Under the pieces are notes generated by a model. It ran no database searches. It was not told the DNA's origin and worked only from the letters and a program-made list of their open reading frames with translations. 64,000 bases of DNA from Vibrio ponticus. GTDB taxonomy: Bacteria > Pseudomonadota > Gammaproteobacteria > Enterobacterales > Vibrionaceae. Numbering within the stretch: position 1 is the stretch's first letter; the number at the start of each line of letters is the position of its first letter. The translations under genes were made by a program, and so were the position numbers. The stretch lies in the NCBI RefSeq assembly GCF_009938225.1, contig NZ_AP019658.1, positions 62,001 through 126,000 on the forward strand. The letters are read 5' to 3'. Shown one piece after another: positions 1 to 64,000 of the stretch.

Positions 1-685
1 CATGCAGCTGATCTTTATAAATATTTGTTTTATCCATTGACCCATTAGAGCTGATAACTCGATCTGCATCCAGTGTGCTATCAGGGTTGTAACCAACAAT
101 GGTGTAATGTTGAACGTTGAATTCTTTTAGCTTGGCTTCAATTTTCGTAAGTATTGAATCGAGATAAACAACTGAAGAAGTCAGCCCGATAAATCCGTTT
201 TCATCGGAAATACTCTTGCGGAGGATAAATGCAATCTTACCGTTTTGGACTAATTTTAACGGTCCGATAATGGTTGTCTCACTGCTTTCAATCGATTTGT
301 TTGCGCCGCGTTTTCTATTTTGATCTGCCAGAACATTGTGACCGATAGCCAATTTATGTTCTTGATATGGGTAAGCGAATTCGACGATACCATTGGGTAG
401 GTAAAGTAGTCCATCGACATTACTATATGTTTCTAATAGTTTTTTACTTAGTTGATTGAATTTTTGCTGACAAATAGTGCGATCGCCAGAGAGTAGGGTC
501 ATCTCTTTTAACACTTCAGAAGTTATCAATGCATCATTGAAAACGGTTTTGATTTCTTTATTTAGCTTACTGATAACTTGTTTAGAGTGCTGTTCATGAT
601 TGATGCTAGTTAGCTTGGATGATAGCAATTCAGTACATATTAGCAGTGAGGATAAAATCAAAGTTACTTTCGTAAGTTTCACCAC
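1..685 (-). CDS. CHASE-domain sensor protein, N-terminal part (cut by window edge)
   Basis: An open frame runs on the minus strand from a GTG at 685 (a second in-frame GTG is at 682) to the left edge without a stop, so only about the first 228 residues are present. An AGGA-type ribosome site lies about 8-10 bases upstream of the GTGs. The N-terminus is a hydrophobic signal or anchor segment (about residues 2-20). It is followed by an extracytoplasmic region with the features of CHASE sensors: a stretch of the type AYPYQEHKLAIGHNVL, then a segment resembling the IIGPLKLVQ and FILRKSI elements. CHASE domains sit periplasmically in front of histidine kinases, diguanylate cyclases or phosphodiesterases. 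The output domain lies outside the window, so which of these it is cannot be said. Ligand unknown. Confidence 0.65.
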   Translation of the reverse strand, partial: MVKLTKVTLILSSLLICTELLSSKLTSINHEQHSKQVISKLNKEIKTVFNDALITSEVLKEMTLLSGDRTICQQKFNQLSKKLLETYSNVDGLLYLPNGIVEFAYPYQEHKLAIGHNVLADQNRKRGANKSIESSETTIIGPLKLVQNGKIAFILRKSISDENGFIGLTSSVVYLDSILTKIEAKLKEFNVQHYTIVGYNPDSTLDADRVISSNGSMDKTNIYKDQLH

Positions 686-1172
686 ACTAATTGTTCCTGT
701 TAGATACTTGTTATTATTTCTTCCGTACTAATTGTTAAATATCCATATTTATTTAACGCCGTTCACGTTCACTTATGATGGGAAATAAATTCAAACCAAA
801 AACAAACATTGAGTTTGATTAAAGTGTGAAGAGGGTTAGGTAAACGACGTGATTAACGACCTTGCGATGTATTTATGAGCTATTTCTCGCAATATTTGCG
901 AAATTATACGCATATTGAGTAATTGGTCGATGATTATTACCAGTTGTTTTGATTAAAAATTTTTATCGTACTTAAGGGAATGCTTATCGATCGATAGGAT
1001 TGATCGAGACGATCGATGTTGTTGATTAAAAAAAGTAGTCGATAAGGTAAATTTAAATCCGCTTTTTGCTTAGAGTGATTTTTAATCAATAACTTAAGTA
1101 TAGATATCAAACGTGGCTATAATTGAAACGATTTGGGAGATGCTCTAAGTACAGGAAGGGGGAGGTGACACT
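686..1172. other. Intergenic stretch without a recognised gene
   Basis: This AT-rich region lies upstream of the CHASE-sensor gene and beyond the terminator of the phosphatase gene. It contains several GATCGAT-type palindromes clustered at about 986-1016. No open frame with a ribosome site and family resemblance was found. The sensor promoter must be here, but no -35/-10 pair stands out. Confidence 0.5.
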
Positions 1173-1189
1173 ATGAATGACATAATACA

Positions 1190-1216
1190 AAGCCCAACTC
1201 AGTATAAGTTGGGCTT
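1190..1216 (-). terminator. Rho-independent terminator of the PhoX-like gene
   Basis: An 11-base stem (AAGCCCAACTT on the minus strand, with its complement) closes a short loop. It lies 17 bases after the phosphatase stop codon, with a short T-rich tail on the minus strand. Confidence 0.75.
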
Positions 1217-1232
1217 GTGCATGAGTATAAGG

Positions 1233-3131
1233 TTACGCGCCAATCACGCCGCCATCATCACGGGTGATCATAATTACCGATGAACGTGGAATCGCATTCC
1301 CGCCTTGTGGAAAGTGCGAAGGTGCAAGATCTTCACCGGGGTGCTGCACGCCAACAAACATGGTTTTGTAATCTGGAGAGAAGGTTAAGCCGGTGATTTC
1401 ACATGCAATCGGACCGGTGAGAAAGCGACGGATTTCTCCCGTATTTGGATCGCTGCAAAGCATCTGGTTATTACCCATTCCGGCAAAGTTGCCTTGATTA
1501 GAATATTTACCATCAGTTTGAATCCATAAACGACCTGCTTTATCAAAGCCGATGCCATCAGGGCTGTTGAACATATTGTCTTTATTAATGTTGTCGCTAC
1601 CTGCCATTAAGCTGTTCGGGTGAACTTCAGGGTTGCCCGCTAGGACGTAGATATCCCACTCGAATGTGTCAGCGTTGTGGTTGCCTTGAGCAGGACGCCA
1701 GCGAATAATATGACCATATGGGTTTTTCTCGCGAGGGTTAGCCGCGTTGAGTGGCTGAGATTCTTTCGCGCCGCGATGTTTATTATTGGTTAGGGTGCAA
1801 AAAACCGATTGGTTGTCTGGATGAACGGCGACCCATTCCGGTCTGTCCATCGTTGTTGCGCCTACTTGTGTCGCGGCGAGGCGAGCAAAGATCAGTATCG
1901 ATGCCTGGTCAGCAAAGCCATTCTCTGGTGTTAAACCATTTTTACCCCAAGTCAGTTCTAGCCACTCCCCCTGACCTGTTAACTCACCCTCAGCGCCGGT
2001 GAATTTCGCCACGTATAGTGTGCCTTCTTCAAGTAAGTCTCGGTTTGAATCCGCCCCTGGGCGATACTTGTTCTTCGAGACAAATTTGTACAGGTGCTCA
2101 CCACGTTCATCATCGCCTAGATAAACGACAACATGCCCGTCGTCATTGATAGTGAGGGCAGCATTTTCATGCTTGAAACGTCCTAACGCGGTGCGTTTTT
2201 TAGGTTTTGAGTTTGGATTCATCGGGTCGATTTCTACCACCCAGCCATGGCGATGTGGTTCATTTGGCTCTTTTGCCATATCGAAGCGCGCTTGATGTCT
2301 ATACCAGTCGTAGCCGCGATCTTGATTATTTAAGCCATAACGTGCGTAAGTATCCCCTAATTTGGTGCCAGCGGTGTTGGCAAAGTAACCATTGAAGTTT
2401 TCTTCGCAGGTGAGGTAGGTACCCCAAGGGGTTTGCCCATTGGCGCAGTTGTTAAAGGTGCCAAGCACTTGTTTACCTGATGGATCGGCTTTGGTCTGCA
2501 GATGCTTGTGACCGGCAGCAACACCTGTCAATTCCATTTCAGTGTAGGCTGTCACGCGGCGATTGAGGCGACCGTCTACATTCACCAGCCATTTCCCATC
2601 GACTCTCTTGAGCTCAATGATTGAAACGCCATGCGCAGCTTGCGCTTTGCGTGCATCATCGGCGGAGATTTGCTTACCTTGATGAGAGTAAAGGTACTCA
2701 TTGTTGGTGTACTCATTGTTGACCACAAGTACGGCGCGCTGGTCGGAGATTGGGAAAAAGCTCATGCCATCGTTGTTGTCACCAAATTGCATCTCTTGTG
2801 CTTTTGCGTTGTTGCTTTGCGCAAATTCAGGCGCGCCTTTTAGCACCGCGTCACCCCATGAGATCAGTACATCTGCTTTATAACCATCAGGTACGACAAC
2901 AGTATCAGCGGTAGAGATTGGGATTGGTTCAAAGTTAAGCAAGTTAGGTTGGCTTGAGGTTGTTTTGGCGATGGCTTGGCTAATTGGACTGGCAGCGAAA
3001 AAGCCCACAGTGCTGGCGGCTCCAGATAGCTGTAAAAAGCGGCGGCGAGACATGGCTGCATCGACAAACTTATTGAATTCTGGTTCTTGGTCGAGCGGTC
3101 GTTGATCAGGGTTTAGCTTTGAATACGTCAC
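1233..3131 (-). CDS. PhoX family (DUF839) Tat-exported phosphatase
   Basis: This 632-residue protein belongs to the PhoX/DUF839 family: periplasmic alkaline phosphatases that use calcium and iron and release phosphate from organic esters. The N-terminus has a twin-arginine motif (SRRRFLQL, about residues 28-35) followed by a hydrophobic stretch, as expected for export of a folded metalloenzyme. Family landmarks include GTYLTCEENFNGYF, a GRFKHENA segment, YLGDDERGEHLYKFVS, PEWVAVHP, SPDGIGFD and a C-terminal TFSPDYKTMFVGVQHPGE, the blades of its beta-propeller. Length is usual. It is monocistronic between a terminator and the divergent lipoprotein gene. I looked for a Pho box upstream and did not find a convincing one, so phosphate control is not claimed. 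Confidence 0.88.
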   Translation of the reverse strand: MTYSKLNPDQRPLDQEPEFNKFVDAAMSRRRFLQLSGAASTVGFFAASPISQAIAKTTSSQPNLLNFEPIPISTADTVVVPDGYKADVLISWGDAVLKGAPEFAQSNNAKAQEMQFGDNNDGMSFFPISDQRAVLVVNNEYTNNEYLYSHQGKQISADDARKAQAAHGVSIIELKRVDGKWLVNVDGRLNRRVTAYTEMELTGVAAGHKHLQTKADPSGKQVLGTFNNCANGQTPWGTYLTCEENFNGYFANTAGTKLGDTYARYGLNNQDRGYDWYRHQARFDMAKEPNEPHRHGWVVEIDPMNPNSKPKKRTALGRFKHENAALTINDDGHVVVYLGDDERGEHLYKFVSKNKYRPGADSNRDLLEEGTLYVAKFTGAEGELTGQGEWLELTWGKNGLTPENGFADQASILIFARLAATQVGATTMDRPEWVAVHPDNQSVFCTLTNNKHRGAKESQPLNAANPREKNPYGHIIRWRPAQGNHNADTFEWDIYVLAGNPEVHPNSLMAGSDNINKDNMFNSPDGIGFDKAGRLWIQTDGKYSNQGNFAGMGNNQMLCSDPNTGEIRRFLTGPIACEITGLTFSPDYKTMFVGVQHPGEDLAPSHFPQGGNAIPRSSVIMITRDDGGVIGA

Positions 3132-3406
3132 AGTGGCTTCCTTTTAGTTTTTTCCATCTACTTAAATGGCTTTTGTTGTCAGCTCAGTATGATGCTAGGC
3201 GGATATGACGTTGAGGTTATGTTTTGTTAACAATAATGTTACAACAAAAATCAATGAAATCTGAATCTAACCAGTTCGCCTTTTTGATTTCTGATTCTTG
3301 GGTAACAACGTTGATTTACTGTGCTTAATGATATTTTTATTTCACCCAGTACGCGGTTGCCTTATTATGCGCGAAGTAAAATTGAGATTAACTTTGAGGG
3401 TTAACA

Positions 3407-3832
3407 ATGAAAAAATACGTAGCTGCATTGGCACTTGTTGCAGCACTTTCAGGTTGTGACGACGCAACTAAAGCGATTGATCAAGCGCAAGAAGCGGCAA
3501 ACAGTGCAGTGGATAGCCTTCAAGAGAAAATGGATTCGTTTGACCCGAGCAAACTGAATTTAGATCAGTTTGGCGAAGCGACAGAGTCAGCAAAAGAGTT
3601 TGCCGCGTCAATTGAAGAAGCAATGAATGCTGATTTTTCAAATCCAGAGATCCTAACGGAAGTTCAAGACAAGATTGCTAACACATATAGCTGTCTGGTT
3701 GATGCGACTTCAGAATCGACGGCTGAAAAATTGTTGAATAAAGTACTGGCTGCTATTGGCAGTGAAGATACTCAATCAGTGATCGAAAAAGGCATTGAGA
3801 AAGCTAAAGCTGCTCAAGAGTGTGTGATGTAA
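3407..3832 (+). CDS. Small lipoprotein of unknown function
   Basis: This 141-residue protein has a classical lipoprotein signal: MKK, a hydrophobic core, and the lipobox LSGC with the lipidated cysteine at residue 17. Asp at +2 and +3 would favour inner-membrane retention by the E. coli rule; Vibrio may differ. The mature part is acidic and strongly helical, rich in Ala, Glu, Lys and Gln, with two further cysteines (in YSCLVD and near the C-terminus, ECVM) that could pair. It has a good ribosome site (GAGGGTTAAC) and its own terminator, and is divergent from the phosphatase. No family could be named. Confidence 0.8.
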   Translation: MKKYVAALALVAALSGCDDATKAIDQAQEAANSAVDSLQEKMDSFDPSKLNLDQFGEATESAKEFAASIEEAMNADFSNPEILTEVQDKIANTYSCLVDATSESTAEKLLNKVLAAIGSEDTQSVIEKGIEKAKAAQECVM

Positions 3833-3865
3833 TTCAGGCCTAAGTTTAATCACAATCGATATCCG

Positions 3866-3896
3866 AGCCCGTGGGTGAAAACCTGCGGGCTTTTTT
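3866..3896 (+). terminator. Rho-independent terminator of the lipoprotein gene
   Basis: AGCCCG...CGGGCT stem with an extended, slightly mismatched top and a run of six T, 34 bases after the stop codon. Confidence 0.85.
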
Positions 3897-4008
3897 ATTG
3901 AGTATTCTTGGTCAAGATTCGAGCTGATTCATGTTCTTGTTTAAATAATTGTCATACGGTGTGTCATGATGAAGCACATAAATAATGGATTACTAGGAGT
4001 CAATCACG

Positions 4009-4626
4009 ATGACCACCACTTCTGCGCTTGCACTGTTTCTTGCCATGGCTCTTTCAGCTTTGATCCCCGGTCCTAGTGTACTGGCTGTGGTATCGCGCTC
4101 GATTAGCCAAGGTTTTAGACAAGGTATGTTTACCGTGTTAGGTATTTTGTTCGGCGACTATCTGTTTATCTTCCTCGCTTTATCTGGTCTATCTGCTGCC
4201 TCAGTTGCGATGGGGGAGTTTGCATCATGGATAAAATATCTTGGGGTAAGTTACCTTTTTTGGTTGGCGTATCAAACTTGGAATACCAGCATTGAAGGCA
4301 AGTTAGATTTACCTCAAAGCTCTGAGTATCGTCAGGCTTCAAGTTTGCTGAGTGGATTGCTGATTGCGTTGGCAAACCCGAAAGCGATTTTGTTTTATAT
4401 GGGGTTCTTTCCAGTCTTCGTTGACGTGACGAGTATTCATGCGGGTGATGTCTTCATGATTCTGATGATTTCGACACTGTCTGTCGGTGGTGTGTTGGCG
4501 ACCTATGCGTTTTTATCAGCGAAGTCTCGTTATATGTTCACTAATAGATTGGCCCGTAAGTGGTTGAACCGCTGTTCAGCGGGGGTATTGGCAACATGCG
4601 GAGTGATGTTGGCGACTAGAAATTAG
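4009..4626 (+). CDS. LysE/RhtB family amino-acid exporter
   Basis: This 205-residue inner-membrane protein has the LysE/RhtB family pattern: an N-terminal hydrophobic segment followed by IPGPSVLAVVSRSISQGFRQG, then GILFGDYLFI, the YLGVSYLFWLAYQTW segment and the ANPKAILFYMGFFP motif near residue 122. About six membrane helices. The family exports amino acids such as homoserine, threonine, lysine or leucine; the substrate cannot be read here. The start is supported by AGGAG 9 bases upstream. It is monocistronic and followed by a palindromic repeat block. Confidence 0.88.
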   Translation: MTTTSALALFLAMALSALIPGPSVLAVVSRSISQGFRQGMFTVLGILFGDYLFIFLALSGLSAASVAMGEFASWIKYLGVSYLFWLAYQTWNTSIEGKLDLPQSSEYRQASSLLSGLLIALANPKAILFYMGFFPVFVDVTSIHAGDVFMILMISTLSVGGVLATYAFLSAKSRYMFTNRLARKWLNRCSAGVLATCGVMLATRN

Positions 4627-4675
4627 GGTTTTGAATGTTTTAGGCTGAGTTGTTGATACAGTTTATTGCCTAAAT

Positions 4676-4735
4676 CTCGGGCAACTTTTTGCTCAGCCGA
4701 GCAAGATTTTGCCCGAGTTGAGCAAGATCTTGCCC
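4676..4735. repeat. Three 16-bp palindromic units at 21-bp period
   Basis: Units at 4679-4694 (inverted copy), 4699-4714 and 4720-4735 read GGGCAACTTTTTGCTC, GAGCAAGATTTTGCCC and GAGCAAGATCTTGCCC. The last holds the perfect palindrome GCAAGATCTTGC. The first two can fold into one long imperfect hairpin (4676-4717). The block lies between the LysE gene and hcp and could act as a terminator or as an operator array on one helix face. Confidence 0.7.
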
Positions 4736-4786
4736 AGGCAATGAATACTATCAATATAAGTGATTGAATATTATAAATGCCATGGC

Positions 4787-4803
4787 TGGCATATCTTTTG
4801 ATT
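4787..4803 (+). promoter_or_regulatory. Possible sigma-54 promoter for hcp
   Basis: TGGCAT followed by TTGAT with spacing close to the -24/-12 arrangement (GG present; GA in place of the usual GC). Auxiliary hcp operons of Vibrio cholerae are known to be sigma-54/VasH dependent, which is why this site was looked for. The -12 element is imperfect. Confidence 0.3.
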
Positions 4804-4846
4804 TATTGGCATTGAGTTATTCACATTTAAATTTAAGGATAAAGCC

Positions 4847-5365
4847 ATGCCAACTCCATGTTATATCTCACTAGAAGGTCAAACTCAGGGACTTATTACT
4901 GCAGGCGCATGTACTGCTGACTCGATTGGTGATAGCTACGTTGAAGGTCACGAAGATGAGATGCTAGTACAGCAATTTGATCACGTAGTGACAGTGCCTA
5001 CTGATCCACAATCGGGTCAACCTTCTGGTCAACGCGTGCATAAGCCGTTCAAATTTACGGTTTCTCTCAACAAAGCTGTACCACTACTTTACAACGCACT
5101 GGCATCGGGTGAGAAGCTAAGCAACGTTGAGCTTAAATGGTACCGCACGTCACTCGAAGGTAAACAAGAGAACTTCTTTACCACCCGCCTAGAAAATGCG
5201 TCTATCGTCGACATTCAGTGTGAAATGCCACACTGTCAAGACCCAGCAAAGGCGGACTTCACGCAAAACCTCGTGGTATCACTTGCTTACCGTAAGATTA
5301 CGTGGGATCACGTAAACGCAGGTACATCAGGTTCGGATGACTGGCGTCGTCCTATCGAGGCGTAA
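4847..5365 (+). CDS. hcp: Hcp, type VI secretion tube protein
   Basis: This 172-residue protein forms the hexameric rings that stack into the T6SS inner tube and carry or chaperone effectors. It follows the Vibrio cholerae Hcp sequence almost throughout: MPTPCYISLEGQTQG, YVEGHEDEMLVQQFDH, VPTDPQSGQPSGQRVHKPF, LKWYRTSLEGKQE, MPHCQDP and a SLAYRKITW strand before the DDWR end. The start has an AAGGA site 8 bases upstream. It is first in a cluster with vgrG, an adaptor and a VasX-like toxin, the order seen in the V. cholerae auxiliary hcp-2 cluster. No structural T6SS genes (sheath, baseplate, ClpV) are in the window, so the apparatus must be encoded elsewhere. Confidence 0.97.
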   Translation: MPTPCYISLEGQTQGLITAGACTADSIGDSYVEGHEDEMLVQQFDHVVTVPTDPQSGQPSGQRVHKPFKFTVSLNKAVPLLYNALASGEKLSNVELKWYRTSLEGKQENFFTTRLENASIVDIQCEMPHCQDPAKADFTQNLVVSLAYRKITWDHVNAGTSGSDDWRRPIEA

Positions 5366-5441
5366 TCCTCGTCTGAATAATCACGATTTGATGTTCAGTG
5401 TAACCAGTGGCAGAGGAAACTCTGGCGCTGGTTTCTGCATG

Positions 5442-5497
5442 TATACCCAAGTGACTTTAAAAGAGACTATCTCGCATCATGAGGTTACTTGGGTATA
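5442..5497. repeat. Inverted repeat / hairpin between hcp and vgrG
   Basis: TATACCCAAGT at 5442-5452 and its exact complement ACTTGGGTATA at 5487-5497 flank 34 bases. The arms and interior look like a small dispersed Vibrio intergenic repeat. It lies in the hcp-vgrG leader and accounts for the longer open frame upstream of the true vgrG start. Confidence 0.75.
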
Positions 5498-5520
5498 TGA
5501 CGGCAAAGAAGGCGCAATGG

Positions 5521-7644
5521 ATGGCTAAGCTAACGTTTACTCTGACTGTGAAAGGATTACCTGAAGAGACCTTTGTGGTTTCGGGTTACCAAGGTAAAGA
5601 GTGTTTATCACAATCATCATGGGAGGGTGGCGAACCCTATTTTGGTTTTCGCTATAAAATCGAGCTTGCGAGTCGGCAGTCTAGTATTGCGGCGCAGGAC
5701 GTAGTGGATAAACCCGCCCACCTGATGATGAGTATCGATGGCGAACCCGTGCAGTATGTTCATGGTATTGTGCGCCAGTTTGCTCAGGGCGAGATTGGTC
5801 ATCACCACACCTTGTATTCCCTAGTGTTAGTGCCCGCCCTTGAGCGCCTCTCTTTACGCCAGAATAGCCGTATCTTCCAACTCAAAACTGTACCAGAGAT
5901 CATCTCTATTTTATTGCAAGAGATGGGGATAGAAGACTTCAGCTTTGCCCTTACCGGAACACCGACTTCGCGCGAGTTTTGCGTGCAATACCGTGAGACC
6001 GATTTAGAGTTTGTACAGAGACTCGCGGCAGAAGAAGGGATCAGTTACTACATTGAGCAAACTGACACGAAACACTCGGTAATTTTTGTCGATGACAGCG
6101 CATTGATTGCTAAATACGCCCAGCCTGTGACACACAACAGCATGGCAAGTGGCGTGATGAATGAGCCATATATCTCACACTTTGCGATTGCCCATCAAAC
6201 CGAGCCTAGCCATTTAGAGCTAAAAGATTACAGCTTTAAAAAGCCCGGTTATGGCTTTACCCAAACGAACATGGGTAGTGATTTAAGTTTTCAACATAGC
6301 CAATATGAACATTACGACTTTCCAGGGCGCTATAAAGACGACGGTAGCGGTAAAGCCTTTAGCCAATATCGATTAGAGTATTTAAGGCGCGAATCCCATA
6401 CCGCACACGGTAAGAGTAATCATCCAGCTCTACACGCAGGGGTGAAGTTTGATTTGATTGAGAACTTAGAGCTCACAGCGAACCGAGATTGGCTCGTGGT
6501 GGAAGTGAGCCACCAAGGTACGCAACCACAAGCGCTGGAAGAAGAGGGCGGCAGCGGCGCAACCACCTACAGCAATCAATTCAAAGTGATCCCCGCCGAT
6601 AAACCATGGCGGGCAGAGCCACAACCGAAACCACAAGTGGATGGCCCAATGATAGCGATTGTTGTCGGTCCTGAAGGTGAAGAGATTTATTGTGACGAGC
6701 ATGGGCGAGTCAAACTGCATTTTCCTTGGGATCGCTACTCCGCCGGTAATGAGCAAAGTTCATGTTGGGTGCGCGTCTCGCAAGGTTGGGCTGGCGCGCA
6801 ATATGGCTTTATGGCGGTGCCACGTATTGGACATGAAGTGATTGTTGAGTTCTTACATGGCGACCCTGATCAGCCGATCATTACTGGGCGAACCTATCAC
6901 GCCACCAATACGCCGCCTTATGCTTTACCTGAGCACAAAACCAAAACGGTACTGCGCAGTGAAACCCACCAAGGTGAAGGCTTTAATGAACTGAGCTTTG
7001 AAGACCAAGCCGGTACTGAGAAAGTCTATTTACACGCGCAAAAAGATTTTGCCGCAGACATTCTCAATGACCACAGTACCCACATTAAGCATGACCAGCA
7101 TCTTATTGTAGAGAACGATCGTTTTACTCAGGTGGACAACAACCAGCATTTAGTGGTGACGGGTGAAAGCCGAACCAAGATCAACAAAGACAAGTCTCTC
7201 GTGGTTGATGGCAGCTTGCACCAGAAGGTCTCAAATTTACATGCCGTTGATGCGGGCACCGAGGTGCACCTGCAAAGTGGCGCCAAAATAGTGATTGAAG
7301 CGGGTAGCGAGCAAACATTCAAAGTGGGCGGTAACTTTGTAAAAATCGATGCATCAGGTGTGACGATTTCGGGCGCGACCATCAACCTCAACTCCGGCGG
7401 CAGCGCAGGCAGCGGCAGTGGGTTTGGTGGGAAGATGGCAGAGAATCCATTAGGGGTGGAGTCGCCGGAAGTTGAATCTGTATTTTCAGATCTCAATATC
7501 ATTCCGACTGAGCAAAGTATGCCATTGCACCAGCAAGTCTTAGCGGATTTATCCAACAGCACCGCAATAACTCAGCTATGCCAGAAGAAAGCAGATGGCT
7601 CGTGTCCTTTGAGTGATTGTCCGTGTAGGGAAGGGCAATCATGA
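5521..7644 (+). CDS. vgrG: VgrG, type VI secretion spike protein
   Basis: This 707-residue protein is the trimeric T6SS spike that caps the Hcp tube. I chose the ATG at 5521 (MAKLTFTLTVKG) because VgrG proteins begin with this strand; an upstream in-frame ATG at 5479 lies inside the inverted repeat. Residues 1-370 are the gp27-like base. An OB-fold with DEHGRVKLHFPWDR (about 390) and WVRVSQGWAG...PRIGHEVIVEFLHGDPDQP (about 418-455) is gp5-like. Residues about 510-625 form a repetitive beta-helix needle. A tail of about 80 residues follows a Gly/Ser-rich linker and ends in a Cys-rich segment (QKKADGSCPLSDCPC). The length fits a non-evolved VgrG, so the cargo is probably the next-but-one gene. 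The stop overlaps the adaptor start by 4 bases. Confidence 0.96.
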   Translation: MAKLTFTLTVKGLPEETFVVSGYQGKECLSQSSWEGGEPYFGFRYKIELASRQSSIAAQDVVDKPAHLMMSIDGEPVQYVHGIVRQFAQGEIGHHHTLYSLVLVPALERLSLRQNSRIFQLKTVPEIISILLQEMGIEDFSFALTGTPTSREFCVQYRETDLEFVQRLAAEEGISYYIEQTDTKHSVIFVDDSALIAKYAQPVTHNSMASGVMNEPYISHFAIAHQTEPSHLELKDYSFKKPGYGFTQTNMGSDLSFQHSQYEHYDFPGRYKDDGSGKAFSQYRLEYLRRESHTAHGKSNHPALHAGVKFDLIENLELTANRDWLVVEVSHQGTQPQALEEEGGSGATTYSNQFKVIPADKPWRAEPQPKPQVDGPMIAIVVGPEGEEIYCDEHGRVKLHFPWDRYSAGNEQSSCWVRVSQGWAGAQYGFMAVPRIGHEVIVEFLHGDPDQPIITGRTYHATNTPPYALPEHKTKTVLRSETHQGEGFNELSFEDQAGTEKVYLHAQKDFAADILNDHSTHIKHDQHLIVENDRFTQVDNNQHLVVTGESRTKINKDKSLVVDGSLHQKVSNLHAVDAGTEVHLQSGAKIVIEAGSEQTFKVGGNFVKIDASGVTISGATINLNSGGSAGSGSGFGGKMAENPLGVESPEVESVFSDLNIIPTEQSMPLHQQVLADLSNSTAITQLCQKKADGSCPLSDCPCREGQS

Positions 7645-8474
7645 ACCAACAGCCTTATTCGCAAAGCTATGAGCCCCGAAATGACAAACAACGCCACTAC
7701 GCACTGCTAGCGTTTTATTCTGATATGCCTCAAGAGTTGTATAAAGCGATTGATGGACATAATGTTTGGCCATTGTATGGCAGAACCGTGCTCAAAGGGA
7801 TGTTGGAGCATAGCCCTTACCTGATTGAATTGAAGCAGCACGATGCTCTAATCGCAGAATTACCTCAGACACATTTATTACTGTTTTCTGCGCCTGATAA
7901 ATACAGTAAAGATGACGTGCTCGACCATCTAAGAAATCGCATGAAAGTCACGTTTGATAGCAACCGAAAAGGAATTTTTCATTACTATCAACCGGAGATC
8001 GCCAGTTATTTTTTCTTGGCGGAACGACGTGAGACACAAAATTGGATGGGCATCCTTTCCAGCGTTAGTTGGCTTAATCAAGTTAAAGCTGAAGAACAGG
8101 AGTGGAGGACCGTTGAGAATGAACTTGATACTGAGGAAGCTCTCAGTTCAGTAGATACTCAACAATGGGTGTTAACCGCTTCTCAAGCAGAGCAGCTCAA
8201 TCGACAGTGGCTTGATCGGTTTATCGAGCAGAGCCTAGAGAGCCAAACTATTTCCGCGACTCAGTGGCAAAATTTGAGGCTGGCTTATTCCAATTGCCAG
8301 CAACTAGCCGTAACAGATAAGTCTCAGATTCAACGTTACTTCTCGCTGGTCTTGGCAGACGAGTCCACGTTGCAACTTATTCCCCAAGATATTGCATTAG
8401 CCGTCAATTTAACTGACCAACAGAAAATTGATCTAATCGAAAACAGATTCAAGGAAAATAACCATGTCAGCTAA
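7641..8474 (+). CDS. DUF4123 T6SS effector adaptor/chaperone (VasW/Tap-1 type)
   Basis: This 277-residue cytoplasmic protein has a DUF4123-like N-terminal domain (about residues 20-145). The pattern includes the PYLIELKQHDALI segment, a THLLLFSAP strand, VLDHLRNRMKVTFDSNRKGIFHYYQPEIASYF, and an ERRE-W block. DUF4123 proteins load effectors encoded immediately downstream onto the cognate VgrG tip. The C-terminal half is helical and carries an LTASQAEQL segment typical of these adaptors. It overlaps vgrG by 4 bases and the toxin gene by 11 bases, which implies translational coupling of spike, adaptor and cargo. Its position matches vasW in V. cholerae. Confidence 0.85.
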   Translation: MNQQPYSQSYEPRNDKQRHYALLAFYSDMPQELYKAIDGHNVWPLYGRTVLKGMLEHSPYLIELKQHDALIAELPQTHLLLFSAPDKYSKDDVLDHLRNRMKVTFDSNRKGIFHYYQPEIASYFFLAERRETQNWMGILSSVSWLNQVKAEEQEWRTVENELDTEEALSSVDTQQWVLTASQAEQLNRQWLDRFIEQSLESQTISATQWQNLRLAYSNCQQLAVTDKSQIQRYFSLVLADESTLQLIPQDIALAVNLTDQQKIDLIENRFKENNHVS

Positions 8475-11454
8475 TTTTTCCTCCGCACCTGCCTGTAAAC
8501 CTATTATTCCTATCTATCCAGTACGATATGGTTACATCAATATCTTCGATGACCTAGTGCCAGCAGCTAATCCGCCTGAACTATCAGTAATGATGAACAA
8601 TAGGGATGTAAAGCAAACCAAAGGCTATGCGATTCGTTTGCTTCGTGAAGGGTGGGTATATATACGCGAGGAAGACAGCAACGAGCTGCTACATATCTTC
8701 AAATACACCCAGAAACAAAATGGTGATGCGGTCACAGAGTGTTTTGAAAAGTACTTGTATAAGAATAAAAAGAACGCGCAAGGTGGTTTAGTTTTAGATA
8801 CTTCGGTTCGCAAAGATCTGCCATTTGCGTTTGTTTCGGCTGATACATCGCAAATCTCAATTGTCTACACCGAGCATGAACTTTCGCCTAATTTGATTGA
8901 TCGTATGCATCAGAAAAAAGATGTACGCGAGCAATCAATGCAATTAATTGATCTTTCCGCAGAGCAAACAAGTCATTCGGTCAAGGCGACAGAGGAAAAT
9001 CTAAAAGGCTTGGTTGAGGATTATCGGGATTTTAAGGAGCGAATGCTCACTCGTATTTCAGGTGATGGTGATGAACTAGAGGAGTTTAGCCTTGATGTTT
9101 TGACTACTCAGCCGAGCTATCAGCAAGATTCTGAATTATTGGCGGAGCATTTGAAACAAGAGTACTGCAATCAAGATAGGGCAAGGCTTGTTGCTCTGTT
9201 TGATCCTGTCGGCAGGCAGATGGAACTGTCTCAAGTACACGCCAAGTTAACTATATGGGAAAACGATCATGCTGCAATGAATATTTATCCTTATACCATA
9301 GGCGAGATGGTGAATGGATTTTTGATTCATAAAGACCCTGAAATTAAGAAAATTGCAACGGATAATATTGATACTGTCAGTCACGATAAATATTGGTCCG
9401 CTATGCGGGACGAGCGAGCATTATTTTTCTCTCGAAGAGTACAGATTCTCGAACTGTATAGTTATTTTTCTCAGAGTGACAGAACTGTAAACGAAGTCGG
9501 TACACTTACAGCCTTTATCCACAATTTTATTGATTTAGACCCAAGTGATAACCCCTTATGCGAACGTGAAATTCAAAAACTCGCTTTACTTAGTTGTTTG
9601 ATTTTTGATGGTTTAATGAGTTCTTCTGAAGGAAGTATTTTACTAACAGATTTGATTAACAAAGCACACTCTGAGGAATTAGTAAGTAAGAATGTAGTAA
9701 ATACTTATGAGCTTGTAGTGAATGGATTATTTACTTTAGTGACTATTCCACAGTCTGAATTTAACTGGGATAAAGCCACTAAAGTTGCGTTGGACGCAAT
9801 GTATAATTGGGTAGGATCTAAATGGGGAGAAATGCGAGCAATCCATCTATATGGCCAACAAAATGCATGGAAAGCAGTTAATCAAATTAAAGCATCAGCA
9901 GCACAATATACGGTTGATAAATTGATCCCGAGTATGCTGAGTGTTTTTGGTCTCGAAATTGACGGTGAAAAAGTCAAACTTTCTGCCGATGAATTGACGC
10001 GTACTTTTGCACAAGCACTCGATAAGCAAATTGCTTGGGGAAAAGGGTTAGGCACTATAGCTAGTGATCACATCCTTGAAAATGCGGAAAGTAAAATGAA
10101 AGTAGGCCAAGATATATTTGATTGGGGAGAGCAGCACAGACAAGGAAGATTAAATATACAGTGGGAGTTAGCAAAAGTTAAGGTAACCCGCTTATCTGGC
10201 GAGCATTTTTCTTTTGTAACTAATGAAGCCGTAACCGGAAACATAGGGATACTGTTTGATAGTGGTTTTGCTGGATTATCAGCTTTTTTCAACATTTCCA
10301 GTATTACAGCTATAGCTTTGCAAACGGATTATGATCAACGCGATCCGCTCAAACATGCTGGGCGACGATACGATGCTTTGGCCATGACATCTGCCATTTC
10401 GGCGCTTACCGTTGATACATTGTCAGTTGCTAGGGGGGCAATGGTTGCTGGACAAGGTGTAGTAAAGGTACTGCCAGCTCGAGTGGCTGTGCGTTTACTT
10501 CCGGGATTAAAAAGCGGTGCTGAACATACGGCTCGCCTTTTGGCTGGAAGGGCTGTGGGTAGCTTGATAGCGATAGCAAACTTCGCCACAGCAGCCACTT
10601 CTTTCTACAATGCTTGGCATAGTTTTAATGATGGACAAACAGAGCTTGGTATCGGACACGCCGCTATTGGTATGGGTTCCTCATTGCTGTTTGTTGGTGC
10701 AGTAAAAGCATTGGTAGTATCAGGTGGTGGCGCGGTAGCAACAGGTGTAGGTCTACCTGTTGGCGTCGCTTGTTTTGCATTGGCATTGATTGTTGGTGGG
10801 GTAAGTTTAGTGTATGCCTTTGAGAAAAACCCGCTGGAGAATTTATTGTTTTATTGTTTTTGGGGGAAAAGCAAGAGGTATCCTTTTTGGAATGCTGTTG
10901 GGCTTGATAATTTAGCTATAAAAGACAGGCTTTACACAGCAAGTAATGAACCACAAACAGTTTCTCGTGCCTATCAAGTAGAGCTACAAGAGTTTATGAA
11001 TCTATTAGCCATGCCTCAATTAACGTTGGATTTGGATTATAAGGAGAGTTCTACACGCTTTTGGTTTGGTAATATGGGCGGTAAAGAACGCACTTGCCGT
11101 TTTCAATTTAAGCTGCCTCAATTTCGCCCAGGTGTTTCAGAGATGCATGCTGGCTTGTATACTCGCTCCGGCTTAGATGAGATGGGACGTTTCTATTCGT
11201 CTTATAATGATGAACTCACCAAAAAGTTTAAAGAATCTATAAAACAAGCACTATTAGAACCATCAAACTATGATTTTAATGAAAGCACGTTAAGTCTTGA
11301 TATTAAAATGGAGTTTAATGAAGATATCAAATTAATCTGGGTCTATAAGCCGACACCAGATATCGTGGTGCCATTACGATGGTTAAATCGTAGCGGTGAA
11401 TTAAAAGATCCAGTAATCGGAATGCTAAACGATCAATTTATGGAGATATATTAA
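8464..11454 (+). CDS. VasX-like pore-forming T6SS effector
   Basis: This 996-residue protein is the probable T6SS cargo. The N-terminus (CKPIIPIYPVRYGYINIFDD, then YAIRLLREGWVYIREED around residues 54-71) matches the conserved start of VasX-type toxins. The middle (150-580) is helical and soluble. A cluster of hydrophobic helices lies at about 590-620, 637-660, 690-715, 728-752 and 755-788, followed by about 200 mostly polar residues. VasX of V. cholerae inserts into target membranes and dissipates the potential in a colicin-like way; the hydrophobic block suggests the same here. It starts inside the adaptor gene with AAGGAAAATAACC upstream, and its last base is the first base of the next gene's ATG. 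The gene is visibly more AT-rich than vgrG, as often seen in exchanged toxin modules. Confidence 0.82.
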   Translation: MSANFSSAPACKPIIPIYPVRYGYINIFDDLVPAANPPELSVMMNNRDVKQTKGYAIRLLREGWVYIREEDSNELLHIFKYTQKQNGDAVTECFEKYLYKNKKNAQGGLVLDTSVRKDLPFAFVSADTSQISIVYTEHELSPNLIDRMHQKKDVREQSMQLIDLSAEQTSHSVKATEENLKGLVEDYRDFKERMLTRISGDGDELEEFSLDVLTTQPSYQQDSELLAEHLKQEYCNQDRARLVALFDPVGRQMELSQVHAKLTIWENDHAAMNIYPYTIGEMVNGFLIHKDPEIKKIATDNIDTVSHDKYWSAMRDERALFFSRRVQILELYSYFSQSDRTVNEVGTLTAFIHNFIDLDPSDNPLCEREIQKLALLSCLIFDGLMSSSEGSILLTDLINKAHSEELVSKNVVNTYELVVNGLFTLVTIPQSEFNWDKATKVALDAMYNWVGSKWGEMRAIHLYGQQNAWKAVNQIKASAAQYTVDKLIPSMLSVFGLEIDGEKVKLSADELTRTFAQALDKQIAWGKGLGTIASDHILENAESKMKVGQDIFDWGEQHRQGRLNIQWELAKVKVTRLSGEHFSFVTNEAVTGNIGILFDSGFAGLSAFFNISSITAIALQTDYDQRDPLKHAGRRYDALAMTSAISALTVDTLSVARGAMVAGQGVVKVLPARVAVRLLPGLKSGAEHTARLLAGRAVGSLIAIANFATAATSFYNAWHSFNDGQTELGIGHAAIGMGSSLLFVGAVKALVVSGGGAVATGVGLPVGVACFALALIVGGVSLVYAFEKNPLENLLFYCFWGKSKRYPFWNAVGLDNLAIKDRLYTASNEPQTVSRAYQVELQEFMNLLAMPQLTLDLDYKESSTRFWFGNMGGKERTCRFQFKLPQFRPGVSEMHAGLYTRSGLDEMGRFYSSYNDELTKKFKESIKQALLEPSNYDFNESTLSLDIKMEFNEDIKLIWVYKPTPDIVVPLRWLNRSGELKDPVIGMLNDQFMEIY

Positions 11455-12422
11455 TGCGTCGTCATAAAGAAAGAGCGCCATGGAAGCTGATATATGCTCG
11501 CCCTTTATCCATTTGGTGGGATGATTTACGAAGAAGCGTAAAGATCGACCCGCAAGATGAACCACTGTCTCCGATAATGTCAGTCACAGATACGATCATG
11601 ACAGCAAAAGGTGCTAGTCAGACTGCTCGCATGATTTACTTACTCCCATTAATGTTGCTCTCTTGGTTTGTATTTTATATAAGTGTTGATGTTGTCTATC
11701 CTGAAAAAATTGAATCAATTGAGAAAATATCTAATAGATTCATCGACTCAAGCAAAAAAAAATTCGGAGAGGACTATTTTTTAATTACGGAAGATGAGTC
11801 TATTGCTAGACTTTACAATAGAGTTGGTGGTGATGGCAAAATGAGCTTTGAAGAATACTTAAAATATCGAGTGTATCAAGAAGGCGGATATTTATATCTT
11901 GGTCTTAAAATTTTGTTCTTCTTAGTTTGTTTATCTTGTGCCGCTTATTGTACTTACCTGATGATTTTCTTTCGCCGACAAGCGGATTTCTTTTTTGACC
12001 GAGAAAGGCAGATTGTTTACACCTGGCATCATAATAAAGTGATGGGATGTAGGTTCGAAAACTTGGGTATTATCGAGAACAAACTTGGCTTGATTATGTT
12101 TATGTATGGTGAATATCCGAAACGTGGTCAATATCAACATATATTCCGCTATATGCAACCGACAGATAAAGGCTACTTTTGTACAGAAGAAGATAATAAC
12201 TATTTTCTTGCTGCTGTGCTCAAATTTATGGCAGAGGGTAAAAGTGCGATTATCACAGGTAACGAGTTTCATCGCCCGAAGAGCTTTAGTTTGATGGAGG
12301 ATAAGCAGCCAGAAGACTTTGATCAGCGACTAGAAGAGGTGTTAAAGCGTGAGCATAAATTAGTCGATGTCTATGCCGATAACGAATTGAAGCAAGCTGA
12401 ATCAGATAAGAAGTTTTTTTAA
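11454..12422 (+). CDS. Putative immunity membrane protein, copy 1
   Basis: This 322-residue protein directly follows the toxin with a one-base overlap (TAATG), the usual place for the immunity gene (tsiV2 in V. cholerae). There is a cytoplasmic N-terminus with a motif shared by all three copies (PLSPIMSVTDTIMTAKGASQ). Two membrane helices lie at about 57-80 and 150-175, with the loop between them exposed to the periplasm. The C-terminal domain carries ADFFFDRERQIVYTW and GCRFENLGIIE and ends in KREHKLVDVY. The periplasmic loop holds NRVGGDGKMSFEEYL, resembling a degenerate EF-hand. An immunity role is inferred from position and paralogy; no named family was recognised. Confidence 0.7.
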   Translation: MRRHKERAPWKLIYARPLSIWWDDLRRSVKIDPQDEPLSPIMSVTDTIMTAKGASQTARMIYLLPLMLLSWFVFYISVDVVYPEKIESIEKISNRFIDSSKKKFGEDYFLITEDESIARLYNRVGGDGKMSFEEYLKYRVYQEGGYLYLGLKILFFLVCLSCAAYCTYLMIFFRRQADFFFDRERQIVYTWHHNKVMGCRFENLGIIENKLGLIMFMYGEYPKRGQYQHIFRYMQPTDKGYFCTEEDNNYFLAAVLKFMAEGKSAIITGNEFHRPKSFSLMEDKQPEDFDQRLEEVLKREHKLVDVYADNELKQAESDKKFF

Positions 12423-12437
12423 TGGAATAAACAATTA

Positions 12438-13427
12438 ATGCAACGCAACCCAAGAAGAAGTGCTTTTAAGGCGGTATATGCAAGACCGTTATCTTTATGG
12501 TGGGAACCGCTACGCAATAACAGTGAGGTGACCCCATTGGAACAGCCTTTGCCGCCATTGATGTCAGTGAATGCTAAGGTAATGACAGCTAAGGGTGTCT
12601 CGCAAACCGAACGTTTTGGAAAGTTTTTTATCATTATGGTTCTATCTTGGTACGTTTTGTTTATGAGCGCAGACTTGTTATATCCAACCAAGGTTTCGAG
12701 TATTGAAGATAGTTACAATCATTCGATTACGCTTCTAAAAAAAAGATATGGAGATGACTACTTCAATGTGACTAAAGATGAAGTGTCTCTTGCTATATAT
12801 AATAGAGTTGGTGAGGATGGAAAATTAAGTTTTGACGAGTATGTTAATTACAGACTAGATCGCGAGGGTGGTTATACTTCGATAATAATAAAAGCGTTAT
12901 TTTTAATTATTACTCTGTCAATTGTATCTTGGTCAACTTTTCAGTTTTTCTTTATGCGCCGATTGGCCGACTTCCACTTTGATCGAGAGCGGCAGATCGT
13001 TTACACCTGGTATCGAAATAAAGTGATGGCTTGTCGCTTTGAAAATCTAGGTATAATTGAAGAGCCAGGTGGTTTAACACTATTTATGTATGGTGAGCAT
13101 CCCCATGAAGGTGTACACCAACACATGGGACGACATTTACTTCCTACCGATAAGACTCACTTTAATACTGAAGATGATAACACCTACTTTCTTGCCACTA
13201 TTGTTAAGTTTATGGAGCAAGGTAAGGACGCTATTCTGATAGGCGATGAATATCAAACCAAGCAGTATTTCTTTTTCCGCGAAGATCCAAAGCCAGACAA
13301 CTTTGAGCGACGTTTAGCGGAAGTACTTAAACATGAACATGCTCTTGTTGATATCTACGAGAAAAACATTGAGCGACAAGCAAAGGCTGACCGCAGTTTC
13401 AGCATATTTCCACCCAAGGAATTGTGA
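12438..13427 (+). CDS. Putative immunity membrane protein, copy 2
   Basis: This 329-residue paralogue of the preceding protein has the same plan: N-terminal PLPPLMSVNAKVMTAKGVSQ, two membrane helices (about 61-83 and 152-175), a periplasmic EF-hand-like NRVGEDGKLSFDEY, then MRRLADFHFDRERQIVYTW and ACRFENLGIIE. It starts 15 bases after copy 1 in the same direction, so it is probably co-transcribed, although its ribosome site is weak. Divergence from copy 1 is greatest in the helices and the loop, and least in the C-terminal domain. This would fit different toxin specificities on a common scaffold, which is an inference. Confidence 0.68.
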   Translation: MQRNPRRSAFKAVYARPLSLWWEPLRNNSEVTPLEQPLPPLMSVNAKVMTAKGVSQTERFGKFFIIMVLSWYVLFMSADLLYPTKVSSIEDSYNHSITLLKKRYGDDYFNVTKDEVSLAIYNRVGEDGKLSFDEYVNYRLDREGGYTSIIIKALFLIITLSIVSWSTFQFFFMRRLADFHFDRERQIVYTWYRNKVMACRFENLGIIEEPGGLTLFMYGEHPHEGVHQHMGRHLLPTDKTHFNTEDDNTYFLATIVKFMEQGKDAILIGDEYQTKQYFFFREDPKPDNFERRLAEVLKHEHALVDIYEKNIERQAKADRSFSIFPPKEL

Positions 13428-13484
13428 CTTACGTTAAGCATCATTAAGAAATAGTCGATATAACATTACTCACAAGGAAGGCGA

Positions 13485-14441
13485 GTGAAACGGAAAAACA
13501 GCCATGGTTTTTTGGTTAAATACCAATACCCTCAACGTTTAATTAAATGGCGTGATGAGTTTGCAAAGCGAGAGCCGATAGAGCCAGACGTTGATCCATT
13601 AGAGCCTTTTATGTCTGTCACGGATGATGTGCTGACAGTGCGTGAGGCAAGTCATGGCTTACGTTTTTCTTTTCTGTTGCCATTGGTGATTGGCTTATGG
13701 ATGTTATCTTTTACCTTTATTGGCGGTTTGGGTCCTAACTCAGCTTCTGTTGCAACCGGAAAAGAAACGCTGATTGACTATCGAGAAAAAGAGCAGAAAG
13801 GGGTAGAGTTTAACGATTTTCATGAACACTGGTATAACTATTACAAACTTATGTTTAATAGTGAGGGAGACTATTCACTGCTGAGTTACAGCAACGCGGT
13901 ATTTGAGTATGGCACCGAAACTCAGCGTGAGAATCTGATAGTTGAACTAATTATCTCAACTATCATAGGCGTACTAACTATTTATTTTAGTGTTTTCTTG
14001 GTTAAGTCACCAAGACCTGCTGAGATCTATTTTGATCGCAAGCGCGGTATTGTTTACACATGGCTATTTGGTCGCTTGGCTGGCTGTCGGTTTGAAAACC
14101 TTGGTTATTTAGAACGAAAAACAGGGTTAATGCTGTACTTGTATAGTGAGAGTAAAAAACATAAGGGTGGTTACGAGGCATTGCCGATAACGTTACACCC
14201 AACAGGTAAACCACACTTAAACTCTGAGCTGGATAATGACTACTTTTTTGCACAGATTTTTAATTTCATGGCGAATGGTAAGAGCGCGTTAATCACTGGA
14301 GAGAGTTTTCATCGTCCTCAGCCTAAAACGTACTTTTTTATTGATAAAAGACCAGAGCCTTTTGAAGAGCGTTTAGAGCAAATATTACAACGTGAACATA
14401 TCCTGCCTGACCTCTATGAAAACCTCAAAGTGGTCAATTAG
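13485..14441 (+). CDS. Putative immunity membrane protein, copy 3
   Basis: This 318-residue, more distant paralogue starts at GTG (13485), chosen because AAGGAAGG lies just upstream. It keeps PLEPFMSVTDDVLTVREASH, two membrane helices (about 62-82 and 150-172), AEIYFDRKRGIVYTW, GCRFENLGYLE and the closing QREHILPDLYENL. The periplasmic loop is different (NSEGDYSLLSYSNAV) and the EF-hand-like residues are not kept. With a single toxin upstream, copies 2 and 3 may protect against toxins of other strains or be duplicates under drift. Confidence 0.66.
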   Translation: MKRKNSHGFLVKYQYPQRLIKWRDEFAKREPIEPDVDPLEPFMSVTDDVLTVREASHGLRFSFLLPLVIGLWMLSFTFIGGLGPNSASVATGKETLIDYREKEQKGVEFNDFHEHWYNYYKLMFNSEGDYSLLSYSNAVFEYGTETQRENLIVELIISTIIGVLTIYFSVFLVKSPRPAEIYFDRKRGIVYTWLFGRLAGCRFENLGYLERKTGLMLYLYSESKKHKGGYEALPITLHPTGKPHLNSELDNDYFFAQIFNFMANGKSALITGESFHRPQPKTYFFIDKRPEPFEERLEQILQREHILPDLYENLKVVN

Positions 14442-14516
14442 TAAAATGATGATCATTAAAATAGTTTTAGTAACGCGGGTAGTGATGGATAAATACGTTT
14501 AGAGACAGGAATATTA

Positions 14517-14630
14517 ATGCGCCGATTGGCAGACTTCCATTTTGATCGAGAGCGGCAGATCGTTTACACCTGGTACCGAAATAAATTGATGGCTTGCCGC
14601 TTTGGATCGCAAGCGCGGTATTCTGCCTAG
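14517..14630 (+). pseudogene. Mosaic remnant of a fourth immunity gene
   Basis: This is a 37-codon frame. Its first 29 residues (MRRLADFHFDRERQIVYTW, then YRNKLMACRF) are nearly identical in DNA and protein to the middle of copy 2. It then switches within one codon to a stretch (GGATCGCAAGCGCGGTATT) that matches copy 3 at about 14034-14054, in a different frame, and hits TAG. This is the trace of recombination between paralogues followed by loss. An AGGA site lies 7 bases before the ATG, so a short peptide could still be made. Confidence 0.75.
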
Positions 14631-15073
14631 GTGCTGTGCTTGACGGAGATGCTCTGATTGAGGTTACGGCTACCGCGATACGTCATGATGAACAACATCT
14701 ATAGACCAAGGAAATACCTTGTTGCTAAGGATAAATTTAACTGATTGATATGGGGTGCGATGAGAGTATGCCAGCCATTACTCTTTATGTTCCCGATAAA
14801 ATACCACCCATCACTTACCCTACAACTACCGATTACTGTATAATCGAGCACTGTTTTTTATTTAGTAAACCCTAGAGTTTACTTTATCTAAGTGTCGAGA
14901 TATTATCCTGATTACTTAGGTGAGAATGCTTAAAATAACAACAATCCTTACCCGTCTCACACAATACAGAGGTGCTTTATCGACTTGATAAAGCGTGTAT
15001 TAATTTTGGCTAAGACTCAGCCGACCAACGTTGTCGGTAAGGTTTAGATCGCCACACATTTCGATATTTATTA
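14631..15073. other. Decayed sequence and leader region after the T6SS island
   Basis: Just after the mosaic remnant an open stretch encodes DGDALIEVTATAIR before a TAG at about 14704. It resembles the end of an unrelated gene; its family is uncertain. Two hairpins follow: AGTAAAC/GTTTACT at 14864-14883 with a T-rich tail, a possible weak terminator, and GCTTTATC/GATAAAGC at 14974-14994 in the leader of the next operon. No intact gene was found. Confidence 0.5.
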
Positions 15074-15919
15074 ATGAAATTACGCTCGTTGTTGTTTGCA
15101 ACATCTTTTGTATTTGCTGCCGGAGCAAATGCTGAATCCTTCTCTTTACCGATCTGGAAAGAAGAAGCAGAGGCCCTTGGCTATGAACTACCAAAAGCTT
15201 TTGGTCTCAACTTAAGTTACATGGGCATGGAGCAAGGGATCAATGTTGAGTCTATTGCGCTGAAAGGGCTTAAAATCCCAGGGTTGAAACTTGATATGGA
15301 AGCGGAACCGGGCAAGCAAGTGACTGATGTGATCACGTTAAGAGCAGATGTTTGGTTACTTCCATTTCTCAACGTATATGGATTAGTTGGTAAATTAAGT
15401 GGTTACTCGCAAACAGACGTAAATGTTAGTGCAAAGTTAGGCTTTATTGGACCTATAAAAGGAAGAATAGAGGACTTCCAACTCGATCTTGATGGTGATA
15501 TCAAAGGTGCGGGCTTTGTTTTGGCCGGAGGTTATGAGCAGTGGTTTGCGTTGGTTGATGCTAGTTATACCCAGACTGATCTTACCGTTGTTGATGGCTC
15601 GATTGATGCGATAGTTATGTCTCCTCGTGTGGGCTATGACTTTCATCGCAACGGCGTGCCGCTGCGTCTTTGGGTTGGTGCAATGTATCAGAATGTAGAG
15701 CAAAAGTTGTCAGGATCAATTACTGATTTAGGTTTGCCTCCAGCGTTAAGTGGCTTGTTGTCTGATGATGCCCGATTCGAGGTTAAACAAAGTCTTGCCT
15801 CAGAATGGAACACCATTGCTGGTATGCAGTACCAGATTAATGACAGTTGGTACTTACTTGGTGAGATGGGCTTTGGTGAGCGTGAAAGCCTGTTCTTCTC
15901 GTTTGATTACCGCTTTTAG
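15074..15919 (+). CDS. Predicted outer-membrane beta-barrel protein
   Basis: This 281-residue protein has a clear signal peptide (MKLRSLLFATSFVFAAGANA, cleavage near residue 20). The mature part consists of alternating amphipathic strands and ends in FDYRF, the aromatic C-terminal signature of barrels inserted by the BAM complex. Strands such as ADVWLLPFLNVYGLVGKL, AGFVLAGGYEQWFALVDASY and RLWVGAMYQNVEQKL fit an 8-12 stranded barrel. It lacks a good Shine-Dalgarno site. It is followed 6 bases later by a BamA/TamA-like barrel and then a DUF4056 protein, an apparent three-gene envelope operon. The exact function is not known to me. Confidence 0.72.
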   Translation: MKLRSLLFATSFVFAAGANAESFSLPIWKEEAEALGYELPKAFGLNLSYMGMEQGINVESIALKGLKIPGLKLDMEAEPGKQVTDVITLRADVWLLPFLNVYGLVGKLSGYSQTDVNVSAKLGFIGPIKGRIEDFQLDLDGDIKGAGFVLAGGYEQWFALVDASYTQTDLTVVDGSIDAIVMSPRVGYDFHRNGVPLRLWVGAMYQNVEQKLSGSITDLGLPPALSGLLSDDARFEVKQSLASEWNTIAGMQYQINDSWYLLGEMGFGERESLFFSFDYRF

Positions 15920-15925
15920 GGAGTA

Positions 15926-17050
15926 GTGGTGATGAGAGCTGTCTGTATCGCTATCTGTTCATCAGTTTTTGCCGCTTCACCGGTTTTTGCTCAAGAAGAG
16001 CAGGGCTGGATGGATGAGTTACTCACAAAATTGGGTTCAAGTGAAACGGTTGATGAATCAAAGCTAATCGATTGGGGCGTGTTACCGGGTCCATTTGTAA
16101 ACCCTGAGCAAGGCTTTGGTATTGGCGTTGCGGCAGTTGGTCTTTATACCCCTTATGATTGGCAAAAAGGCGATCCTTATTCGACGCTAACCGTCACCTC
16201 CTACGGTTCCACCTCGGGATCTTATGGGTTAGGTGTCAATAACCGCACTTATCTTAATAGCGATAAAGTCCGTCTACTTGGTGAAGCTTGGATTAGCCAT
16301 ACGCCTGGCTATTATTGGGGCATTGGAACCCGTGCTGCGGAAAATGACAGCAGAAAAGTGCAGTATGAAGCGCAGCGTTTGCAGTTCAATCCGAAGCTTG
16401 CGGTTGAAGTGCTACCGAATACTTACCTTAAAGCGGGTTGGCAATGGCAATCCTATAGCGAACTGAAAGGCGTGGATGGCGATATTCTACCGACAGAAAT
16501 GCAAGATGCGACCTCAAGCGGTAGCGTGATTGGCTTTGAATATGACACTCGCGATTTTGAGCCTAACCCAATGCATGGGCAGTTTATTGATATCGAATGG
16601 ACGGCAAACCGTGAAAGTCTTGGCGGTGACAGTAACTACGATAATTTGATCGCCAACATTCGTCACTATCAGCCATGGTCTGAAGCGACCATCATCGCGA
16701 TGGAAGTGTATTCCCAATCGATTATTGGCGAAGCGCCTTGGTTTGACTACGCGCAGCTGGGTGATGATCAACGTATGCGTGGTTACTACCAAGGTCAGTA
16801 TCGCGATAAACACCAACTTTCCACCCAAGTTGAAGTGCGCCATACCATTTCTGGTCGCCATGGTGTGGTGACGTGGTTGGGCATGGGCAATGTCGCGCCA
16901 ACATATGGTGAGTTGTTTGAAAGCGATTGGCTACCAAGCGTTGGTGTTGGCTATCGCTTTACCTTTAAAGCACGCATTAATGTGCGAGTGGATTTTGCTG
17001 TTGGTAAAGAGAGTACGGGTTTTTACTTTCAAATAAACGAAGCATTTTAG
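15926..17050 (+). CDS. BamA/TamA family (D15) outer-membrane protein without POTRA domains
   Basis: This 374-residue protein has a signal peptide (to about residue 22, ending VFAQE) and a C-terminal surface-antigen D15-type barrel. The pattern includes GFEYDTRDFEPNPMHGQFIDI, a DDQRMRGYYQGQYRDKHQ segment (the family's R-G-Y/F-R loop), GVGYRFTF and the terminal INEAF. It is about half the length of BamA or TamA because it has no POTRA repeats, only a short linker before the barrel. Such stand-alone 16-strand-type barrels occur in many proteobacteria with unclear roles. It sits between another barrel gene and a DUF4056 gene with gaps of 6 and 9 bases, so the three products probably act together in the envelope. 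Confidence 0.82.
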   Translation: MVMRAVCIAICSSVFAASPVFAQEEQGWMDELLTKLGSSETVDESKLIDWGVLPGPFVNPEQGFGIGVAAVGLYTPYDWQKGDPYSTLTVTSYGSTSGSYGLGVNNRTYLNSDKVRLLGEAWISHTPGYYWGIGTRAAENDSRKVQYEAQRLQFNPKLAVEVLPNTYLKAGWQWQSYSELKGVDGDILPTEMQDATSSGSVIGFEYDTRDFEPNPMHGQFIDIEWTANRESLGGDSNYDNLIANIRHYQPWSEATIIAMEVYSQSIIGEAPWFDYAQLGDDQRMRGYYQGQYRDKHQLSTQVEVRHTISGRHGVVTWLGMGNVAPTYGELFESDWLPSVGVGYRFTFKARINVRVDFAVGKESTGFYFQINEAF

Positions 17051-17059
17051 AGGTGGTGA

Positions 17060-18121
17060 GTGAAGAAAGTCGCATTGTTATTGTTAAGTTTGGTAGGTGG
17101 ATTCGCTCAAGCCGACGAGCTTAAAGCGCCAGTGGGAGTTAGACCTTGTTGTGCCTTTGGTATGGATCTTAAAGCGCAACTGGGTAGTATTCCCGTGCCC
17201 TTTTTCTCTCTTGAGAACATCCTAGCCGCTGATGAAGTGGGGACGCATCGATACAACGATGGCAGTGAGTCGGTGTCTGGCAGTTTACTTGGGCTTAATG
17301 ATGAAGTGAATGGGATCATCTTTACTAAACAGGGCGGCTTTATCGATACTGCTCATGTACGCGATACCGCTGATTACACTTACTATCTCTATCAGCTTAA
17401 TCGTCACTATCTCGGCTCTGATGCAGAGTTTAGTCTGCCTGCGGAACTGCGGGTGCGCACGCTGCGTTGGAGCAAGCAGGATACGGTGTTAACCGAACCG
17501 CAGCGTTTACAATACAGCGCCCAAGCTGCGGCTCTCACCGCTTACCGACTTGCTCAGTGGCATGAAATTGCGCAGTGGTTTGGTATGGTCTCAGTGACGG
17601 GGTTTAAAGAATACGCCTCGGCATTTTCTTCCGAAGATCTTTACTCAAATATGCTTGGGGCAATGCTAGCGCGAGACATTTTACTCAAGCAGCCGGATGC
17701 CTGCCCTGATGGGTTCGCTCAAGCGATGGACAGTGTTTTTCAGCAAGCGTTAGAGGCGCTAGAAGTACAACCTAAATCGGTGACCCGTGACGTTATGCAG
17801 CAGCTCGACGGTGTTTGGTGGGATAGCAGTCGCCGCTTGCCAGATAAGTGGGTGGTACTGTTTCGTGACTACCATTTAGGTCTAGAGCTCAAACCTAACT
17901 ATCCAACCGCCAAGCAAGTCTTGAGCCTTGATGCTCATTTTTCCAACCAGCAAACGATAGAAGATTGGGTTGAGCTAGAATTGCATGCCAGCGCGCAAGA
18001 GACGTCATTCTCTCAATTGCCTCAGGTGTTGACCGCTATGCCGATTTGGCGTGCAAAGCAGTTCCAGATGATTGCGGATTTTGCTCGCCAGAGCGATCAA
18101 AACACTCATCCTCATCAGTGA
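17060..18121 (+). CDS. DUF4056 periplasmic protein
   Basis: This 353-residue protein has a signal peptide ending near ...GFAQADE. The start is GTG with AGGTGG before it. Soon after the signal comes GVRPCCAFGMDL, the cysteine-pair motif I associate with DUF4056, and later QWFGMVSVTGFKEYASAFSSEDLYSNMLGAMLARDIL. The latter has a helix-rich E...SN.LG pattern that could hold metal or substrate ligands. No reaction is known for the family. It is last in the operon with two outer-membrane barrels and is followed by a strong terminator. Confidence 0.7.
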   Translation: MKKVALLLLSLVGGFAQADELKAPVGVRPCCAFGMDLKAQLGSIPVPFFSLENILAADEVGTHRYNDGSESVSGSLLGLNDEVNGIIFTKQGGFIDTAHVRDTADYTYYLYQLNRHYLGSDAEFSLPAELRVRTLRWSKQDTVLTEPQRLQYSAQAAALTAYRLAQWHEIAQWFGMVSVTGFKEYASAFSSEDLYSNMLGAMLARDILLKQPDACPDGFAQAMDSVFQQALEALEVQPKSVTRDVMQQLDGVWWDSSRRLPDKWVVLFRDYHLGLELKPNYPTAKQVLSLDAHFSNQQTIEDWVELELHASAQETSFSQLPQVLTAMPIWRAKQFQMIADFARQSDQNTHPHQ

Positions 18122-18130
18122 TGAATTTAG

Positions 18131-18160
18131 TTAAGCCTTTGGTGCTGACCAAAGGCTTAA
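18131..18160. terminator. Bidirectional terminator
   Basis: A perfect 13-base stem (TTAAGCCTTTGGT and its complement) with a 4-base loop, T-rich on the plus side. It separates the convergent DUF4056 and PHP phosphatase genes. Confidence 0.88.
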
Positions 18161-18177
18161 TGCTTGTGTTTCTTGCT

Positions 18178-18924
18178 TTAGTAGAGGTGTTCAAACTCTG
18201 CAATACGTTCCCTGCCGCGCAGCAATAAGAAGTTTAGGAAGCGACTAGAGCTAGAAGTGATGATTTTCTCTTCTGCTACCTCATACTTGTTTAACAAAGC
18301 AACGGCATAGTCAAGGTTCGCAATGTCTTGACAGAAATGCGCGTCCGAACCTGTGGTGAAATAGACACCAATCTCTTTTCCAATTCGTACAATCTCATCA
18401 CAACGGACATCGCTACCAATGCGACTTCTGCCGGTCAGTGAGGAGTTGTTAACTTCAATCGCGACATTGTGTTCTTTCGCACAGCTCAGAACGGTTTCGA
18501 TATCAAAAGTAAAGTTAGGGTTCCCTAAATGCCCAAGTGCATCGGCTTTGCCGTTTTTAATCACGTTGATCAGGGCTTGAGTATGTTCTCGCTCACTTGC
18601 AGGTCGAAATACCGGTTCATGGAAGCTGGCTAATACCCAATCGAGATATTGAAAAGATTCATCGAACAAATCAAGCTCACCGTCGGTATTGAGGGTGTTG
18701 GCTTCAACACCGCGAAGAATACCTACATTACTAAGAAAACGTGGCAGTACGATTTGGTTATGGAAGAACCAGTAGTGTGGCGCTCCAGGCATTTTAGGTG
18801 CGTGGTCGGTATTACAGAGCAGCTTTAATCCTTTGCGTTGTGCGGCTTCTGCGTTTTCAATAATGGTGCTGTATGCGTGACCACTAGCCAGTGTATGGGT
18901 ATGAGTATCAACCACTATGTCCAT
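18178..18924 (-). CDS. YcdX-like PHP-domain phosphatase
   Basis: This 248-residue protein is similar over its length to E. coli YcdX, a trinuclear-zinc PHP phosphatase involved in swarming. I start at the ATG at 18924, which has GGGAGG 5 bases upstream; a longer frame to 18993 lacks one. Metal-ligand motifs are [14 protein letters not shown] near the N-terminus, CNTDHAP, RGVEAN, SFHEPVF, LGHLGNP, EVNNSS and TGSDAHF, in the order typical of PHP enzymes. Cytoplasmic. The natural substrate in this family is not settled. Confidence 0.85.
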
Positions 18925-19267
18925 TCTTCCCTCCCGAAAAATGCAAAGCAACGGCTCGAAGCAGAGTTGAATATGGCTCGTGAATCGTTGCAAAGAATAT
19001 GCTCAAGCCGCGCTAGAACGTTTGAGCAATACTACAGAAATGTTCAAATATTCTGCGATTTAACTCACGCTGTTGCAAGTAAATCCATATCAAAAAAGAG
19101 GTCAATTTTAGCAATATATGTTTCCTCTTTGAGCAAATTTATAATCGCTAACGAAAGCGATAATTTTACTATCCAGCTAGCAAAAAAATTTTTAAACTCG
19201 CGCCGTCTTTTTCAGACTTTGTTCGTCTAAGTAGTTAGACGATGATTAACTTTGCGTAATTGAATAA
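18925..19267. other. Divergent promoter region with two palindromes
   Basis: This spacer lies between the PHP phosphatase and the glutathione synthetase gene. It holds two good inverted repeats. ATCGCT-AACGAA-AGCGAT is at 19144-19161. TCGTCTAA-GTAG-TTAGACGA is at 19223-19242 and ends 25 bases before the synthetase ATG. Both are candidate operators or leader hairpins. An open frame across this region (18838-19230) has no ribosome site or family resemblance and was not accepted. Confidence 0.55.
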
Positions 19268-20767
19268 ATGAAAAACACCCCAGAAACGTTGGAACAGATT
19301 AAACCTTTGCTTTCTCAACAGCTTATTGAAGATGTTTGTGAATGGGCAATCATGCATGGAGTTGCTTTTAAACAGTCGGATAATACCGCAAGACATTGTC
19401 CGTTTAGCATTGCGCCAACCACATTAGAGCGCCACATGTATCAACATCTGTTAAAGGTGACCCCTTTAATCGCTAAGTTGATCAGCAATGTCTCTGAAGA
19501 TCATCAGTTCTTGCGTCAATCGCTCGCCAATATGTCACAAGCCGAGCCGTTTTTTGCTTTGCTGATGTCAATGCATCAGCAACTGCATGGCGCAATTGAA
19601 CAAACTGAAAATGAAGCTCGCTTATTGCTAGCACCTGCGCGCGAGCCGCTACTGTTGATGCGCACAGACTTTATGGATGACCGCGAATTGGGCGCCAAAG
19701 TGATTGAGTTTAACGGTATCGCCGCTGGCATGGCACCGTTTGGACAGCGTGCGACTCAGCTTCATCGCTATATTGAGCAGCAGTGGGCAATGCAGTTCCA
19801 ACAATGGTCTGTTGCCCAAGCCGCAACGCCAGCGGATAACCTTGGTATGGAGCAGTTGGCGCTGGGTATTGCGACGGCGGCAAAGAGCATAAAACGAGAG
19901 TTTGGCGATCAAGGCAAAGCAACGTTTTTGATGGTGGTTCAGCCCAATGAAGACAACGTTTATGATCAACATTTGTTGGAAGTCGCATTGCAAAATTTAG
20001 GCGTGCGAACGGTGAGACGTACTTTTGCGCAGCTCAGTTATCAGCTATCAAGCGGTGAAAATCAGCGCTTGATGCTGCAAGATGTAGGTGCGATTGATGC
20101 GGTGTATCTGCGCGCCGGTTATCAACATTCTGATTACTGCGATCCTGAGATTGTTGAAGCGCAGTGCTGTCATACTCTGAGCCAAACTCGCGTATTTATC
20201 GAGCAGCATAAAGTCGCAATGAACGCGACCATTAGTCAGCAATTGGCGACCAGTAAATCGATGCAAATGGTGCTGACTATGTTGCCTGCTGAGCAATATT
20301 TGCGTTGGGGTTTAACCCTTGAAGAAGCGGAGCTGGTTAAAAGCGTGCTGGCGGAAATGAAGCCGGTAAACTTAGCCAATATCGAATGGTTTAATCGCCA
20401 TGCCGACAAATCTCAGTGGGTACTAAAAAACCAAGGCGAGGGTGGTGGTCATTGTATTTTTGCCGATGACATCGGAGTCAAACTGGCGCAATTGAAACCG
20501 GAAGAGTATGACGCATGGGCGTTGATGCAGCGCTTGTATCCCCATGAGCGTGAAAAACCAACCGTCGCAATTCGTGATGCTAAGCAGACCATCGTGGATG
20601 ATTTGATCAGTGAAATTGGTTTATTTACCGCGCACTATAAAGGGCAACCAGTGACGGAATTTGATGGCTATGCTGGCTATTTAATTCGCAGCAAACCTGC
20701 GAGTGAGAACGAAGGTGGTATCCACAGTGGTAAAGGCATACTTGATTCGTTGATGCTGGTGGATTAA
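19268..20767 (+). CDS. Eukaryotic-type glutathione synthetase
   Basis: This 499-residue protein is predicted to join gamma-glutamylcysteine and glycine with ATP to make glutathione. It resembles the eukaryotic GSS fold, not bacterial GshB. The correspondences run in order: LALGIATAAK, NVYDQHLLEVALQNLGVRTVRRTFAQL, a VYLRAGY segment, the glycine-rich ATP loop WVLKNQGEGGGH (about residues 384-395), ISEIGLFTAHY, and the C-terminal GYLIRSKPASENEGGIHSGKGILDS. The length is close to the usual 470-500. It is monocistronic, with a weak ribosome site and palindromes upstream. A second, standard gshB is expected elsewhere in the genome, so this may serve a special condition. An alternative is a relative using another acceptor amino acid. 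Confidence 0.85.
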   Translation: MKNTPETLEQIKPLLSQQLIEDVCEWAIMHGVAFKQSDNTARHCPFSIAPTTLERHMYQHLLKVTPLIAKLISNVSEDHQFLRQSLANMSQAEPFFALLMSMHQQLHGAIEQTENEARLLLAPAREPLLLMRTDFMDDRELGAKVIEFNGIAAGMAPFGQRATQLHRYIEQQWAMQFQQWSVAQAATPADNLGMEQLALGIATAAKSIKREFGDQGKATFLMVVQPNEDNVYDQHLLEVALQNLGVRTVRRTFAQLSYQLSSGENQRLMLQDVGAIDAVYLRAGYQHSDYCDPEIVEAQCCHTLSQTRVFIEQHKVAMNATISQQLATSKSMQMVLTMLPAEQYLRWGLTLEEAELVKSVLAEMKPVNLANIEWFNRHADKSQWVLKNQGEGGGHCIFADDIGVKLAQLKPEEYDAWALMQRLYPHEREKPTVAIRDAKQTIVDDLISEIGLFTAHYKGQPVTEFDGYAGYLIRSKPASENEGGIHSGKGILDSLMLVD

Positions 20768-20794
20768 GCCGTTTCCAACTTCGCAAGTTGATGT

Positions 20795-20974
20795 TAATAC
20801 CAATCAGCATAAGTCTTTGATCATTCTTGCTGATTAAAATCGCTGATAACGTTGTTGCAGATTTTGTAATTAGAATAACTAGTTAGCTGCAATCTGCGCC
20901 TAGTTCTAAGCGATTTTTCTTGCGCTTTACGTTGCACAAATTAGCTGACCACTTACTTATCCTGATTGGTATAA
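20795..20974. repeat. MITE-like element with 20-bp terminal inverted repeats
   Basis: The ends are TAATACCAATCAGCATAAGT (20795-20814) and the near-complement ACTTATCCTGATTGGTATAA (20955-20974), 18 of 20 matching. The interior, about 140 bases, is non-coding and contains partial self-complementarity. The sequence looks like a dispersed Vibrio repeat. It lies in the 3' region of the glutathione synthetase gene. Confidence 0.7.
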
Positions 20975-21005
20975 GAAGCCGAGCATTGCTCGGCTTCGTC
21001 GTTTT
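20975..21005 (+). terminator. Rho-independent terminator after the glutathione synthetase gene
   Basis: GAAGCCGAGCA / TGCTCGGCTTC perfect stem followed by GTCGTTTTT, directly abutting the MITE-like repeat. Confidence 0.85.
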
Positions 21006-21019
21006 TGTATTGGTAAGTA

Positions 21020-21448
21020 TCACGCTACTGCAGGAGAGCGACGCTCAACGAGCCATGCGCGAATATGGTCATAAGCGAGGTTGAATACAAAGGCATAAAT
21101 GGTGATAAAAATGGTGACGCCGATGTCCATAACTAACGCTTCCCAAAGGCTCACTTGCAGTATGTAAGCCATCACAGGTACGGTAAAAAATAGCAAACCT
21201 GCTTCAAATAAAACCACATGATTGATGCGCGTCATCAAAGAGCGCTGCTCTTTTTTGCCGGGTACAAATTTATCGAACACCCAGTTAAAAAATACATTCC
21301 AAATCATCGCGATGGTTGCCACAACTATCATGGTTCCTGATAGATGTGCCACTTCATGATCGGTAAAAATAGCCAAACCTGTAATCGCCAGCGAAATTGC
21401 TAACACTTCAAATAGTACTGCGTGAAATACGCGCTCTAAACGACTCAC
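21020..21448 (-). CDS. PACE family multidrug/biocide efflux transporter
   Basis: This 142-residue, four-helix inner-membrane protein carries the two tandem bacterial transmembrane pair domains of the PACE family (AceI type, exporters of chlorhexidine and short-chain diamines). Repeat 1 has RVFHAVLFEVLAI and WNVFFNWVFDKF. Repeat 2 has RINHVVLFEAGLLF and the matching VFNLAYDHIRAW. The membrane glutamate in FE of helix 1 is present. The start is GTG with GAGG upstream. It is divergent from a LysR regulator, the arrangement of aceI with its regulator aceR in Acinetobacter, so drug- or polyamine-responsive control is plausible. Confidence 0.88.
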   Translation of the reverse strand: MSRLERVFHAVLFEVLAISLAITGLAIFTDHEVAHLSGTMIVVATIAMIWNVFFNWVFDKFVPGKKEQRSLMTRINHVVLFEAGLLFFTVPVMAYILQVSLWEALVMDIGVTIFITIYAFVFNLAYDHIRAWLVERRSPAVA

Positions 21449-21564
21449 TCAATAGTCCTCATAACTAAAAACAGGCGGCGATTATGCGGTTTTGAGATTA
21501 GAATGAAAGTTAGCAGCTATCACACATCGTGATGGCTTGGTTGATGGCAGCTTCAGAGTCCTTT

Positions 21565-22440
21565 ATGTACAGTCTTGAACAACTCAAAATCTTTGTCACC
21601 GTGTGTGAATGCGGCACGGTGTCTGCGGCAGCTCGTAAGTTGAAACGCGCTCAATCTGGGGTAAGCCAGTCTATTGCTAACTTGGAGGTGGCGATTAATC
21701 AAGACTTGTTCAGCCGCGAAAAGAATGCGCTCAGCTTAACGGCGACGGGGCTTGCCTTGCTGCCGATTGCCCGCTCGATTCTTGGGCAGCAGCAATTGTT
21801 CGATCAAAAGGTCGAGTCTTTAGAGCAAAGCATTGAAAACACCCTCGCGATTGCGGTTGATGAATGTTTGGTGACGGATGAGTTGTTAGCGGTTCTTTCT
21901 CATTTAGCACAAGCATTTCCGGTGACCAACATTGAGTTGATCACGGTGTCGACGTTTGATGTGGAAGAGTTAGTGCGCAGTAATAAAGCGCAAGTCGGTA
22001 TCATCTTCGCGGATGGAGAGTTAAGAGAAGATATGGACTTCTTTACCCTTGGACAGATGCGCTTTGTGACCGTGGCAGCGAGTGAGCACCACCTTGCCAG
22101 TTTGGTGGAGGTACGCGACTCAGACTTAAAAGCCCATAGGCAAATTGTTCATCGCAGCGCCAGTGAAAAGGAGCTGTGGTTTAGTTATGGCATTAGCTCC
22201 AATTATTGGCATGCTAACAGTCACCAAATGATGGTGACGCTCGCCAGCCAAGGCATCGGTTGGGCATTGGTACCCGAGGTAATGGCAAGCCCAATGATTG
22301 AGCAAGGCAAGCTTGCCAAGTTGCCGGTTGCGCATGAAAAAGAGGGTTGGCTCACCACCACTGGCTGCCTTGTATCACGCAGCCAAGCGTCAGGTCCGGT
22401 GCGCGAGAAGTTGATTGAGCTGTTGCAAAACATGTCGTGA
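21565..22440 (+). CDS. LysR family transcriptional regulator
   Basis: This 291-residue regulator has an N-terminal winged helix (MYSLEQLKIFVTVCECGTVSAAARKLKRAQSGVSQ and on, about residues 1-60) followed by a substrate-binding-like effector domain (about 90-290). I prefer the ATG at 21565, where LysR proteins normally begin; an in-frame ATG at 21529 would add 12 residues of no family resemblance. The ribosome site is weak for both. It is divergent from the PACE exporter gene and probably controls it. The inducer is unknown. Confidence 0.85.
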   Translation: MYSLEQLKIFVTVCECGTVSAAARKLKRAQSGVSQSIANLEVAINQDLFSREKNALSLTATGLALLPIARSILGQQQLFDQKVESLEQSIENTLAIAVDECLVTDELLAVLSHLAQAFPVTNIELITVSTFDVEELVRSNKAQVGIIFADGELREDMDFFTLGQMRFVTVAASEHHLASLVEVRDSDLKAHRQIVHRSASEKELWFSYGISSNYWHANSHQMMVTLASQGIGWALVPEVMASPMIEQGKLAKLPVAHEKEGWLTTTGCLVSRSQASGPVREKLIELLQNMS

Positions 22441-22516
22441 TGACGAGTAGTGCAATCAGGGGTAGAAGGTAACCATGTGTACTTCATCTAACATGGTTAC
22501 CATTTCTAGTGTGGTA

Positions 22517-23029
22517 CTACTTAATCACCCCACACACCACACGTGCACCGCCACCGCCAAGTGGGGCTGGGTGATCGGAGTGATTGTCGCCGCTCGCGTG
22601 AATCATTAATGCGCGCCCGCTTAAATCACTCATTTTCACTCTTGGTGCCAGAACAGGTTGAGTTGCGCTGCCATCTTTGGCGACATACAACGCGGGCAGA
22701 TCGCCAAGGTGGTTGTCATCTGTCCAAGGAAGACCATGTTTACCTGTTTTGGCGGGGTCATAGTGACCACCTGCTGCGCCACCAAGTACGGTTTTGCCCT
22801 CTTTTTCTGAGCTTTCACATGAAGGGTTAGTGTGGACATGGAAACCATGTACGCCCTCAGTTAAGCCTTGCAGTTGTGGAGTAAATACGGTGCCGTATTC
22901 GGTTTCCATAATGGTGACTGTCCCTGCCGAGTTGCCACTTTTTAGGTCAACCATTTCTACGCTCATTTCTGCCGCCATCGCAGAAGTCGCTGCCATACAT
23001 AAAGCCGTTATTAGTAGTTTTTGCTTCAT
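22517..23029 (-). CDS. sodC: Periplasmic Cu/Zn superoxide dismutase
   Basis: This 170-residue protein, with signal peptide [19 protein letters not shown], converts superoxide to peroxide and oxygen in the periplasm. All metal ligands are visible: HGFHVH (copper), GGHYDP and the HLGDLPAL zinc/copper region, and [11 protein letters not shown]. The structural disulphide cysteines are in NPSCESS and the terminal RVVCGVIK. The length is typical of bacterial SodC. Monocistronic. Confidence 0.95.
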
Positions 23030-23221
23030 CGCTTTTTCCTTTATCGATCTATTCCAGTGACCGCCTATTCATCCTCGCTGGATAACGCGGTTACCTGGCT
23101 ATAAGTATGGCGAGAAAAATGATAATTGCCGCATAGTCAGCAAAGGTTCTCAATTGTGACAAGAAAACCGATGCCGACAGAAAAAAGTGTGAAGATTTAG
23201 GCTAGTGGGGACTCGCCTTAT

Positions 23222-23276
23222 AGGGACAGACACCTCAAGCTGACTCGAAATCTTGCAGGGACAGACACTGCAAGCT
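23222..23276. repeat. Direct repeat AGGGACAGACAC...CAAGCT, two copies
   Basis: AGGGACAGACACCTCAAGCT (23222-23241) and AGGGACAGACACTGCAAGCT (23257-23276) lie 35 bases apart. The GGGACAGACAC core resembles short repeats seen beside REP-type transposases in gamma-proteobacteria. It lies in the 275-base gap between sodC and uxaA, which otherwise holds nothing recognised. Confidence 0.65.
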
Positions 23277-23304
23277 AGATGCACAACGCCAATTTAAACG
23301 TGAT

Positions 23305-24795
23305 TTAGAGAGTGACTCCAGATTTAAAAATCGCTAGTTCACGAATGCCGTTGCGCTCGTTTTTCGTTGGCTCACCGCTGGCAATGGAAGTGAAACATTC
23401 TATAAATTGTTCCAACATGGTCTCCATGGTGACACCTTCAACCAGAGCTCCGGCATTGAAATCAATCCAATGTGGTTTGTTGTTTGCCAGTTCAGAGTTG
23501 GTTGATAGCTTCATGGTTGGTACGAAACCACCATAAGGTGTGCCACGTCCGGTGGTAAAGAGCACCATATGGCATCCACTGGCTGCGAGTGCCGAGGTTG
23601 CGACCGCATCATTACCTGGTGCACTCAGTAAGTTTAAACCTGGTGTCGTTAAACGCTCATCATATTCAAGCACCCCAATAACCGGGCTAGTCCCCGCTTT
23701 TTGTGTGCAGCCCATCGATTTGTCTTCAAGGGTAGAAATGCCCCCTTTCTTGTTGCCCGGTGATGGGTTCTCATAGATCGGCTGATTGTGATCGATAAAG
23801 TACTGTTTAAAGTTATTGACCATATCGACGGCTTTGCTAAAAGTTGCGTGATCAATACAGCGTTCAAACAGTAGATGCTCTGCGCCAAACATCTCGGGCA
23901 CTTCGGTTAACACGGATGTGCCACCGTGTGCGATAAGATAATCAGAAAATTCACCGAGTAGCGGGTTGGCGGTAATACCAGAGAGACCATCTGAGCCCCC
24001 GCATTCAAGCCCGACACGAAGTTTCCCGACGCTTATATCCGTCCGCTTGTCTTGCTTAACGGTTTGATAAATTTCTTCAAGATGCGCAACGGCGACTTCA
24101 ATTTCATCTTGCTCTTTCTGCGCAATCATAAAGCGCACTCTGTCTTCATCAACCTCACCAACGCACTGTTTAAATGGACCGATTTGATTGTTTTCACAAC
24201 CAAGCCCAATCACAAGAGCACCACCTGCGTGAGGATGATTGACCATATTGGCTAAAATTTGTTTGGTATTTTGGTGATCGTCGCCGAGTTGAGAGCAGCC
24301 GTAGTTGTGTGGGAAGAGATAGACGCCATCACATAGCAACTCAGGGTGACGCTGCGTAAAGCGCTGAATCGCTTGTTGTGCGATACCATTGACGCAGCCT
24401 ACGGTAGGAATGACCCAAATTTCATTGCGAATGGCTACGTCCCCATTGCTACGTTGATAGCCGTGGAAGAAACGCTCGGCAAGGTTAGAAGGTTTGATTG
24501 GGCTAAAGTTGGGGTGATATTGATAGCTATCGGTATCAGATAGCTTGGTTTTGATGTTATGCGTATGCACCCACTCACCAACAGTAATATCGGCTTTGGC
24601 ACAACCGATTGGGCTACCATATTTGATAATATCGTGATTGGCTGATATTGGTGCTAAGGCAATTTTACTTCCGCGTTCTACATCCTGTTTTACAACAATG
24701 GATTGATCATCAATTTCAATTGTTTGTCCGGCTTCTATTGCTTGTAGGCAAACTAATACATTGTCATTGCTATTAATTTTTATGAATTTTTTCAT
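23305..24795 (-). CDS. uxaA: Altronate dehydratase
   Basis: This 496-residue cytoplasmic enzyme removes water from D-altronate to give 2-keto-3-deoxygluconate (KDG). It has the two-part UxaA structure: an N-terminal SAF-like domain (residues 1-90) and a large catalytic domain with PTVGCVNGIA, FPHNYGCSQLGDDH, GLGCENNQI, GLECGGSDGLSGITANP, the EVPEMFGAE block and DKSMGCTQKAGTSP. Conserved cysteines fit the iron requirement of the family. The length equals that of E. coli UxaA. It is transcribed away from the uxaB operon, sharing a 330-base control region. Confidence 0.95.
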   Translation of the reverse strand: MKKFIKINSNDNVLVCLQAIEAGQTIEIDDQSIVVKQDVERGSKIALAPISANHDIIKYGSPIGCAKADITVGEWVHTHNIKTKLSDTDSYQYHPNFSPIKPSNLAERFFHGYQRSNGDVAIRNEIWVIPTVGCVNGIAQQAIQRFTQRHPELLCDGVYLFPHNYGCSQLGDDHQNTKQILANMVNHPHAGGALVIGLGCENNQIGPFKQCVGEVDEDRVRFMIAQKEQDEIEVAVAHLEEIYQTVKQDKRTDISVGKLRVGLECGGSDGLSGITANPLLGEFSDYLIAHGGTSVLTEVPEMFGAEHLLFERCIDHATFSKAVDMVNNFKQYFIDHNQPIYENPSPGNKKGGISTLEDKSMGCTQKAGTSPVIGVLEYDERLTTPGLNLLSAPGNDAVATSALAASGCHMVLFTTGRGTPYGGFVPTMKLSTNSELANNKPHWIDFNAGALVEGVTMETMLEQFIECFTSIASGEPTKNERNGIRELAIFKSGVTL

Positions 24796-25125
24796 GGGTA
24801 TCCCAATTAAGTGACCCCGTCCGACCCAAATATACTAGCCTTGTTTCGGTATTTTAATCAAATAAAAAACCACAAAACCGTTTAAAGAGCATTAAATAAA
24901 GCCAGTTAACTCTGAATTAAGCCTTTTAATCTACTACTTTGGTTTTAATTGCCAAATTAAATACAGATAAAAAACAGGTAAAGATGATCACATACACGTT
25001 TTGTGGTTATAAAAAATTAGTTGCCGCCTCCCTCGACCTAGACTCGCTTCATATTCGATAACACCTGTCCGACGCAGTGTTTACCTAGATTAGGTATCAA
25101 TAAGATGCCAACAGAAGGGACAATA
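24796..25125. promoter_or_regulatory. uxaA-uxaB divergent control region with candidate operators
   Basis: Two copies of the same 12-base word in opposite orientation flank the centre: AACCACAAAACCG at 24868-24880 and CGTTTTGTGGTT at 24997-25008. Between them is TTTGG-N9-CCAAA (24938-24956), which resembles GntR-type palindromes. The pair is placed as if one site serves each divergent promoter. LgoR, encoded in this locus, is the obvious candidate binder, but this is not shown. Confidence 0.45.
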
Positions 25126-26559
25126 ATGGAACAACTAAATAGAGACATTTCAACGCAAGCTTATCGCCCAGAGAAGGTGATTCAGTTCGGTGAAGGGAAC
25201 TTTCTTCGTGCATTTGTTGATTGGCAGATTGACCTACTCAATGAACACACTGATTTCAATGCGGGTATAACCATCGTTAGACCGATTGACGCAGGCCACC
25301 CAAAATTGGATGTCCAAGGTGGTGTCTTTACTGCCTTGATTCGTGGTCTTAATGAGCAGGGCGAAAGTGTTTCGTTGCCGCGAGTGGTGACCTCAGTGAA
25401 TCGTGAGTTGTTGGCATATGGTGAATATGACCAAGTGCTTGCCATCGCGGAAAACTCAGAATTGGAATGGGTGGTTTCCAATACCACGGAAGCAGGGATT
25501 TATTTCGATGAAAATGATGAATTCGCCACGCGCCCACCGAAATCTTTTCCTGCCAAGTTAACGCAGTTTCTTTATCACCGCTATCAACATTTCAATGGTG
25601 CCAATGATAAAGGGCTAATAGTTTTACCGTGTGAATTGATAGACGCAAACGGCGAAAAACTAAAAGAGATCGTGCTCAAATATGCACAAGTTTGGCAGCT
25701 AGAAAATGACTTTTCTACGTGGATTGAGAACTCAAACGTATTTTGCTCAACCCTTGTTGATAGAATTGTCACTGGATATCCAAGAGATGAGATCAATGCG
25801 ATTGAGACTGAACTTGGTTACCGAGACGATTTCTTGGTTGCTGCTGAGTATTTCTATCTGTTTGTCATTCAAGGTCCAAAGTGGCTTAAACAGAAATTAA
25901 AACTTGAACAGTGCCCACTCAATATTGAAATTGTCGATGACATTAAGCCCTACAAAGAACGGAAGGTTGGTATTTTAAACGGCGCACATACAGCGATGGT
26001 TCCTGTCGCGTATTTAGCGGGCATCGATACGGTGAAAGACGCGATGCAAGACGCCGAGATCTCAGCATTCGTGGATCGTCTACTCAATGATGAAGTGATC
26101 CCTTCTTTAACGATGGATTCTGAGGATCTTAAACAATTCAAACAAAGTGTACTGGCACGTTTCAGTAATCCTTTTATCACCCACTACTTAACCTCAATCG
26201 CGTTGAACTCATTAACTAAGTTCAAAACGCGCTTACTTCCTCAATTGATTACCTACAGTCGAGAAAATGGCATAGCACCGAAACATCTGAGTTTTAGTTT
26301 AGCGGCTTTGTACTGTTTTTATCTGGGTAAACGCGGTGAGGAAGATATTCCTCTTAGTGATGACCAGCATTTGCTAGAAGCTTTTGGCGCATGGCGTCAA
26401 ACCATGACTGACCACAGTGACAATGTGGCGCAGTTTCTAGCCATGGCACATCACTGGGATATTGACTTAAACGAGTTACCTGAGCTTACGCAAACGGTAG
26501 CGACGTATGTCAACGCTATCCAAACACTGGGTATGAAACAAGCAATGAAGCAGCTGTAA
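25126..26559 (+). CDS. uxaB: Tagaturonate reductase (altronate oxidoreductase)
   Basis: This 477-residue NADH-dependent member of the mannitol dehydrogenase superfamily interconverts D-tagaturonate and D-altronate. The start at 25126 (MEQLNRDIS) has AAGGGA 5-6 bases upstream. Motifs are IQFGEGNFLRAFVDWQ at the dinucleotide fold, VVSNTTEAG, LPCELIDANG, STLVDRIVTGYP, and KERKVGILNGAHTAMVPVAYL around the catalytic lysine region. First gene of the operon uxaB-TRAP-kdgK-eda. Confidence 0.94.
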   Translation: MEQLNRDISTQAYRPEKVIQFGEGNFLRAFVDWQIDLLNEHTDFNAGITIVRPIDAGHPKLDVQGGVFTALIRGLNEQGESVSLPRVVTSVNRELLAYGEYDQVLAIAENSELEWVVSNTTEAGIYFDENDEFATRPPKSFPAKLTQFLYHRYQHFNGANDKGLIVLPCELIDANGEKLKEIVLKYAQVWQLENDFSTWIENSNVFCSTLVDRIVTGYPRDEINAIETELGYRDDFLVAAEYFYLFVIQGPKWLKQKLKLEQCPLNIEIVDDIKPYKERKVGILNGAHTAMVPVAYLAGIDTVKDAMQDAEISAFVDRLLNDEVIPSLTMDSEDLKQFKQSVLARFSNPFITHYLTSIALNSLTKFKTRLLPQLITYSRENGIAPKHLSFSLAALYCFYLGKRGEEDIPLSDDQHLLEAFGAWRQTMTDHSDNVAQFLAMAHHWDIDLNELPELTQTVATYVNAIQTLGMKQAMKQL

Positions 26560-26595
26560 AACAGCAACGATAACTATTATTTGAAAGGAACATCT

Positions 26596-27588
26596 ATGAA
26601 CACTCTACAATCCAAACTTACTAAAGTCTCTGCTGCAATCGGTCTTGCGATGACGGTTAGCTTCGGTGCTAGTGCTGCCACAGAAATCATGATTGCTTAT
26701 GGTAACCAACCAGGTGAACCGATTGATAAAGCGATGCATTACTGGGCGGAGCAGGTAAAAGAAAAATCGAATGGTGAGATTGAGTTCCGCTTATTCCCTT
26801 CAAGCCAGCTAGGTAGCGAAACAGAAGTAATGGAGCAGGCTAAATTTGGTGCCAACATTATTACTATCAGCTCTTATGGTTATCTAATGGATACAGTACC
26901 AGATCTTGGCATCATTAACGCTCCATATTTGACTCAGTCTTTCGAGAAAAAATCGAAACTGTTACATACCGAATGGTTCCAAGGTTTGAATGACCAGCTG
27001 TCGGCGAAAGGGCTAGAGATTGTTGTTCCTGATGTGGTTTACGGGACTCGTCACTTGTTATCTAAAGGAGAGGTGAAGTCTCCAACTGACCTTAATGGCG
27101 TCAAGGTTCGTGTGCAGCATTCTCGTCTGTTCGTTGCGACTGTAAAAGCAATGGGTGGTGTACCAACGCCGATGTCATTGGCTGATGTTTACCCTGGTCT
27201 ATCTCAAGGAGTGATCGAAGGGGTAGAGAACCCAGCTGTGGTTCTCCATGGCGGTAAGTTTTATGAAGTGGCGAAAAACCTTAACTTAACTGCGCACACT
27301 AAGCATATGTCACCGTTTGTAGCCGGTTCAAGCTTCTGGAATTCACTTTCTGCTGAAGAGCAAAAAATCATCTTAGATACCAGTCGCGACATGGTGAGTT
27401 ACGGCGCAACTCTCATTGCTGAGAGTGAGCAATCTGCGATTGATCAATTGAAAGCGGAAGGGGTAACGGTGAATGAAGTTGATATCTCTGCGTTTGAAGA
27501 GTCTGCTCGTAAAGTGGTTCAAAGTGAGTTCCCTGAGTGGACGCCGAATTTGTACCAAGACACACAAGCTAAGCTAGCTGAACTGTAA
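26596..27588 (+). CDS. TRAP transporter substrate-binding protein (DctP family)
   Basis: This 330-residue periplasmic protein has a signal peptide (cleavage after ...FGASA, about residue 28). The start at 26596 follows AAAGGAACATCT. Family features are PIDKAMHYWAEQVKEKSNGEIEFRLFPSSQLGSETEVMEQAKFG and the GVKVRVQHSRLF segment containing the arginine that binds the ligand carboxylate. P-x-P-M-S-L-ADVYPGLSQGVIEGVEN follows. Context (altronate and galactonate enzymes) suggests a hexonate or hexuronate ligand. A hairpin follows, probably limiting transcription of the membrane subunits. Confidence 0.93.
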   Translation: MNTLQSKLTKVSAAIGLAMTVSFGASAATEIMIAYGNQPGEPIDKAMHYWAEQVKEKSNGEIEFRLFPSSQLGSETEVMEQAKFGANIITISSYGYLMDTVPDLGIINAPYLTQSFEKKSKLLHTEWFQGLNDQLSAKGLEIVVPDVVYGTRHLLSKGEVKSPTDLNGVKVRVQHSRLFVATVKAMGGVPTPMSLADVYPGLSQGVIEGVENPAVVLHGGKFYEVAKNLNLTAHTKHMSPFVAGSSFWNSLSAEEQKIILDTSRDMVSYGATLIAESEQSAIDQLKAEGVTVNEVDISAFEESARKVVQSEFPEWTPNLYQDTQAKLAEL

Positions 27589-27596
27589 TGCTGTAT

Positions 27597-27620
27597 AGGG
27601 GCTGTAATGGCCCCTTTTTA
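27597..27620 (+). terminator. Hairpin/attenuator between dctP and dctQ genes
   Basis: AGGGGC / GCCCCT stem with a 7-base loop and TTTTT, within an otherwise continuous operon. It is likely a partial terminator that keeps the binding protein in excess over the membrane subunits. Confidence 0.7.
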
Positions 27621-27639
27621 GTTTGTAGGAGTATTTTTT

Positions 27640-28173
27640 ATGCAAACGCAAGTTTCGATTTCTCATCATGAGGGGAAAGCAAAGAACAAATGGATTGCGG
27701 TTCTTGATCGCATCAGCCAACTAGACACGATCATCGCAGGGCTGTTTCTTGGGTTAATCGTATTGTTGATGAGCTACAGCGTGGTGATTCGATACGTATT
27801 TAACTCCCCAAGCTCTTGGGTTGAAGAGGTTTGTTTGGCGCTATTTGTATGGATGACCTTTATGGGCGCGAGTGCGTTGATGCGCACAGATGAAGTGGTG
27901 CGAATCGATTATTTAGTGCATAAGTTGCCAACCAAGGCAGCGCGAATTCTTGATCATCTTCTGCGCCCTCTAATTGTGATATTTGCCTTGGGTTTTATGG
28001 TGTACTGGGGCTGGAAATTGTTGCCATTTTCACAAGTACGTTTTACGCCAGCATTGAAGATTCCATATGTGTATATTTATGCGGCAGTGCCAGTTAGCGG
28101 CACATTTATGCTTTATCACCAGCTAAAGCATCTCTATTCGTTTTTTGTTCCTTCCAGTAACAAGGAAGTATAA
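27640..28173 (+). CDS. TRAP transporter small permease (DctQ family)
   Basis: This 177-residue inner-membrane protein has four helices and the DctQ motif VVIRYVFNSPSSWVEEVCLALFVWMTFMGAS around residues 47-78. It has a good ribosome site (TAGGAG). It is the small membrane subunit that pairs with the large permease two bases downstream. The context suggests hexonate uptake using a sodium gradient. Confidence 0.92.
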   Translation: MQTQVSISHHEGKAKNKWIAVLDRISQLDTIIAGLFLGLIVLLMSYSVVIRYVFNSPSSWVEEVCLALFVWMTFMGASALMRTDEVVRIDYLVHKLPTKAARILDHLLRPLIVIFALGFMVYWGWKLLPFSQVRFTPALKIPYVYIYAAVPVSGTFMLYHQLKHLYSFFVPSSNKEV

Positions 28174-28175
28174 TT

Positions 28176-29462
28176 ATGTCTGTAATTTTGCCTATTTCTG
28201 CACTGCTTGTGCTGTTTACGCTGGGGATTCCGGTTGCATTCTGTATCTTCATTGCAACTTTATCTTACTTCCTAATTAATGATCACCTGCCAATGATGAT
28301 GTTGGTACAACGTTTAGCGGGTGGTTTAGAGTCGGTCACCCTGCTTGCGATCCCATTTTTTGTTATGGCGGGGGTGTTTATGAACCACTCTGGGATCAGC
28401 CAGCGTCTACTGAAATTCTCTGAGGTGTTAACCGGTCATATGAGTGGCGGCTTAGCGCAGGTTAACGTGGTGCTAAGTACCTTAATGGGCGGCTTGTCAG
28501 GCTCTAATATTGCCGATGCGGCTATGAGTTCAAAATTACTTGTGCCACAGATGGTTGCCCGCGGTTACAGCGCCTCATTTTCTTCAGCTGTCACAGCAGC
28601 ATCATCGTTGATAACACCGATAATTCCACCGGGTATCGCATTGATTATCTATGGTTACGTGAATAACGTCTCCATTGGTAAGCTGTTTCTTGCTGGGGTA
28701 GTCCCTGGAGCGATGCTTTGTTTTATGATGATGGGCTTAGTATCGGTTATTGCTAAAAAACGTAATTACGCGCCAATTCGTGAAAAAAGAGCTTCTATCG
28801 GAGAGATCGCTGTTTCAGCGAAAGATGCCTTTTTGGCGTTATTACTGCCAGTTATCATCATTGGTGGTATTCGTTTAGGTGTATTCACGCCAACAGAGGC
28901 GGGGGCTGCAGCCGTCCTTTATGCCTTGATCCTTGGTATGTTTGTTTACAAGCAAATGAACAGTAAATTACTGTGGAGCGCGACCAAAGAGTCGGTCCTT
29001 GCTGCGGCAAACGTGTTGCTGATCATTTGTGTCGCTGTAGGCTTTTCAAAATTCCTTACTTGGGAACGAGTGCCACAAGAACTCGCGACATGGCTAACCA
29101 GTTCAGTGGATAGTCCATTGATGTTTTTACTGCTGGTGAACTTGTTCCTGCTGATCATTGGTATGTTCTTAGAAGGCAATGCCGTGATGATTGTACTGGC
29201 GCCGCTGCTTGCTCCCGTTGCCCAATCATACGGTATCGATCCGGTTCATTTTGGCATCATCTTTATCTTCAATAGTGCGATAGGCACCATCACGCCACCG
29301 TTGGGGACAGTGATGTTTACTACGTGTTCCATCACGAAAGTTGCCATCGAAGAGTTTGTCAAAGAGATCCTGCCATTTTGGTTACTGTTAATTGTCGCCT
29401 TATTGCTGATCACCTATATCCCAGTGATTTCAATTGGTTTGCCGAATATGGTGTTTGGCTAA
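28176..29462 (+). CDS. TRAP transporter large permease (DctM family)
   Basis: This 428-residue inner-membrane protein has about 12 helices. DctM landmarks are AIPFFVMAGVFMNHSGIS, LMGGLSGSNIADAAMSSKLLVPQM, SSLITPIIPPGIALIIYGYV, and a second half with GMFLEGNAVMIVLAPLLAPVAQ and IGTITPPLGTVMF. It forms the transport channel with the small subunit. Confidence 0.94.
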   Translation: MSVILPISALLVLFTLGIPVAFCIFIATLSYFLINDHLPMMMLVQRLAGGLESVTLLAIPFFVMAGVFMNHSGISQRLLKFSEVLTGHMSGGLAQVNVVLSTLMGGLSGSNIADAAMSSKLLVPQMVARGYSASFSSAVTAASSLITPIIPPGIALIIYGYVNNVSIGKLFLAGVVPGAMLCFMMMGLVSVIAKKRNYAPIREKRASIGEIAVSAKDAFLALLLPVIIIGGIRLGVFTPTEAGAAAVLYALILGMFVYKQMNSKLLWSATKESVLAAANVLLIICVAVGFSKFLTWERVPQELATWLTSSVDSPLMFLLLVNLFLLIIGMFLEGNAVMIVLAPLLAPVAQSYGIDPVHFGIIFIFNSAIGTITPPLGTVMFTTCSITKVAIEEFVKEILPFWLLLIVALLLITYIPVISIGLPNMVFG

Positions 29463-29472
29463 GGTGGAAAGC

Positions 29473-30432
29473 ATGAAAAGCAATAAAATCGCCATTATTG
29501 GTGAGTGCATGATTGAGTTGAGCGGAACACCATTTGGCGTGATGAAGCAGAGTTTTGGTGGCGATACGCTCAATGCCGCAATTTATCTTGCGCGTATGAG
29601 CGACGAGCAGGTTCAAACGTGTTACGTCTCGGCGTTAGGTGATGACGCGCTTAGCGATGGAATGATTGAGCGTTGGCAAGACGAGAGAATCAATACTGAC
29701 TGGGTGTTACGAGACAATGTGCATTCGACAGGGTTGTATATGATCCATGTTGATAGTGAAGGTGAGCGTAGCTTTCAATATTGGCGTAACCAATCTGCGG
29801 CAAAACATATGTTTCAGCACTCAGGTTGGAACCGTATTGCCGCACAAATGGCTGACGTTAAGCTTATTTTTCTGAGTGGGATTAGCCTTGCGATTCTCCC
29901 TGAACAAGATCGCCAAGTGTTGCTTACTTTGCTAGTGGTGTGTAAAGCGAACGGCGTGGAAATCGTTTTTGATAGTAATCACCGCCCAGCGTTATGGCAG
30001 GATACGACCTTAGCTCGTCATGCTTATCAGCAGCTCTTGGCGATTACTGATATTGCGTTGGTGACTTTCGATGATGAAGCGATGGTTTGGCAAGACGGAA
30101 CCCCAGACGATACGTTGCTTCGTCTTAAACAACTAGGGGTGAATAAAGTTGTCGTCAAATTGGGCGCACAAGGGTGTTTAAGCCAAGATTTTCAAACGCA
30201 ATTCGAGCCTCAATCGATCCCTGCAAATTCGGTTGAACAAGTGGTTGATACTACCTCGGCGGGCGATTCATTTAATGGCGCATTTCTCGCGCAATACGTG
30301 AGTGGTAAACCGTTGTCGACTTGTTGTCAGGCGGGCAATCTCCTCGCGAGTCATGTTATTCAGCACTCAGGCGCGATTATCGATTTGGATGTCACGACGC
30401 CAATTAAAGCACAAATTAAGGAGTTAAAATGA
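29473..30432 (+). CDS. kdgK: 2-dehydro-3-deoxygluconokinase
   Basis: This 319-residue PfkB-family kinase phosphorylates KDG to KDPG. It starts at 29473 (MKSNKIAIIGECMIEL) after AAGGTGGAAAGC. It has the N-terminal GECMIELSG and FGGDTLNAAIYLAR motifs and the C-terminal anion-hole/catalytic motif DTTSAGDSFNGAFLAQ. It overlaps eda by 4 bases (ATGA), indicating translational coupling with the next pathway step. Confidence 0.94.
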   Translation: MKSNKIAIIGECMIELSGTPFGVMKQSFGGDTLNAAIYLARMSDEQVQTCYVSALGDDALSDGMIERWQDERINTDWVLRDNVHSTGLYMIHVDSEGERSFQYWRNQSAAKHMFQHSGWNRIAAQMADVKLIFLSGISLAILPEQDRQVLLTLLVVCKANGVEIVFDSNHRPALWQDTTLARHAYQQLLAITDIALVTFDDEAMVWQDGTPDDTLLRLKQLGVNKVVVKLGAQGCLSQDFQTQFEPQSIPANSVEQVVDTTSAGDSFNGAFLAQYVSGKPLSTCCQAGNLLASHVIQHSGAIIDLDVTTPIKAQIKELK

Positions 30433-31058
30433 GCACAATCACTGCCCAATTAGCCGAATTTAAAGTGATTCCAGTGATCGCGGTTGATAAAGCCGAAGAT
30501 ATTTTGCTGCTTGGCAAAGTACTGGCTGAAAACGGTTTGCCAGTGGCGGAAATTACTTTTCGTTCAGACGCGGCGGTTGGAGCAATTCGCCTGCTTAAGC
30601 AAGCTCAACCCGATATGGTCATCGGCGCTGGTACTGTCCTTAATCGCGAGCAGGTGATTGCGGCGAAAGAGGCTGGCGCAAGCTTTATTGTCAGCCCAGG
30701 CTTCAATCCCAATACAGTTCGAGCGTGTCAGGAATTAGACATTCCCATCGTGCCGGGGATTAATAACCCAACGACTCTGGAAGCGGCATTAGAGATGGGA
30801 CTGACCACGTTGAAGTTTTTCCCTGCTGAAGCTTCTGGTGGTATTGCGATGGTTAAATCTCTCCTCGCGCCTTATGGTCATGTTCAGCTCATGCCAACAG
30901 GAGGGATTAATCTAAGCAACATTCGCGATTATCTGGCAATTCCTCGCGTGATTTGTTGTGGCGGCTCTTGGATGGTAGACAAAGCCTTAATTAACAATGG
31001 CGAGTGGGAGAAGATTGGCGAGCTAACGCGAGAAGCCGTTGAGTTAGTCAATCAATAG
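30429..31058 (+). CDS. eda: KDPG aldolase
   Basis: This 209-residue class I aldolase splits 2-keto-3-deoxy-6-phosphogluconate into pyruvate and glyceraldehyde-3-phosphate. It has PVIAVDKAED, VAEITFRSDAA (catalytic Glu), GAGTVLNREQ, SPGFNPNTV, TLKFFPAEASGG (Schiff-base Lys) and MPTGGINLSN. The length is standard. Some relatives act on the galacto epimer or 4-hydroxy-2-oxoglutarate; KDPG is favoured by the adjacent kdgK. Confidence 0.94.
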   Translation: MSTITAQLAEFKVIPVIAVDKAEDILLLGKVLAENGLPVAEITFRSDAAVGAIRLLKQAQPDMVIGAGTVLNREQVIAAKEAGASFIVSPGFNPNTVRACQELDIPIVPGINNPTTLEAALEMGLTTLKFFPAEASGGIAMVKSLLAPYGHVQLMPTGGINLSNIRDYLAIPRVICCGGSWMVDKALINNGEWEKIGELTREAVELVNQ

Positions 31059-31080
31059 TCCAATTCCTGCTTTGAATTAG

Positions 31081-31103
31081 AGCCAGCATTACGCTGGCTT
31101 TTC
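31081..31103. terminator. Bidirectional terminator shared by eda and lgoR
   Basis: AGCCAGC-ATTAC-GCTGGCT stem with a TTTT tail on the plus strand. The stem lies over the last codons and stop of the convergent lgoR gene. Confidence 0.75.
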
Positions 31104-31997
31104 CATTATAAGGCTATTTTCCATGGTGCGTTTTGCGGTTTGGAGGTGATGGCGTAATTCGCCCATCGCGCCAATATCATCGCCACTTATGATATTACTC
31201 AGCACGGCCATGTGCTCTTCAATCGCGACCATGTTACGTTTACGTAAATCACTATTGTCCCACTGATAATGGAAGTGGAAGATCACCGAAATAATGTCGT
31301 AGAACTGATCCATAAATGGGTTGTTAGACGCTGATAAAATCAGGCGGTGAAAGCGATGATCAAGCTCAGAAAACTGCTGATAGTCATTCACCATAGCATC
31401 GCGTAAAGCACGGTGTTCATGCAGCAGGTATTGCGCTTGTTGCCAGCGTTCGTCACTGCGTGGCAGGTTCATAAAGCGGTTGAGTGCATGACACTCGAGC
31501 ATTTCGCGCAGTTCAAACAGACTGGCGGCATAGCTTTTCTCAAAGCGCACCATACGCCAACGACCGCGGTTAATATTCTCAATTAAACTAAATCGAGAGA
31601 AGCGGATCAGGTGTTCACGTACGACGGTGGTGGAGCATTTTGATTGCTTGGACAGCTCCAGCTCGGTAAATTCCTGCCCCGGTTTGATGTGTTTGTTTTT
31701 AATCGCATCGTTAAAGAAGGACTCAAACTCTGCGCTTTGAATATCGTTTTCTGATAATGGGGTGACGTAACCATCATTTTCGGTTGGCGAGCGGCTTACT
31801 TGCCAAATTTCACCTTGTTGCTGCAACACACCCTTTTCAAGTAGGTCATTCATCACATGGCGCATGGTAGTGCGACTGACACTGAATAGCTCGGACAGTG
31901 CTGATTGTGATGGTAATGGTGATTCAACATGACCAAGTTTTATCGCATCTAGAAGCTGATTGGTTGTCGTTTCACGTAGGTTCTTATTTCTCGCCAT
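31089..31997 (-). CDS. lgoR: LgoR-like GntR/FCD regulator with two winged-helix domains
   Basis: This 302-residue regulator starts at 31997 (MARNKNLRETTTNQ) with GGAGGAAC before it. It has an unusual plan. A first GntR winged helix (LPSQSALSELFSVSRTTMRHVMNDLL, about 28-60) is followed by a second DNA-binding-like module (IKPGQEFTELELSKQSKCSTTVVREHLIRF, about 105-135). A C-terminal FCD-type ligand domain follows (ELREMLECHALN ... ELDHRFHRLILSASNNPF ... VIFHFHYQWDNSDL). The whole sequence resembles E. coli YjjM (LgoR), regulator of L-galactonate use, including the second module. It is divergent from lgoD with 137 bases between, so it probably controls lgoD and the uxa/kdg genes. Confidence 0.85.
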   Translation of the reverse strand: MARNKNLRETTTNQLLDAIKLGHVESPLPSQSALSELFSVSRTTMRHVMNDLLEKGVLQQQGEIWQVSRSPTENDGYVTPLSENDIQSAEFESFFNDAIKNKHIKPGQEFTELELSKQSKCSTTVVREHLIRFSRFSLIENINRGRWRMVRFEKSYAASLFELREMLECHALNRFMNLPRSDERWQQAQYLLHEHRALRDAMVNDYQQFSELDHRFHRLILSASNNPFMDQFYDIISVIFHFHYQWDNSDLRKRNMVAIEEHMAVLSNIISGDDIGAMGELRHHLQTAKRTMENSLIMEKPA

Positions 31998-32134
31998 AGG
32001 GTTCCTCCGGATATATAAAATACCATTAAAAAACAGCAAAGATTGATGCGCAGCTCAACTATCTTGGGATTTAATTAAATAAAAAACAGCGGCAATACAA
32101 TTGAGGAAAGTTTCCAACTTCGAGAGATAAACAG

Positions 32135-33154
32135 ATGAAGTCATTGATTTGTGAAAAGCCGTATCAATTAAATTACGTTGAGCAAGAGAAGCCAGCCGTG
32201 AGAACCGATGAGTTGCTAATAAAAGTGAATGCGGTTGGGATTTGTGGAACGGATATTCATGCATACACGGGTAATCAACCCTTCTTTAGCTACCCACGCA
32301 TTCTAGGTCACGAGCTCTGTGGTACGGTGTGCGAGCTTGGTCGTGATGTTGACCAAGATTTTGTGGTTGGCGACAAAGTGGCGTTGATTCCGTACGTGGC
32401 GTGTTTTGAATGTGCGTCTTGTAAAAGTGGCAAAACCAACTGCTGCGAAAACATCTCTGTGATTGGCGTGCATCAAGACGGTGGCTTTTGTGAGTATTTA
32501 GCCGTCCCACAAACCAATGTACTAAAAGTAAATGGCGTGGACAGTGCGACAGCGGCATTGATTGAGCCATTTGCTATCAGTGCTCACTCTGTGCGTCGTG
32601 CTGATATTAAAGAAGATGAGGCAGTACTGGTGGTTGGGGCTGGACCCATTGGCTTAGGTGCGGCTGCGATTGCCAAAGCGGATGGGGCAAATGTGATTGT
32701 TGCCGATACGCAAGCTGAACGTCGCTTACATGCAGAACAAGAGCTAGGTCTTCCAACGCTTAATCCTCTGGATGAAGACTTTCATCAAGTATTGACACAA
32801 GCCTTTAACGGCTCGCTCGCTCAAACCGTGATCGATGCTACTGGAAACCCTCATGCGATGAACGGCGCGGTGAACCACATTCGTCATGGCGGTAAGATAG
32901 TGTTTGTCGGTCTGTTTAAAGGCAATTTGGAGATAAGCGATCCTGATTTCCATAAGAAAGAGACGACATTGATGGGCAGCCGTAACGCGACGATGGAAGA
33001 TTTTAGTAAAGTCCAACAATTGATGGAAAAAGGTTTATTGAGTGCCAGCATGATGCTCACCCATACTTTTGATTTTGACACCCTTGGTCATGACTATGAA
33101 GAAGCCGTAGTGAATAATAAAGAGCTACTAAAAGGCTTGATAGAATTTAACTAG
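32135..33154 (+). CDS. lgoD: L-galactonate-5-dehydrogenase (zinc-dependent, MDR family)
   Basis: This 339-residue enzyme is expected to oxidise L-galactonate to D-tagaturonate with NAD. It resembles E. coli LgoD (YjjN) along its length: GICGTDIHAYTGNQPFFSYPRILGHE, VALIPYVACFECASCKSGKTNCC with the structural-zinc cysteines, SVIGVHQDGGF, ALIEPFAISAHSVRRA, VLVVGAGPIGLGAAAIAKADGA (cofactor fold), VIDATGNPHAMN and HKKETTLMGSRNAT. The product is the substrate of UxaB in the same locus. An alternative polyol or hexonate substrate is possible, but the fit to LgoD is close. Confidence 0.9.
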   Translation: MKSLICEKPYQLNYVEQEKPAVRTDELLIKVNAVGICGTDIHAYTGNQPFFSYPRILGHELCGTVCELGRDVDQDFVVGDKVALIPYVACFECASCKSGKTNCCENISVIGVHQDGGFCEYLAVPQTNVLKVNGVDSATAALIEPFAISAHSVRRADIKEDEAVLVVGAGPIGLGAAAIAKADGANVIVADTQAERRLHAEQELGLPTLNPLDEDFHQVLTQAFNGSLAQTVIDATGNPHAMNGAVNHIRHGGKIVFVGLFKGNLEISDPDFHKKETTLMGSRNATMEDFSKVQQLMEKGLLSASMMLTHTFDFDTLGHDYEEAVVNNKELLKGLIEFN

Positions 33155-33181
33155 CATTGCAGCAAGCCATCGCGTTTTATT

Positions 33182-33210
33182 GCCCCAGAATATTTTTCTG
33201 GGGCTTTTTT
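33182..33210 (+). terminator. Rho-independent terminator of lgoD
   Basis: GCCCCAGAA / TTCTGGGGC perfect stem with a run of seven T. Confidence 0.92.
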
Positions 33211-33220
33211 TAAATATTGA

Positions 33221-33251
33221 TTGACCTGTCTACTGCTCTACAGTTTAGGAT
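33221..33251 (+). promoter_or_regulatory. MerR-type promoter with 19-bp spacer
   Basis: TTGACC (33221-33226) and TAGGAT (33246-33251) are 19 bases apart, the long spacing that MerR-family activators correct by DNA distortion. The spacer holds the dyad CTGT...ACAG (CTGTCTACTGCTCTACAG). It stands just upstream of the MerR-methyltransferase gene, suggesting self-control. Confidence 0.5.
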
Positions 33252-33303
33252 GCACCTATACTGACAAGCACAAACACAAACCTAGTTTTTAAGGCTTTAT
33301 CTG

Positions 33304-34467
33304 ATGTATCGAATTTCTGAACTTGGTGAACTGGTCGGCTTATCTCGCACAACACTGCTCTACTACGAAAAGTTGGGGCTGATTCAAGGTAAGCGGATGA
33401 GCAATGGCTATCGCACCTACAGTGAGATGGATTTGCAGCGTTTGCGCCTAATTCAACAGCTGCAAAGTGGGGGGCTGACACTCAAAGAGTGCAAAGCCTG
33501 CCTTGAAGCAAAAGTTGAACGTCAGTTATTACTTGAAAGGCTCAATCAGCTTGATCAAGAGATTGCGCAAAAGCAGCAGTCTCGCGATTTGTTGGCGGCG
33601 TTACTTGGTGAAAAGCCGCTGACTGATTGGCATGAAATGTTAGATAAAGTTGCGCCAGATGCTCACATAGATTGGCTAATCAAGCAGGGGTTTAGTGAAA
33701 CAGATGCGCAGCGCTTACGATGGTTATCCAAAGATATGAACACACATGAAGCCTATATGGCTGACTTTTATCGCATTTTCGACCCACTAGAAAGGCGCGG
33801 TCCGGGCTCAGAAGTGGATACCTTAAAAGCATTAGCTAAAGTACCAGCAAGCTTTAGCACTGTGTTGGAAATTGGTTGTGGTTTGGGGATTGCGACTAAG
33901 TTGTTGGCGCAGCATTGCGATGCACATATTACCGCAATAGATAACGATCAAGAGGCGATTAGCGCCTTGCAAACCCAATTTGCCGCAGACGCGAACAAAG
34001 TCAAGTTTGAATGTGCCAGCATGACGGACTTGCCTTATGCCGAGCAGTCATTCGATCTAATTTGGTCTGAGGGTAGCGCCTACATCATGGGGGTGAACAA
34101 CGCTTTTAAGCAGTGGCGACCTTTACTCAAAGATGGTGGGGTTTTAGTGCTCAGTGATTTGGTATGGGTGACCGATGAGCCGAGTGAGGTTAGCCAAGCT
34201 TTCTGGGGGAGTGAATACCCAGATATGACCAATGCTGCAACGCGTATCGCGCAAGCTAAAGCCGCTGGCTATAAACTGGTTGATAGCTTTGCAATTAGTG
34301 ACGAGGCGTGGGACGGTTACTACCAACCACTTGCCAACCAAGTCGCAGCATTGAAAGCGGAGATGCCAGACTCACAAGCGATTAAAGATATTGAACGTGA
34401 GTTGCATGCTTACTCGAAGCGCAATGACCAATTTGACTATCAAATATTTATTTTAACGAAAGCCTAA
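33304..34467 (+). CDS. MerR regulator fused to a class I SAM-dependent methyltransferase
   Basis: This 387-residue protein is a fusion. Residues 1-70 form a MerR winged helix (MYRISELGELVGLSRTTLLYYEKLGLI, then NGYRTYSEMDLQRL). Residues 71-115 form a dimerising coiled coil. From about 185 there is a Rossmann-type methyltransferase with motif I VLEIGCGLGIATKLL, acidic ITAIDNDQEAI, and SFDLIWSEGSAYIMG. The regulator may sense SAM or the methyl acceptor, or it may methylate a toxic compound that also triggers it; both are inference. It is followed 26 bases later by a GNAT gene, probably the same transcript. Confidence 0.87.
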   Translation: MYRISELGELVGLSRTTLLYYEKLGLIQGKRMSNGYRTYSEMDLQRLRLIQQLQSGGLTLKECKACLEAKVERQLLLERLNQLDQEIAQKQQSRDLLAALLGEKPLTDWHEMLDKVAPDAHIDWLIKQGFSETDAQRLRWLSKDMNTHEAYMADFYRIFDPLERRGPGSEVDTLKALAKVPASFSTVLEIGCGLGIATKLLAQHCDAHITAIDNDQEAISALQTQFAADANKVKFECASMTDLPYAEQSFDLIWSEGSAYIMGVNNAFKQWRPLLKDGGVLVLSDLVWVTDEPSEVSQAFWGSEYPDMTNAATRIAQAKAAGYKLVDSFAISDEAWDGYYQPLANQVAALKAEMPDSQAIKDIERELHAYSKRNDQFDYQIFILTKA

Positions 34468-34493
34468 GCCGCTTTTGCATAGAGACGAAAACA

Positions 34494-35033
34494 ATGAATT
34501 ACTCGATTTTAGATTTAACTCAACAAGACGAAATTAAAGACTTATTCCAAGCAACGTTCAGTGACTCAGAGGGTGCAGATGAAGGCGCGGTTATTGGTGA
34601 ACTTGCCAATCAACTTGTGGTGACCACCAATAGTGATGAGATGGTGATTGTCGGCGCAAGCGAGAACGACACGCTAGTGGGCTGTGTGATTTTCACCAAG
34701 TTCCACTTTAAGTCCAATAGCATCAATGCTTACTTACTTTCTCCTGCTGCAGTGGCAACGTCGGCTCAAGGCAAAGGTATTGGTCAGAAGCTGATTACGT
34801 TTGGTTTAGAAACGTTGAAGGCTCAAGGTGTTGAGCTCGTCGTGACTTATGGTGACCCTAGCTTCTACTCTAAAGTAGGTTTTGCTCAGATCACGGAAGA
34901 GCAAGTGAAAGCGCCATTGGTGCTTAGCTACCCGCACGGCTGGCTAGGTCAGAAGCTTGATGGCAGCGACTTAGTCGTGATTGATAGCGAAACACTATGT
35001 GCGCCAGCTCTCAACGAACAAAAATACTGGTAA
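34494..35033 (+). CDS. GNAT family N-acetyltransferase
   Basis: This 179-residue protein has the GNAT acetyl-CoA motif: LLSPAAVATSAQGKGIGQKLITFGLETLKAQG (motif A; the Q/R-x-x-G-x-G/A loop is QGKGIG), followed by VVTYGDPSFYSKVGF. This is the YhbS-like pattern in which a GDPxFYxxxGF loop follows. Substrate unknown. It sits directly behind the MerR-methyltransferase gene and may belong to the same modification or resistance response. Confidence 0.88.
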   Translation: MNYSILDLTQQDEIKDLFQATFSDSEGADEGAVIGELANQLVVTTNSDEMVIVGASENDTLVGCVIFTKFHFKSNSINAYLLSPAAVATSAQGKGIGQKLITFGLETLKAQGVELVVTYGDPSFYSKVGFAQITEEQVKAPLVLSYPHGWLGQKLDGSDLVVIDSETLCAPALNEQKYW

Positions 35034-35043
35034 ATGGCGTTGG

Positions 35044-35116
35044 GCGCAGCTCTGATTGAGCTGCGCTTACGGCTGATTAATATTGCAAGGCGAGGAGAAA
35101 CTCTCGCCTTTATTTT
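35044..35116 (+). terminator. Tandem hairpins after the GNAT gene
   Basis: A 9-base perfect stem GCGCAGCTC/GAGCTGCGC (35044-35066) is followed by AAGGCGAG/CTCGCCTT (35087-35110) with a T-rich tail. The second is the likely terminator. The rest of the 361-base gap to the peroxidase gene holds the FNR box described separately and nothing else recognised. Confidence 0.75.
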
Positions 35117-35138
35117 TGATATTTCGCTAAATTGCAAA

Positions 35139-35152
35139 TTGATGTAAATCAA
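35139..35152 (+). promoter_or_regulatory. FNR box upstream of the cytochrome c peroxidase gene
   Basis: TTGATGTAAATCAA is an exact match to the FNR consensus TTGAT-N4-ATCAA. It is 243 bases before the peroxidase ATG and downstream of the GNAT terminator, so the peroxidase is the only plausible target. Confidence 0.72.
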
Positions 35153-35394
35153 GGAAGTGTGCGGTAAGAAAATCGATAAAATTGTAAACAAAAAGTAACT
35201 GATACATTTGTAAGCTAGAGATAATAAGGTATTTAAAGATTGAGCAGTTTTAACATCGATTATTGCCATAATCTTCATCGATTTTTTACATTTTATCCGT
35301 TTAAACGATTGCTCTATTTTGATTTCCAGAGCGTTTCAGTAAGAAAAACGCCACCTTAGTGAGGTTTGTTAGATCTCTGAGAGAGGAAGTCTCA

Positions 35395-36381
35395 ATGAAA
35401 ACAATCTTAGCAGTCTGTGTAATGTCGGTTTTATCGTTTGGCGCTTATGCTGAGCGACAAGATCAAGAGCCAATCAAAGTCATCGAACCCATTACGGGCT
35501 TAGATGCACAAAAAGTCGAGCTGGGTAAAACCCTATGGTTTGAGCCACGTTTATCGGCATCCAATACTATCTCTTGTAACTCCTGCCATAACTTAGCGCG
35601 TGGCGGTGTTGATAACTTGCCAACGTCGATTGGGCATAAATGGGCAATCGGACCCATTAACTCACCAACCGTGTTTAACTCGGATCTTAACTTCGTCCAG
35701 TTTTGGAATGGTCGAGCCAAAGATCTCAAAGAGCAAGCGGCAGGTCCTATTGCTAACCCATTAGAAATGGCGCTCACTCATGAGTTGGCGATTGAGACGT
35801 TGCAGTCAATTCCCCAATATCGCGAGATGTTTAAACAAGCCTATGGCGTGAATGAAATCACGATTGAAGAAGTCACAGATGCCATCGCGATTTTTGAGAA
35901 GACTTTGCGTACACCAAACGCACCGTTTGACCAGTGGTTAAAAGGCGATGACATGGCGCTGACGCAAGTGCAAAAAGAAGGCTACGATCTGTTTAAAGCC
36001 AAAGGCTGTACGACGTGTCACGCTGGTCCATTGGCGGGTGGGCAGATGTACCAAAAGATGGGGCTAGTTAAACCATTTGCAACGGATAACCCAGATATTG
36101 GGCGTAAAGCGATCACGGGTAACGACTTTGATAAGTTTGTCTTTAAAGTCCCGACGCTGCGCAATATCGAATTGACCTATCCCTACTTCCACGATGGTTC
36201 CGTGTGGGATTTGGAAGAGGCGATTATGTTGATGGCGGATATTCAACTAGGTATGGGTGTTAATGAGCAAGAAGCGGTGAAAATTGCTGAATTCCTACGT
36301 TCACTGACTGGCGACTTACCACAAGTGACGTTGCCGCACTTACCGCCTTCAAGTAACGAAACGGTACGTCCAAACATCTAA
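35395..36381 (+). CDS. Di-haem cytochrome c peroxidase
   Basis: This 328-residue periplasmic enzyme reduces hydrogen peroxide with electrons from cytochrome c. The ATG at 35395 follows GAGAGGAAGT and gives a signal peptide ending ...FGAYAE. There are two c-type haem sites: CNSCH (about residue 61, peroxidatic) and CTTCH (about residue 205, electron-transfer). The stretches IGHKWAIGPINSPTVFN, FWNGRAKDLKEQAAGPIANPLEM and FKVPTLRNIELTYPYFHDGSV are characteristic of the CcpA/MauG family. An FNR box upstream implies expression under low oxygen, known for such enzymes in E. coli. Confidence 0.93.
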   Translation: MKTILAVCVMSVLSFGAYAERQDQEPIKVIEPITGLDAQKVELGKTLWFEPRLSASNTISCNSCHNLARGGVDNLPTSIGHKWAIGPINSPTVFNSDLNFVQFWNGRAKDLKEQAAGPIANPLEMALTHELAIETLQSIPQYREMFKQAYGVNEITIEEVTDAIAIFEKTLRTPNAPFDQWLKGDDMALTQVQKEGYDLFKAKGCTTCHAGPLAGGQMYQKMGLVKPFATDNPDIGRKAITGNDFDKFVFKVPTLRNIELTYPYFHDGSVWDLEEAIMLMADIQLGMGVNEQEAVKIAEFLRSLTGDLPQVTLPHLPPSSNETVRPNI

Positions 36382-36415
36382 TTTAACCTAGCTAATGAAT
36401 TAAAGATCGCTAGTG

Positions 36416-36442
36416 AAAGGAGCTCAATAGAGCTCCTTTTTT
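36416..36442 (+). terminator. Rho-independent terminator of the peroxidase gene
   Basis: AAAGGAGCTC-AATA-GAGCTCCTTT perfect stem ending in a T run, between convergent genes. Confidence 0.9.
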
Positions 36443-36462
36443 GTATCTGTTTACTGGAAAGA

Positions 36463-37821
36463 TTAACGGAAGTTAAACAGCTCACTATGAAAACCGTTCA
36501 GGTCAAAGCGTTGTTGTTTTAACTGCTGCTTAAGAGCTTGGCTAAACCCAGTTGGACCGCAGAACCAAAAACTCAGGTTATCAAGTGAGCCTGAAGTGCC
36601 GCTGAAAAGCTGGTTTTTGATTTTATCTATGGTCAAAAAACGCATAGTGCGATTGTCGATAAGATGAAAATGCACTTTGGCTTGTTTAGCGAGGTGCTCC
36701 AATTCTGTCACCAACTCAGGTGACGGCGCTTGAGTGCAATAATATAAATGCACTGGCTTTCTTTCACGGTACTCAACATCATTTTGCTCAGCATGATTGA
36801 TCGCGAGTTGTTGCAAGCGCGCTTTAAACGCAGCAATGCCAATGCCGCCAGCTATCCACACTTGCTGCTTGTCATCATTAAACTCAAAGTGACCATAAGG
36901 ACCTTCAACTTCAATATCGTCACCGACGGCAACGTATTGGCTGAGGTTGCCGGTGAAATCACCCAGCGCCTTAATGGTGAACTCGATATAGGGTTTGTCA
37001 TTGGTTGAGCTAATGGTAAACGGATGCGCTTCTTCGCCTTTTACTTTTAGGAAGGCAAACTGCCCCGCGTTGTGCCCACACCAGTTAGGTACATTTAGGC
37101 GTAATATCTGGGTTTGATTTGCCGCATCTAAATTTAGTGCTTCAACGTTACCTTGATAGCGGCGTTTTTTGCCGACTTTGCCAAGTAGACTCCAGACTGC
37201 GCAGCTAATACCAACCACCGCCAGTAACAGCACGATTGGAGTGATTAAGCTACTCCAATAGGCAGGCTTTAATAACACGACGGAGTGATAAGCGATCACC
37301 ACAAACGCCACCGCCATTGCCTTATGTGTTAGCTTAAAGCGCTTGTACTGAATGGGTGCAAATAGGGCAATCAGAGTCAGCGCAATAAAAGCATACAGCG
37401 CCATTTCGCCAATTGATTCAGCGCCGCCACGTAAGTTCATCACCATGGCTTGGAATGATTCAGCATCGAGTTGTGGTCGAGACTGACTGCCACGCTCTAG
37501 CAAACCATATTGGACCAGTTTTTTCGGCACGATAGCCAGCAGCCAATGCACCGCACCGAGGAGCACGCCATAAATGGCGACCCATTTGTGCAAGCGGTAT
37601 GACTTATCTAATCCGGCTGTGAGGCGGTCGATAATTGGCAAACGCAGCGCCAATAACATCGTCAGGGTTAACAGTAACAGAGAGACAATACCAGTACCTT
37701 GAATGAGGGCACTGCGCCACTGCATAAATTGGTCATAACTAAATAGATTTGGCTCAGCTTGTAGCCAAATTAGCGTACAAGTTGCGACGAGTGTGACAAC
37801 GGTGAGATAGAGTTTTTTCAT
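36463..37821 (-). CDS. Ferric-reductase-like transmembrane flavoprotein
   Basis: This 452-residue inner-membrane protein has about six helices in the N-terminal half with histidines placed for haem (KSYRLHKWVAIYG, GAVHWLLA, THKAMAVAFVVIAYHSVVLL). It is followed by a ferredoxin-NADP-reductase-type module: FAD binding around HPFTISS, GPYGHFEF, the NAD(P) loop VWIAGGIGIAAFKARL, and the C-terminal SFWFCGPTGFSQAL. The family transfers electrons from NAD(P)H across the membrane, often to ferric iron. It is convergent to the peroxidase and monocistronic; whether the two act together is not known. Confidence 0.88.
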   Translation of the reverse strand: MKKLYLTVVTLVATCTLIWLQAEPNLFSYDQFMQWRSALIQGTGIVSLLLLTLTMLLALRLPIIDRLTAGLDKSYRLHKWVAIYGVLLGAVHWLLAIVPKKLVQYGLLERGSQSRPQLDAESFQAMVMNLRGGAESIGEMALYAFIALTLIALFAPIQYKRFKLTHKAMAVAFVVIAYHSVVLLKPAYWSSLITPIVLLLAVVGISCAVWSLLGKVGKKRRYQGNVEALNLDAANQTQILRLNVPNWCGHNAGQFAFLKVKGEEAHPFTISSTNDKPYIEFTIKALGDFTGNLSQYVAVGDDIEVEGPYGHFEFNDDKQQVWIAGGIGIAAFKARLQQLAINHAEQNDVEYRERKPVHLYYCTQAPSPELVTELEHLAKQAKVHFHLIDNRTMRFLTIDKIKNQLFSGTSGSLDNLSFWFCGPTGFSQALKQQLKQQRFDLNGFHSELFNFR

Positions 37822-38429
37822 GGTCTTGGCTCCTAGTGAGCCTGTACTTTACTGCTTGGAATGTATGCTGCGGTCAAAGAGCGTAAAGCTGTGTAAAGTC
37901 CCGATAGGCGTGTGACTTATCTTCTATTTGCCACTGGATAGGGCTGACAGGGAGGTAAAATCATAAACCAGTGCTAAAAACACCGGTTAATTGTAAGTTA
38001 GTAACAAAATAAACAACACGGTGGCTTGAACTCAATACTTAACCACGCTTTTAAAAGGCGTGATAGCTGCAGCTCTGCGGGTTTATAGCACGTAAAAAGT
38101 GATCAAAATCTGATTATTCTTAATTCAAGACGCGATTTAAGTGCTGATTCAGCCAGCTAAACGATTGCATGCCAAAATGGCATATTTAAATGTAAATAAA
38201 TTGATCTTGATTTGTTGATTTTATGGGTATTTGTCACTCGATGTCTGATCGTTAAATTACGTACTTCTTGCAAGTTAACTATGTATTAACAATGTTTGTT
38301 ATGTAAATTATCATTAACGTGCTTATGTCACAAAATCTGCTTGCCTGAGCAATAACTTGTTGCTTGGAGCCTTACCATTTCTTCATCGATTCACCTTACC
38401 CCTACACATAACTAAAAGGATTGATGAAG
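37822..38429. other. Long divergent intergenic region with palindromes
   Basis: About 600 bases lie between the flavoprotein gene and the sugar ABC operon. Inverted repeats are CACGC-TTTTAAAAG-GCGTG (38044-38062) and ATGCCA-AAA-TGGCAT (38169-38183). The region is AT-rich and probably holds a long leader and operator sites for the ABC operon. No gene was found. Confidence 0.5.
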
Positions 38430-39404
38430 ATGAAAAAGGTCTTACTGAAAGCTGCTGCTTTAACGCTTGCACTGAGTGCTGCTGGCGTACATGCCAAAGA
38501 TTACGAGATCGTCAACGTAGTAAAAGTATCTGGTATTCCATGGTTTAACCAAATGAATAAAGGTATTGAGCAAGCGGCGACGGACTTTGGCGTAAATGCA
38601 CGTCAGCTTGGTCCTTCTACACCAGATCCAGCGCAACAAGTTAAAATTATAGAAGACTTAATCGCGAAAGGTGTTGATGCGATTACAGTAGTACCAAATG
38701 ATGTAACGGTTCTTGAGCCAGTATTTAAGAAGGCTCGTGAGAAAGGCATTATTGTACTGACTCATGAGTCACCGGATGGTCATGGTGCAGATTGGGATAT
38801 TGAGACAATCGACAATCAGGCTTATGCCAAAGCGACCATGGATGAGTTAGCGAAAAATATGGGTGAAAAAGGTGGATATGCCGTATATGTCGGCTCACTA
38901 ACGGTGCCACTGCATAATAACTGGGCTAACTTAGCCATTGACTATCAGAAGCAAGCTTACCCAGAGATGTATGAAGTGACGAGTCGTATGCCTGTTGCTG
39001 AAAGTATCGACCAATCGTATGCAGCGACAAATGATCTAATGAAAGCACACTCAGATATGGCGGGTATTGTTTCTTATGGTTCATTAGGCGGTATCGGCGC
39101 CGGTGAAGCGATTAAGAAAAAACGTGCCAAGGATAAGATCAGCGTGGTAGGTATCATGATGCCAAGCCAAGCGGCTCCATATCTAATGCGTGGTGAGATT
39201 GACAAAGGCTTCCTATGGAACCCAGCAGATGCTGGCTACGCTATGGTAGCGGTAGCGAAGCAGATGTTAGAAGGCAAAGATGTTTCACAAGGTGTGAAGG
39301 TGGCTGGTCTAGGTGATGCGGATATTGATACTGAAAAACGTGTCATCAAATTCAATAAGATCCTAGAAGTAGATAAAACCAATGCTAGAGCGTTAGGCTT
39401 TTAA
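38430..39404 (+). CDS. Sugar ABC transporter substrate-binding protein (LsrB/RhaS-like)
   Basis: This 324-residue periplasmic binding protein is of the ribose/AI-2 cluster. I start at the ATG at 38430, which has AAAGGA 9 bases upstream and gives a clean signal peptide (MKKVLLKAAALTLALSAAGVHA); an in-frame ATG lies at 38424. Features are VSGIPWFNQMNKGIEQAATDFG, QQVKIIEDLIAKGVDAITVVPND, KGIIVLTHESP and GFLWNPADAGYAMVAVAK. The family includes autoinducer-2 and rhamnose or pentose binders. No lsr processing genes are present, so AI-2 is not favoured. Confidence 0.9.
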   Translation: MKKVLLKAAALTLALSAAGVHAKDYEIVNVVKVSGIPWFNQMNKGIEQAATDFGVNARQLGPSTPDPAQQVKIIEDLIAKGVDAITVVPNDVTVLEPVFKKAREKGIIVLTHESPDGHGADWDIETIDNQAYAKATMDELAKNMGEKGGYAVYVGSLTVPLHNNWANLAIDYQKQAYPEMYEVTSRMPVAESIDQSYAATNDLMKAHSDMAGIVSYGSLGGIGAGEAIKKKRAKDKISVVGIMMPSQAAPYLMRGEIDKGFLWNPADAGYAMVAVAKQMLEGKDVSQGVKVAGLGDADIDTEKRVIKFNKILEVDKTNARALGF

Positions 39405-39437
39405 CTAAAGATCCTACGCAATTTAAGTAACACCAAT

Positions 39438-39458
39438 GGGGCGGTGCAACGCCGCCCC
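39438..39458 (+). terminator. GC-rich hairpin between binding-protein and ATPase genes
   Basis: GGGGCGG / CCGCCCC stem with a 7-base loop and no T run. It is probably an mRNA-stabilising or attenuating structure that raises the yield of the binding protein. Confidence 0.6.
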
Positions 39459-39477
39459 CTGACTTCTGGAAACTCAC

Positions 39478-40971
39478 ATGTCTGGTACTCCTTTTATTAC
39501 CCTCAAACAGGTTTCAAAACACTTTGGATCTGTCAAAGCGCTAGATGGTATTAACCTCACTTTTAATCAAGGCGAAGTACACTGTTTGGCAGGAAAAAAT
39601 GGCTGCGGTAAGAGCACTTTGTTTAAAGTGATCTCGGGCGTTCATGCTCCTGAGAAGGGGGCAGAAATCGTACTGGGTGGCAAAACTTATCAACGCTTAA
39701 ACCCACAACAATCAATTGAGCATGGTATTCAGGTTATCTATCAAGATCTGTCGCTTTTTCCTAACTTGACGGTAGCGGAAAATATTGCGATTCAAGACCA
39801 TGTTGCTTGGGCTAAAGGGTTAGTCCAACAGAAACGAATTCAAGACATTGCTATTCAGGCAATGGCAAAAGTAGGGGTAAAGCTGCCACTGCAAAAGCGT
39901 GTAGAACAGCTTTCTATTGCTGAATGTCAGCTAGTGGCTATCTGCCGTGCAATGGCTTCTGATGCCAAGCTGATGATTATGGATGAACCGACAGCTTCGC
40001 TTACCCGAACAGAAGTGAATCACCTAATTAAAGTGGTTGAGGATCTAAAATCGAAAGGCGTTACAGTCGTGTTTGTTAGCCATAAACTCGATGAGGTAAT
40101 GGAGATTTCTGATCGTATTACTGTTATTCGTGATGGTCGCACTGTTGGGACCTACCAAGCGGATGAGGTTGACAGCGATGAGTTGGCATTTTTAATGACA
40201 GGTCAGCGTTTTGAATTTACACCATTACCAGCATACCAACAACAAGGTGAGGTAAAGCTAGAGGTTAAAAATCTCACCAAACAAGGGCAATTTAGCGATA
40301 TTTCTTTCTCAGTCCGCAAAGGAGAGATTGTCTCTATTACCGGTTTACTTGGTGCCGGTCGAACAGAGTTATGCATGGCATTATTCGGTATGACTCGACC
40401 AGATAGTGGTGAGATTTTAATTAACCAGCAAGTGGTGTCATTTGATTCAAATCGTGATGCCATTGCTCACGGTATTGGCTATGTATCGGAAGATCGGATG
40501 TCGACAGGGTTGGTTATGGAACAAGCCATTCAGGACAATATCACTGCTTCCGTTCTACCACGTTTACGTAAAACGTCGGGCTTTTTAGACCACCTCAAAG
40601 CGAATAAATTGGTTTCCACGTTAATTTCATCGTTGTCGATTAAAGTCGCGGATCCTAAATTGCCAGTTACCAGTCTCTCCGGTGGTAATGCACAGCGTAT
40701 TTCAATCGCTAAATGGATTGCTGCTGAGCCAGAAGTATTAATTTTAGACTCACCGACTGTTGGCGTGGATGTGGCGAATAAAGAAGCCATATATAACATT
40801 GCAAAAGATCTCGCTTCACAAGGCATGGCAATCATTATGGTTAGCGATGAAATTCCAGAAGTGTTTTATAACAGTCATCGTGTGATTGTAATGAAAGAAG
40901 GGCGTTTTACTCATGACTTCCAGCCTACTCACTCTTCAGAACAAGAAATTATGGAGGCGGTCAATGCTTAA
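39478..40971 (+). CDS. Sugar ABC transporter ATP-binding protein (two ATPase domains)
   Basis: This 497-residue protein has two tandem ATPase domains of the RbsA/LsrA/XylG type. Domain 1 has Walker A GKNGCGKSTL (near residue 40), a signature region VEQLSIAECQLVAICRAM, and Walker B LMIMDEPTAS. Domain 2 has a degenerate Walker A (GLLGAGRTEL), signature LSGGNAQRISIAKW and VLILDSPTVGVDVANK. The loss of a canonical lysine in domain 2 is usual for this family. It overlaps the first permease gene by 8 bases. Confidence 0.94.
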   Translation: MSGTPFITLKQVSKHFGSVKALDGINLTFNQGEVHCLAGKNGCGKSTLFKVISGVHAPEKGAEIVLGGKTYQRLNPQQSIEHGIQVIYQDLSLFPNLTVAENIAIQDHVAWAKGLVQQKRIQDIAIQAMAKVGVKLPLQKRVEQLSIAECQLVAICRAMASDAKLMIMDEPTASLTRTEVNHLIKVVEDLKSKGVTVVFVSHKLDEVMEISDRITVIRDGRTVGTYQADEVDSDELAFLMTGQRFEFTPLPAYQQQGEVKLEVKNLTKQGQFSDISFSVRKGEIVSITGLLGAGRTELCMALFGMTRPDSGEILINQQVVSFDSNRDAIAHGIGYVSEDRMSTGLVMEQAIQDNITASVLPRLRKTSGFLDHLKANKLVSTLISSLSIKVADPKLPVTSLSGGNAQRISIAKWIAAEPEVLILDSPTVGVDVANKEAIYNIAKDLASQGMAIIMVSDEIPEVFYNSHRVIVMKEGRFTHDFQPTHSSEQEIMEAVNA

Positions 40972-41962
40972 TGCTGTTAGCTGCTCATTGTCCTCATTTA
41001 CCAAACGACATGAGTTTTACCTTGCGCTAATGATTGTGTCGATCGTTGGAGTGTTGGGGATCACTTCGGAAGACTTTTTGACCCTAGGCAATATTTTCGA
41101 CATGTCCGTCAGCTCAGCAATTTTGGGCATTATGGCATGTGGTCTTTTCGTCGTATTGATTGCTGGTGGTATTGATATCTCCTTTCCAGCGACGGCGGCA
41201 ATCGCACAATATGTCACCGCTACCTACATCTTAACGATAGGCGGTAACTTTATGATTGCTTTCGCGATTGCTACGGTAGTAGGTGTGTTGCTTGGCATGA
41301 TTAACGCGACATTAGTTTACAAACTCAAAGTGCCCGCGATCATCATTACCATCTCAACGCTAAACCTGTTCTTTGGCTTGCTGATTTACTTCAGCAATGG
41401 CGAGTGGCTGTACGGTTTCCCTGACTGGTTTATGTACGGCATTGAGTTATTCACGTTTACCGGTAGTGATGGCTACGATTATGGCTTATCTCTTCCAATT
41501 ATTACCTTGGTTGCGATGATTGCGTTAACGTCATTTTTGATGTCAAAAACTCGTTTGGGTCGCCAGATCTACGCGGTTGGCGGTAACGCAGATGCGGCTA
41601 GCCGTATCGGGATTAATTTGTTTGGTATTAACTTATTCGTCTATGGCTATATGGGGGCTTTAGCCGGTATTGCTTCTGTGGTGCAAACCCAAATTACTCA
41701 ATCAGTTGCACCTAACTCGCTTATGGGTTTTGAGTTAACGGTATTGGCTGCTGTCGTACTTGGTGGCACTAGCATGACTGGAGGTAAAGGCACTCTGTTT
41801 GGTGTTGTGCTGGGTGTCATTTTGCTTGCGGTGGTCAAAAATGGTCTGACTCTGCTGGGGGTTCCGTCTTACTGGCATACCGTTGTGACAGGTTTGATTA
41901 TTGTTTGCAGTATTAGTATGACCGCGATTAATGAAAAGAAACAAGCGGCGCAGGGGGCATAA
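40964..41962 (+). CDS. Sugar ABC transporter permease 1
   Basis: This 332-residue inner-membrane protein is of the RbsC/LsrC family with 8-10 helices. The start at 40964 follows GGAGGCGG inside the ATPase gene. Typical stretches are VLIAGGIDISFPATAAIAQY, KVPAIIITISTLNLFFGLL, LGRQIYAVGGNADAASRIGIN and VLGGTSMTGGKGTLFGVVLGV. Its stop overlaps the next ATG by one base. Confidence 0.93.
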   Translation: MLNAVSCSLSSFTKRHEFYLALMIVSIVGVLGITSEDFLTLGNIFDMSVSSAILGIMACGLFVVLIAGGIDISFPATAAIAQYVTATYILTIGGNFMIAFAIATVVGVLLGMINATLVYKLKVPAIIITISTLNLFFGLLIYFSNGEWLYGFPDWFMYGIELFTFTGSDGYDYGLSLPIITLVAMIALTSFLMSKTRLGRQIYAVGGNADAASRIGINLFGINLFVYGYMGALAGIASVVQTQITQSVAPNSLMGFELTVLAAVVLGGTSMTGGKGTLFGVVLGVILLAVVKNGLTLLGVPSYWHTVVTGLIIVCSISMTAINEKKQAAQGA

Positions 41963-42921
41963 TGGAACAAGTACTCAATAGTTTGAAATTGCCAACAGAT
42001 AAGAATATTCGTTACTTGTTAGTGATTCTCGTCGGCATTTTATTAGTGATGGGTTTTTCAAGTGGTCAGGCGTTCTTTTCCCTAGATAACTTACAGTCAA
42101 TGTCATCGCAAATGCCATTGTTAGGCTTGCTTGCACTGGCTATGGCGGTTTGTATGTTGACGGGGGGGATCAACCTTTCCATCATCGCGACGACCAATGC
42201 TTGTGGTTTAGTGATGGCAAGTATCATTACTCAAGCCCCGGATAGTTCAATGATGTTAGTGATGGCATTGGCTGGTGGCTTGGCTACAGCGGTTGTAATC
42301 GGGCTGCTTAATGGTGCGTTAATAGCGTATGTTGGGGTGTCACCTATTCTTGCTACGCTCGGGATGATGACACTGATTAATGGTCTAAATGTGCTGATTT
42401 CAGGCGGTAGCGTGATCTCTGGTTTCCCAGAGGCATTACTGATACTAGGTAATGGCGTGCTAATGGGTATCCCGATGCCGCTAATCTTATTTGTGGCGTT
42501 TGCGATTGGCTTATGGGCATTGCTTGAACACACAAGTTTGGGGCGCACCATCTATCTAATGGGCTCAAATGAGAAAGCGACACGCTTCTCAGGCATTAAT
42601 ACACAAAAAGCGACGCTGTATGTCTACATCCTATCCTCAATGTTGTGTTGGGTGGCTGCCATCGTCATGATGGCAAAATTTAACTCAGCGAAAGCAGGAT
42701 ATGGTGAATCCTACTTGCTGATTGCTATCTTGGCATCCGTACTGGGAGGCATTAACCCAGATGGTGGATTTGGACGCATTATTGGTATTGGTTTAGCACT
42801 GATTGTGCTGCAAACATTGGAAAGTGGTCTTAATTTGCTGGGAGTGAGCAGCTATCTCACTATGGCGCTGTGGGGCGGCATCTTGATCCTATTTATCTTC
42901 TTACAAAAAAATAAGGCTTAA
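41962..42921 (+). CDS. Sugar ABC transporter permease 2
   Basis: This 319-residue second permease of the same family (LsrD-like position) has MLTGGINLSIIATTNACGLVMA, VGVSPILATLGMMTLINGLNV, LGRTIYLMGSNEKATRFSGIN and LGGINPDGGFGRIIGIGLAL. Two different permeases imply a heterodimeric channel, as in Lsr-type and rhamnose transporters. Confidence 0.93.
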   Translation: MEQVLNSLKLPTDKNIRYLLVILVGILLVMGFSSGQAFFSLDNLQSMSSQMPLLGLLALAMAVCMLTGGINLSIIATTNACGLVMASIITQAPDSSMMLVMALAGGLATAVVIGLLNGALIAYVGVSPILATLGMMTLINGLNVLISGGSVISGFPEALLILGNGVLMGIPMPLILFVAFAIGLWALLEHTSLGRTIYLMGSNEKATRFSGINTQKATLYVYILSSMLCWVAAIVMMAKFNSAKAGYGESYLLIAILASVLGGINPDGGFGRIIGIGLALIVLQTLESGLNLLGVSSYLTMALWGGILILFIFLQKNKA

Positions 42922-42932
42922 CGGGGTAGTTT

Positions 42933-44567
42933 ATGAGTATTTATTTTATCGGCGTTGATGTTGGCAGTGGCAGCGCACGAGCTGGGGTCTTTGATGCTCA
43001 TGGTCGAAAAGTGGGTGAAGCTAAACGTGATACCTTGATGTTTAAACCTCAAGCTGATTTTGTTGAGCAGTCTTCTGACAATATTTGGCAAAGTGTATGT
43101 CTAGCGGTTAAAGATGCAGTGTCTCAAGCGAATATTGATCCTATTCAGGTCAAAGGTATCGGTTTTGATGCCACTTGTTCGTTGGTTGTTTTGGACAAAA
43201 ATGGTCAACCTTTAACTGTCAGCCCAACGGGGCGTAGTGAGCAGAATATCGTTATGTGGATGGATCACCGAGCGATAGCGCAAGCCGATCGTATTAACCA
43301 TACCGAACATCCGGTATTGGCGTATGTAGGTAATCGTATCTCACCAGAAATGCAAACGCCTAAGCTGTTGTGGTTAAAACAAAATATGCCGAATACCTGG
43401 TCAAAAGCTGGATACTTTTTCGATTTGCCAGACTTTCTAACCTGGAAAGCGACTTTTGATGATAGCCGTTCACTTTGTTCAACAGTATGTAAATGGACTT
43501 ACCTTGGACACGAAAGTAAATGGGATAAGAGTTTCTTTGAGCTGATTGGCTTGGAAGATCTGTTAGAGAATAATGCCAAAACCATAGGTGAACGTATTCT
43601 GCCGATGGGGCAACCTGTGGGAGATGGCTTAACGGTGCATGCTGCGGATGATCTTGGCTTAATGCCAGGTACGGCAGTAGGGACTTCAATTATTGATGCG
43701 CATGCTGGTGGTATTGGAGTGCTAGGCGCCGCAGGCATGACCGGTGAAAAAGCGGATTTCAATACCCGCTTAGCATTGATAGGAGGCACTTCTTCTTGTC
43801 ATATGGCAGCAGCAAAAACAGCTCGTTTTATCGATGGTGTTTGGGGTGCCTATTACAGTGCGATGATTCCAGGTTATTGGTTGAATGAAGGCGGGCAGTC
43901 CGCGACGGGTGCGCTTATCGATCATATTATTACTTCTCATCCTTTATACGAAAGTGCCAAAGAGCAGGCAAGTAAACTAGGGCAAACGGTCTATCAGTTA
44001 TTGAATGATCGCTTACTGGCATTAGCTGGCAGTAAGGAAGATATTGCGTTTTTGACTAAGGATATCCATGTATTGCCGTATTTTCACGGTAACCGTTCTC
44101 CTCGCGCCAATGCTCATTTGACCGGGACGATAACCGGGCTAAAAATGTCAAAAACCTTAGATGACATGGCACTGCAATACCTCGCGACCATTCAAGGAAT
44201 CGCACTTGGTACACGTCATATTATCGAAGTTATGAATGATGCTGGCTATGAGATAGACACTATCATGGCGTGCGGTGGAGGCACGAAAAATACCGTCTTT
44301 TTGCAGGAACATGCGAACGCAACTGGATGTATGATTTTGCTACCTGAAGAGAGTGAAGCGGTGCTACTTGGTTCGGCGATGCTGGGTTCTGTTGCTGCAG
44401 GTTTCTACAGTGATATTCCTGATGCGATGAATGCCATGAGCCGTATCAGCAAGAGTGTGATGCCACAAACAGAAAGAATTAAGCATTTTTACGATGCGAA
44501 ATATCAAATTTTCCACAAAATGTATCAAGATGACGCGGAATATAAAGCTTTGATGAGCGAATTCTAA
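42933..44567 (+). CDS. FGGY family carbohydrate kinase (ribulokinase-like)
   Basis: This 544-residue sugar kinase has the N-terminal phosphate loop [53 protein letters not shown] and a C-terminal ATP site with [18 protein letters not shown]. The pattern is the FGGY-pentulose kinase branch that includes D-ribulokinases. The substrate is probably a ketopentose or pentitol derivative imported by the ABC transporter encoded just upstream. No isomerase or epimerase is in the window, so the pathway is incomplete here. Its terminator is interrupted by an insertion sequence. Confidence 0.88.
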
Positions 44568-44606
44568 TTGTAGGTTGGTATTGATTAAGAGGTCTCATGA
44601 TGAGTA

Positions 44607-44638
44607 ATGCCAGTCAGTTAAGCTGACTGGCATTTTTT
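44607..44638 (+). terminator. Terminator carried in the left end of the insertion sequence
   Basis: ATGCCAGTCAG-TTAAG-CTGACTGGCAT stem with six T. It reads in the direction of the upstream kinase gene, so it replaces the terminator that was split and keeps outside transcripts out of the element. Confidence 0.82.
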
Positions 44639-45945
44639 CTATTTGTCGCATATTTCTTGGGTTTCAGTTTCACCCAACGAGGATAACTTCTATCTTCTCT
44701 TCGGGGGGGTAGGATAAACATGGATATTTGCTGTAGTAGCACTTCATAGTGTTTAGGGAGTTTCCCTGGACTCGTTAAAGGTAAAGCTGCAAAGTATTGA
44801 GTCACAGCCATGGCACTACTCGTAAAGCTTAATTGGTTCGGCCAAACGCTATCTAACTTGCTCGCCGCTTTTGTCATAACCTGCCTTATAAGGTTATAGG
44901 CTAGCAAAATCCCCCAGAGCTCCTGTCTAACCATATCTGGGCGCTTACTTCGCAATGTATACTCACTATCAAGCAAGGTTTGCTTCATTTCTCTATAGCC
45001 TAATTCGATTTCCCAACGATAGCGATAGAGCTCTACAATGTCTTCTCCGGGAAAGCGCAACCCATCACGCATTGAGGTAAGAACCTGATACTCCTTACCT
45101 TTAATGGCTTTCGATACCAACCTTGCTTCTATTATCTCAGGCAGGTCACTGAACTTCTTCCTTGCCTGAGGTGATGTTTTTATAGCAACGATAGCATCAC
45201 TCTGACTGTATTTATGGACAACTTCATACTGAAAGTCTTTTCTCACAGGGAGCATCCAATGCCTTTCTTGACCTACTTTGTTCCAGCGATTAAGCAGCCC
45301 TAAAGAGTAATATCCTTTGTCAAAAATGGTCAGTGATTGATCTGGCGTTTGTTCAATAAGCTCTTCTGCGAGCCGCATTTCGCTGGTGCGATAGTCAGAG
45401 AATGCACTATCGATTAGCTGATGACTTGTAAGCTCCATCAAGCAAACCATGCGGACCTTAGGGTAAATATTCTCAGATGATTGATTGCGCTGCGCTTTAA
45501 ACTCTTGATGATTTTCGGGTGTATCTGTCGTTCTCCAAACGACACCATCGACAGATAGAAGGTTTAGTCCACACCAAGTTTCGAAGTTAGACGACTGATA
45601 GCTATGCGCAGCCATCTTCTTAAAGACTTGCTTTACACCTTCTTCGCCTAATCTCTGTCTCGCTTGAACAACTGCACTTGGTGCAACAAAACGTTGTTTG
45701 TCTGGCAAGACAATATCGAGTTGGTTAGCAATATCCCAAACAGATTGTTGACGAAAGAGACTCATTCCAACAACGGACCAAAGTACGGCTTCTAAAGGTA
45801 ACCGTCTTCTTCTAACGGTTGCTACACCAGCTTGCTCAAAACCTTGCTGGATAAGCTCTGGACTAAGAATGTCAGAGTATTTATCAAAGTGGTGGAAGGT
45901 ATTACATGACCGAAAAGTATTGGCAAGTTGGCTTTCTAAAGACAT
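44614..45945 (-). CDS. IS4 family transposase
   Basis: This 443-residue DDE transposase starts at the ATG at 45945 ([12 protein letters not shown]). A longer frame to a TTG at 46005 would have to be read through a strong hairpin. It has an IS4 N-terminal domain, the first catalytic Asp in [18 protein letters not shown], the second in [14 protein letters not shown], and the family signature Y-2-R-3-E-6-K in [15 protein letters not shown] (about residues 325-340). No frameshift or stop, so it is probably active. Confidence 0.93.
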
Positions 45946-45982
45946 AAAAAAATCCGATATTAGTTTCCTAATATCGGATTTT
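45946..45982 (-). terminator. Hairpin terminator abutting the transposase start
   Basis: A 15-base perfect stem (AAAATCCGATATTAG and complement) with a GAAA loop and seven T ends immediately before the ATG on the minus strand. It would stop or fold back transcripts entering from outside, limiting transposase made after insertion into active genes. Confidence 0.82.
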
Positions 45983-46089
45983 GAAGCCTTTTGAGGATCG
46001 GTCAAATGATCTCACAAATTTCTTAACTGATCGGCATTACTCATGATGAGACCTCTTTTTTATTGTTCGGGTTAAATCGGACCGCGCGA

Positions 46090-48921
46090 TTATTTCTGAC
46101 GTGGCAGCAAATAGAACGTTTTCTGATTTTGGTTCATTAGCTGCTTGGCTAACTGGTTAACATTCTCGACCGTGGCGTTATTGATCATAGTGACACTGTG
46201 CGTAACCGCCTGGTAAGGCTGCGCTGAGAAGCTGTCTTGGCTGAAAGCGGCTAGCCAGTAGTCCGTGTATTCCTCTTGTTGGGCTTGGTTAACTGCCCAA
46301 GCTTTTTTCGCCTGATCTAACTCTGCCTGAGTGATGCCATTGTGTTGAATATCCTCAACGACACGGCTGGCAAGTTTTGCTAGTTCATGGGCTCGGTTAG
46401 GAGCTGTGGTAAAGTTGAGGCGTGCCAGATAGTACGGGGCTGGGTCACGGGCAAGCATTTGTGACATGTTAATCACGTACACACCGGACGCTTTGACTCG
46501 CACCGTTTCACGCAGGCGGTTATTGGTGATTTGCTCGAGTAGTTGCAACTGCATTTGCTGCTGTAAAGACCACGGATGATCCGCGCTGTATTGGATCTGT
46601 ACCATGGCTTTATTACTGCTACCAATCGCGTAGGTGTACTCTTCGGTGACAGATTTTGGCTCGATGCCTCGATCAATTGGCTTGAGCTCTGGCTGCGGAT
46701 TCGCTGCTAGAGATGCCAACCAACGTTTGATACTTGGCTCAATCGCTTCTGGCTTTGCATTGGTGACGATGGTGGTGATCATCTGTGCTGGGTCGCCATA
46801 CAGTTTTTCACGCCATTGCGTCAGTTCCTGGGCAGTAAACTGATGCCAATCACCGTCCACGGTTGCCACTAAACGCTGACCATTATCGAACGCTTGTAGG
46901 CTGATTTGATCCATAAAAATACGTTCGGCAGGCACTTTTGATAGGTTTTGCAGCGTCGATTGTTTCATGTCGGCGAGTTTATCCTCACAGCTATTGGCTT
47001 GAGTCAGTTTCAAGTGAAGCAACGCCAGTGCATCATCCAATTGCTCGGTTTCACTAGAAACGCTGAAACCATGGAATAGCAACTCGCTGTAAGGTGCCAC
47101 GCTTACTTGATGTTGCTTACTCCATTGAGTCAGTTGGTGAGGCGTATAGTCACCGTAACCGCATTGCTCTGCGAGTTTCCCTGCCCAGTCAACGATGCCC
47201 AGTTGATTGGCTGCCTCAAGTGAGCGACCTCCTGGAATGCGCAGATTGATTTGCGTGCCACCTTTAAGATCGGACTTACTTACTACCACTACTTTCATAC
47301 CATTGCTTAGTTGGTACTCATAAACTGGTGTTTCACCAAAGTTGACCTGTGAGTTTTTAGCCACAATGTCACCTGCTGCTTGCGGTGTCACCTTCAAGTC
47401 GATTTCCGGTTTGGTCAGATTAAACGGCTCAGGTTGGCTTGCACGAATGGTTTGCCACTGCTGTGGTAATTGACGGATATCGACTTTGGCTTGGTCACTA
47501 TCAGGACCGATTAGCGCCAGTTTTGGTGAGGTGTTGTTTAATACCTTCGCCACATGTTGCTGAATGTCGTGCGCAGTCAAAGAGTCCAAAAAGGCTTCTG
47601 TTAACTGTAATTGCTGCTCTTTATCCATCATTGGCAATTGATAGCTATCGGCTTGCACCAATTGGTCGGCGAGGTATTGGTTGGAGTAACCAGCACGATG
47701 TTTCGCTTGTTGCGCGACTTTATTTAGCATTTGCTGTTTCGCAAACGCCAGTTCAGTCTCACTGACAGGTTGGCTCGCGAGGCGTTGCAACTCAGTAGTA
47801 AGCTGTTGGAAAGCGTTGTCATAACCGTGTTTAAATGGGTGAGCGATGACCAAATACTGAACTCGTTCAGTACTGAGTAGATGGCTCTGCGGCGCGACCA
47901 TTGCGGCTTTTAACTTGCCATTGGCAACCAAAATAGCCAGTCGCTGATTAAGAATGGCAAGCCACAACGAATCGAGCGTCTCCTGCCATTGACCTTCGAC
48001 CGTGTTCAGCGGCGTATCGATATCATTTTGCAATAACAACTGCATAAAACGGCGGCTGTTTTCTGGGTCAAATACTGTGGCGACTTGCAGCTCAGGTTGC
48101 GATTCAAATTGTTGCCATGCGATAGGGTCGCTTGGCGTGCTGCCTTTTTCTTTGCTGGCAAATAAGGCTTCGATTTGGCTTCTTACCGCCGCATTATCAA
48201 AGGAGCCACTGATAACCAGCGTCATACGCTGTGGTTGATACCACTTTTGGTAATACGCAATGGCTTCTTCGACAGGCGCAGTGCGGATCACGTCGATAGT
48301 ACCAATCGCGTTACGCTCGGCAAGGCGGCTACCTTCGTAGCGTAGCGCCTCAAGTTGGTCATTAATGCGAGAGCCGACACCTTGGCGCAGACGCCATTCT
48401 TCGACAATAACTTCACGTTCGCGATCGAAAGCTTGTGGGTCAAAACTGATTTCACTAGCCCAATCTGAGAGGATGCGTAACCCTAAATCAGTCGTCTGGC
48501 GAGCCGAGTTTGGTAGCGATAGTTTATAGATAGTGCTGTTGTAACTGGTGACGGCATTTACGTGTGAGCCAAGGTTGATGCCTTGGGCTTCAAGAGCTTT
48601 AAAGCTTTGACTATCAGGGAAATTGGTTGTGCCTTTAAATGCCATATGCTCGACAAAGTGTGCCAAGCCGCGCTGTTGCTCTTCCTCCTGCAATGAGCCT
48701 GAATGAACCGCAAGACGCATTTCTACGCCTGGTGTTTTCCTCGGTTGTAGGATCACTTGCATATCGTTATCGAGCCAATACTGGAAGATATCTTCGCGTA
48801 CCGGCAGCGGCTGATATTGTTCGCTCTGTGCGAGATTAGGTGGGTTGATAGTCGTGGTTTGGCAGCCTGTTAAACCAAGAGCCACTGCAAGGGCGAGTGA
48901 AATTAAGGTCGGTTTAATCAT
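46090..48921 (-). CDS. M16 family zinc protease lipoprotein (PqqL/FusC-like)
   Basis: This 943-residue protein has a lipoprotein signal (lipobox LTGC, Cys20, followed by Gln, which favours outer-membrane sorting). It contains two M16 half-barrels. The first holds the inverted zinc motif HFVEH at residues 88-92 with the distal Glu in REVIVEEW near 174; the second (from about 530) lacks it, as is usual. Large two-domain M16 proteases act as clamshells on short proteins or peptides. It is third in an operon with a YddB-like receptor and a YddA-like ABC protein. This is the gene set known in E. coli (yddA-yddB-pqqL) and in the Fus ferredoxin-uptake system, where the protease cleaves imported iron-protein. 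The substrate here is unknown. Confidence 0.88.
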   Translation of the reverse strand: MIKPTLISLALAVALGLTGCQTTTINPPNLAQSEQYQPLPVREDIFQYWLDNDMQVILQPRKTPGVEMRLAVHSGSLQEEEQQRGLAHFVEHMAFKGTTNFPDSQSFKALEAQGINLGSHVNAVTSYNSTIYKLSLPNSARQTTDLGLRILSDWASEISFDPQAFDREREVIVEEWRLRQGVGSRINDQLEALRYEGSRLAERNAIGTIDVIRTAPVEEAIAYYQKWYQPQRMTLVISGSFDNAAVRSQIEALFASKEKGSTPSDPIAWQQFESQPELQVATVFDPENSRRFMQLLLQNDIDTPLNTVEGQWQETLDSLWLAILNQRLAILVANGKLKAAMVAPQSHLLSTERVQYLVIAHPFKHGYDNAFQQLTTELQRLASQPVSETELAFAKQQMLNKVAQQAKHRAGYSNQYLADQLVQADSYQLPMMDKEQQLQLTEAFLDSLTAHDIQQHVAKVLNNTSPKLALIGPDSDQAKVDIRQLPQQWQTIRASQPEPFNLTKPEIDLKVTPQAAGDIVAKNSQVNFGETPVYEYQLSNGMKVVVVSKSDLKGGTQINLRIPGGRSLEAANQLGIVDWAGKLAEQCGYGDYTPHQLTQWSKQHQVSVAPYSELLFHGFSVSSETEQLDDALALLHLKLTQANSCEDKLADMKQSTLQNLSKVPAERIFMDQISLQAFDNGQRLVATVDGDWHQFTAQELTQWREKLYGDPAQMITTIVTNAKPEAIEPSIKRWLASLAANPQPELKPIDRGIEPKSVTEEYTYAIGSSNKAMVQIQYSADHPWSLQQQMQLQLLEQITNNRLRETVRVKASGVYVINMSQMLARDPAPYYLARLNFTTAPNRAHELAKLASRVVEDIQHNGITQAELDQAKKAWAVNQAQQEEYTDYWLAAFSQDSFSAQPYQAVTHSVTMINNATVENVNQLAKQLMNQNQKTFYLLPRQK

Positions 48922-48925
48922 AGTG

Positions 48926-50608
48926 TTATGCTCCTAGTGCAACAGGTTGAGAGTTATCTAAATCAATTAAGGAATCCGCCATACTCCATAGCTCTGGCTG
49001 GTGGGTAACCATCAGAATGGCGCTGTTGGGTAAGGCTTGTTTTAAGGTGGTAATCATTTGTTTAGCCGCATGCTGATCGAGAGATGAGGTAGTCTCATCA
49101 AGCATGATCAGTTGTGGTTTATTCATAAGTAGACGAGCAAACATTAGGCGTTGCTGTTCACCTCCCGACAATTGATTAGCCCAAGGGGCTACTTCGTCTA
49201 GCGAGCTGCTCAGCGAGCCTAACCCAACTTGATTAAGGGCTTGGGTACAGATGTTGTCATCAAACAGCGTCTGCTCTTGTGGGTAACACAACAGGGCTTT
49301 GAGGCTGGTAGTTGAGAGGTAGATCTTTTGCGGAATCCAAATCGATTCGTCACGTTGATATTCACCGATATAGTTGGTCCAAAAACCACTTAATGTTCGC
49401 AGCAGACTGGATTTACCTAACCCAGATCGACCTTTTAGCATCACAAGTTGACCTTGCTTAACGATGAGGTTGTTCACTGTTAGCAGTGAGTGGTCGCGAT
49501 CAATTTGTACGCGTAACGTCGCACTGAGCGAATTGGGCGCAATCGGCTTTCTTGCTTGTTGTGGCAGGGTGACGTCGTTCAGTTTTTGCTGAAATACGGT
49601 TAAACGCTCTACCGTGGCACTTAGTTTGGCTAAGTCACGATATGAGTAGATAAACCAACTCAATGAGCCAGAAACTTGCATAAACGCCATTTTAATTTGC
49701 ATCAGTCCACCTAGCTGAATGGCACCGGAGAGGAATTGCGGAAGGGCAAAAAAGATAGGTGCGAGGCTAGATACTTGCGCGTAACCCACGGTAAAAAAGC
49801 CCAAGTTGCGCTCTTTTATCATTAACTTGTACCAATTTTGCGCGACAAAGGTGAATGTATTCCCGAGTGTTTGGCGTTCGATTGCTTCGCCATTTTGTGC
49901 GCCGATCATTTCACTGTTCTCACGACGCTCGATCAGTGCTGCACGAAAATCCGCTTCGCGTTTTTGTTGATTGAAGTTCAGTCTTTGTAGTGGCTTGCCA
50001 ATCCAATGCGTAATAGCGGTTCCCACTAGGGTATAAGCGATACACATCCACACCATGTAGCCTGGGATATGCCACTCTTGTCCTGCCAAGTTAAAACTCA
50101 TCTCACCGGATAGATTCCACAAGATGGTGATAAATGAGCCGAGTGTGAGCACCGAACGTAAGAATGACAGCAGTAGATCGAGCGACAGATCGATCAGTAG
50201 ATAGATATCTTCAGCAATACGTTGATCCGGGTTGTCCGGCTCCGTTTGTGCCAACTTGATGTGGTAATGATGATGTTGATCGGATAACCACTGCTCAGTC
50301 AGTTGCTTGGTCATCCAAGTGCGCCAGTCAATAAGCAGTTTTTTCTGCAAATAGCTGCTGTAAACCTGCACTAAAATCAGTGAACTAATAAGCAGAGCGA
50401 ACTGACCAAGTAAGCGATAGATGCTTGAACCATCAAGCTGTTGTAATGCGTTGTAGAAATCGCCATTCCATTGGTTAAATTGGACGCTAAGCCACACGGA
50501 ACCAAAGGTCATGCTAATGATGACTAACAGTAAGCCTAGCGACGGTAAACGCTCTTTGGAGAGCCAAAATGGTTTTACTAGCTGCCAGTAATGAGAGAGA
50601 AAATTCAT
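48926..50608 (-). CDS. SbmA/BacA-type ABC transporter, fused permease-ATPase (YddA/FusD-like)
   Basis: This 560-residue inner-membrane protein has an N-terminal SbmA/BacA-like membrane domain with about six helices (FNQWNGDFYNALQQLD, IDWRTWMTKQLTEQWLSDQHHHYHI, NPDQRIAEDI). It is followed by an ATPase with Walker A GRSGLGKSSL, signature LSGGEQQRL, and Walker B LIMLDETTSSLD. I start at 50608 (MNFLSHYWQLVKPF); the 16 extra upstream residues look unlike the family. It is 4 bases from the M16 gene. In the Fus model this protein handles the peptide products or completes uptake; its exact role is not settled. Confidence 0.88.
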   Translation of the reverse strand: MNFLSHYWQLVKPFWLSKERLPSLGLLLVIISMTFGSVWLSVQFNQWNGDFYNALQQLDGSSIYRLLGQFALLISSLILVQVYSSYLQKKLLIDWRTWMTKQLTEQWLSDQHHHYHIKLAQTEPDNPDQRIAEDIYLLIDLSLDLLLSFLRSVLTLGSFITILWNLSGEMSFNLAGQEWHIPGYMVWMCIAYTLVGTAITHWIGKPLQRLNFNQQKREADFRAALIERRENSEMIGAQNGEAIERQTLGNTFTFVAQNWYKLMIKERNLGFFTVGYAQVSSLAPIFFALPQFLSGAIQLGGLMQIKMAFMQVSGSLSWFIYSYRDLAKLSATVERLTVFQQKLNDVTLPQQARKPIAPNSLSATLRVQIDRDHSLLTVNNLIVKQGQLVMLKGRSGLGKSSLLRTLSGFWTNYIGEYQRDESIWIPQKIYLSTTSLKALLCYPQEQTLFDDNICTQALNQVGLGSLSSSLDEVAPWANQLSGGEQQRLMFARLLMNKPQLIMLDETTSSLDQHAAKQMITTLKQALPNSAILMVTHQPELWSMADSLIDLDNSQPVALGA

Positions 50609-50671
50609 GATTATTATTGCTTTACGATCAAAGGGCAGACGAGGTGGTCTGCCCAAGTCAAAGAAAAAAGA

Positions 50672-53146
50672 TTAGTAGTCGTAACTTGCTTGTAGCCAGA
50701 ATTGACGACCTGCTTCGTAAACGCGGTAGACTTCGCCTTGATGGACGAATGAATCAGTGGCGTTTTCGTTGTTTAGCAAGTTGGTGATTTCAGCTGAGAT
50801 AGCTGCGCCATAAGCAAAACTTGGTTTCCATTCGGCTTTGACGTCCCAGCGGAAAGTGTCTTCAAAATCGACACGTTGATACTTAAGAACTTGTTTACCT
50901 GTCGACGGATCGACGGCGTAGTCGTTCTCGTGGCGTGTTGCTTGCGCGCGACCTTGTTGCCATTGCCACAAGTTGTAGATGGTGGTGCCGTACTGAGGCA
51001 GTTCTGCAATCCACTCAACATTGGCGCGAAGCGGCGAGTTAAAGTCAGTACTTGGCAGGTCAGCCGCATTAATGATTTTTCCGTCGTACCACACTTTGTC
51101 GTAATCAAGGTTGGTATTTGGATCGAAGAATGCGTAACCCATATCGCTAGGAGTGTTGCTTTGGGTTTGTTGCCACACAAGTGATGCACTCAGTTGGTTA
51201 CGAACACTTTCAATCACAACCGGAAGACGGTTACGTACGGTTAGAGAAACCGAGTCATGCGTTGTTTCACCGCCGTTATCGAAGGTGCGAATGCGTGCTT
51301 CATTTGGATCATTGGTACCTGGGTATTTCGGTCGGCTGCGAACTTCATCTTTCCCTAAGCGGTGTACGTAATTTAGGGCCCAAATGCTGTTGCGCCACAT
51401 TTGTTGCACGCCAAGAGAGAGCTCGTCGTTGTACGGCGTTTTCAGATCAGACATACCTTCATAGTCTGACGTGGTGGTCCAGCTATCTTGATGCTCACTA
51501 TTTGGGTTACACATCATGTAACAGTGCTTAAGCCCTGCGTTTTGACCTTCATAAAGCGCGTAGGTCAACATTGAACGACCGTAGTAACGGTTAGCACCGG
51601 CAGTGAATACTGTGTCACCATCACCTAACACATCCCAACTGGCAGTAACACGTGGTGCCAGGTTGTTGTTTTTTACAAAGTCATCGCGTTCAAAACGTAA
51701 ACCTGTACGCAGGGTAAAGTTGTGAATTTCGATAGTATCTTCGGCGAAAATGGCGCTATTAGTGTAATTGGTGGTGTAGGTGCCAGCGAAGAAGGCATCG
51801 ACTTGATCGGAATAGTTGAGCCATTCCATTGTATCCCAAGTGCCACGGTAACCATTTCTAAAGTAGGTCTCATCACGGATGTATTTCGCCGTAGTACGGG
51901 TCGTTTCACCACCTACCACAAATTGATGTGTAGTATCACCGAGACGTTTAGGGTTAAAGGTCATTTTGCCTTTAAGGCTGGTATTGTTTTGTTCTGTGCG
52001 CAGATCGCCCGGTCCGCCAGAGGCGTAAGTTACGGGGTTTTGCCAATCTGAGAAGTCCTCTAATTGCACAAAGTAGTCTTGTTCGCTATCGCGAACATCT
52101 TCCATGGCTTGATAACCAAGGGATACGTCCAGTACACCGGCATCTAACATGTGTTCGACTTGCAGTGTGGTAGCAAGACCATTGTGCTCTTCGGTGTAGT
52201 CTGAGTTAGCGACACCATTCATAAAGAGTTCAGACTCGTACTGAGAAAGTGCGACACTAAGGTTTGCTGTGGTTCGAGGCGTTGCGTACCAAGTAAATTT
52301 AGTGAAAATGTTGTCCGAAACGCGGGTCTGATCTTTGATGCTGTCTTGGTATTCGAAGCCGCTGAGTTTATTGTTTTCGAGTACCACGCTACGACCGCCG
52401 GCATTTGCCATCGGAATTGAGGATTCTCGACGAGAGACAGAAGCGACAAAGCCGAGATCATCGGTGATCCCGGTTTCTACAGAAACACCGTAGCTGCGTT
52501 TTTTGTAGTCCGGCTGGAAACGCGCAGGGTTGCTAATATCGTTGCCACTAGAGTCAAAGTTCAGTTTGTCATCGACGATAGTTTTGTTCCAAGAAGAGTC
52601 GGTTTGTCGATAATAAACATTGGCTGAGCTCTCACCTTGCCAACTGCGGCTTTTGGTTTCAACCACACCACCAGTAAAGCCACCAAACTCAACCGGCACG
52701 TTGGCATCATAAACCGTCACGCTCTCAATTAAGCGGCTATCAAGATAAAAGCCTTGTTCGTCAGAGGAGAGGTTTGAGTTAGTGACACCTAAACCATTGT
52801 CAGCAGGATCGATATCATTATTGATGCTCATCCCATCTAATGTGAATGAGTTTTGATAAGCGGTAGAGCCGTGAATCGAAATATCAGATGGCTTAATTTC
52901 ACCTTGATTCAGACTATTATTCCCACTATTTGAGAATTGAACCGCTGGATTTGTTTTCAATAAGTCGGTGATATTTCCATCGCCAGTCGGTCTCTTATTA
53001 ATATCTTCAGCATTAAGAGTTTGTTTACTGGTTAATGGTGCCTCAACTTTATCTTTGACGATAATTTCTTGCTGAGGAATGTCGTCATTAGCAAAGACGC
53101 TAGACGCGGAAAATAGCCCAAATAAGAGAGCGGCTGCGGGTTTCAT
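50672..53146 (-). CDS. TonB-dependent outer-membrane receptor (YddB/FusA-like)
   Basis: This 824-residue receptor has a signal peptide to about residue 19 and a TonB-box-like QEIIVKDK directly after. A plug follows (RPTGDGNITDLLKTNPAVQF, SLNQGEIKPSDISIHGSTAYQNSFTLDG, VPVEFGGFTGGVVETK), then a 22-strand barrel ending FWLQASYDY. Plug and barrel stretches, including DLKTPYNDELSLGVQQ, match the E. coli YddB pattern. A cysteine pair in HCYMMCNP lies in a predicted external loop. First gene of the receptor-ABC-protease operon, transcribed divergently from a TonB operon, with a Fur-like box between. An iron-bearing protein or peptide is the likely ligand type by analogy; unproven. Confidence 0.92.
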   Translation of the reverse strand: MKPAAALLFGLFSASSVFANDDIPQQEIIVKDKVEAPLTSKQTLNAEDINKRPTGDGNITDLLKTNPAVQFSNSGNNSLNQGEIKPSDISIHGSTAYQNSFTLDGMSINNDIDPADNGLGVTNSNLSSDEQGFYLDSRLIESVTVYDANVPVEFGGFTGGVVETKSRSWQGESSANVYYRQTDSSWNKTIVDDKLNFDSSGNDISNPARFQPDYKKRSYGVSVETGITDDLGFVASVSRRESSIPMANAGGRSVVLENNKLSGFEYQDSIKDQTRVSDNIFTKFTWYATPRTTANLSVALSQYESELFMNGVANSDYTEEHNGLATTLQVEHMLDAGVLDVSLGYQAMEDVRDSEQDYFVQLEDFSDWQNPVTYASGGPGDLRTEQNNTSLKGKMTFNPKRLGDTTHQFVVGGETTRTTAKYIRDETYFRNGYRGTWDTMEWLNYSDQVDAFFAGTYTTNYTNSAIFAEDTIEIHNFTLRTGLRFERDDFVKNNNLAPRVTASWDVLGDGDTVFTAGANRYYGRSMLTYALYEGQNAGLKHCYMMCNPNSEHQDSWTTTSDYEGMSDLKTPYNDELSLGVQQMWRNSIWALNYVHRLGKDEVRSRPKYPGTNDPNEARIRTFDNGGETTHDSVSLTVRNRLPVVIESVRNQLSASLVWQQTQSNTPSDMGYAFFDPNTNLDYDKVWYDGKIINAADLPSTDFNSPLRANVEWIAELPQYGTTIYNLWQWQQGRAQATRHENDYAVDPSTGKQVLKYQRVDFEDTFRWDVKAEWKPSFAYGAAISAEITNLLNNENATDSFVHQGEVYRVYEAGRQFWLQASYDY

Positions 53147-53247
53147 TCATTCTGTCCGTATTGTTAAATTGTTTTTAAAATTCTGTATTTGTTATGATAA
53201 ATAGGCTGATGTCCTATTCGGCGGCACAATATCATAATGCAAATCTA

Positions 53248-53266
53248 AATAGCAATTGTTATCATT
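53248..53266. promoter_or_regulatory. Fur-like box in the receptor/TonB divergent region
   Basis: AATAGCAATTGTTATCATT agrees with the Vibrio Fur pattern AATGANAATNATTNTCATT at 13 of 16 defined positions. A partial second site (AGTGATAATC) follows at about 53274. It is placed to control both divergent operons by iron. Confidence 0.65.
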
Positions 53267-53361
53267 AATATTTAGTGATAATCTTCACATCAATTTTTTA
53301 GGGCGGATTCAGCTCTCGTATCGATAGTTCTGTTTGTTTTTTAAGCAGGGTATGGTCGCGA

Positions 53362-54156
53362 GTGAATAGCGCGATGTCGGAGAAAGTTAGGTTGTTTTCT
53401 ATCAGTCAAAAGCAAACTTGGAATAGCGTTCTGCTAGGTTTTGCTGCGAGTTTTTTATTTATTTCGGCGAGTTCTAAAGCGGAAAAAATAGATGAAGTGT
53501 TTCATCAAGATCGAGTGGGTTTAAAAGCGAGCCAGCAAGCACAAAAAAAAGTAGAAGCGCTTGATGATCAAACGTTAGCTATCGTAGAGCAGTATCGACA
53601 AGTGCTCAGAGAACAGCAGTTAGCCGATAAGTACAACCAATTGCTAAATAAACAAATAGACCAACTTGAAGCTGCGCTCGCTGAAATTGAAGCGAAACAA
53701 ACCCAATTAAGAGCGACGCGAATGATGCTAGGACCCCTGTTGGAGGAAATGGTTGAGTCATTAGCGCTGTTAGTACAAGCCGATGCACCGTTTTTATTAC
53801 CAGAGCGACAAGCGAGAGTAGCGAATTTGAAGCGCTTGTTAGTTGATGCCAGTTTGAGTGAGGGAGAGAAAGTTCTTTCCGTACTGGATGCTTACCAAGT
53901 TGAACTGAGTTACGGCTATACCACGGAAAGTTGGCAGGGAAGAGTGGATGGTGCATTGGTTAACTTTGTACGCGTTGGTCGCTTGGGGTTCTACTACTTT
54001 ACTCCTGATGAAAAGCAAGCCGCAGTGTGGCAGCAAGGTTGGCAACCTCTTTCTGTAGATTGGATTGAAGCGTTAAAACAAGCGGCAGAGGTGGCTAGCG
54101 GACAGCAATTACCTTCACTTCTTACTCTCCCAGCTATCAATATCGAGAACAAGTAA
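53362..54156 (+). CDS. DUF3450 periplasmic coiled-coil protein
   Basis: This 264-residue protein has a signal-like hydrophobic segment (about residues 21-40, ending SSKAE), a long coiled coil (about 45-120) and a small C-terminal domain with LSYGYTTESWQG, ALVNFVRVGRLGFYYFTPD. This is the DUF3450 pattern, found as the first gene of TonB2-type operons in marine bacteria. The start is GTG at 53362 or ATG at 53374; neither has a strong ribosome site. It overlaps the next gene's ATG by one base. It probably helps the MotA/TolQ-type partner span the periplasm. Confidence 0.82.
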   Translation: MNSAMSEKVRLFSISQKQTWNSVLLGFAASFLFISASSKAEKIDEVFHQDRVGLKASQQAQKKVEALDDQTLAIVEQYRQVLREQQLADKYNQLLNKQIDQLEAALAEIEAKQTQLRATRMMLGPLLEEMVESLALLVQADAPFLLPERQARVANLKRLLVDASLSEGEKVLSVLDAYQVELSYGYTTESWQGRVDGALVNFVRVGRLGFYYFTPDEKQAAVWQQGWQPLSVDWIEALKQAAEVASGQQLPSLLTLPAINIENK

Positions 54157-55445
54157 TGAAATCAGTATGGCTAATGTTAGCGCTAGCACTGAGCTGGCAA
54201 ACTAGTGTCTCGGCATCAGAGTTGGACAAGGTATTACAACAAGTAAAACAAGGCTCATTGGTGGAAAAACGCCAAGCAGAGCAGAGAGTGAATCAAGTTG
54301 TTGGTGAATTTAACCAAGCAAAAGCCGCGCTCACTGCCGCGCGAAAAAATCTGGCTGAGAGCAATGCGGTTAACATCGAATTAGAAGATCGCATTTTGCA
54401 GCTGCAAGCGAGCTTGAAGCAGAGAAGAGAGCAATATCAAGCGCAACGTGAGTCAATGAACAGCGTGTTTACTCATGTGGTCGAGCATGGCGATATGATG
54501 TTGCAGCGAGTGACGCCGCATGGTCTTTGGCAGTTTGATCAGTCTGACTTCGTCTCTGCGGATGAAGACGCGGTCGATATTGCCCAGATCAAACGTCTTT
54601 GGATGGCACTGCTAGAACAGACGATTCTTTCCGGTAAAGCGATCAGCAGTGAGCAGTCTATTGTGTTAGCCAACGGTAAGCCTCGCGATGCAAAGGTGAC
54701 TCAATTTGGTCCTTTCAATGCTTATGCCGAGCTAGAACAGCCATTGTGGTTGCATTATTTGCCAGGTGAACAAGCGTGGATGGTGATGGACCCGCAACCT
54801 TCGATTTTAGTCACTGAGCAGCAGGCAACGATTGACCCTAGCTTTGGTGCACTACTTGATAAACAAGCCCATGCCCCGAGTTGGTTAGAGCGCATGGCAC
54901 CGGCTGGTGTGGTGGGTGTGCTGATCGTGCTGATTGGTGTGTTAGGTGCAGGTATTGCGTTGGTGCGTAGCCTCGCTTTGCGCAAAGCCAAACGTCAGAT
55001 GTATGTACAGATGAGTGCTGAGAAGGTCAGTGATGACAATGCCCTCGGACGGGTGATGTTAGCCAGTGAAAAATGCCAAAACGCACAGCTTGAAGCGGTG
55101 ATCGACGAAGCGGTATTGAAAGAAGTACCAAGCTTTAAGACAGGTGTCGGTAGTTTGGCTGTATTTGCAAGTATTCCTCCACTTTTAGGTCTTCTTGGTA
55201 CAGTTGGCGGCATGATCGAGACATTTCGGATTATTACTGAGCATGGCAGTGCGGACAGTCAGCTGTTATCAGGCGGTATCTCTCAAGCATTGCTAACCAC
55301 TGAAATGGGCTTGATTGTCGCAGTACCGTTGTTGTTGTTGCATTGCGGACTAAAGGCACAAAGCACTCAATTAATCGAGTTACTGGAGCAACAGAGTGTT
55401 GGCTTGGTTGTGTTACGCCAGCAGGCGAATGCCAAGAGGTCTTAA
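54156..55445 (+). CDS. Large ExbB-family proton-channel protein (TtpC-like)
   Basis: This 429-residue protein has a signal peptide (to about residue 21), a periplasmic coiled coil (about 25-110), a linker domain, and then three C-terminal helices of the MotA/TolQ/ExbB fold. The channel region includes FASIPPLLGLLGTVGGMIETFRIITEHG and ISQALLTTEMGLIVAVPLLLLHC. In Vibrio TonB2 systems such an extended ExbB-like protein (TtpC) is needed in addition to the short ExbB, and is thought to couple to the partner across the periplasm. It is followed directly by exbB. Confidence 0.88.
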   Translation: MKSVWLMLALALSWQTSVSASELDKVLQQVKQGSLVEKRQAEQRVNQVVGEFNQAKAALTAARKNLAESNAVNIELEDRILQLQASLKQRREQYQAQRESMNSVFTHVVEHGDMMLQRVTPHGLWQFDQSDFVSADEDAVDIAQIKRLWMALLEQTILSGKAISSEQSIVLANGKPRDAKVTQFGPFNAYAELEQPLWLHYLPGEQAWMVMDPQPSILVTEQQATIDPSFGALLDKQAHAPSWLERMAPAGVVGVLIVLIGVLGAGIALVRSLALRKAKRQMYVQMSAEKVSDDNALGRVMLASEKCQNAQLEAVIDEAVLKEVPSFKTGVGSLAVFASIPPLLGLLGTVGGMIETFRIITEHGSADSQLLSGGISQALLTTEMGLIVAVPLLLLHCGLKAQSTQLIELLEQQSVGLVVLRQQANAKRS

Positions 55446-55964
55446 ATGCTCAATTTTATTCAGACAGCGGGCCCTTTAGTTTGGGGGATCATCGCGCTTT
55501 CCACCTTGATGTGGTGGTTGATTGCTCGCGCCTACCACAATCAATCGCGCTGCCGAATGAGCTTTGAATCTTCTTTAGTTATGCAGCGAGAAATACAAAG
55601 TGAACTGGCTACTAATGACTATCAGCATGTGTGCCGTACTTGGTTAAGCCAAGCGGAACAGCAGCTTAATCAAGGTCTGGCTTGGGTATCGGTTTTGGTG
55701 AAAGTACTTCCGCTATTGGGGTTGCTAGGGACGGTCGACGGTATGATCGATAGCTTCCAGCAGCTTGATCAACTGGATATTCAACGCCAACTTTCTGGTG
55801 GGATTTCCCAAGCTTTATTAACCACATTATCGGGCTTAGTGACATCACTGTCGGGCTTGTATTTTGTGCATAACCTTAATCAGCGTAAGCGCCGTTACTT
55901 AGCCGAGTTTCGCAGTCAACTTGAGGTTAAACATCTAGAGGTCACACATGCGTTTCCGTCATAG
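55446..55964 (+). CDS. exbB: ExbB proton-channel subunit
   Basis: This 172-residue inner-membrane protein is a short ExbB with three helices: GPLVWGIIALSTLMWWLIAR, LVKVLPLLGLLGTVDGMIDSFQQL and SQALLTTLSGLVTSLSGLYFVHNL. It forms the pentamer that uses the proton gradient to drive TonB. It overlaps exbD by 17 bases. Confidence 0.92.
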   Translation: MLNFIQTAGPLVWGIIALSTLMWWLIARAYHNQSRCRMSFESSLVMQREIQSELATNDYQHVCRTWLSQAEQQLNQGLAWVSVLVKVLPLLGLLGTVDGMIDSFQQLDQLDIQRQLSGGISQALLTTLSGLVTSLSGLYFVHNLNQRKRRYLAEFRSQLEVKHLEVTHAFPS

Positions 55965-56349
55965 TGAAGATTCTGCCGAGCAGGCAAATGTGGATATGAC
56001 GCCATTGATTGATGTGGTGTTTATCTTGCTGATTTTCTTTATTTTATCTGCCTCATTTCAGCAGCAGAATCAAATTCGAGTCGAGCGTCCCAATAGCCAA
56101 GTCACCGATTCTATCTCCAGTGTGTCGTTGACTGTCGCTGTCGACGAACAAGGACAAATTTGGCTTGATAATCAAGCGGTGGAAGTGGCAATGCTCACCA
56201 GTCGAGTGCAGCAGAAAGCTGCCCAAGCGAGCAATGTCTCGGTTGTAATTGACGTTGATAAATCGGTCGATAGTGGGCGCTTAATTCAAGTGATTGATAA
56301 GGTACGTATTGCAGGGGTAAATAATGTTGCTGTTGCTACAGAGTCCTAG
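55948..56349 (+). CDS. exbD: ExbD proton-channel subunit
   Basis: This 133-residue protein has a single helix with the essential membrane aspartate in VDMTPLIDVVFILLIFFIL (about residues 13-31) and a periplasmic ExbD/TolR domain ending GVNNVAVATE. It sits inside the ExbB pore. It overlaps tonB by 26 bases. Confidence 0.93.
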   Translation: MRFRHSEDSAEQANVDMTPLIDVVFILLIFFILSASFQQQNQIRVERPNSQVTDSISSVSLTVAVDEQGQIWLDNQAVEVAMLTSRVQQKAAQASNVSVVIDVDKSVDSGRLIQVIDKVRIAGVNNVAVATES

Positions 56350-56992
56350 TCTAAAGCGCTGTTGGTACCATCAACCACTGCTATTTGCACTATTGATTAA
56401 TATCGCGCTGGTCGGGTTGATGTATTGGCTGACGATGGGGAATCAAAATATGAGTCGCACTAAGTCGGTGAGTTTGTCTACCGTGTTTCAAGCGCGTCAG
56501 ACCGAGAGCGTTGAGCCGGAGCTGGAACCGTTATTTGAGGTTAGCCAAGCCCCACAAAGCGCTTCGATGCCACCGCCACCAATGGCATTGAATGTCACCA
56601 GTTTGGAGTTTGATTCATCGGTAACGATTCCCAACATTAAGGTGCCACTTGAAACCAGTAAGCCCAATTTACAAATGGTGAGCTTGACGTTTAGTCCGCA
56701 AGGCAATGGGCTCGGTAGCGTGATGACGAGTGCGATGGCACAGGCAAAGCCAGTCTTTCAAATTCCACCACAGTATCCGGCGAAAGCGAAACAAAATGGC
56801 ATTGAAGGGTATGTCACCCTCGACTTACTGGTTGATGTAAGTGGTCGAGCACAAGAGATTAAAGTGGTTGAAGAAACTCCAGCAGGCGTGTTTGCCCGCT
56901 CAGCGAAACGTGCGGTCATTCGTTGGCGTTTTGCCGCTCCCGAAGAAAGCCAATGGCAAAGGATCACTATCCGCTATGAATTGGAAAAATAG
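56324..56992 (+). CDS. tonB: TonB energy-transducing protein (TonB2 type)
   Basis: This 222-residue protein has an N-terminal membrane anchor (about 17-38), a short periplasmic spacer with MPPPPMAL in place of a long proline rod, and the C-terminal TonB fold with PPQYPAKAKQNGIEGYVTLDLLVDVSGRA and ARSAKRAVIRWRF. It transmits energy to outer-membrane receptors. The short spacer is typical of TonB2 proteins, which rely on partner proteins such as the extended ExbB relative. The likely client is the divergent YddB-like receptor. Confidence 0.93.
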   Translation: MLLLLQSPSLKRCWYHQPLLFALLINIALVGLMYWLTMGNQNMSRTKSVSLSTVFQARQTESVEPELEPLFEVSQAPQSASMPPPPMALNVTSLEFDSSVTIPNIKVPLETSKPNLQMVSLTFSPQGNGLGSVMTSAMAQAKPVFQIPPQYPAKAKQNGIEGYVTLDLLVDVSGRAQEIKVVEETPAGVFARSAKRAVIRWRFAAPEESQWQRITIRYELEK

Positions 56993-58142
56993 TTTCATCC
57001 TATTGTGCCTGTTCTCGTCTCTTTCATGGGCAAGTGGCGAGGCAAGACACTATCAAACCTATCAACGTTTACAGATGCAGCTACAAAAAGATCCGGTTGC
57101 AACCCTTGCGGCGATTGAGTTGTTTACTAAGCAAGTTGCCTCAGCAGACGATCAGTCGAAGCAGATGGCAGCTTATTTGCATTTGCAAGCGTGTATTGCG
57201 CTGAATCGTTATAGTTGCGCGGCAAACGCCGTAGAGATTTTGCTGGCGTTAAATCAAGATGAAGCGCGTAAACCTGAGTTACTCAAGTTATCTGCTCAGC
57301 TGCATTATCAAACACAGAGCTACAACACGGTAATCAACCATGTGCAACAGTGGTTGAACTTAAGTCAGTCGCAGCAAGTCTCGCCATCGGCAAAAGATTG
57401 GGCGGAAATGTACTCTTTGCAGGCTTATGGGCAGTTTTATTTGCAAGCTTATCAACCTGCTATTGTTGCGATAGAGCGTGCGATTAAGTATCAAAAAACA
57501 GAACAAAGAGAGCTGTTCGCTTTGGGTTTATATCAGCAGCAAAAAGATTGGCGCAATGTGAATCGCGTATTGAAGTCCCTAGTTTCTGCACACGCCCATA
57601 AACCAGAATATTGGGAAAAATACGCTTACTCATTTCTTAAGCTTGATCAGCAAAAGCAAGCGCTGCACACATTAGGCAGTGCTTACAAAGCGGGTAACTT
57701 ACCGCAGCGTAGCATTATTTTATATGCACAAATGTTGTTGCGTTTTAATGCTCCTGATCGAGCGGCAAATGTGTTGGAAGCACATCCTAATCTAGCGAGC
57801 CATGCTATCTATAATTCGTTACTGACGCAAAGCTATCTACTGGCGCGGGATAAAGATAACGCGGCGAAATGGTTGGCGAAATCGACACACAAAGATGCCG
57901 ACATTACCCGTGGTTTGCTCGCCTACCAACAGGGGCAGTGGCAGCAGGTTGTGACGTTATTCTCTTCGCTTGATGTGGCTAAAAAGCGTAATCACTATTG
58001 GTTATTGTTAGCGGCGATTAGTGAGTTCGAATTGCAACGCTGGCAACAAGCTCGAGTCGCGTTTGAACGCTTGGCAGGCACGCACTATGCTGAGCTGGCG
58101 ACTCAGTGGTTGAGTCAGATTGATTATCTAACCAGTGAATAA
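56976..58142 (+). CDS. TPR-repeat periplasmic protein of the TonB operon
   Basis: This 388-residue protein has a signal peptide (MNWKNSFILLCLFSSLSWA). I start at 56976, inside tonB, where AAAGGAT lies upstream; the longer frame is an artefact of overlap. The mature part is helical with repeated tetratricopeptide-like pairs (about residues 40-380), for example KPEYWEKYAYSFLKLDQQKQAL and WLLLAAISEFELQRWQQARVAFERL. TPR proteins close several TonB2 operons. A scaffold for the TonB complex or for the client pathway is likely. Confidence 0.84.
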   Translation: MNWKNSFILLCLFSSLSWASGEARHYQTYQRLQMQLQKDPVATLAAIELFTKQVASADDQSKQMAAYLHLQACIALNRYSCAANAVEILLALNQDEARKPELLKLSAQLHYQTQSYNTVINHVQQWLNLSQSQQVSPSAKDWAEMYSLQAYGQFYLQAYQPAIVAIERAIKYQKTEQRELFALGLYQQQKDWRNVNRVLKSLVSAHAHKPEYWEKYAYSFLKLDQQKQALHTLGSAYKAGNLPQRSIILYAQMLLRFNAPDRAANVLEAHPNLASHAIYNSLLTQSYLLARDKDNAAKWLAKSTHKDADITRGLLAYQQGQWQQVVTLFSSLDVAKKRNHYWLLLAAISEFELQRWQQARVAFERLAGTHYAELATQWLSQIDYLTSE

Positions 58143-58173
58143 GTTCTTAGCAAACGTGGAATGAGATAGAAAA

Positions 58174-58193
58174 GGGTTAGCCGCAGCTAACCC
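58174..58193. terminator. Bidirectional terminator after the TonB operon
   Basis: GGGTTAGC-CGCA-GCTAACCC perfect 8-base stem between convergent genes, with A-rich sequence upstream and TATTT downstream. Confidence 0.75.
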
Positions 58194-58220
58194 TATTTGA
58201 AGACCTTATCGAAGCGTGTA

Positions 58221-59959
<1,739 letters not shown>

Positions 59960-60281
59960 TATCTATACAGCTGAAAGTTGATTATGCGGATTCTCTAGCT
60001 TAGAGGTAGAGGGAATGTGTCAGAAAGTGAACTAGGATGAGAATTTCGCGACTGGTTGGTTAACTTATCAGCATCGTCTGAGCTCAGTAAAGACGAGGCT
60101 CGACGACGAAATATGCAACTGAGAATGGATTGGATCGGTTAATGATGTCGATAAAATGTTTGAGTCGAAGTCGGCAGTTTGCAACTAACTATCTGTAATA
60201 CAATGACGATATCGTTTGCTTGAAACGTCTCAAGATAACTTGAGCATGACTAAGTGGCACTAAGCCGTAATAAGGATAGAT
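59960..60281. other. Divergent intergenic region
   Basis: 322 bases between the EIIB gene and the cpdP-like gene. The only structure seen is CTCAAG-ATAA-CTTGAG (60229-60244), just upstream of the cpdP start. No small gene was recognised. Confidence 0.5.
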
Positions 60282-61265
60282 ATGTTAAAAACGAAACTAG
60301 CGCTATTGATTGGTTGTTTGTCTTTTGGCGTTAATGCCGCCAGTTTTGAAGCGGTGACTTTAGGTAGTAAAGGTGGCATACAAGACGGCAACTTGACCGC
60401 ATTTATGCTCAAAAGTGAGCAAGATGACAACTATGTACTGCTTGATGCTGGTTCAGTGGTTAACGGTTTGATTGTGTCTGAGCAAAAAGGCGCGTTTGAT
60501 GATGTGAAAGTGCCGCAAGAGTCTAACTTAACCAAAGTTGGCTACCTGTTAAAAGAGAAAGTGAAAGGCTACTTGATCAGCCACGCTCACCTTGACCACG
60601 TCGCGGGCATGATTATCAGTTCTCCAGATGACAGCAATAAACCAATCTATGGTTTGTCTGCCACCAATGAAGCGTTGATGAATAACTACTTTAACTGGTC
60701 AGCATGGCCAAACTTCGGTAACGAAGGTAATGGTTTCAAGCTAAGTAAATACACCTACACAGATTTGCCGCAATACCAATGGCAGCCAGTAAAAGGCACC
60801 AGCATGCAAGTGATAGCGATGCCATTGGCGCACTCTGGTGGTCAATCTACGGCATTTGCGCTGAAAGATAGCGACGGCGACCTATTTGTTTACTTTGGTG
60901 ATACGGGACCTGACGCGGTCGAGAAAAGCGATGCGTTGAGCAAAGTGTGGCAAACGCTAGCGCCGTTTGTGAAAGAGGGGCAGCTAAAAGGTATTGTGAT
61001 TGAAGTCTCCTTTACCAATAAAACGCCAGATAAAATGCTGTTTGGTCATCTAACACCAAATTGGTTGTTAAAAGAACTGACGGCACTTGAGACACTTGCA
61101 GGCAAAGGTAGCCTAGAAGATCTAGATGTGGTGATTAGCCATATCAAATACAGCTTGAAGAAAGGCGAGGACCCACAAGTGGTCATTCAACGTGAATTGG
61201 AACAGGGCAATGAGCTTGGTGTGAACTTCCACTTCCCAGCCCAAGGTGATGCGTTAAGTTTTTAA
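60282..61265 (+). CDS. cpdP: Class II 3',5'-cyclic-nucleotide phosphodiesterase, periplasmic
   Basis: This 327-residue metallo-hydrolase has a signal peptide (MLKTKLALLIGCLSFGVNA). Its motifs are SHAHLDHVAGMI (metal ligands, about residue 101), AMPLAHSGGQSTAF, YFGDTGPD and a late FGHLTPNWL, in the order of class II cyclic-nucleotide phosphodiesterases. It resembles CpdP of Vibrio fischeri, a periplasmic enzyme that lets the cell use external cAMP. The length fits. Good ribosome site (TAAGGATAG). Monocistronic. Confidence 0.9.
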   Translation: MLKTKLALLIGCLSFGVNAASFEAVTLGSKGGIQDGNLTAFMLKSEQDDNYVLLDAGSVVNGLIVSEQKGAFDDVKVPQESNLTKVGYLLKEKVKGYLISHAHLDHVAGMIISSPDDSNKPIYGLSATNEALMNNYFNWSAWPNFGNEGNGFKLSKYTYTDLPQYQWQPVKGTSMQVIAMPLAHSGGQSTAFALKDSDGDLFVYFGDTGPDAVEKSDALSKVWQTLAPFVKEGQLKGIVIEVSFTNKTPDKMLFGHLTPNWLLKELTALETLAGKGSLEDLDVVISHIKYSLKKGEDPQVVIQRELEQGNELGVNFHFPAQGDALSF

Positions 61266-61292
61266 CCTTATCGACTTCGTTTGATCTTCATT

Positions 61293-61319
61293 AGCCTCGC
61301 GATTTTGCGGGGCTTTTTA
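61293..61319 (+). terminator. Rho-independent terminator of cpdP
   Basis: AGCCTCGC / GCGGGGCT stem (one G-T pair) and TTTTT. The remaining 250 bases before the hydrolase gene show no gene or clear site. Confidence 0.85.
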
Positions 61320-61569
61320 TTGTCACGCTCGTTACTTCGTGAATATGTTCAATTAACGGTTGGGATTAGGTACCACGGACAAGTATGTGAGTATTTAGTA
61401 CTTTTTTGTATGAATTGGTTTGGCACATCGATTTGATGTATTGATAAAACTTTAACTAAATAGTGAGATCTCGGTACTGATCGCGGCGCTTTTTTGTGAA
61501 GGTGTGGACGTTGTTAAAAATTTGCGCTGGTTAGAATGCCCTTGATTTACACGAACAAGGGAAAGGATT

Positions 61570-62337
61570 ATGTCTGGTTTTGGTCAGCATTTAGAAGTTG
61601 ATGGCGCTGAGATCTACTACCAAGTTTCAGGCAATCCTGATGGCCAACCACTAGTAATGTTACATGGTGGTTTAGGCAGTAGTGAAGATCTTGATGGGCT
61701 AATGAAGTTTATACCGGAACTCTTTAAAGTGATTCGGATTGATTTGCGAGGTCATGGACGCTCGACATTGGGCGAACAACCACTGACTTACACTCGTTAT
61801 CAACAAGACGTTGAAGCGGTGTTAGATACACTACGAGTGGATAAATTCCACCTGTTTGGCTTCAGTGATGGCGGCACAGTCGGCTATCGACTCGCGGCTT
61901 GCGCTAAGCGTCGAGTATTGAGCTTAGCGACGTTAGGTGCTCAATGGCGCCTTGAGCCGGACGACCCATCAATTGAAATGTATCAAGGATTCAATGCGGA
62001 CTTTTGGCAGCAAGAATTTGCTGAGGAAGTGGCGCGCTATGAAGAAATCAACCCGCAGCCAGAGTTCATTAAGCTTGTCGCTCAAGTGAAAAAGCTCTGG
62101 TTGGATACTTTTGATAGCGGTTACCCAGATGAAATGGTCGAGCAGATAGAGTGCTCAACGTTGATCATGCGCGGTGACAAAGACTTCCTGTTTTCATTAC
62201 CAGAAGCGGAAGAGTTGTGTGATCGCATTGAAGAATCAGAATTTTTTAATGTGCCTTTCACTGAACATGAAGCACACAAAGAGTATCCAGAGGTGGTAGG
62301 TGAGGTACTAAGACGCTTCTTGCAGATTAACCATTAA
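61570..62337 (+). CDS. Alpha/beta-hydrolase fold protein
   Basis: This 255-residue protein has the oxyanion region MLHGGLGSSEDL, RIDLRGHGRST, the nucleophile elbow GFSDGG (Ser about residue 99), a late acid in IMRGDKDF and a histidine in the final FTEHEAHKE region. No signal peptide. The fold covers esterases, lipases and dienelactone hydrolases; the substrate is not readable. The start follows AGGGAAAGGATT. Monocistronic. Confidence 0.87.
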   Translation: MSGFGQHLEVDGAEIYYQVSGNPDGQPLVMLHGGLGSSEDLDGLMKFIPELFKVIRIDLRGHGRSTLGEQPLTYTRYQQDVEAVLDTLRVDKFHLFGFSDGGTVGYRLAACAKRRVLSLATLGAQWRLEPDDPSIEMYQGFNADFWQQEFAEEVARYEEINPQPEFIKLVAQVKKLWLDTFDSGYPDEMVEQIECSTLIMRGDKDFLFSLPEAEELCDRIEESEFFNVPFTEHEAHKEYPEVVGEVLRRFLQINH

Positions 62338-62362
62338 GCCAATCACGATATATTACTTGTAA

Positions 62363-62394
62363 AACAAAACCTCGCTAAAGCGAGGTTTTGTTAT
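62363..62394. terminator. Bidirectional terminator
   Basis: AACAAAACCTCGCT / AGCGAGGTTTTGTT, 14 paired bases, between the convergent hydrolase and chemotaxis genes. Confidence 0.9.
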
Positions 62395-62432
62395 TTGGGG
62401 TCATCGGTTTTCTGTAAATCCGATGGCGGATT

Positions 62433-64000
62433 TTAGACCCGATAGCGATCGATCTCTTCTCGCAGAGTCTCGGCAAGTTTTGCTAGTTCTAGAGTCGCTT
62501 CGGTACTTTGCTCAGCACCATCGGCAGTTTGATTTGCCAGCTCGCTAATAGATGAAATATTGGTATTGATATCCTCAGTGACTAAGCTTTGTTCCTCTGC
62601 CGCAGTCGCAATTTGGGTATTCATTGCGGTAATTTGATCGACGCTCGCTTTAATTTGCTCCAGCGAGTGACCCGCTTCTTGTGCTTTCTCGACGGTTACT
62701 GAAGCGTTATCTGCGCCTTTTTCTAGTCTTTGTGTGGAATCTCGACTGCCTTGTTGCAAGCGTTGGATAGTCTCCATGATCTCTTTGGTCGATTCTTGGG
62801 TTCGGCTGGCGAGAGTTCGCACCTCATCAGCAACCACAGCGAAGCCTCGTCCTTGCTCACCGGCACGGGCAGCCTCGATTGCAGCATTTAATGCCAAAAG
62901 GTTAGTCTGTTCGGAGATATCTTGAATGACATCAACAACCTTCCCAATTTCTTCAGAGTGCTGGGCGAGTACATGCATAGCATTAACTGACTCGTGCAGA
63001 TCGGTTGAGAGGTTTTCAATCATCTGAATGCTCTCTTCGACCACCACTTTGCCGCTTGCCGCTGCTAGATCTGCTTGCTCGGATGCTTCAGCCGCAGAGT
63101 TTGCACTTTGGGCAACCTCATGGACAGTGGCGGTAAACTGGTTGATTGCCGCTGCAACTTGAGTGGTTTGCTCTTGCTGACTGATGATGTTTTGCTTCGC
63201 CTGACTCGCAACGACGGAATTTTCTTCGGAGGCACGGGCAAGTTGACTGATGGAATCGCGGTTGGTTTTTACCACATGTTGAAAGTCAGCCACTATTTGA
63301 TTGACCGATTCTGCGATATGGGCAAATTCATCGTTACCCTTTAGGTTAATTCGCTGAGTAAGATCCCCTTGTGCAATTTGACTTGAGCTGGTTTCAAGCA
63401 ATTCAACAGCATGGTTAACACGACGAACAATGATGACCGCCACACTCGTAATGACGAGTAACGCGAAAGCGGCGATGGCACTAAAGACGATAATGAAATC
63501 TTGGGTGTTTTGCTCAGCTAACTCGAAGTTCTGCAGCCCTTCTTGGCGTTGGATATTGAGAAACTCTTCGGTGAACTGATAGGTCTTACTGAATAACGGG
63601 TTAATTTTGGTCAGTAGGATTAGATTCGCACGGTCGAAATTTTGTTTTTCTAGTTCAGCGATCGCAGGGGTAAAGCCTTGATCGGTGATCGCATCCAAGG
63701 TTTGGGCGAGTTGTTGAACCACATTTTGTTCTTGTTGAGTGAGTGGTGAGGTTAATAGTTCATCGTCGACAATGCGGTGTAAGTTGCTCAGGGAATCTTG
63801 AATTTGCTCGATATGAAATTGGGTTGGGTGATCATGCATTTTGGCAAACTTTGAGCTTGGGTCATGCTGGAACGCAAGCAATAGAGCACTTCGAGCACTG
63901 CCTAACTCATCAAGTATGCGTCCGGTGCGTTCAGTGTGTTGCATGCCTTGTTTATATAGATCTTCAATATAAGCCGCACTGGTTTGCATTCCAGATATAC
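62433..64000 (-). CDS. Methyl-accepting chemotaxis protein (N-terminus cut by window edge)
   Basis: The frame is open to the right edge, so the first membrane helix is missing. At least 520 residues are present. They comprise a periplasmic four-helix-type ligand domain, a second membrane helix ([24 protein letters not shown]), a HAMP domain beginning [23 protein letters not shown], and a signalling domain. The hairpin tip is conserved: [36 protein letters not shown] and [20 protein letters not shown]. It ends in [10 protein letters not shown] without a CheR-binding pentapeptide. Ligand unknown. Confidence 0.93.

Follow-up and report, generated by a model that had tools for sequence, protein, structure and literature searches.

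A block of nine genes in Vibrio ponticus (NZ_AP019658.1), located at 46090-58142 of the 64-kb stretch of DNA analyzed here (the window), joins a protease-linked import system to a complete TonB motor. The import and digestion genes are of a known kind; the new part is the complete motor that tends to be inherited with them. The parts belong to recognizable classes, the block recurs in other genomes, its motor forms a separate lineage, and motor and receptor diverge in parallel. We consider it likely that the unit is a Fur-controlled, protease-associated outer-membrane importer of the Fus / YddA-YddB-PqqL class with its own six-protein TtpC-type motor.

Organization of the locus

The nine ORFs are arranged in two divergent operons: the import trio (M16 lipoprotein, ABC protein, and receptor; 46090-53146) on the minus strand and the six-gene motor operon DUF3450-TtpC-ExbB-ExbD-TonB-TPR (53362-58142) on the plus strand. 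An earlier reading, made by a model from the letters of the window (the sequence-only reading), had placed nine genes here, and all of these ORFs are present at the positions it gave; its 215-base spacing is also exact (215 bp from the receptor start at 53146 to the listed DUF3450 start at 53362). Domain searches identified M16 (PF00675/PF05193), ABC_membrane_2 / SbmA_BacA with ABC_tran, and a TonB plug in the import trio, and DUF3450, two MotA_ExbB, ExbD, TonB_C, and TPR-like domains in the motor operon, so that all six kinds of gene in the complete operon proposed by that reading were found. The features are as follows.

46090..48921, minus strand: M16 zinc metalloprotease, predicted lipoprotein, 943 aa, FusC/PqqL class (domain and structure-database matches)
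48862..48873, minus strand: lipobox LTGC of the M16 protease, residues 17-20, with Gln following the Cys
48646..48660, minus strand: HxxEH zinc motif HFVEH of the M16 protease, residues 88-92
48926..50608, minus strand: SbmA/BacA-type ABC protein, YddA-like, membrane and ATPase domains
50672..53146, minus strand: TonB-dependent outer-membrane receptor, 824 aa, FusA/YddB family
53048..53068, minus strand: TonB-box-like strand EIIVKDK of the receptor, residues 27-33
53147..53361, no strand: divergent promoter region separating the two operons
53248..53266, plus strand: Fur-box-like site AATAGCAATTGTTATCATT (13/16 specified bases, Vibrio consensus)
53362..54156, plus strand: DUF3450 protein, TtpB-like (domain match)
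54156..55445, plus strand: TtpC-like MotA/TolQ/ExbB-family protein (domain match and tree)
55446..55964, plus strand: ExbB-like proton channel subunit (domain match)
55948..56349, plus strand: ExbD (domain match)
56324..56992, plus strand: TonB (domain match, TonB_C)
56744..56779, plus strand: lineage motif AKPVFQIPPQYP in the TonB C-terminal domain, residues 141-152
56976..58142, plus strand: TPR protein, TtpD-like (the listed ORF opens at 56841)

Two starts differ from those of the ORFs: the ABC ORF is open from a TTG at 50656 with a likelier in-frame ATG at 50608, and the TPR ORF as listed begins within tonB, the ATG at 56976 being the likelier start.

Import and digestion genes

The receptor is a member of the FusA/YddB family, as the sequence-only reading had proposed. 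Its top matches among solved structures are YddB (6ofr, 299 bits) and FusA (4zgv, 249 bits), and a fold search with its predicted structure (pLDDT 87, pTM 0.85) returned the same two (E 5.6e-77 and 1.0e-70, respectively) before the next fold at 1.7e-34; the predicted receptor thus fits YddB and FusA far better than other solved structures.

The linked protease, correctly called an M16 zinc protease in that reading, is of the FusC/PqqL kind: it matches PqqL (6ofs, 217 bits) and FusC (6b03, 170 bits) over almost its full length, its zinc motif is intact, and Glu168 lies 76 residues past the last His of HFVEH. The lipobox that had been noticed at residues 17-20 is real and is kept in 13/13 unit M16 proteins (G547 judged by eye); none was found in E. 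coli PqqL.

The linked ABC protein was compared with YddA and with solved structures, and is likened to FusD by class. Its top solved match is 6tqe, which we take to be Rv1819c, a BacA-type protein, with SbmA lower in the list. BacA/SbmA-type proteins are carriers of peptides and other hydrophilic molecules. As PMC6793856 describes protease-associated import systems, a linked ABC protein (FusD, YddA) is not universal among them.

Recurrence of the block

The nine-gene divergent block is present at 13 receptor loci, 10 in Vibrio and 3 in two other families. Since the same divergent gene order is kept at all 13, including loci whose receptors are as little as about 31% identical to that of the window, the block exceeds chance. 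The motor adjoins the receptor at 5/5 Vibrio loci and 3/3 loci in two other families within the window's receptor clade, and at 5/8 loci in a second receptor clade; no adjacent motor was seen at the closest kin of the second clade in a further family (G776, G701, and G609). In these counts, which do not include G733, the clade of loci new in the wider scan was set by best match rather than by tree.

Of 30 Vibrio receptor loci, 11 are without an adjacent motor and another 9 adjoin a different, ExbB-ExbD motor, and therefore the core is usable with other energizers. Three genomes carry a motorless core together with a unit-type motor at another place. On the receptor tree, calculated without LaRot3 (= G851) and G716, whose receptors are split, motor-bearing receptors form two clades separated by motorless rows, which implies more than one gain or loss of the link. 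Among 148 Vibrio genomes, a TtpC match above 200 bits occurs in 5, and exactly these 5 carry the receptor at E 1e-50. Genome G809, which carries a second-clade receptor, has an intact motor of the unit type without any receptor adjoining it; two other families include genomes in which close relatives of the motor occur by themselves.

The sequence-only reading took the motor as seemingly dedicated to the receptor, an idea that would fail if the two operons were rarely neighbors. They are regular neighbors in the window's own clade, so that objection does not apply there; adjacency is nevertheless not obligatory, as the 11/30 motorless Vibrio loci and G809 show. Carriage of the unit on plasmids was not supported: the 8 plasmid-collection records matching the receptor at E 1e-40 were all below 60% identity, and several were chromosome-sized.

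A separate motor lineage

The 12 unit motors in the motor tree and the lone G809 motor form one clade with support of 100/100, in an analysis for which the tree programs flagged long branches and uneven amino-acid composition (G808 is outside both this tree and the promoter test below). The comparison of TonB copies that had been suggested as a check thus places the unit motors apart from both TonB2 and TonB3-like motors, and the TonB2 in the label DUF3450/TonB2 given earlier to the motor has to be dropped. TonB2 is ruled out by its separate clade, again at 100/100, and a TonB3-like identity by the trees, in which TonB3 rows were assigned from gene arrangement, not from the V. vulnificus sequence. 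The V. ponticus genome also carries a separate TonB2-like operon (L095), whose TtpC is 33% identical to that of the unit.

The FusB-like proteins of G632 and G698 have RRVNYP at the arginine-pair position, where the window's TonB has PPQYP and unit TonBs have PPQYP, PPRYP, or PPKYP. A FusB-like grip through the ferredoxin-binding arginine pair is thereby ruled out, the unit TonB having no such pair. A search for solved-structure relatives of the DUF3450 protein to E 0.1 found none.

Parallel divergence of motor and receptor

Receptors in two other families are 64-65% identical to that of the window, whereas those of Vibrio G003 and G074 are 31-32% identical. Motor identities rank the genomes as receptor identities do, against taxonomy: over 7 rows, the two are correlated with r 0.918, a value attained by 4/5040 permutations. 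The correlations left out G624, which is near-identical to G578, and the M16 matrix left out the split M16 of G003. These sequence comparisons suggest that the motor tends to be inherited with the import genes as one block, and the view that it is the unit's own motor is well supported.

The divergent promoter

The Fur-box-like site AATAGCAATTGTTATCATT is the top-scoring one in the 64-kb window, with 13/16 specified bases. In 12/12 unit promoters tested the highest-ranking Fur-like site reaches a score of 13-15 of 16; that of the window is joint weakest among the 12, and its score was attained by 6/300 Markov shuffles. Motorless cores and the genome's own TonB2 operon are also preceded by sites of equal score. 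A scan of the divergent gap for sigma-70-like promoters and terminators found none. From the recurrence of the site we infer Fur / iron control of both operons.

The receptor's TonB-box-like strand

Most unit receptors carry a distinctive box, V-x-V-K-D-K. The pattern was noticed post hoc, and the expression was then fixed ahead of the wider Vibrio scan. Among loci new in that scan, the box occurs in 5/7 clade A or B receptors from motor-bearing genomes (G825 and G809 C1 lack it) and in 0/14 of the remaining receptors, one of which, G809 C2, is from a motor-bearing genome. The 5 positives include G808, a near-twin of the window, and G851 C2, a split gene judged by its N-terminal piece. On the tree, box and motor provide only two independent contrasts, both in the same direction (sign test p 0.5). 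The box is also present in ten database receptors of 39-44% identity, the motor status of whose genomes is not recorded, while the Shewanella and Endozoicomonas receptors P0012 and P0013 (56-58%) are without the strict form. The association between box and motor across receptors is suggestive only.

Proposed working and alternative readings

Under iron scarcity, Fur would leave the shared promoter and both operons would be expressed, as the recurring site suggests. The receptor would bind its substrate at the surface, most likely a small iron-containing protein in view of the FusA/YddB fold and class. The unit TonB, powered by TtpC-ExbB-ExbD with TtpB (DUF3450) and TtpD (TPR), would take hold of the receptor at its V-x-V-K-D-K strand, pulling the plug and possibly the substrate. 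The M16 protein, whose lipobox is seen directly, would be anchored to a membrane on its periplasmic side, probably to the outer membrane, and cut the substrate there; the ABC protein may then move the product into the cytoplasm, by analogy with FusD.

The motor might instead be a general-purpose TonB system powering several receptors, its adjacency a convenience of one Fur promoter. Just two TonB_C proteins were found in the V. ponticus genome, along with three ExbD/TolR-family genes, so that no TonB1 system was detected; with one other TonB detected besides that of the unit, the motor might serve further receptors. The solitary motors of G809 and of other families fit such a role, as does the finding in PMC7593965 that the N-terminal region of Pectobacterium FusA also binds the general TonB in vitro. 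We nevertheless find this reading doubtful, because the motor was found in just those 5 of 148 Vibrio genomes that have the receptor (G809 itself has a second-clade one), because the divergence of the motor mirrors that of the receptor and runs counter to taxonomy, and because most unit receptors share the distinctive box. That the box is a clade character devoid of functional meaning is a serious possibility, toward which we do not quite lean: the post hoc pattern, the two contrasts, the two exceptions among seven, and the database receptors favor it, while the common direction of both contrasts and the 0/14 count oppose it.

As to the substrate, a peptide, a haem-like cofactor, or another large ligand would make the unit one of peptide or cofactor nutrition rather than iron-protein import. 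The carrier type of the ABC protein agrees with this, and PMC6793856 gives the YddB/PqqL substrate as still to be found. It seems unlikely to us, however, given the Fur-like site in every unit promoter tested and a receptor of the FusA class, for which ferredoxin is the sole established substrate.

The preferred importer with its own motor can be extended tentatively, at a little under even chances in our judgment: the nine genes would be a mobile cassette, a protease-linked importer with a private TtpC-type motor that represents a fourth Vibrio TonB-type lineage. Its TonB would read its own V-x-V-K-D-K box, the block would have passed whole between families, and the extra subunits would serve to draw a folded protein across the outer membrane, toward a protease tethered to that membrane.

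Comparison with known systems

E. coli YddA-YddB-PqqL has the same three-gene core (38, 28, and 24% identity, respectively), and YddB is the best solved fold for the unit receptor. However, the K-12 core has no adjoining TonB motor genes, a different gene order, and a PqqL without a lipobox. Pectobacterium FusA-FusB-FusC-FusD, as reported in PMC7593965, likewise has a TonB specific to the system besides its receptor, M16 protease, and ABC protein. There, FusB is one TonB protein, whereas the unit has a complete six-gene TtpC-type motor; the unit M16, unlike that of Fus, is a lipoprotein, and the FusB-type TonB with a substrate-binding arginine pair that marks Fus in the strict sense is absent (PPQYP in place of RRVNYP). 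The suggestion that the unit may be an undescribed variant has to be narrowed to the complete adjoining motor, a system-specific TonB being already known in FusB (PMC7593965). Similarly, the statement that Fus and YddB-PqqL systems import an iron protein holds for Fus, where PMC6793856 reports it as demonstrated, and not for YddB/PqqL, whose substrate that source treats as not established.

Among motors, the Vibrio TonB2 system TtpB2-TtpC2-ExbB2-ExbD2-TonB2-TtpD2 has the same six gene kinds in the same order (PMC6957404), but falls in a separate clade with full support and is not orthologous. V. vulnificus TonB3 is described in PMC6957404 as having six genes and, where the operon begins, a receptor gene; the TonB3-like rows, so assigned by arrangement, differ from the unit in forming a separate clade with a codirectional receptor that matches no unit gene, and no M16 gene was seen beside them. 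In the peuA-tonB2 operon of V. parahaemolyticus, an iron-regulated receptor is co-transcribed with a motor; peuA is a ferric enterobactin receptor with TonB2 genes, and the description of the operon in PMC4141801 mentions no protease. Literature searches joining M16 protease, TonB-dependent receptor, and SbmA/ABC peptide uptake, or TtpC, M16, and TonB, returned no match.

An importer with its whole motor in non-model marine bacteria offers a self-contained set of parts for study. It raises the questions of why protein import needs its own energizer, what part TtpB and TtpD play, and whether each TonB protein is matched to its receptor box. The importer class varies in its energizer: it occurs with no energizer adjacent, or beside a FusB-like TonB, ExbB-ExbD, or the six-gene motor.

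Structure of the unit

All nine open reading frames that a sequence-only reading had placed in this region were recovered with the same boundaries and the same domains:

50672-53146, minus strand: receptor, the first gene reading away from the gap between the two operons
48926-50608 (reading frame open from 50656), minus strand: ABC protein, the second gene
46090-48921, minus strand: M16 protease, the third gene
53248, in the gap: Fur-box-like site AATAGCAATTGTTATCATT, agreeing with the Vibrio Fur consensus used for scoring at 13 of its 16 specified bases
53362-58142, plus strand: DUF3450, TtpC-like, ExbB, ExbD, TonB and TPR genes, the six motor genes in that order, which overlap or abut one another

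The source genome (G000) comprises 4,796,932 bases in three contigs, with the window on contig 2, and the unit is 97.5% identical in DNA to a Vibrio fluminensis contig.

When the receptor sequence is searched against solved structures, YddB (299 bits) and FusA (249 bits) precede a third listed match at E 0.41, and these two are its only convincing solved relatives by sequence. A structure model built from 47 sequences (pLDDT 87, pTM 0.85) likewise matches YddB (TM 0.88 by target) at E 5.6e-77 and FusA at 1.0e-70, the next fold being a siderophore receptor, far weaker at 1.7e-34. The protease has its zinc motif HFVEH at residues 88-92 and matches PqqL and FusC over almost its full length; its best solved match is 9ldy, described just as an M16 peptidase. 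The ABC protein finds 6tqe (Rv1819c) first, with SbmA weaker, and is 38% identical to E. coli YddA. In E. coli K-12, yddA, yddB and pqqL are adjacent to one another. From these matches and this adjacency, the three-gene operon is therefore the known protease-associated import core (PMC6793856).

Two further features were seen among relatives of the receptor. An additional STN domain (PF07660), which may indicate surface-signalling control, is found in Yersinia, Providencia and Pseudomonas relatives with about 46-54% identity, among them the database proteins P0017 and P0036. Near the FusA-like receptors of genomes G644, G726 and G583 (stretches L136, L137, L138) lie lipoprotein genes with a Gly/Ser-rich start, suggesting putative surface partner proteins.

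Distribution of the core and its motor

In a first scan of 148 Vibrio genomes, the receptor was found in five genomes at six places, all six with M16 matches nearby, and TtpC matches above 200 bits occurred in exactly the same five genomes, the next best reaching 178 bits. The divergent nine-gene block was seen in the stretches of G119, G114, G003, G074 and LaRot3; G128, G066 and another locus of G114 showed a core with no adjacent motor ("motorless"). In an order-wide scan, the receptor was present in 23 of 295 genomes, and the neighbourhood was read in 22 of them (all but G733). The adjacent gene set was the six-gene motor in five (G000, G119, G578, G624, G547), a FusB-like TonB in two (G632, G698) and ExbB-ExbD in one (G644); no motor was detected in the stretches fetched for the other 14, some of which (e.g. 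G701, G065) stop at a contig end. A class-wide scan gave the receptor in 4 of 369 genomes including G000, with no other gene of the unit detected near it in the remaining three.

The all-Vibrio scan found 30 receptor loci in 27 of 227 genomes. The six-gene motor adjoins the receptor at 10 of them, no motor is adjacent at 11, and at nine (L219-L227) a FusA-like receptor stands opposite M16-(ABC)-ExbB-ExbD. In this third arrangement a motor of another kind is linked to a receptor of the protease-associated type; a TonB-like reading frame of about 275 residues is present at two of the nine loci.

Over all scans, the nine-gene block occurs at 13 loci: G000, G808 (V. fluminensis), G119, G114 (V. 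intestinalis), G851 (LaRot3), G003, G812, G074, G810, G825, G578, G624 and G547. The receptor is split into two reading frames in G851, the protease reads as two in G003 (L084), and G547 has an additional gene between the protease and the ABC protein. The genes flanking the block vary from group to group. In L084 a further M16 gene lies past the TPR gene, at the opposite side of the unit. Among the titles and abstracts listed from the open-licence literature, no description of a protease-linked importer combined with the six-gene motor was found; Vibrio, ExbB and ABC transporter are absent from the main text of PMC6793856, whose Figure 2 and S1 Table may include such clusters.

Motor lineage and co-inheritance

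In the TtpC tree, a branch with full support sets the nine unit rows off from the TonB2-like and TonB3-like ones. The concatenated six-gene tree likewise gives a single clade of nine unit rows (100/100), and in an enlarged tree the clade has 13 rows, the lone G809 motor joining 12 units (100/100); program warnings concerned uneven letter composition and the long branches that separate groups. The sister operons (G688, G559, G660, G636 and a second copy in G578) belong to two other families, and no FusA-like receptor was found in their stretches. Ahead of the YP motif, the unit TonBs carry AKPx(F/Y)Q-x-PP-x-YP (9/9, plus the new units of the all-Vibrio scan), exact in 14 of 21 database homologues and differing at one or two letters in the other seven. 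At this position the FusB-like TonBs of G632 and G698 have RRVNYP, with an arginine pair, whereas the unit TonBs have PP-x-YP; PMC7593965 ties the arginine pair of FusB to ferredoxin binding.

The search of the whole G000 genome gave just two TonB_C proteins and three genes of the ExbD/TolR family, so no TonB1 system was detected there, although PMC6957404 states that all Vibrionaceae possess one. In L091, L092, L093, L096 and L171, TonB3-like operons, each with its own receptor, adjoin divergently oriented genes; on visual inspection these resemble a permease and a binding protein of a peptide-type ABC system.

Identity matrices of the receptor, ABC protein, M16 protease and motor covary (Pearson 0.92-0.99, six rows), and in a permutation test on seven rows the motor-receptor correlation (r 0.918) was reached in 4 of 5040 arrangements. 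For both receptor and motor, G547 and G578, from other families, are nearer to the window's unit than are Vibrio G003 and G074. Joint transfer would predict this closeness; old paralogues passed down with losses are a possible alternative. In the receptor tree, unit rows fall in two clades (A and B), the window's own and a second one, with motorless rows between, so the receptor-motor link was made or lost at least twice. Separated cases are also seen. In G114 and G851 the unit is accompanied, elsewhere in the genome, by another core that is motorless and comes from the other receptor clade. In G809 the unit-type motor (TtpC 74% identical) is intact and has no adjacent receptor, and two motorless cores lie elsewhere, one in the second clade by best match. 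A clade A or B receptor is present in every genome where a unit-type motor was found, the TtpC search having covered the 148 Vibrio genomes, 10 new receptor-bearing ones and a further drawn set, so that receptorless motors elsewhere could escape it.

The unit receptors have, close to the mature N-terminus, the motif V-x-V-(K/R/T)-D-(K/T/R) or a version of it with Ile. This TonB-box pattern, spotted post hoc, occurs in 9/9 receptors of motor-bearing genomes versus 0/19 others, one of the 19 being E. coli K-12, a genome outside the motor search; when the expression was set beforehand and applied to new loci, the counts were 5/7 versus 0/14. Among the 120 database receptors listed, 22 also have it; ten of the 22 stand at 39-44% identity and may or may not come from motor-bearing genomes. 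The receptor tree offers just two independent contrasts for the pattern.

Promoter region and predicted protease location

The Fur-box-like site at 53248 is the sole site scoring above 12 in the 64-kb window. The consensus is close to the form printed in PMC4324432. In aligned promoters of six units the Fur-like stretch is the main conserved block, and the best score is 13-15 in all 12 unit promoters tested (the window, G119, G114, LaRot3, G003, G074, G578, G624, G547, G812, G810, G825), although in G074 the top-scoring site differs from the aligned one. A shuffle control covers the first six, for which 6, 1, 0, 1, 0 and 0 of 300 Markov shuffles, respectively, reached the score. Fur-like sites are also found at motorless cores and at TonB2, so the site would mark iron control and not receptor-motor pairing.

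The lipobox that the sequence-only reading had noticed on the protease is present, as in 13/13 unit proteases. It is also found in 10/10 motorless Vibrio cores with a visible protease start (the G065 protease is cut by the contig end) and in some motorless proteases outside Vibrio, being absent from others; E. coli PqqL lacks one, as do 8/9 ExbB-ExbD-type proteases by the same pattern. In the eight unit proteins whose start could be read, Gln or Gly follows the lipobox cysteine, and in no case Asp. In E. coli, the Lol rule relates this residue to membrane destination, and by that rule an outer-membrane location would be favoured for these eight.

Beside the protease end of the unit, the window has about 9.6 kb (36445-46101) that the V. 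fluminensis A621 contig (L072) lacks at the corresponding point. An IS4-family transposase (44614-46005), bordered by inverted repeats alike at 15/16 bases in the stretches compared, separates an FGGY-type kinase gene from the unit protease; in the relative G119 (L081), the FGGY-type kinase directly adjoins the protease.
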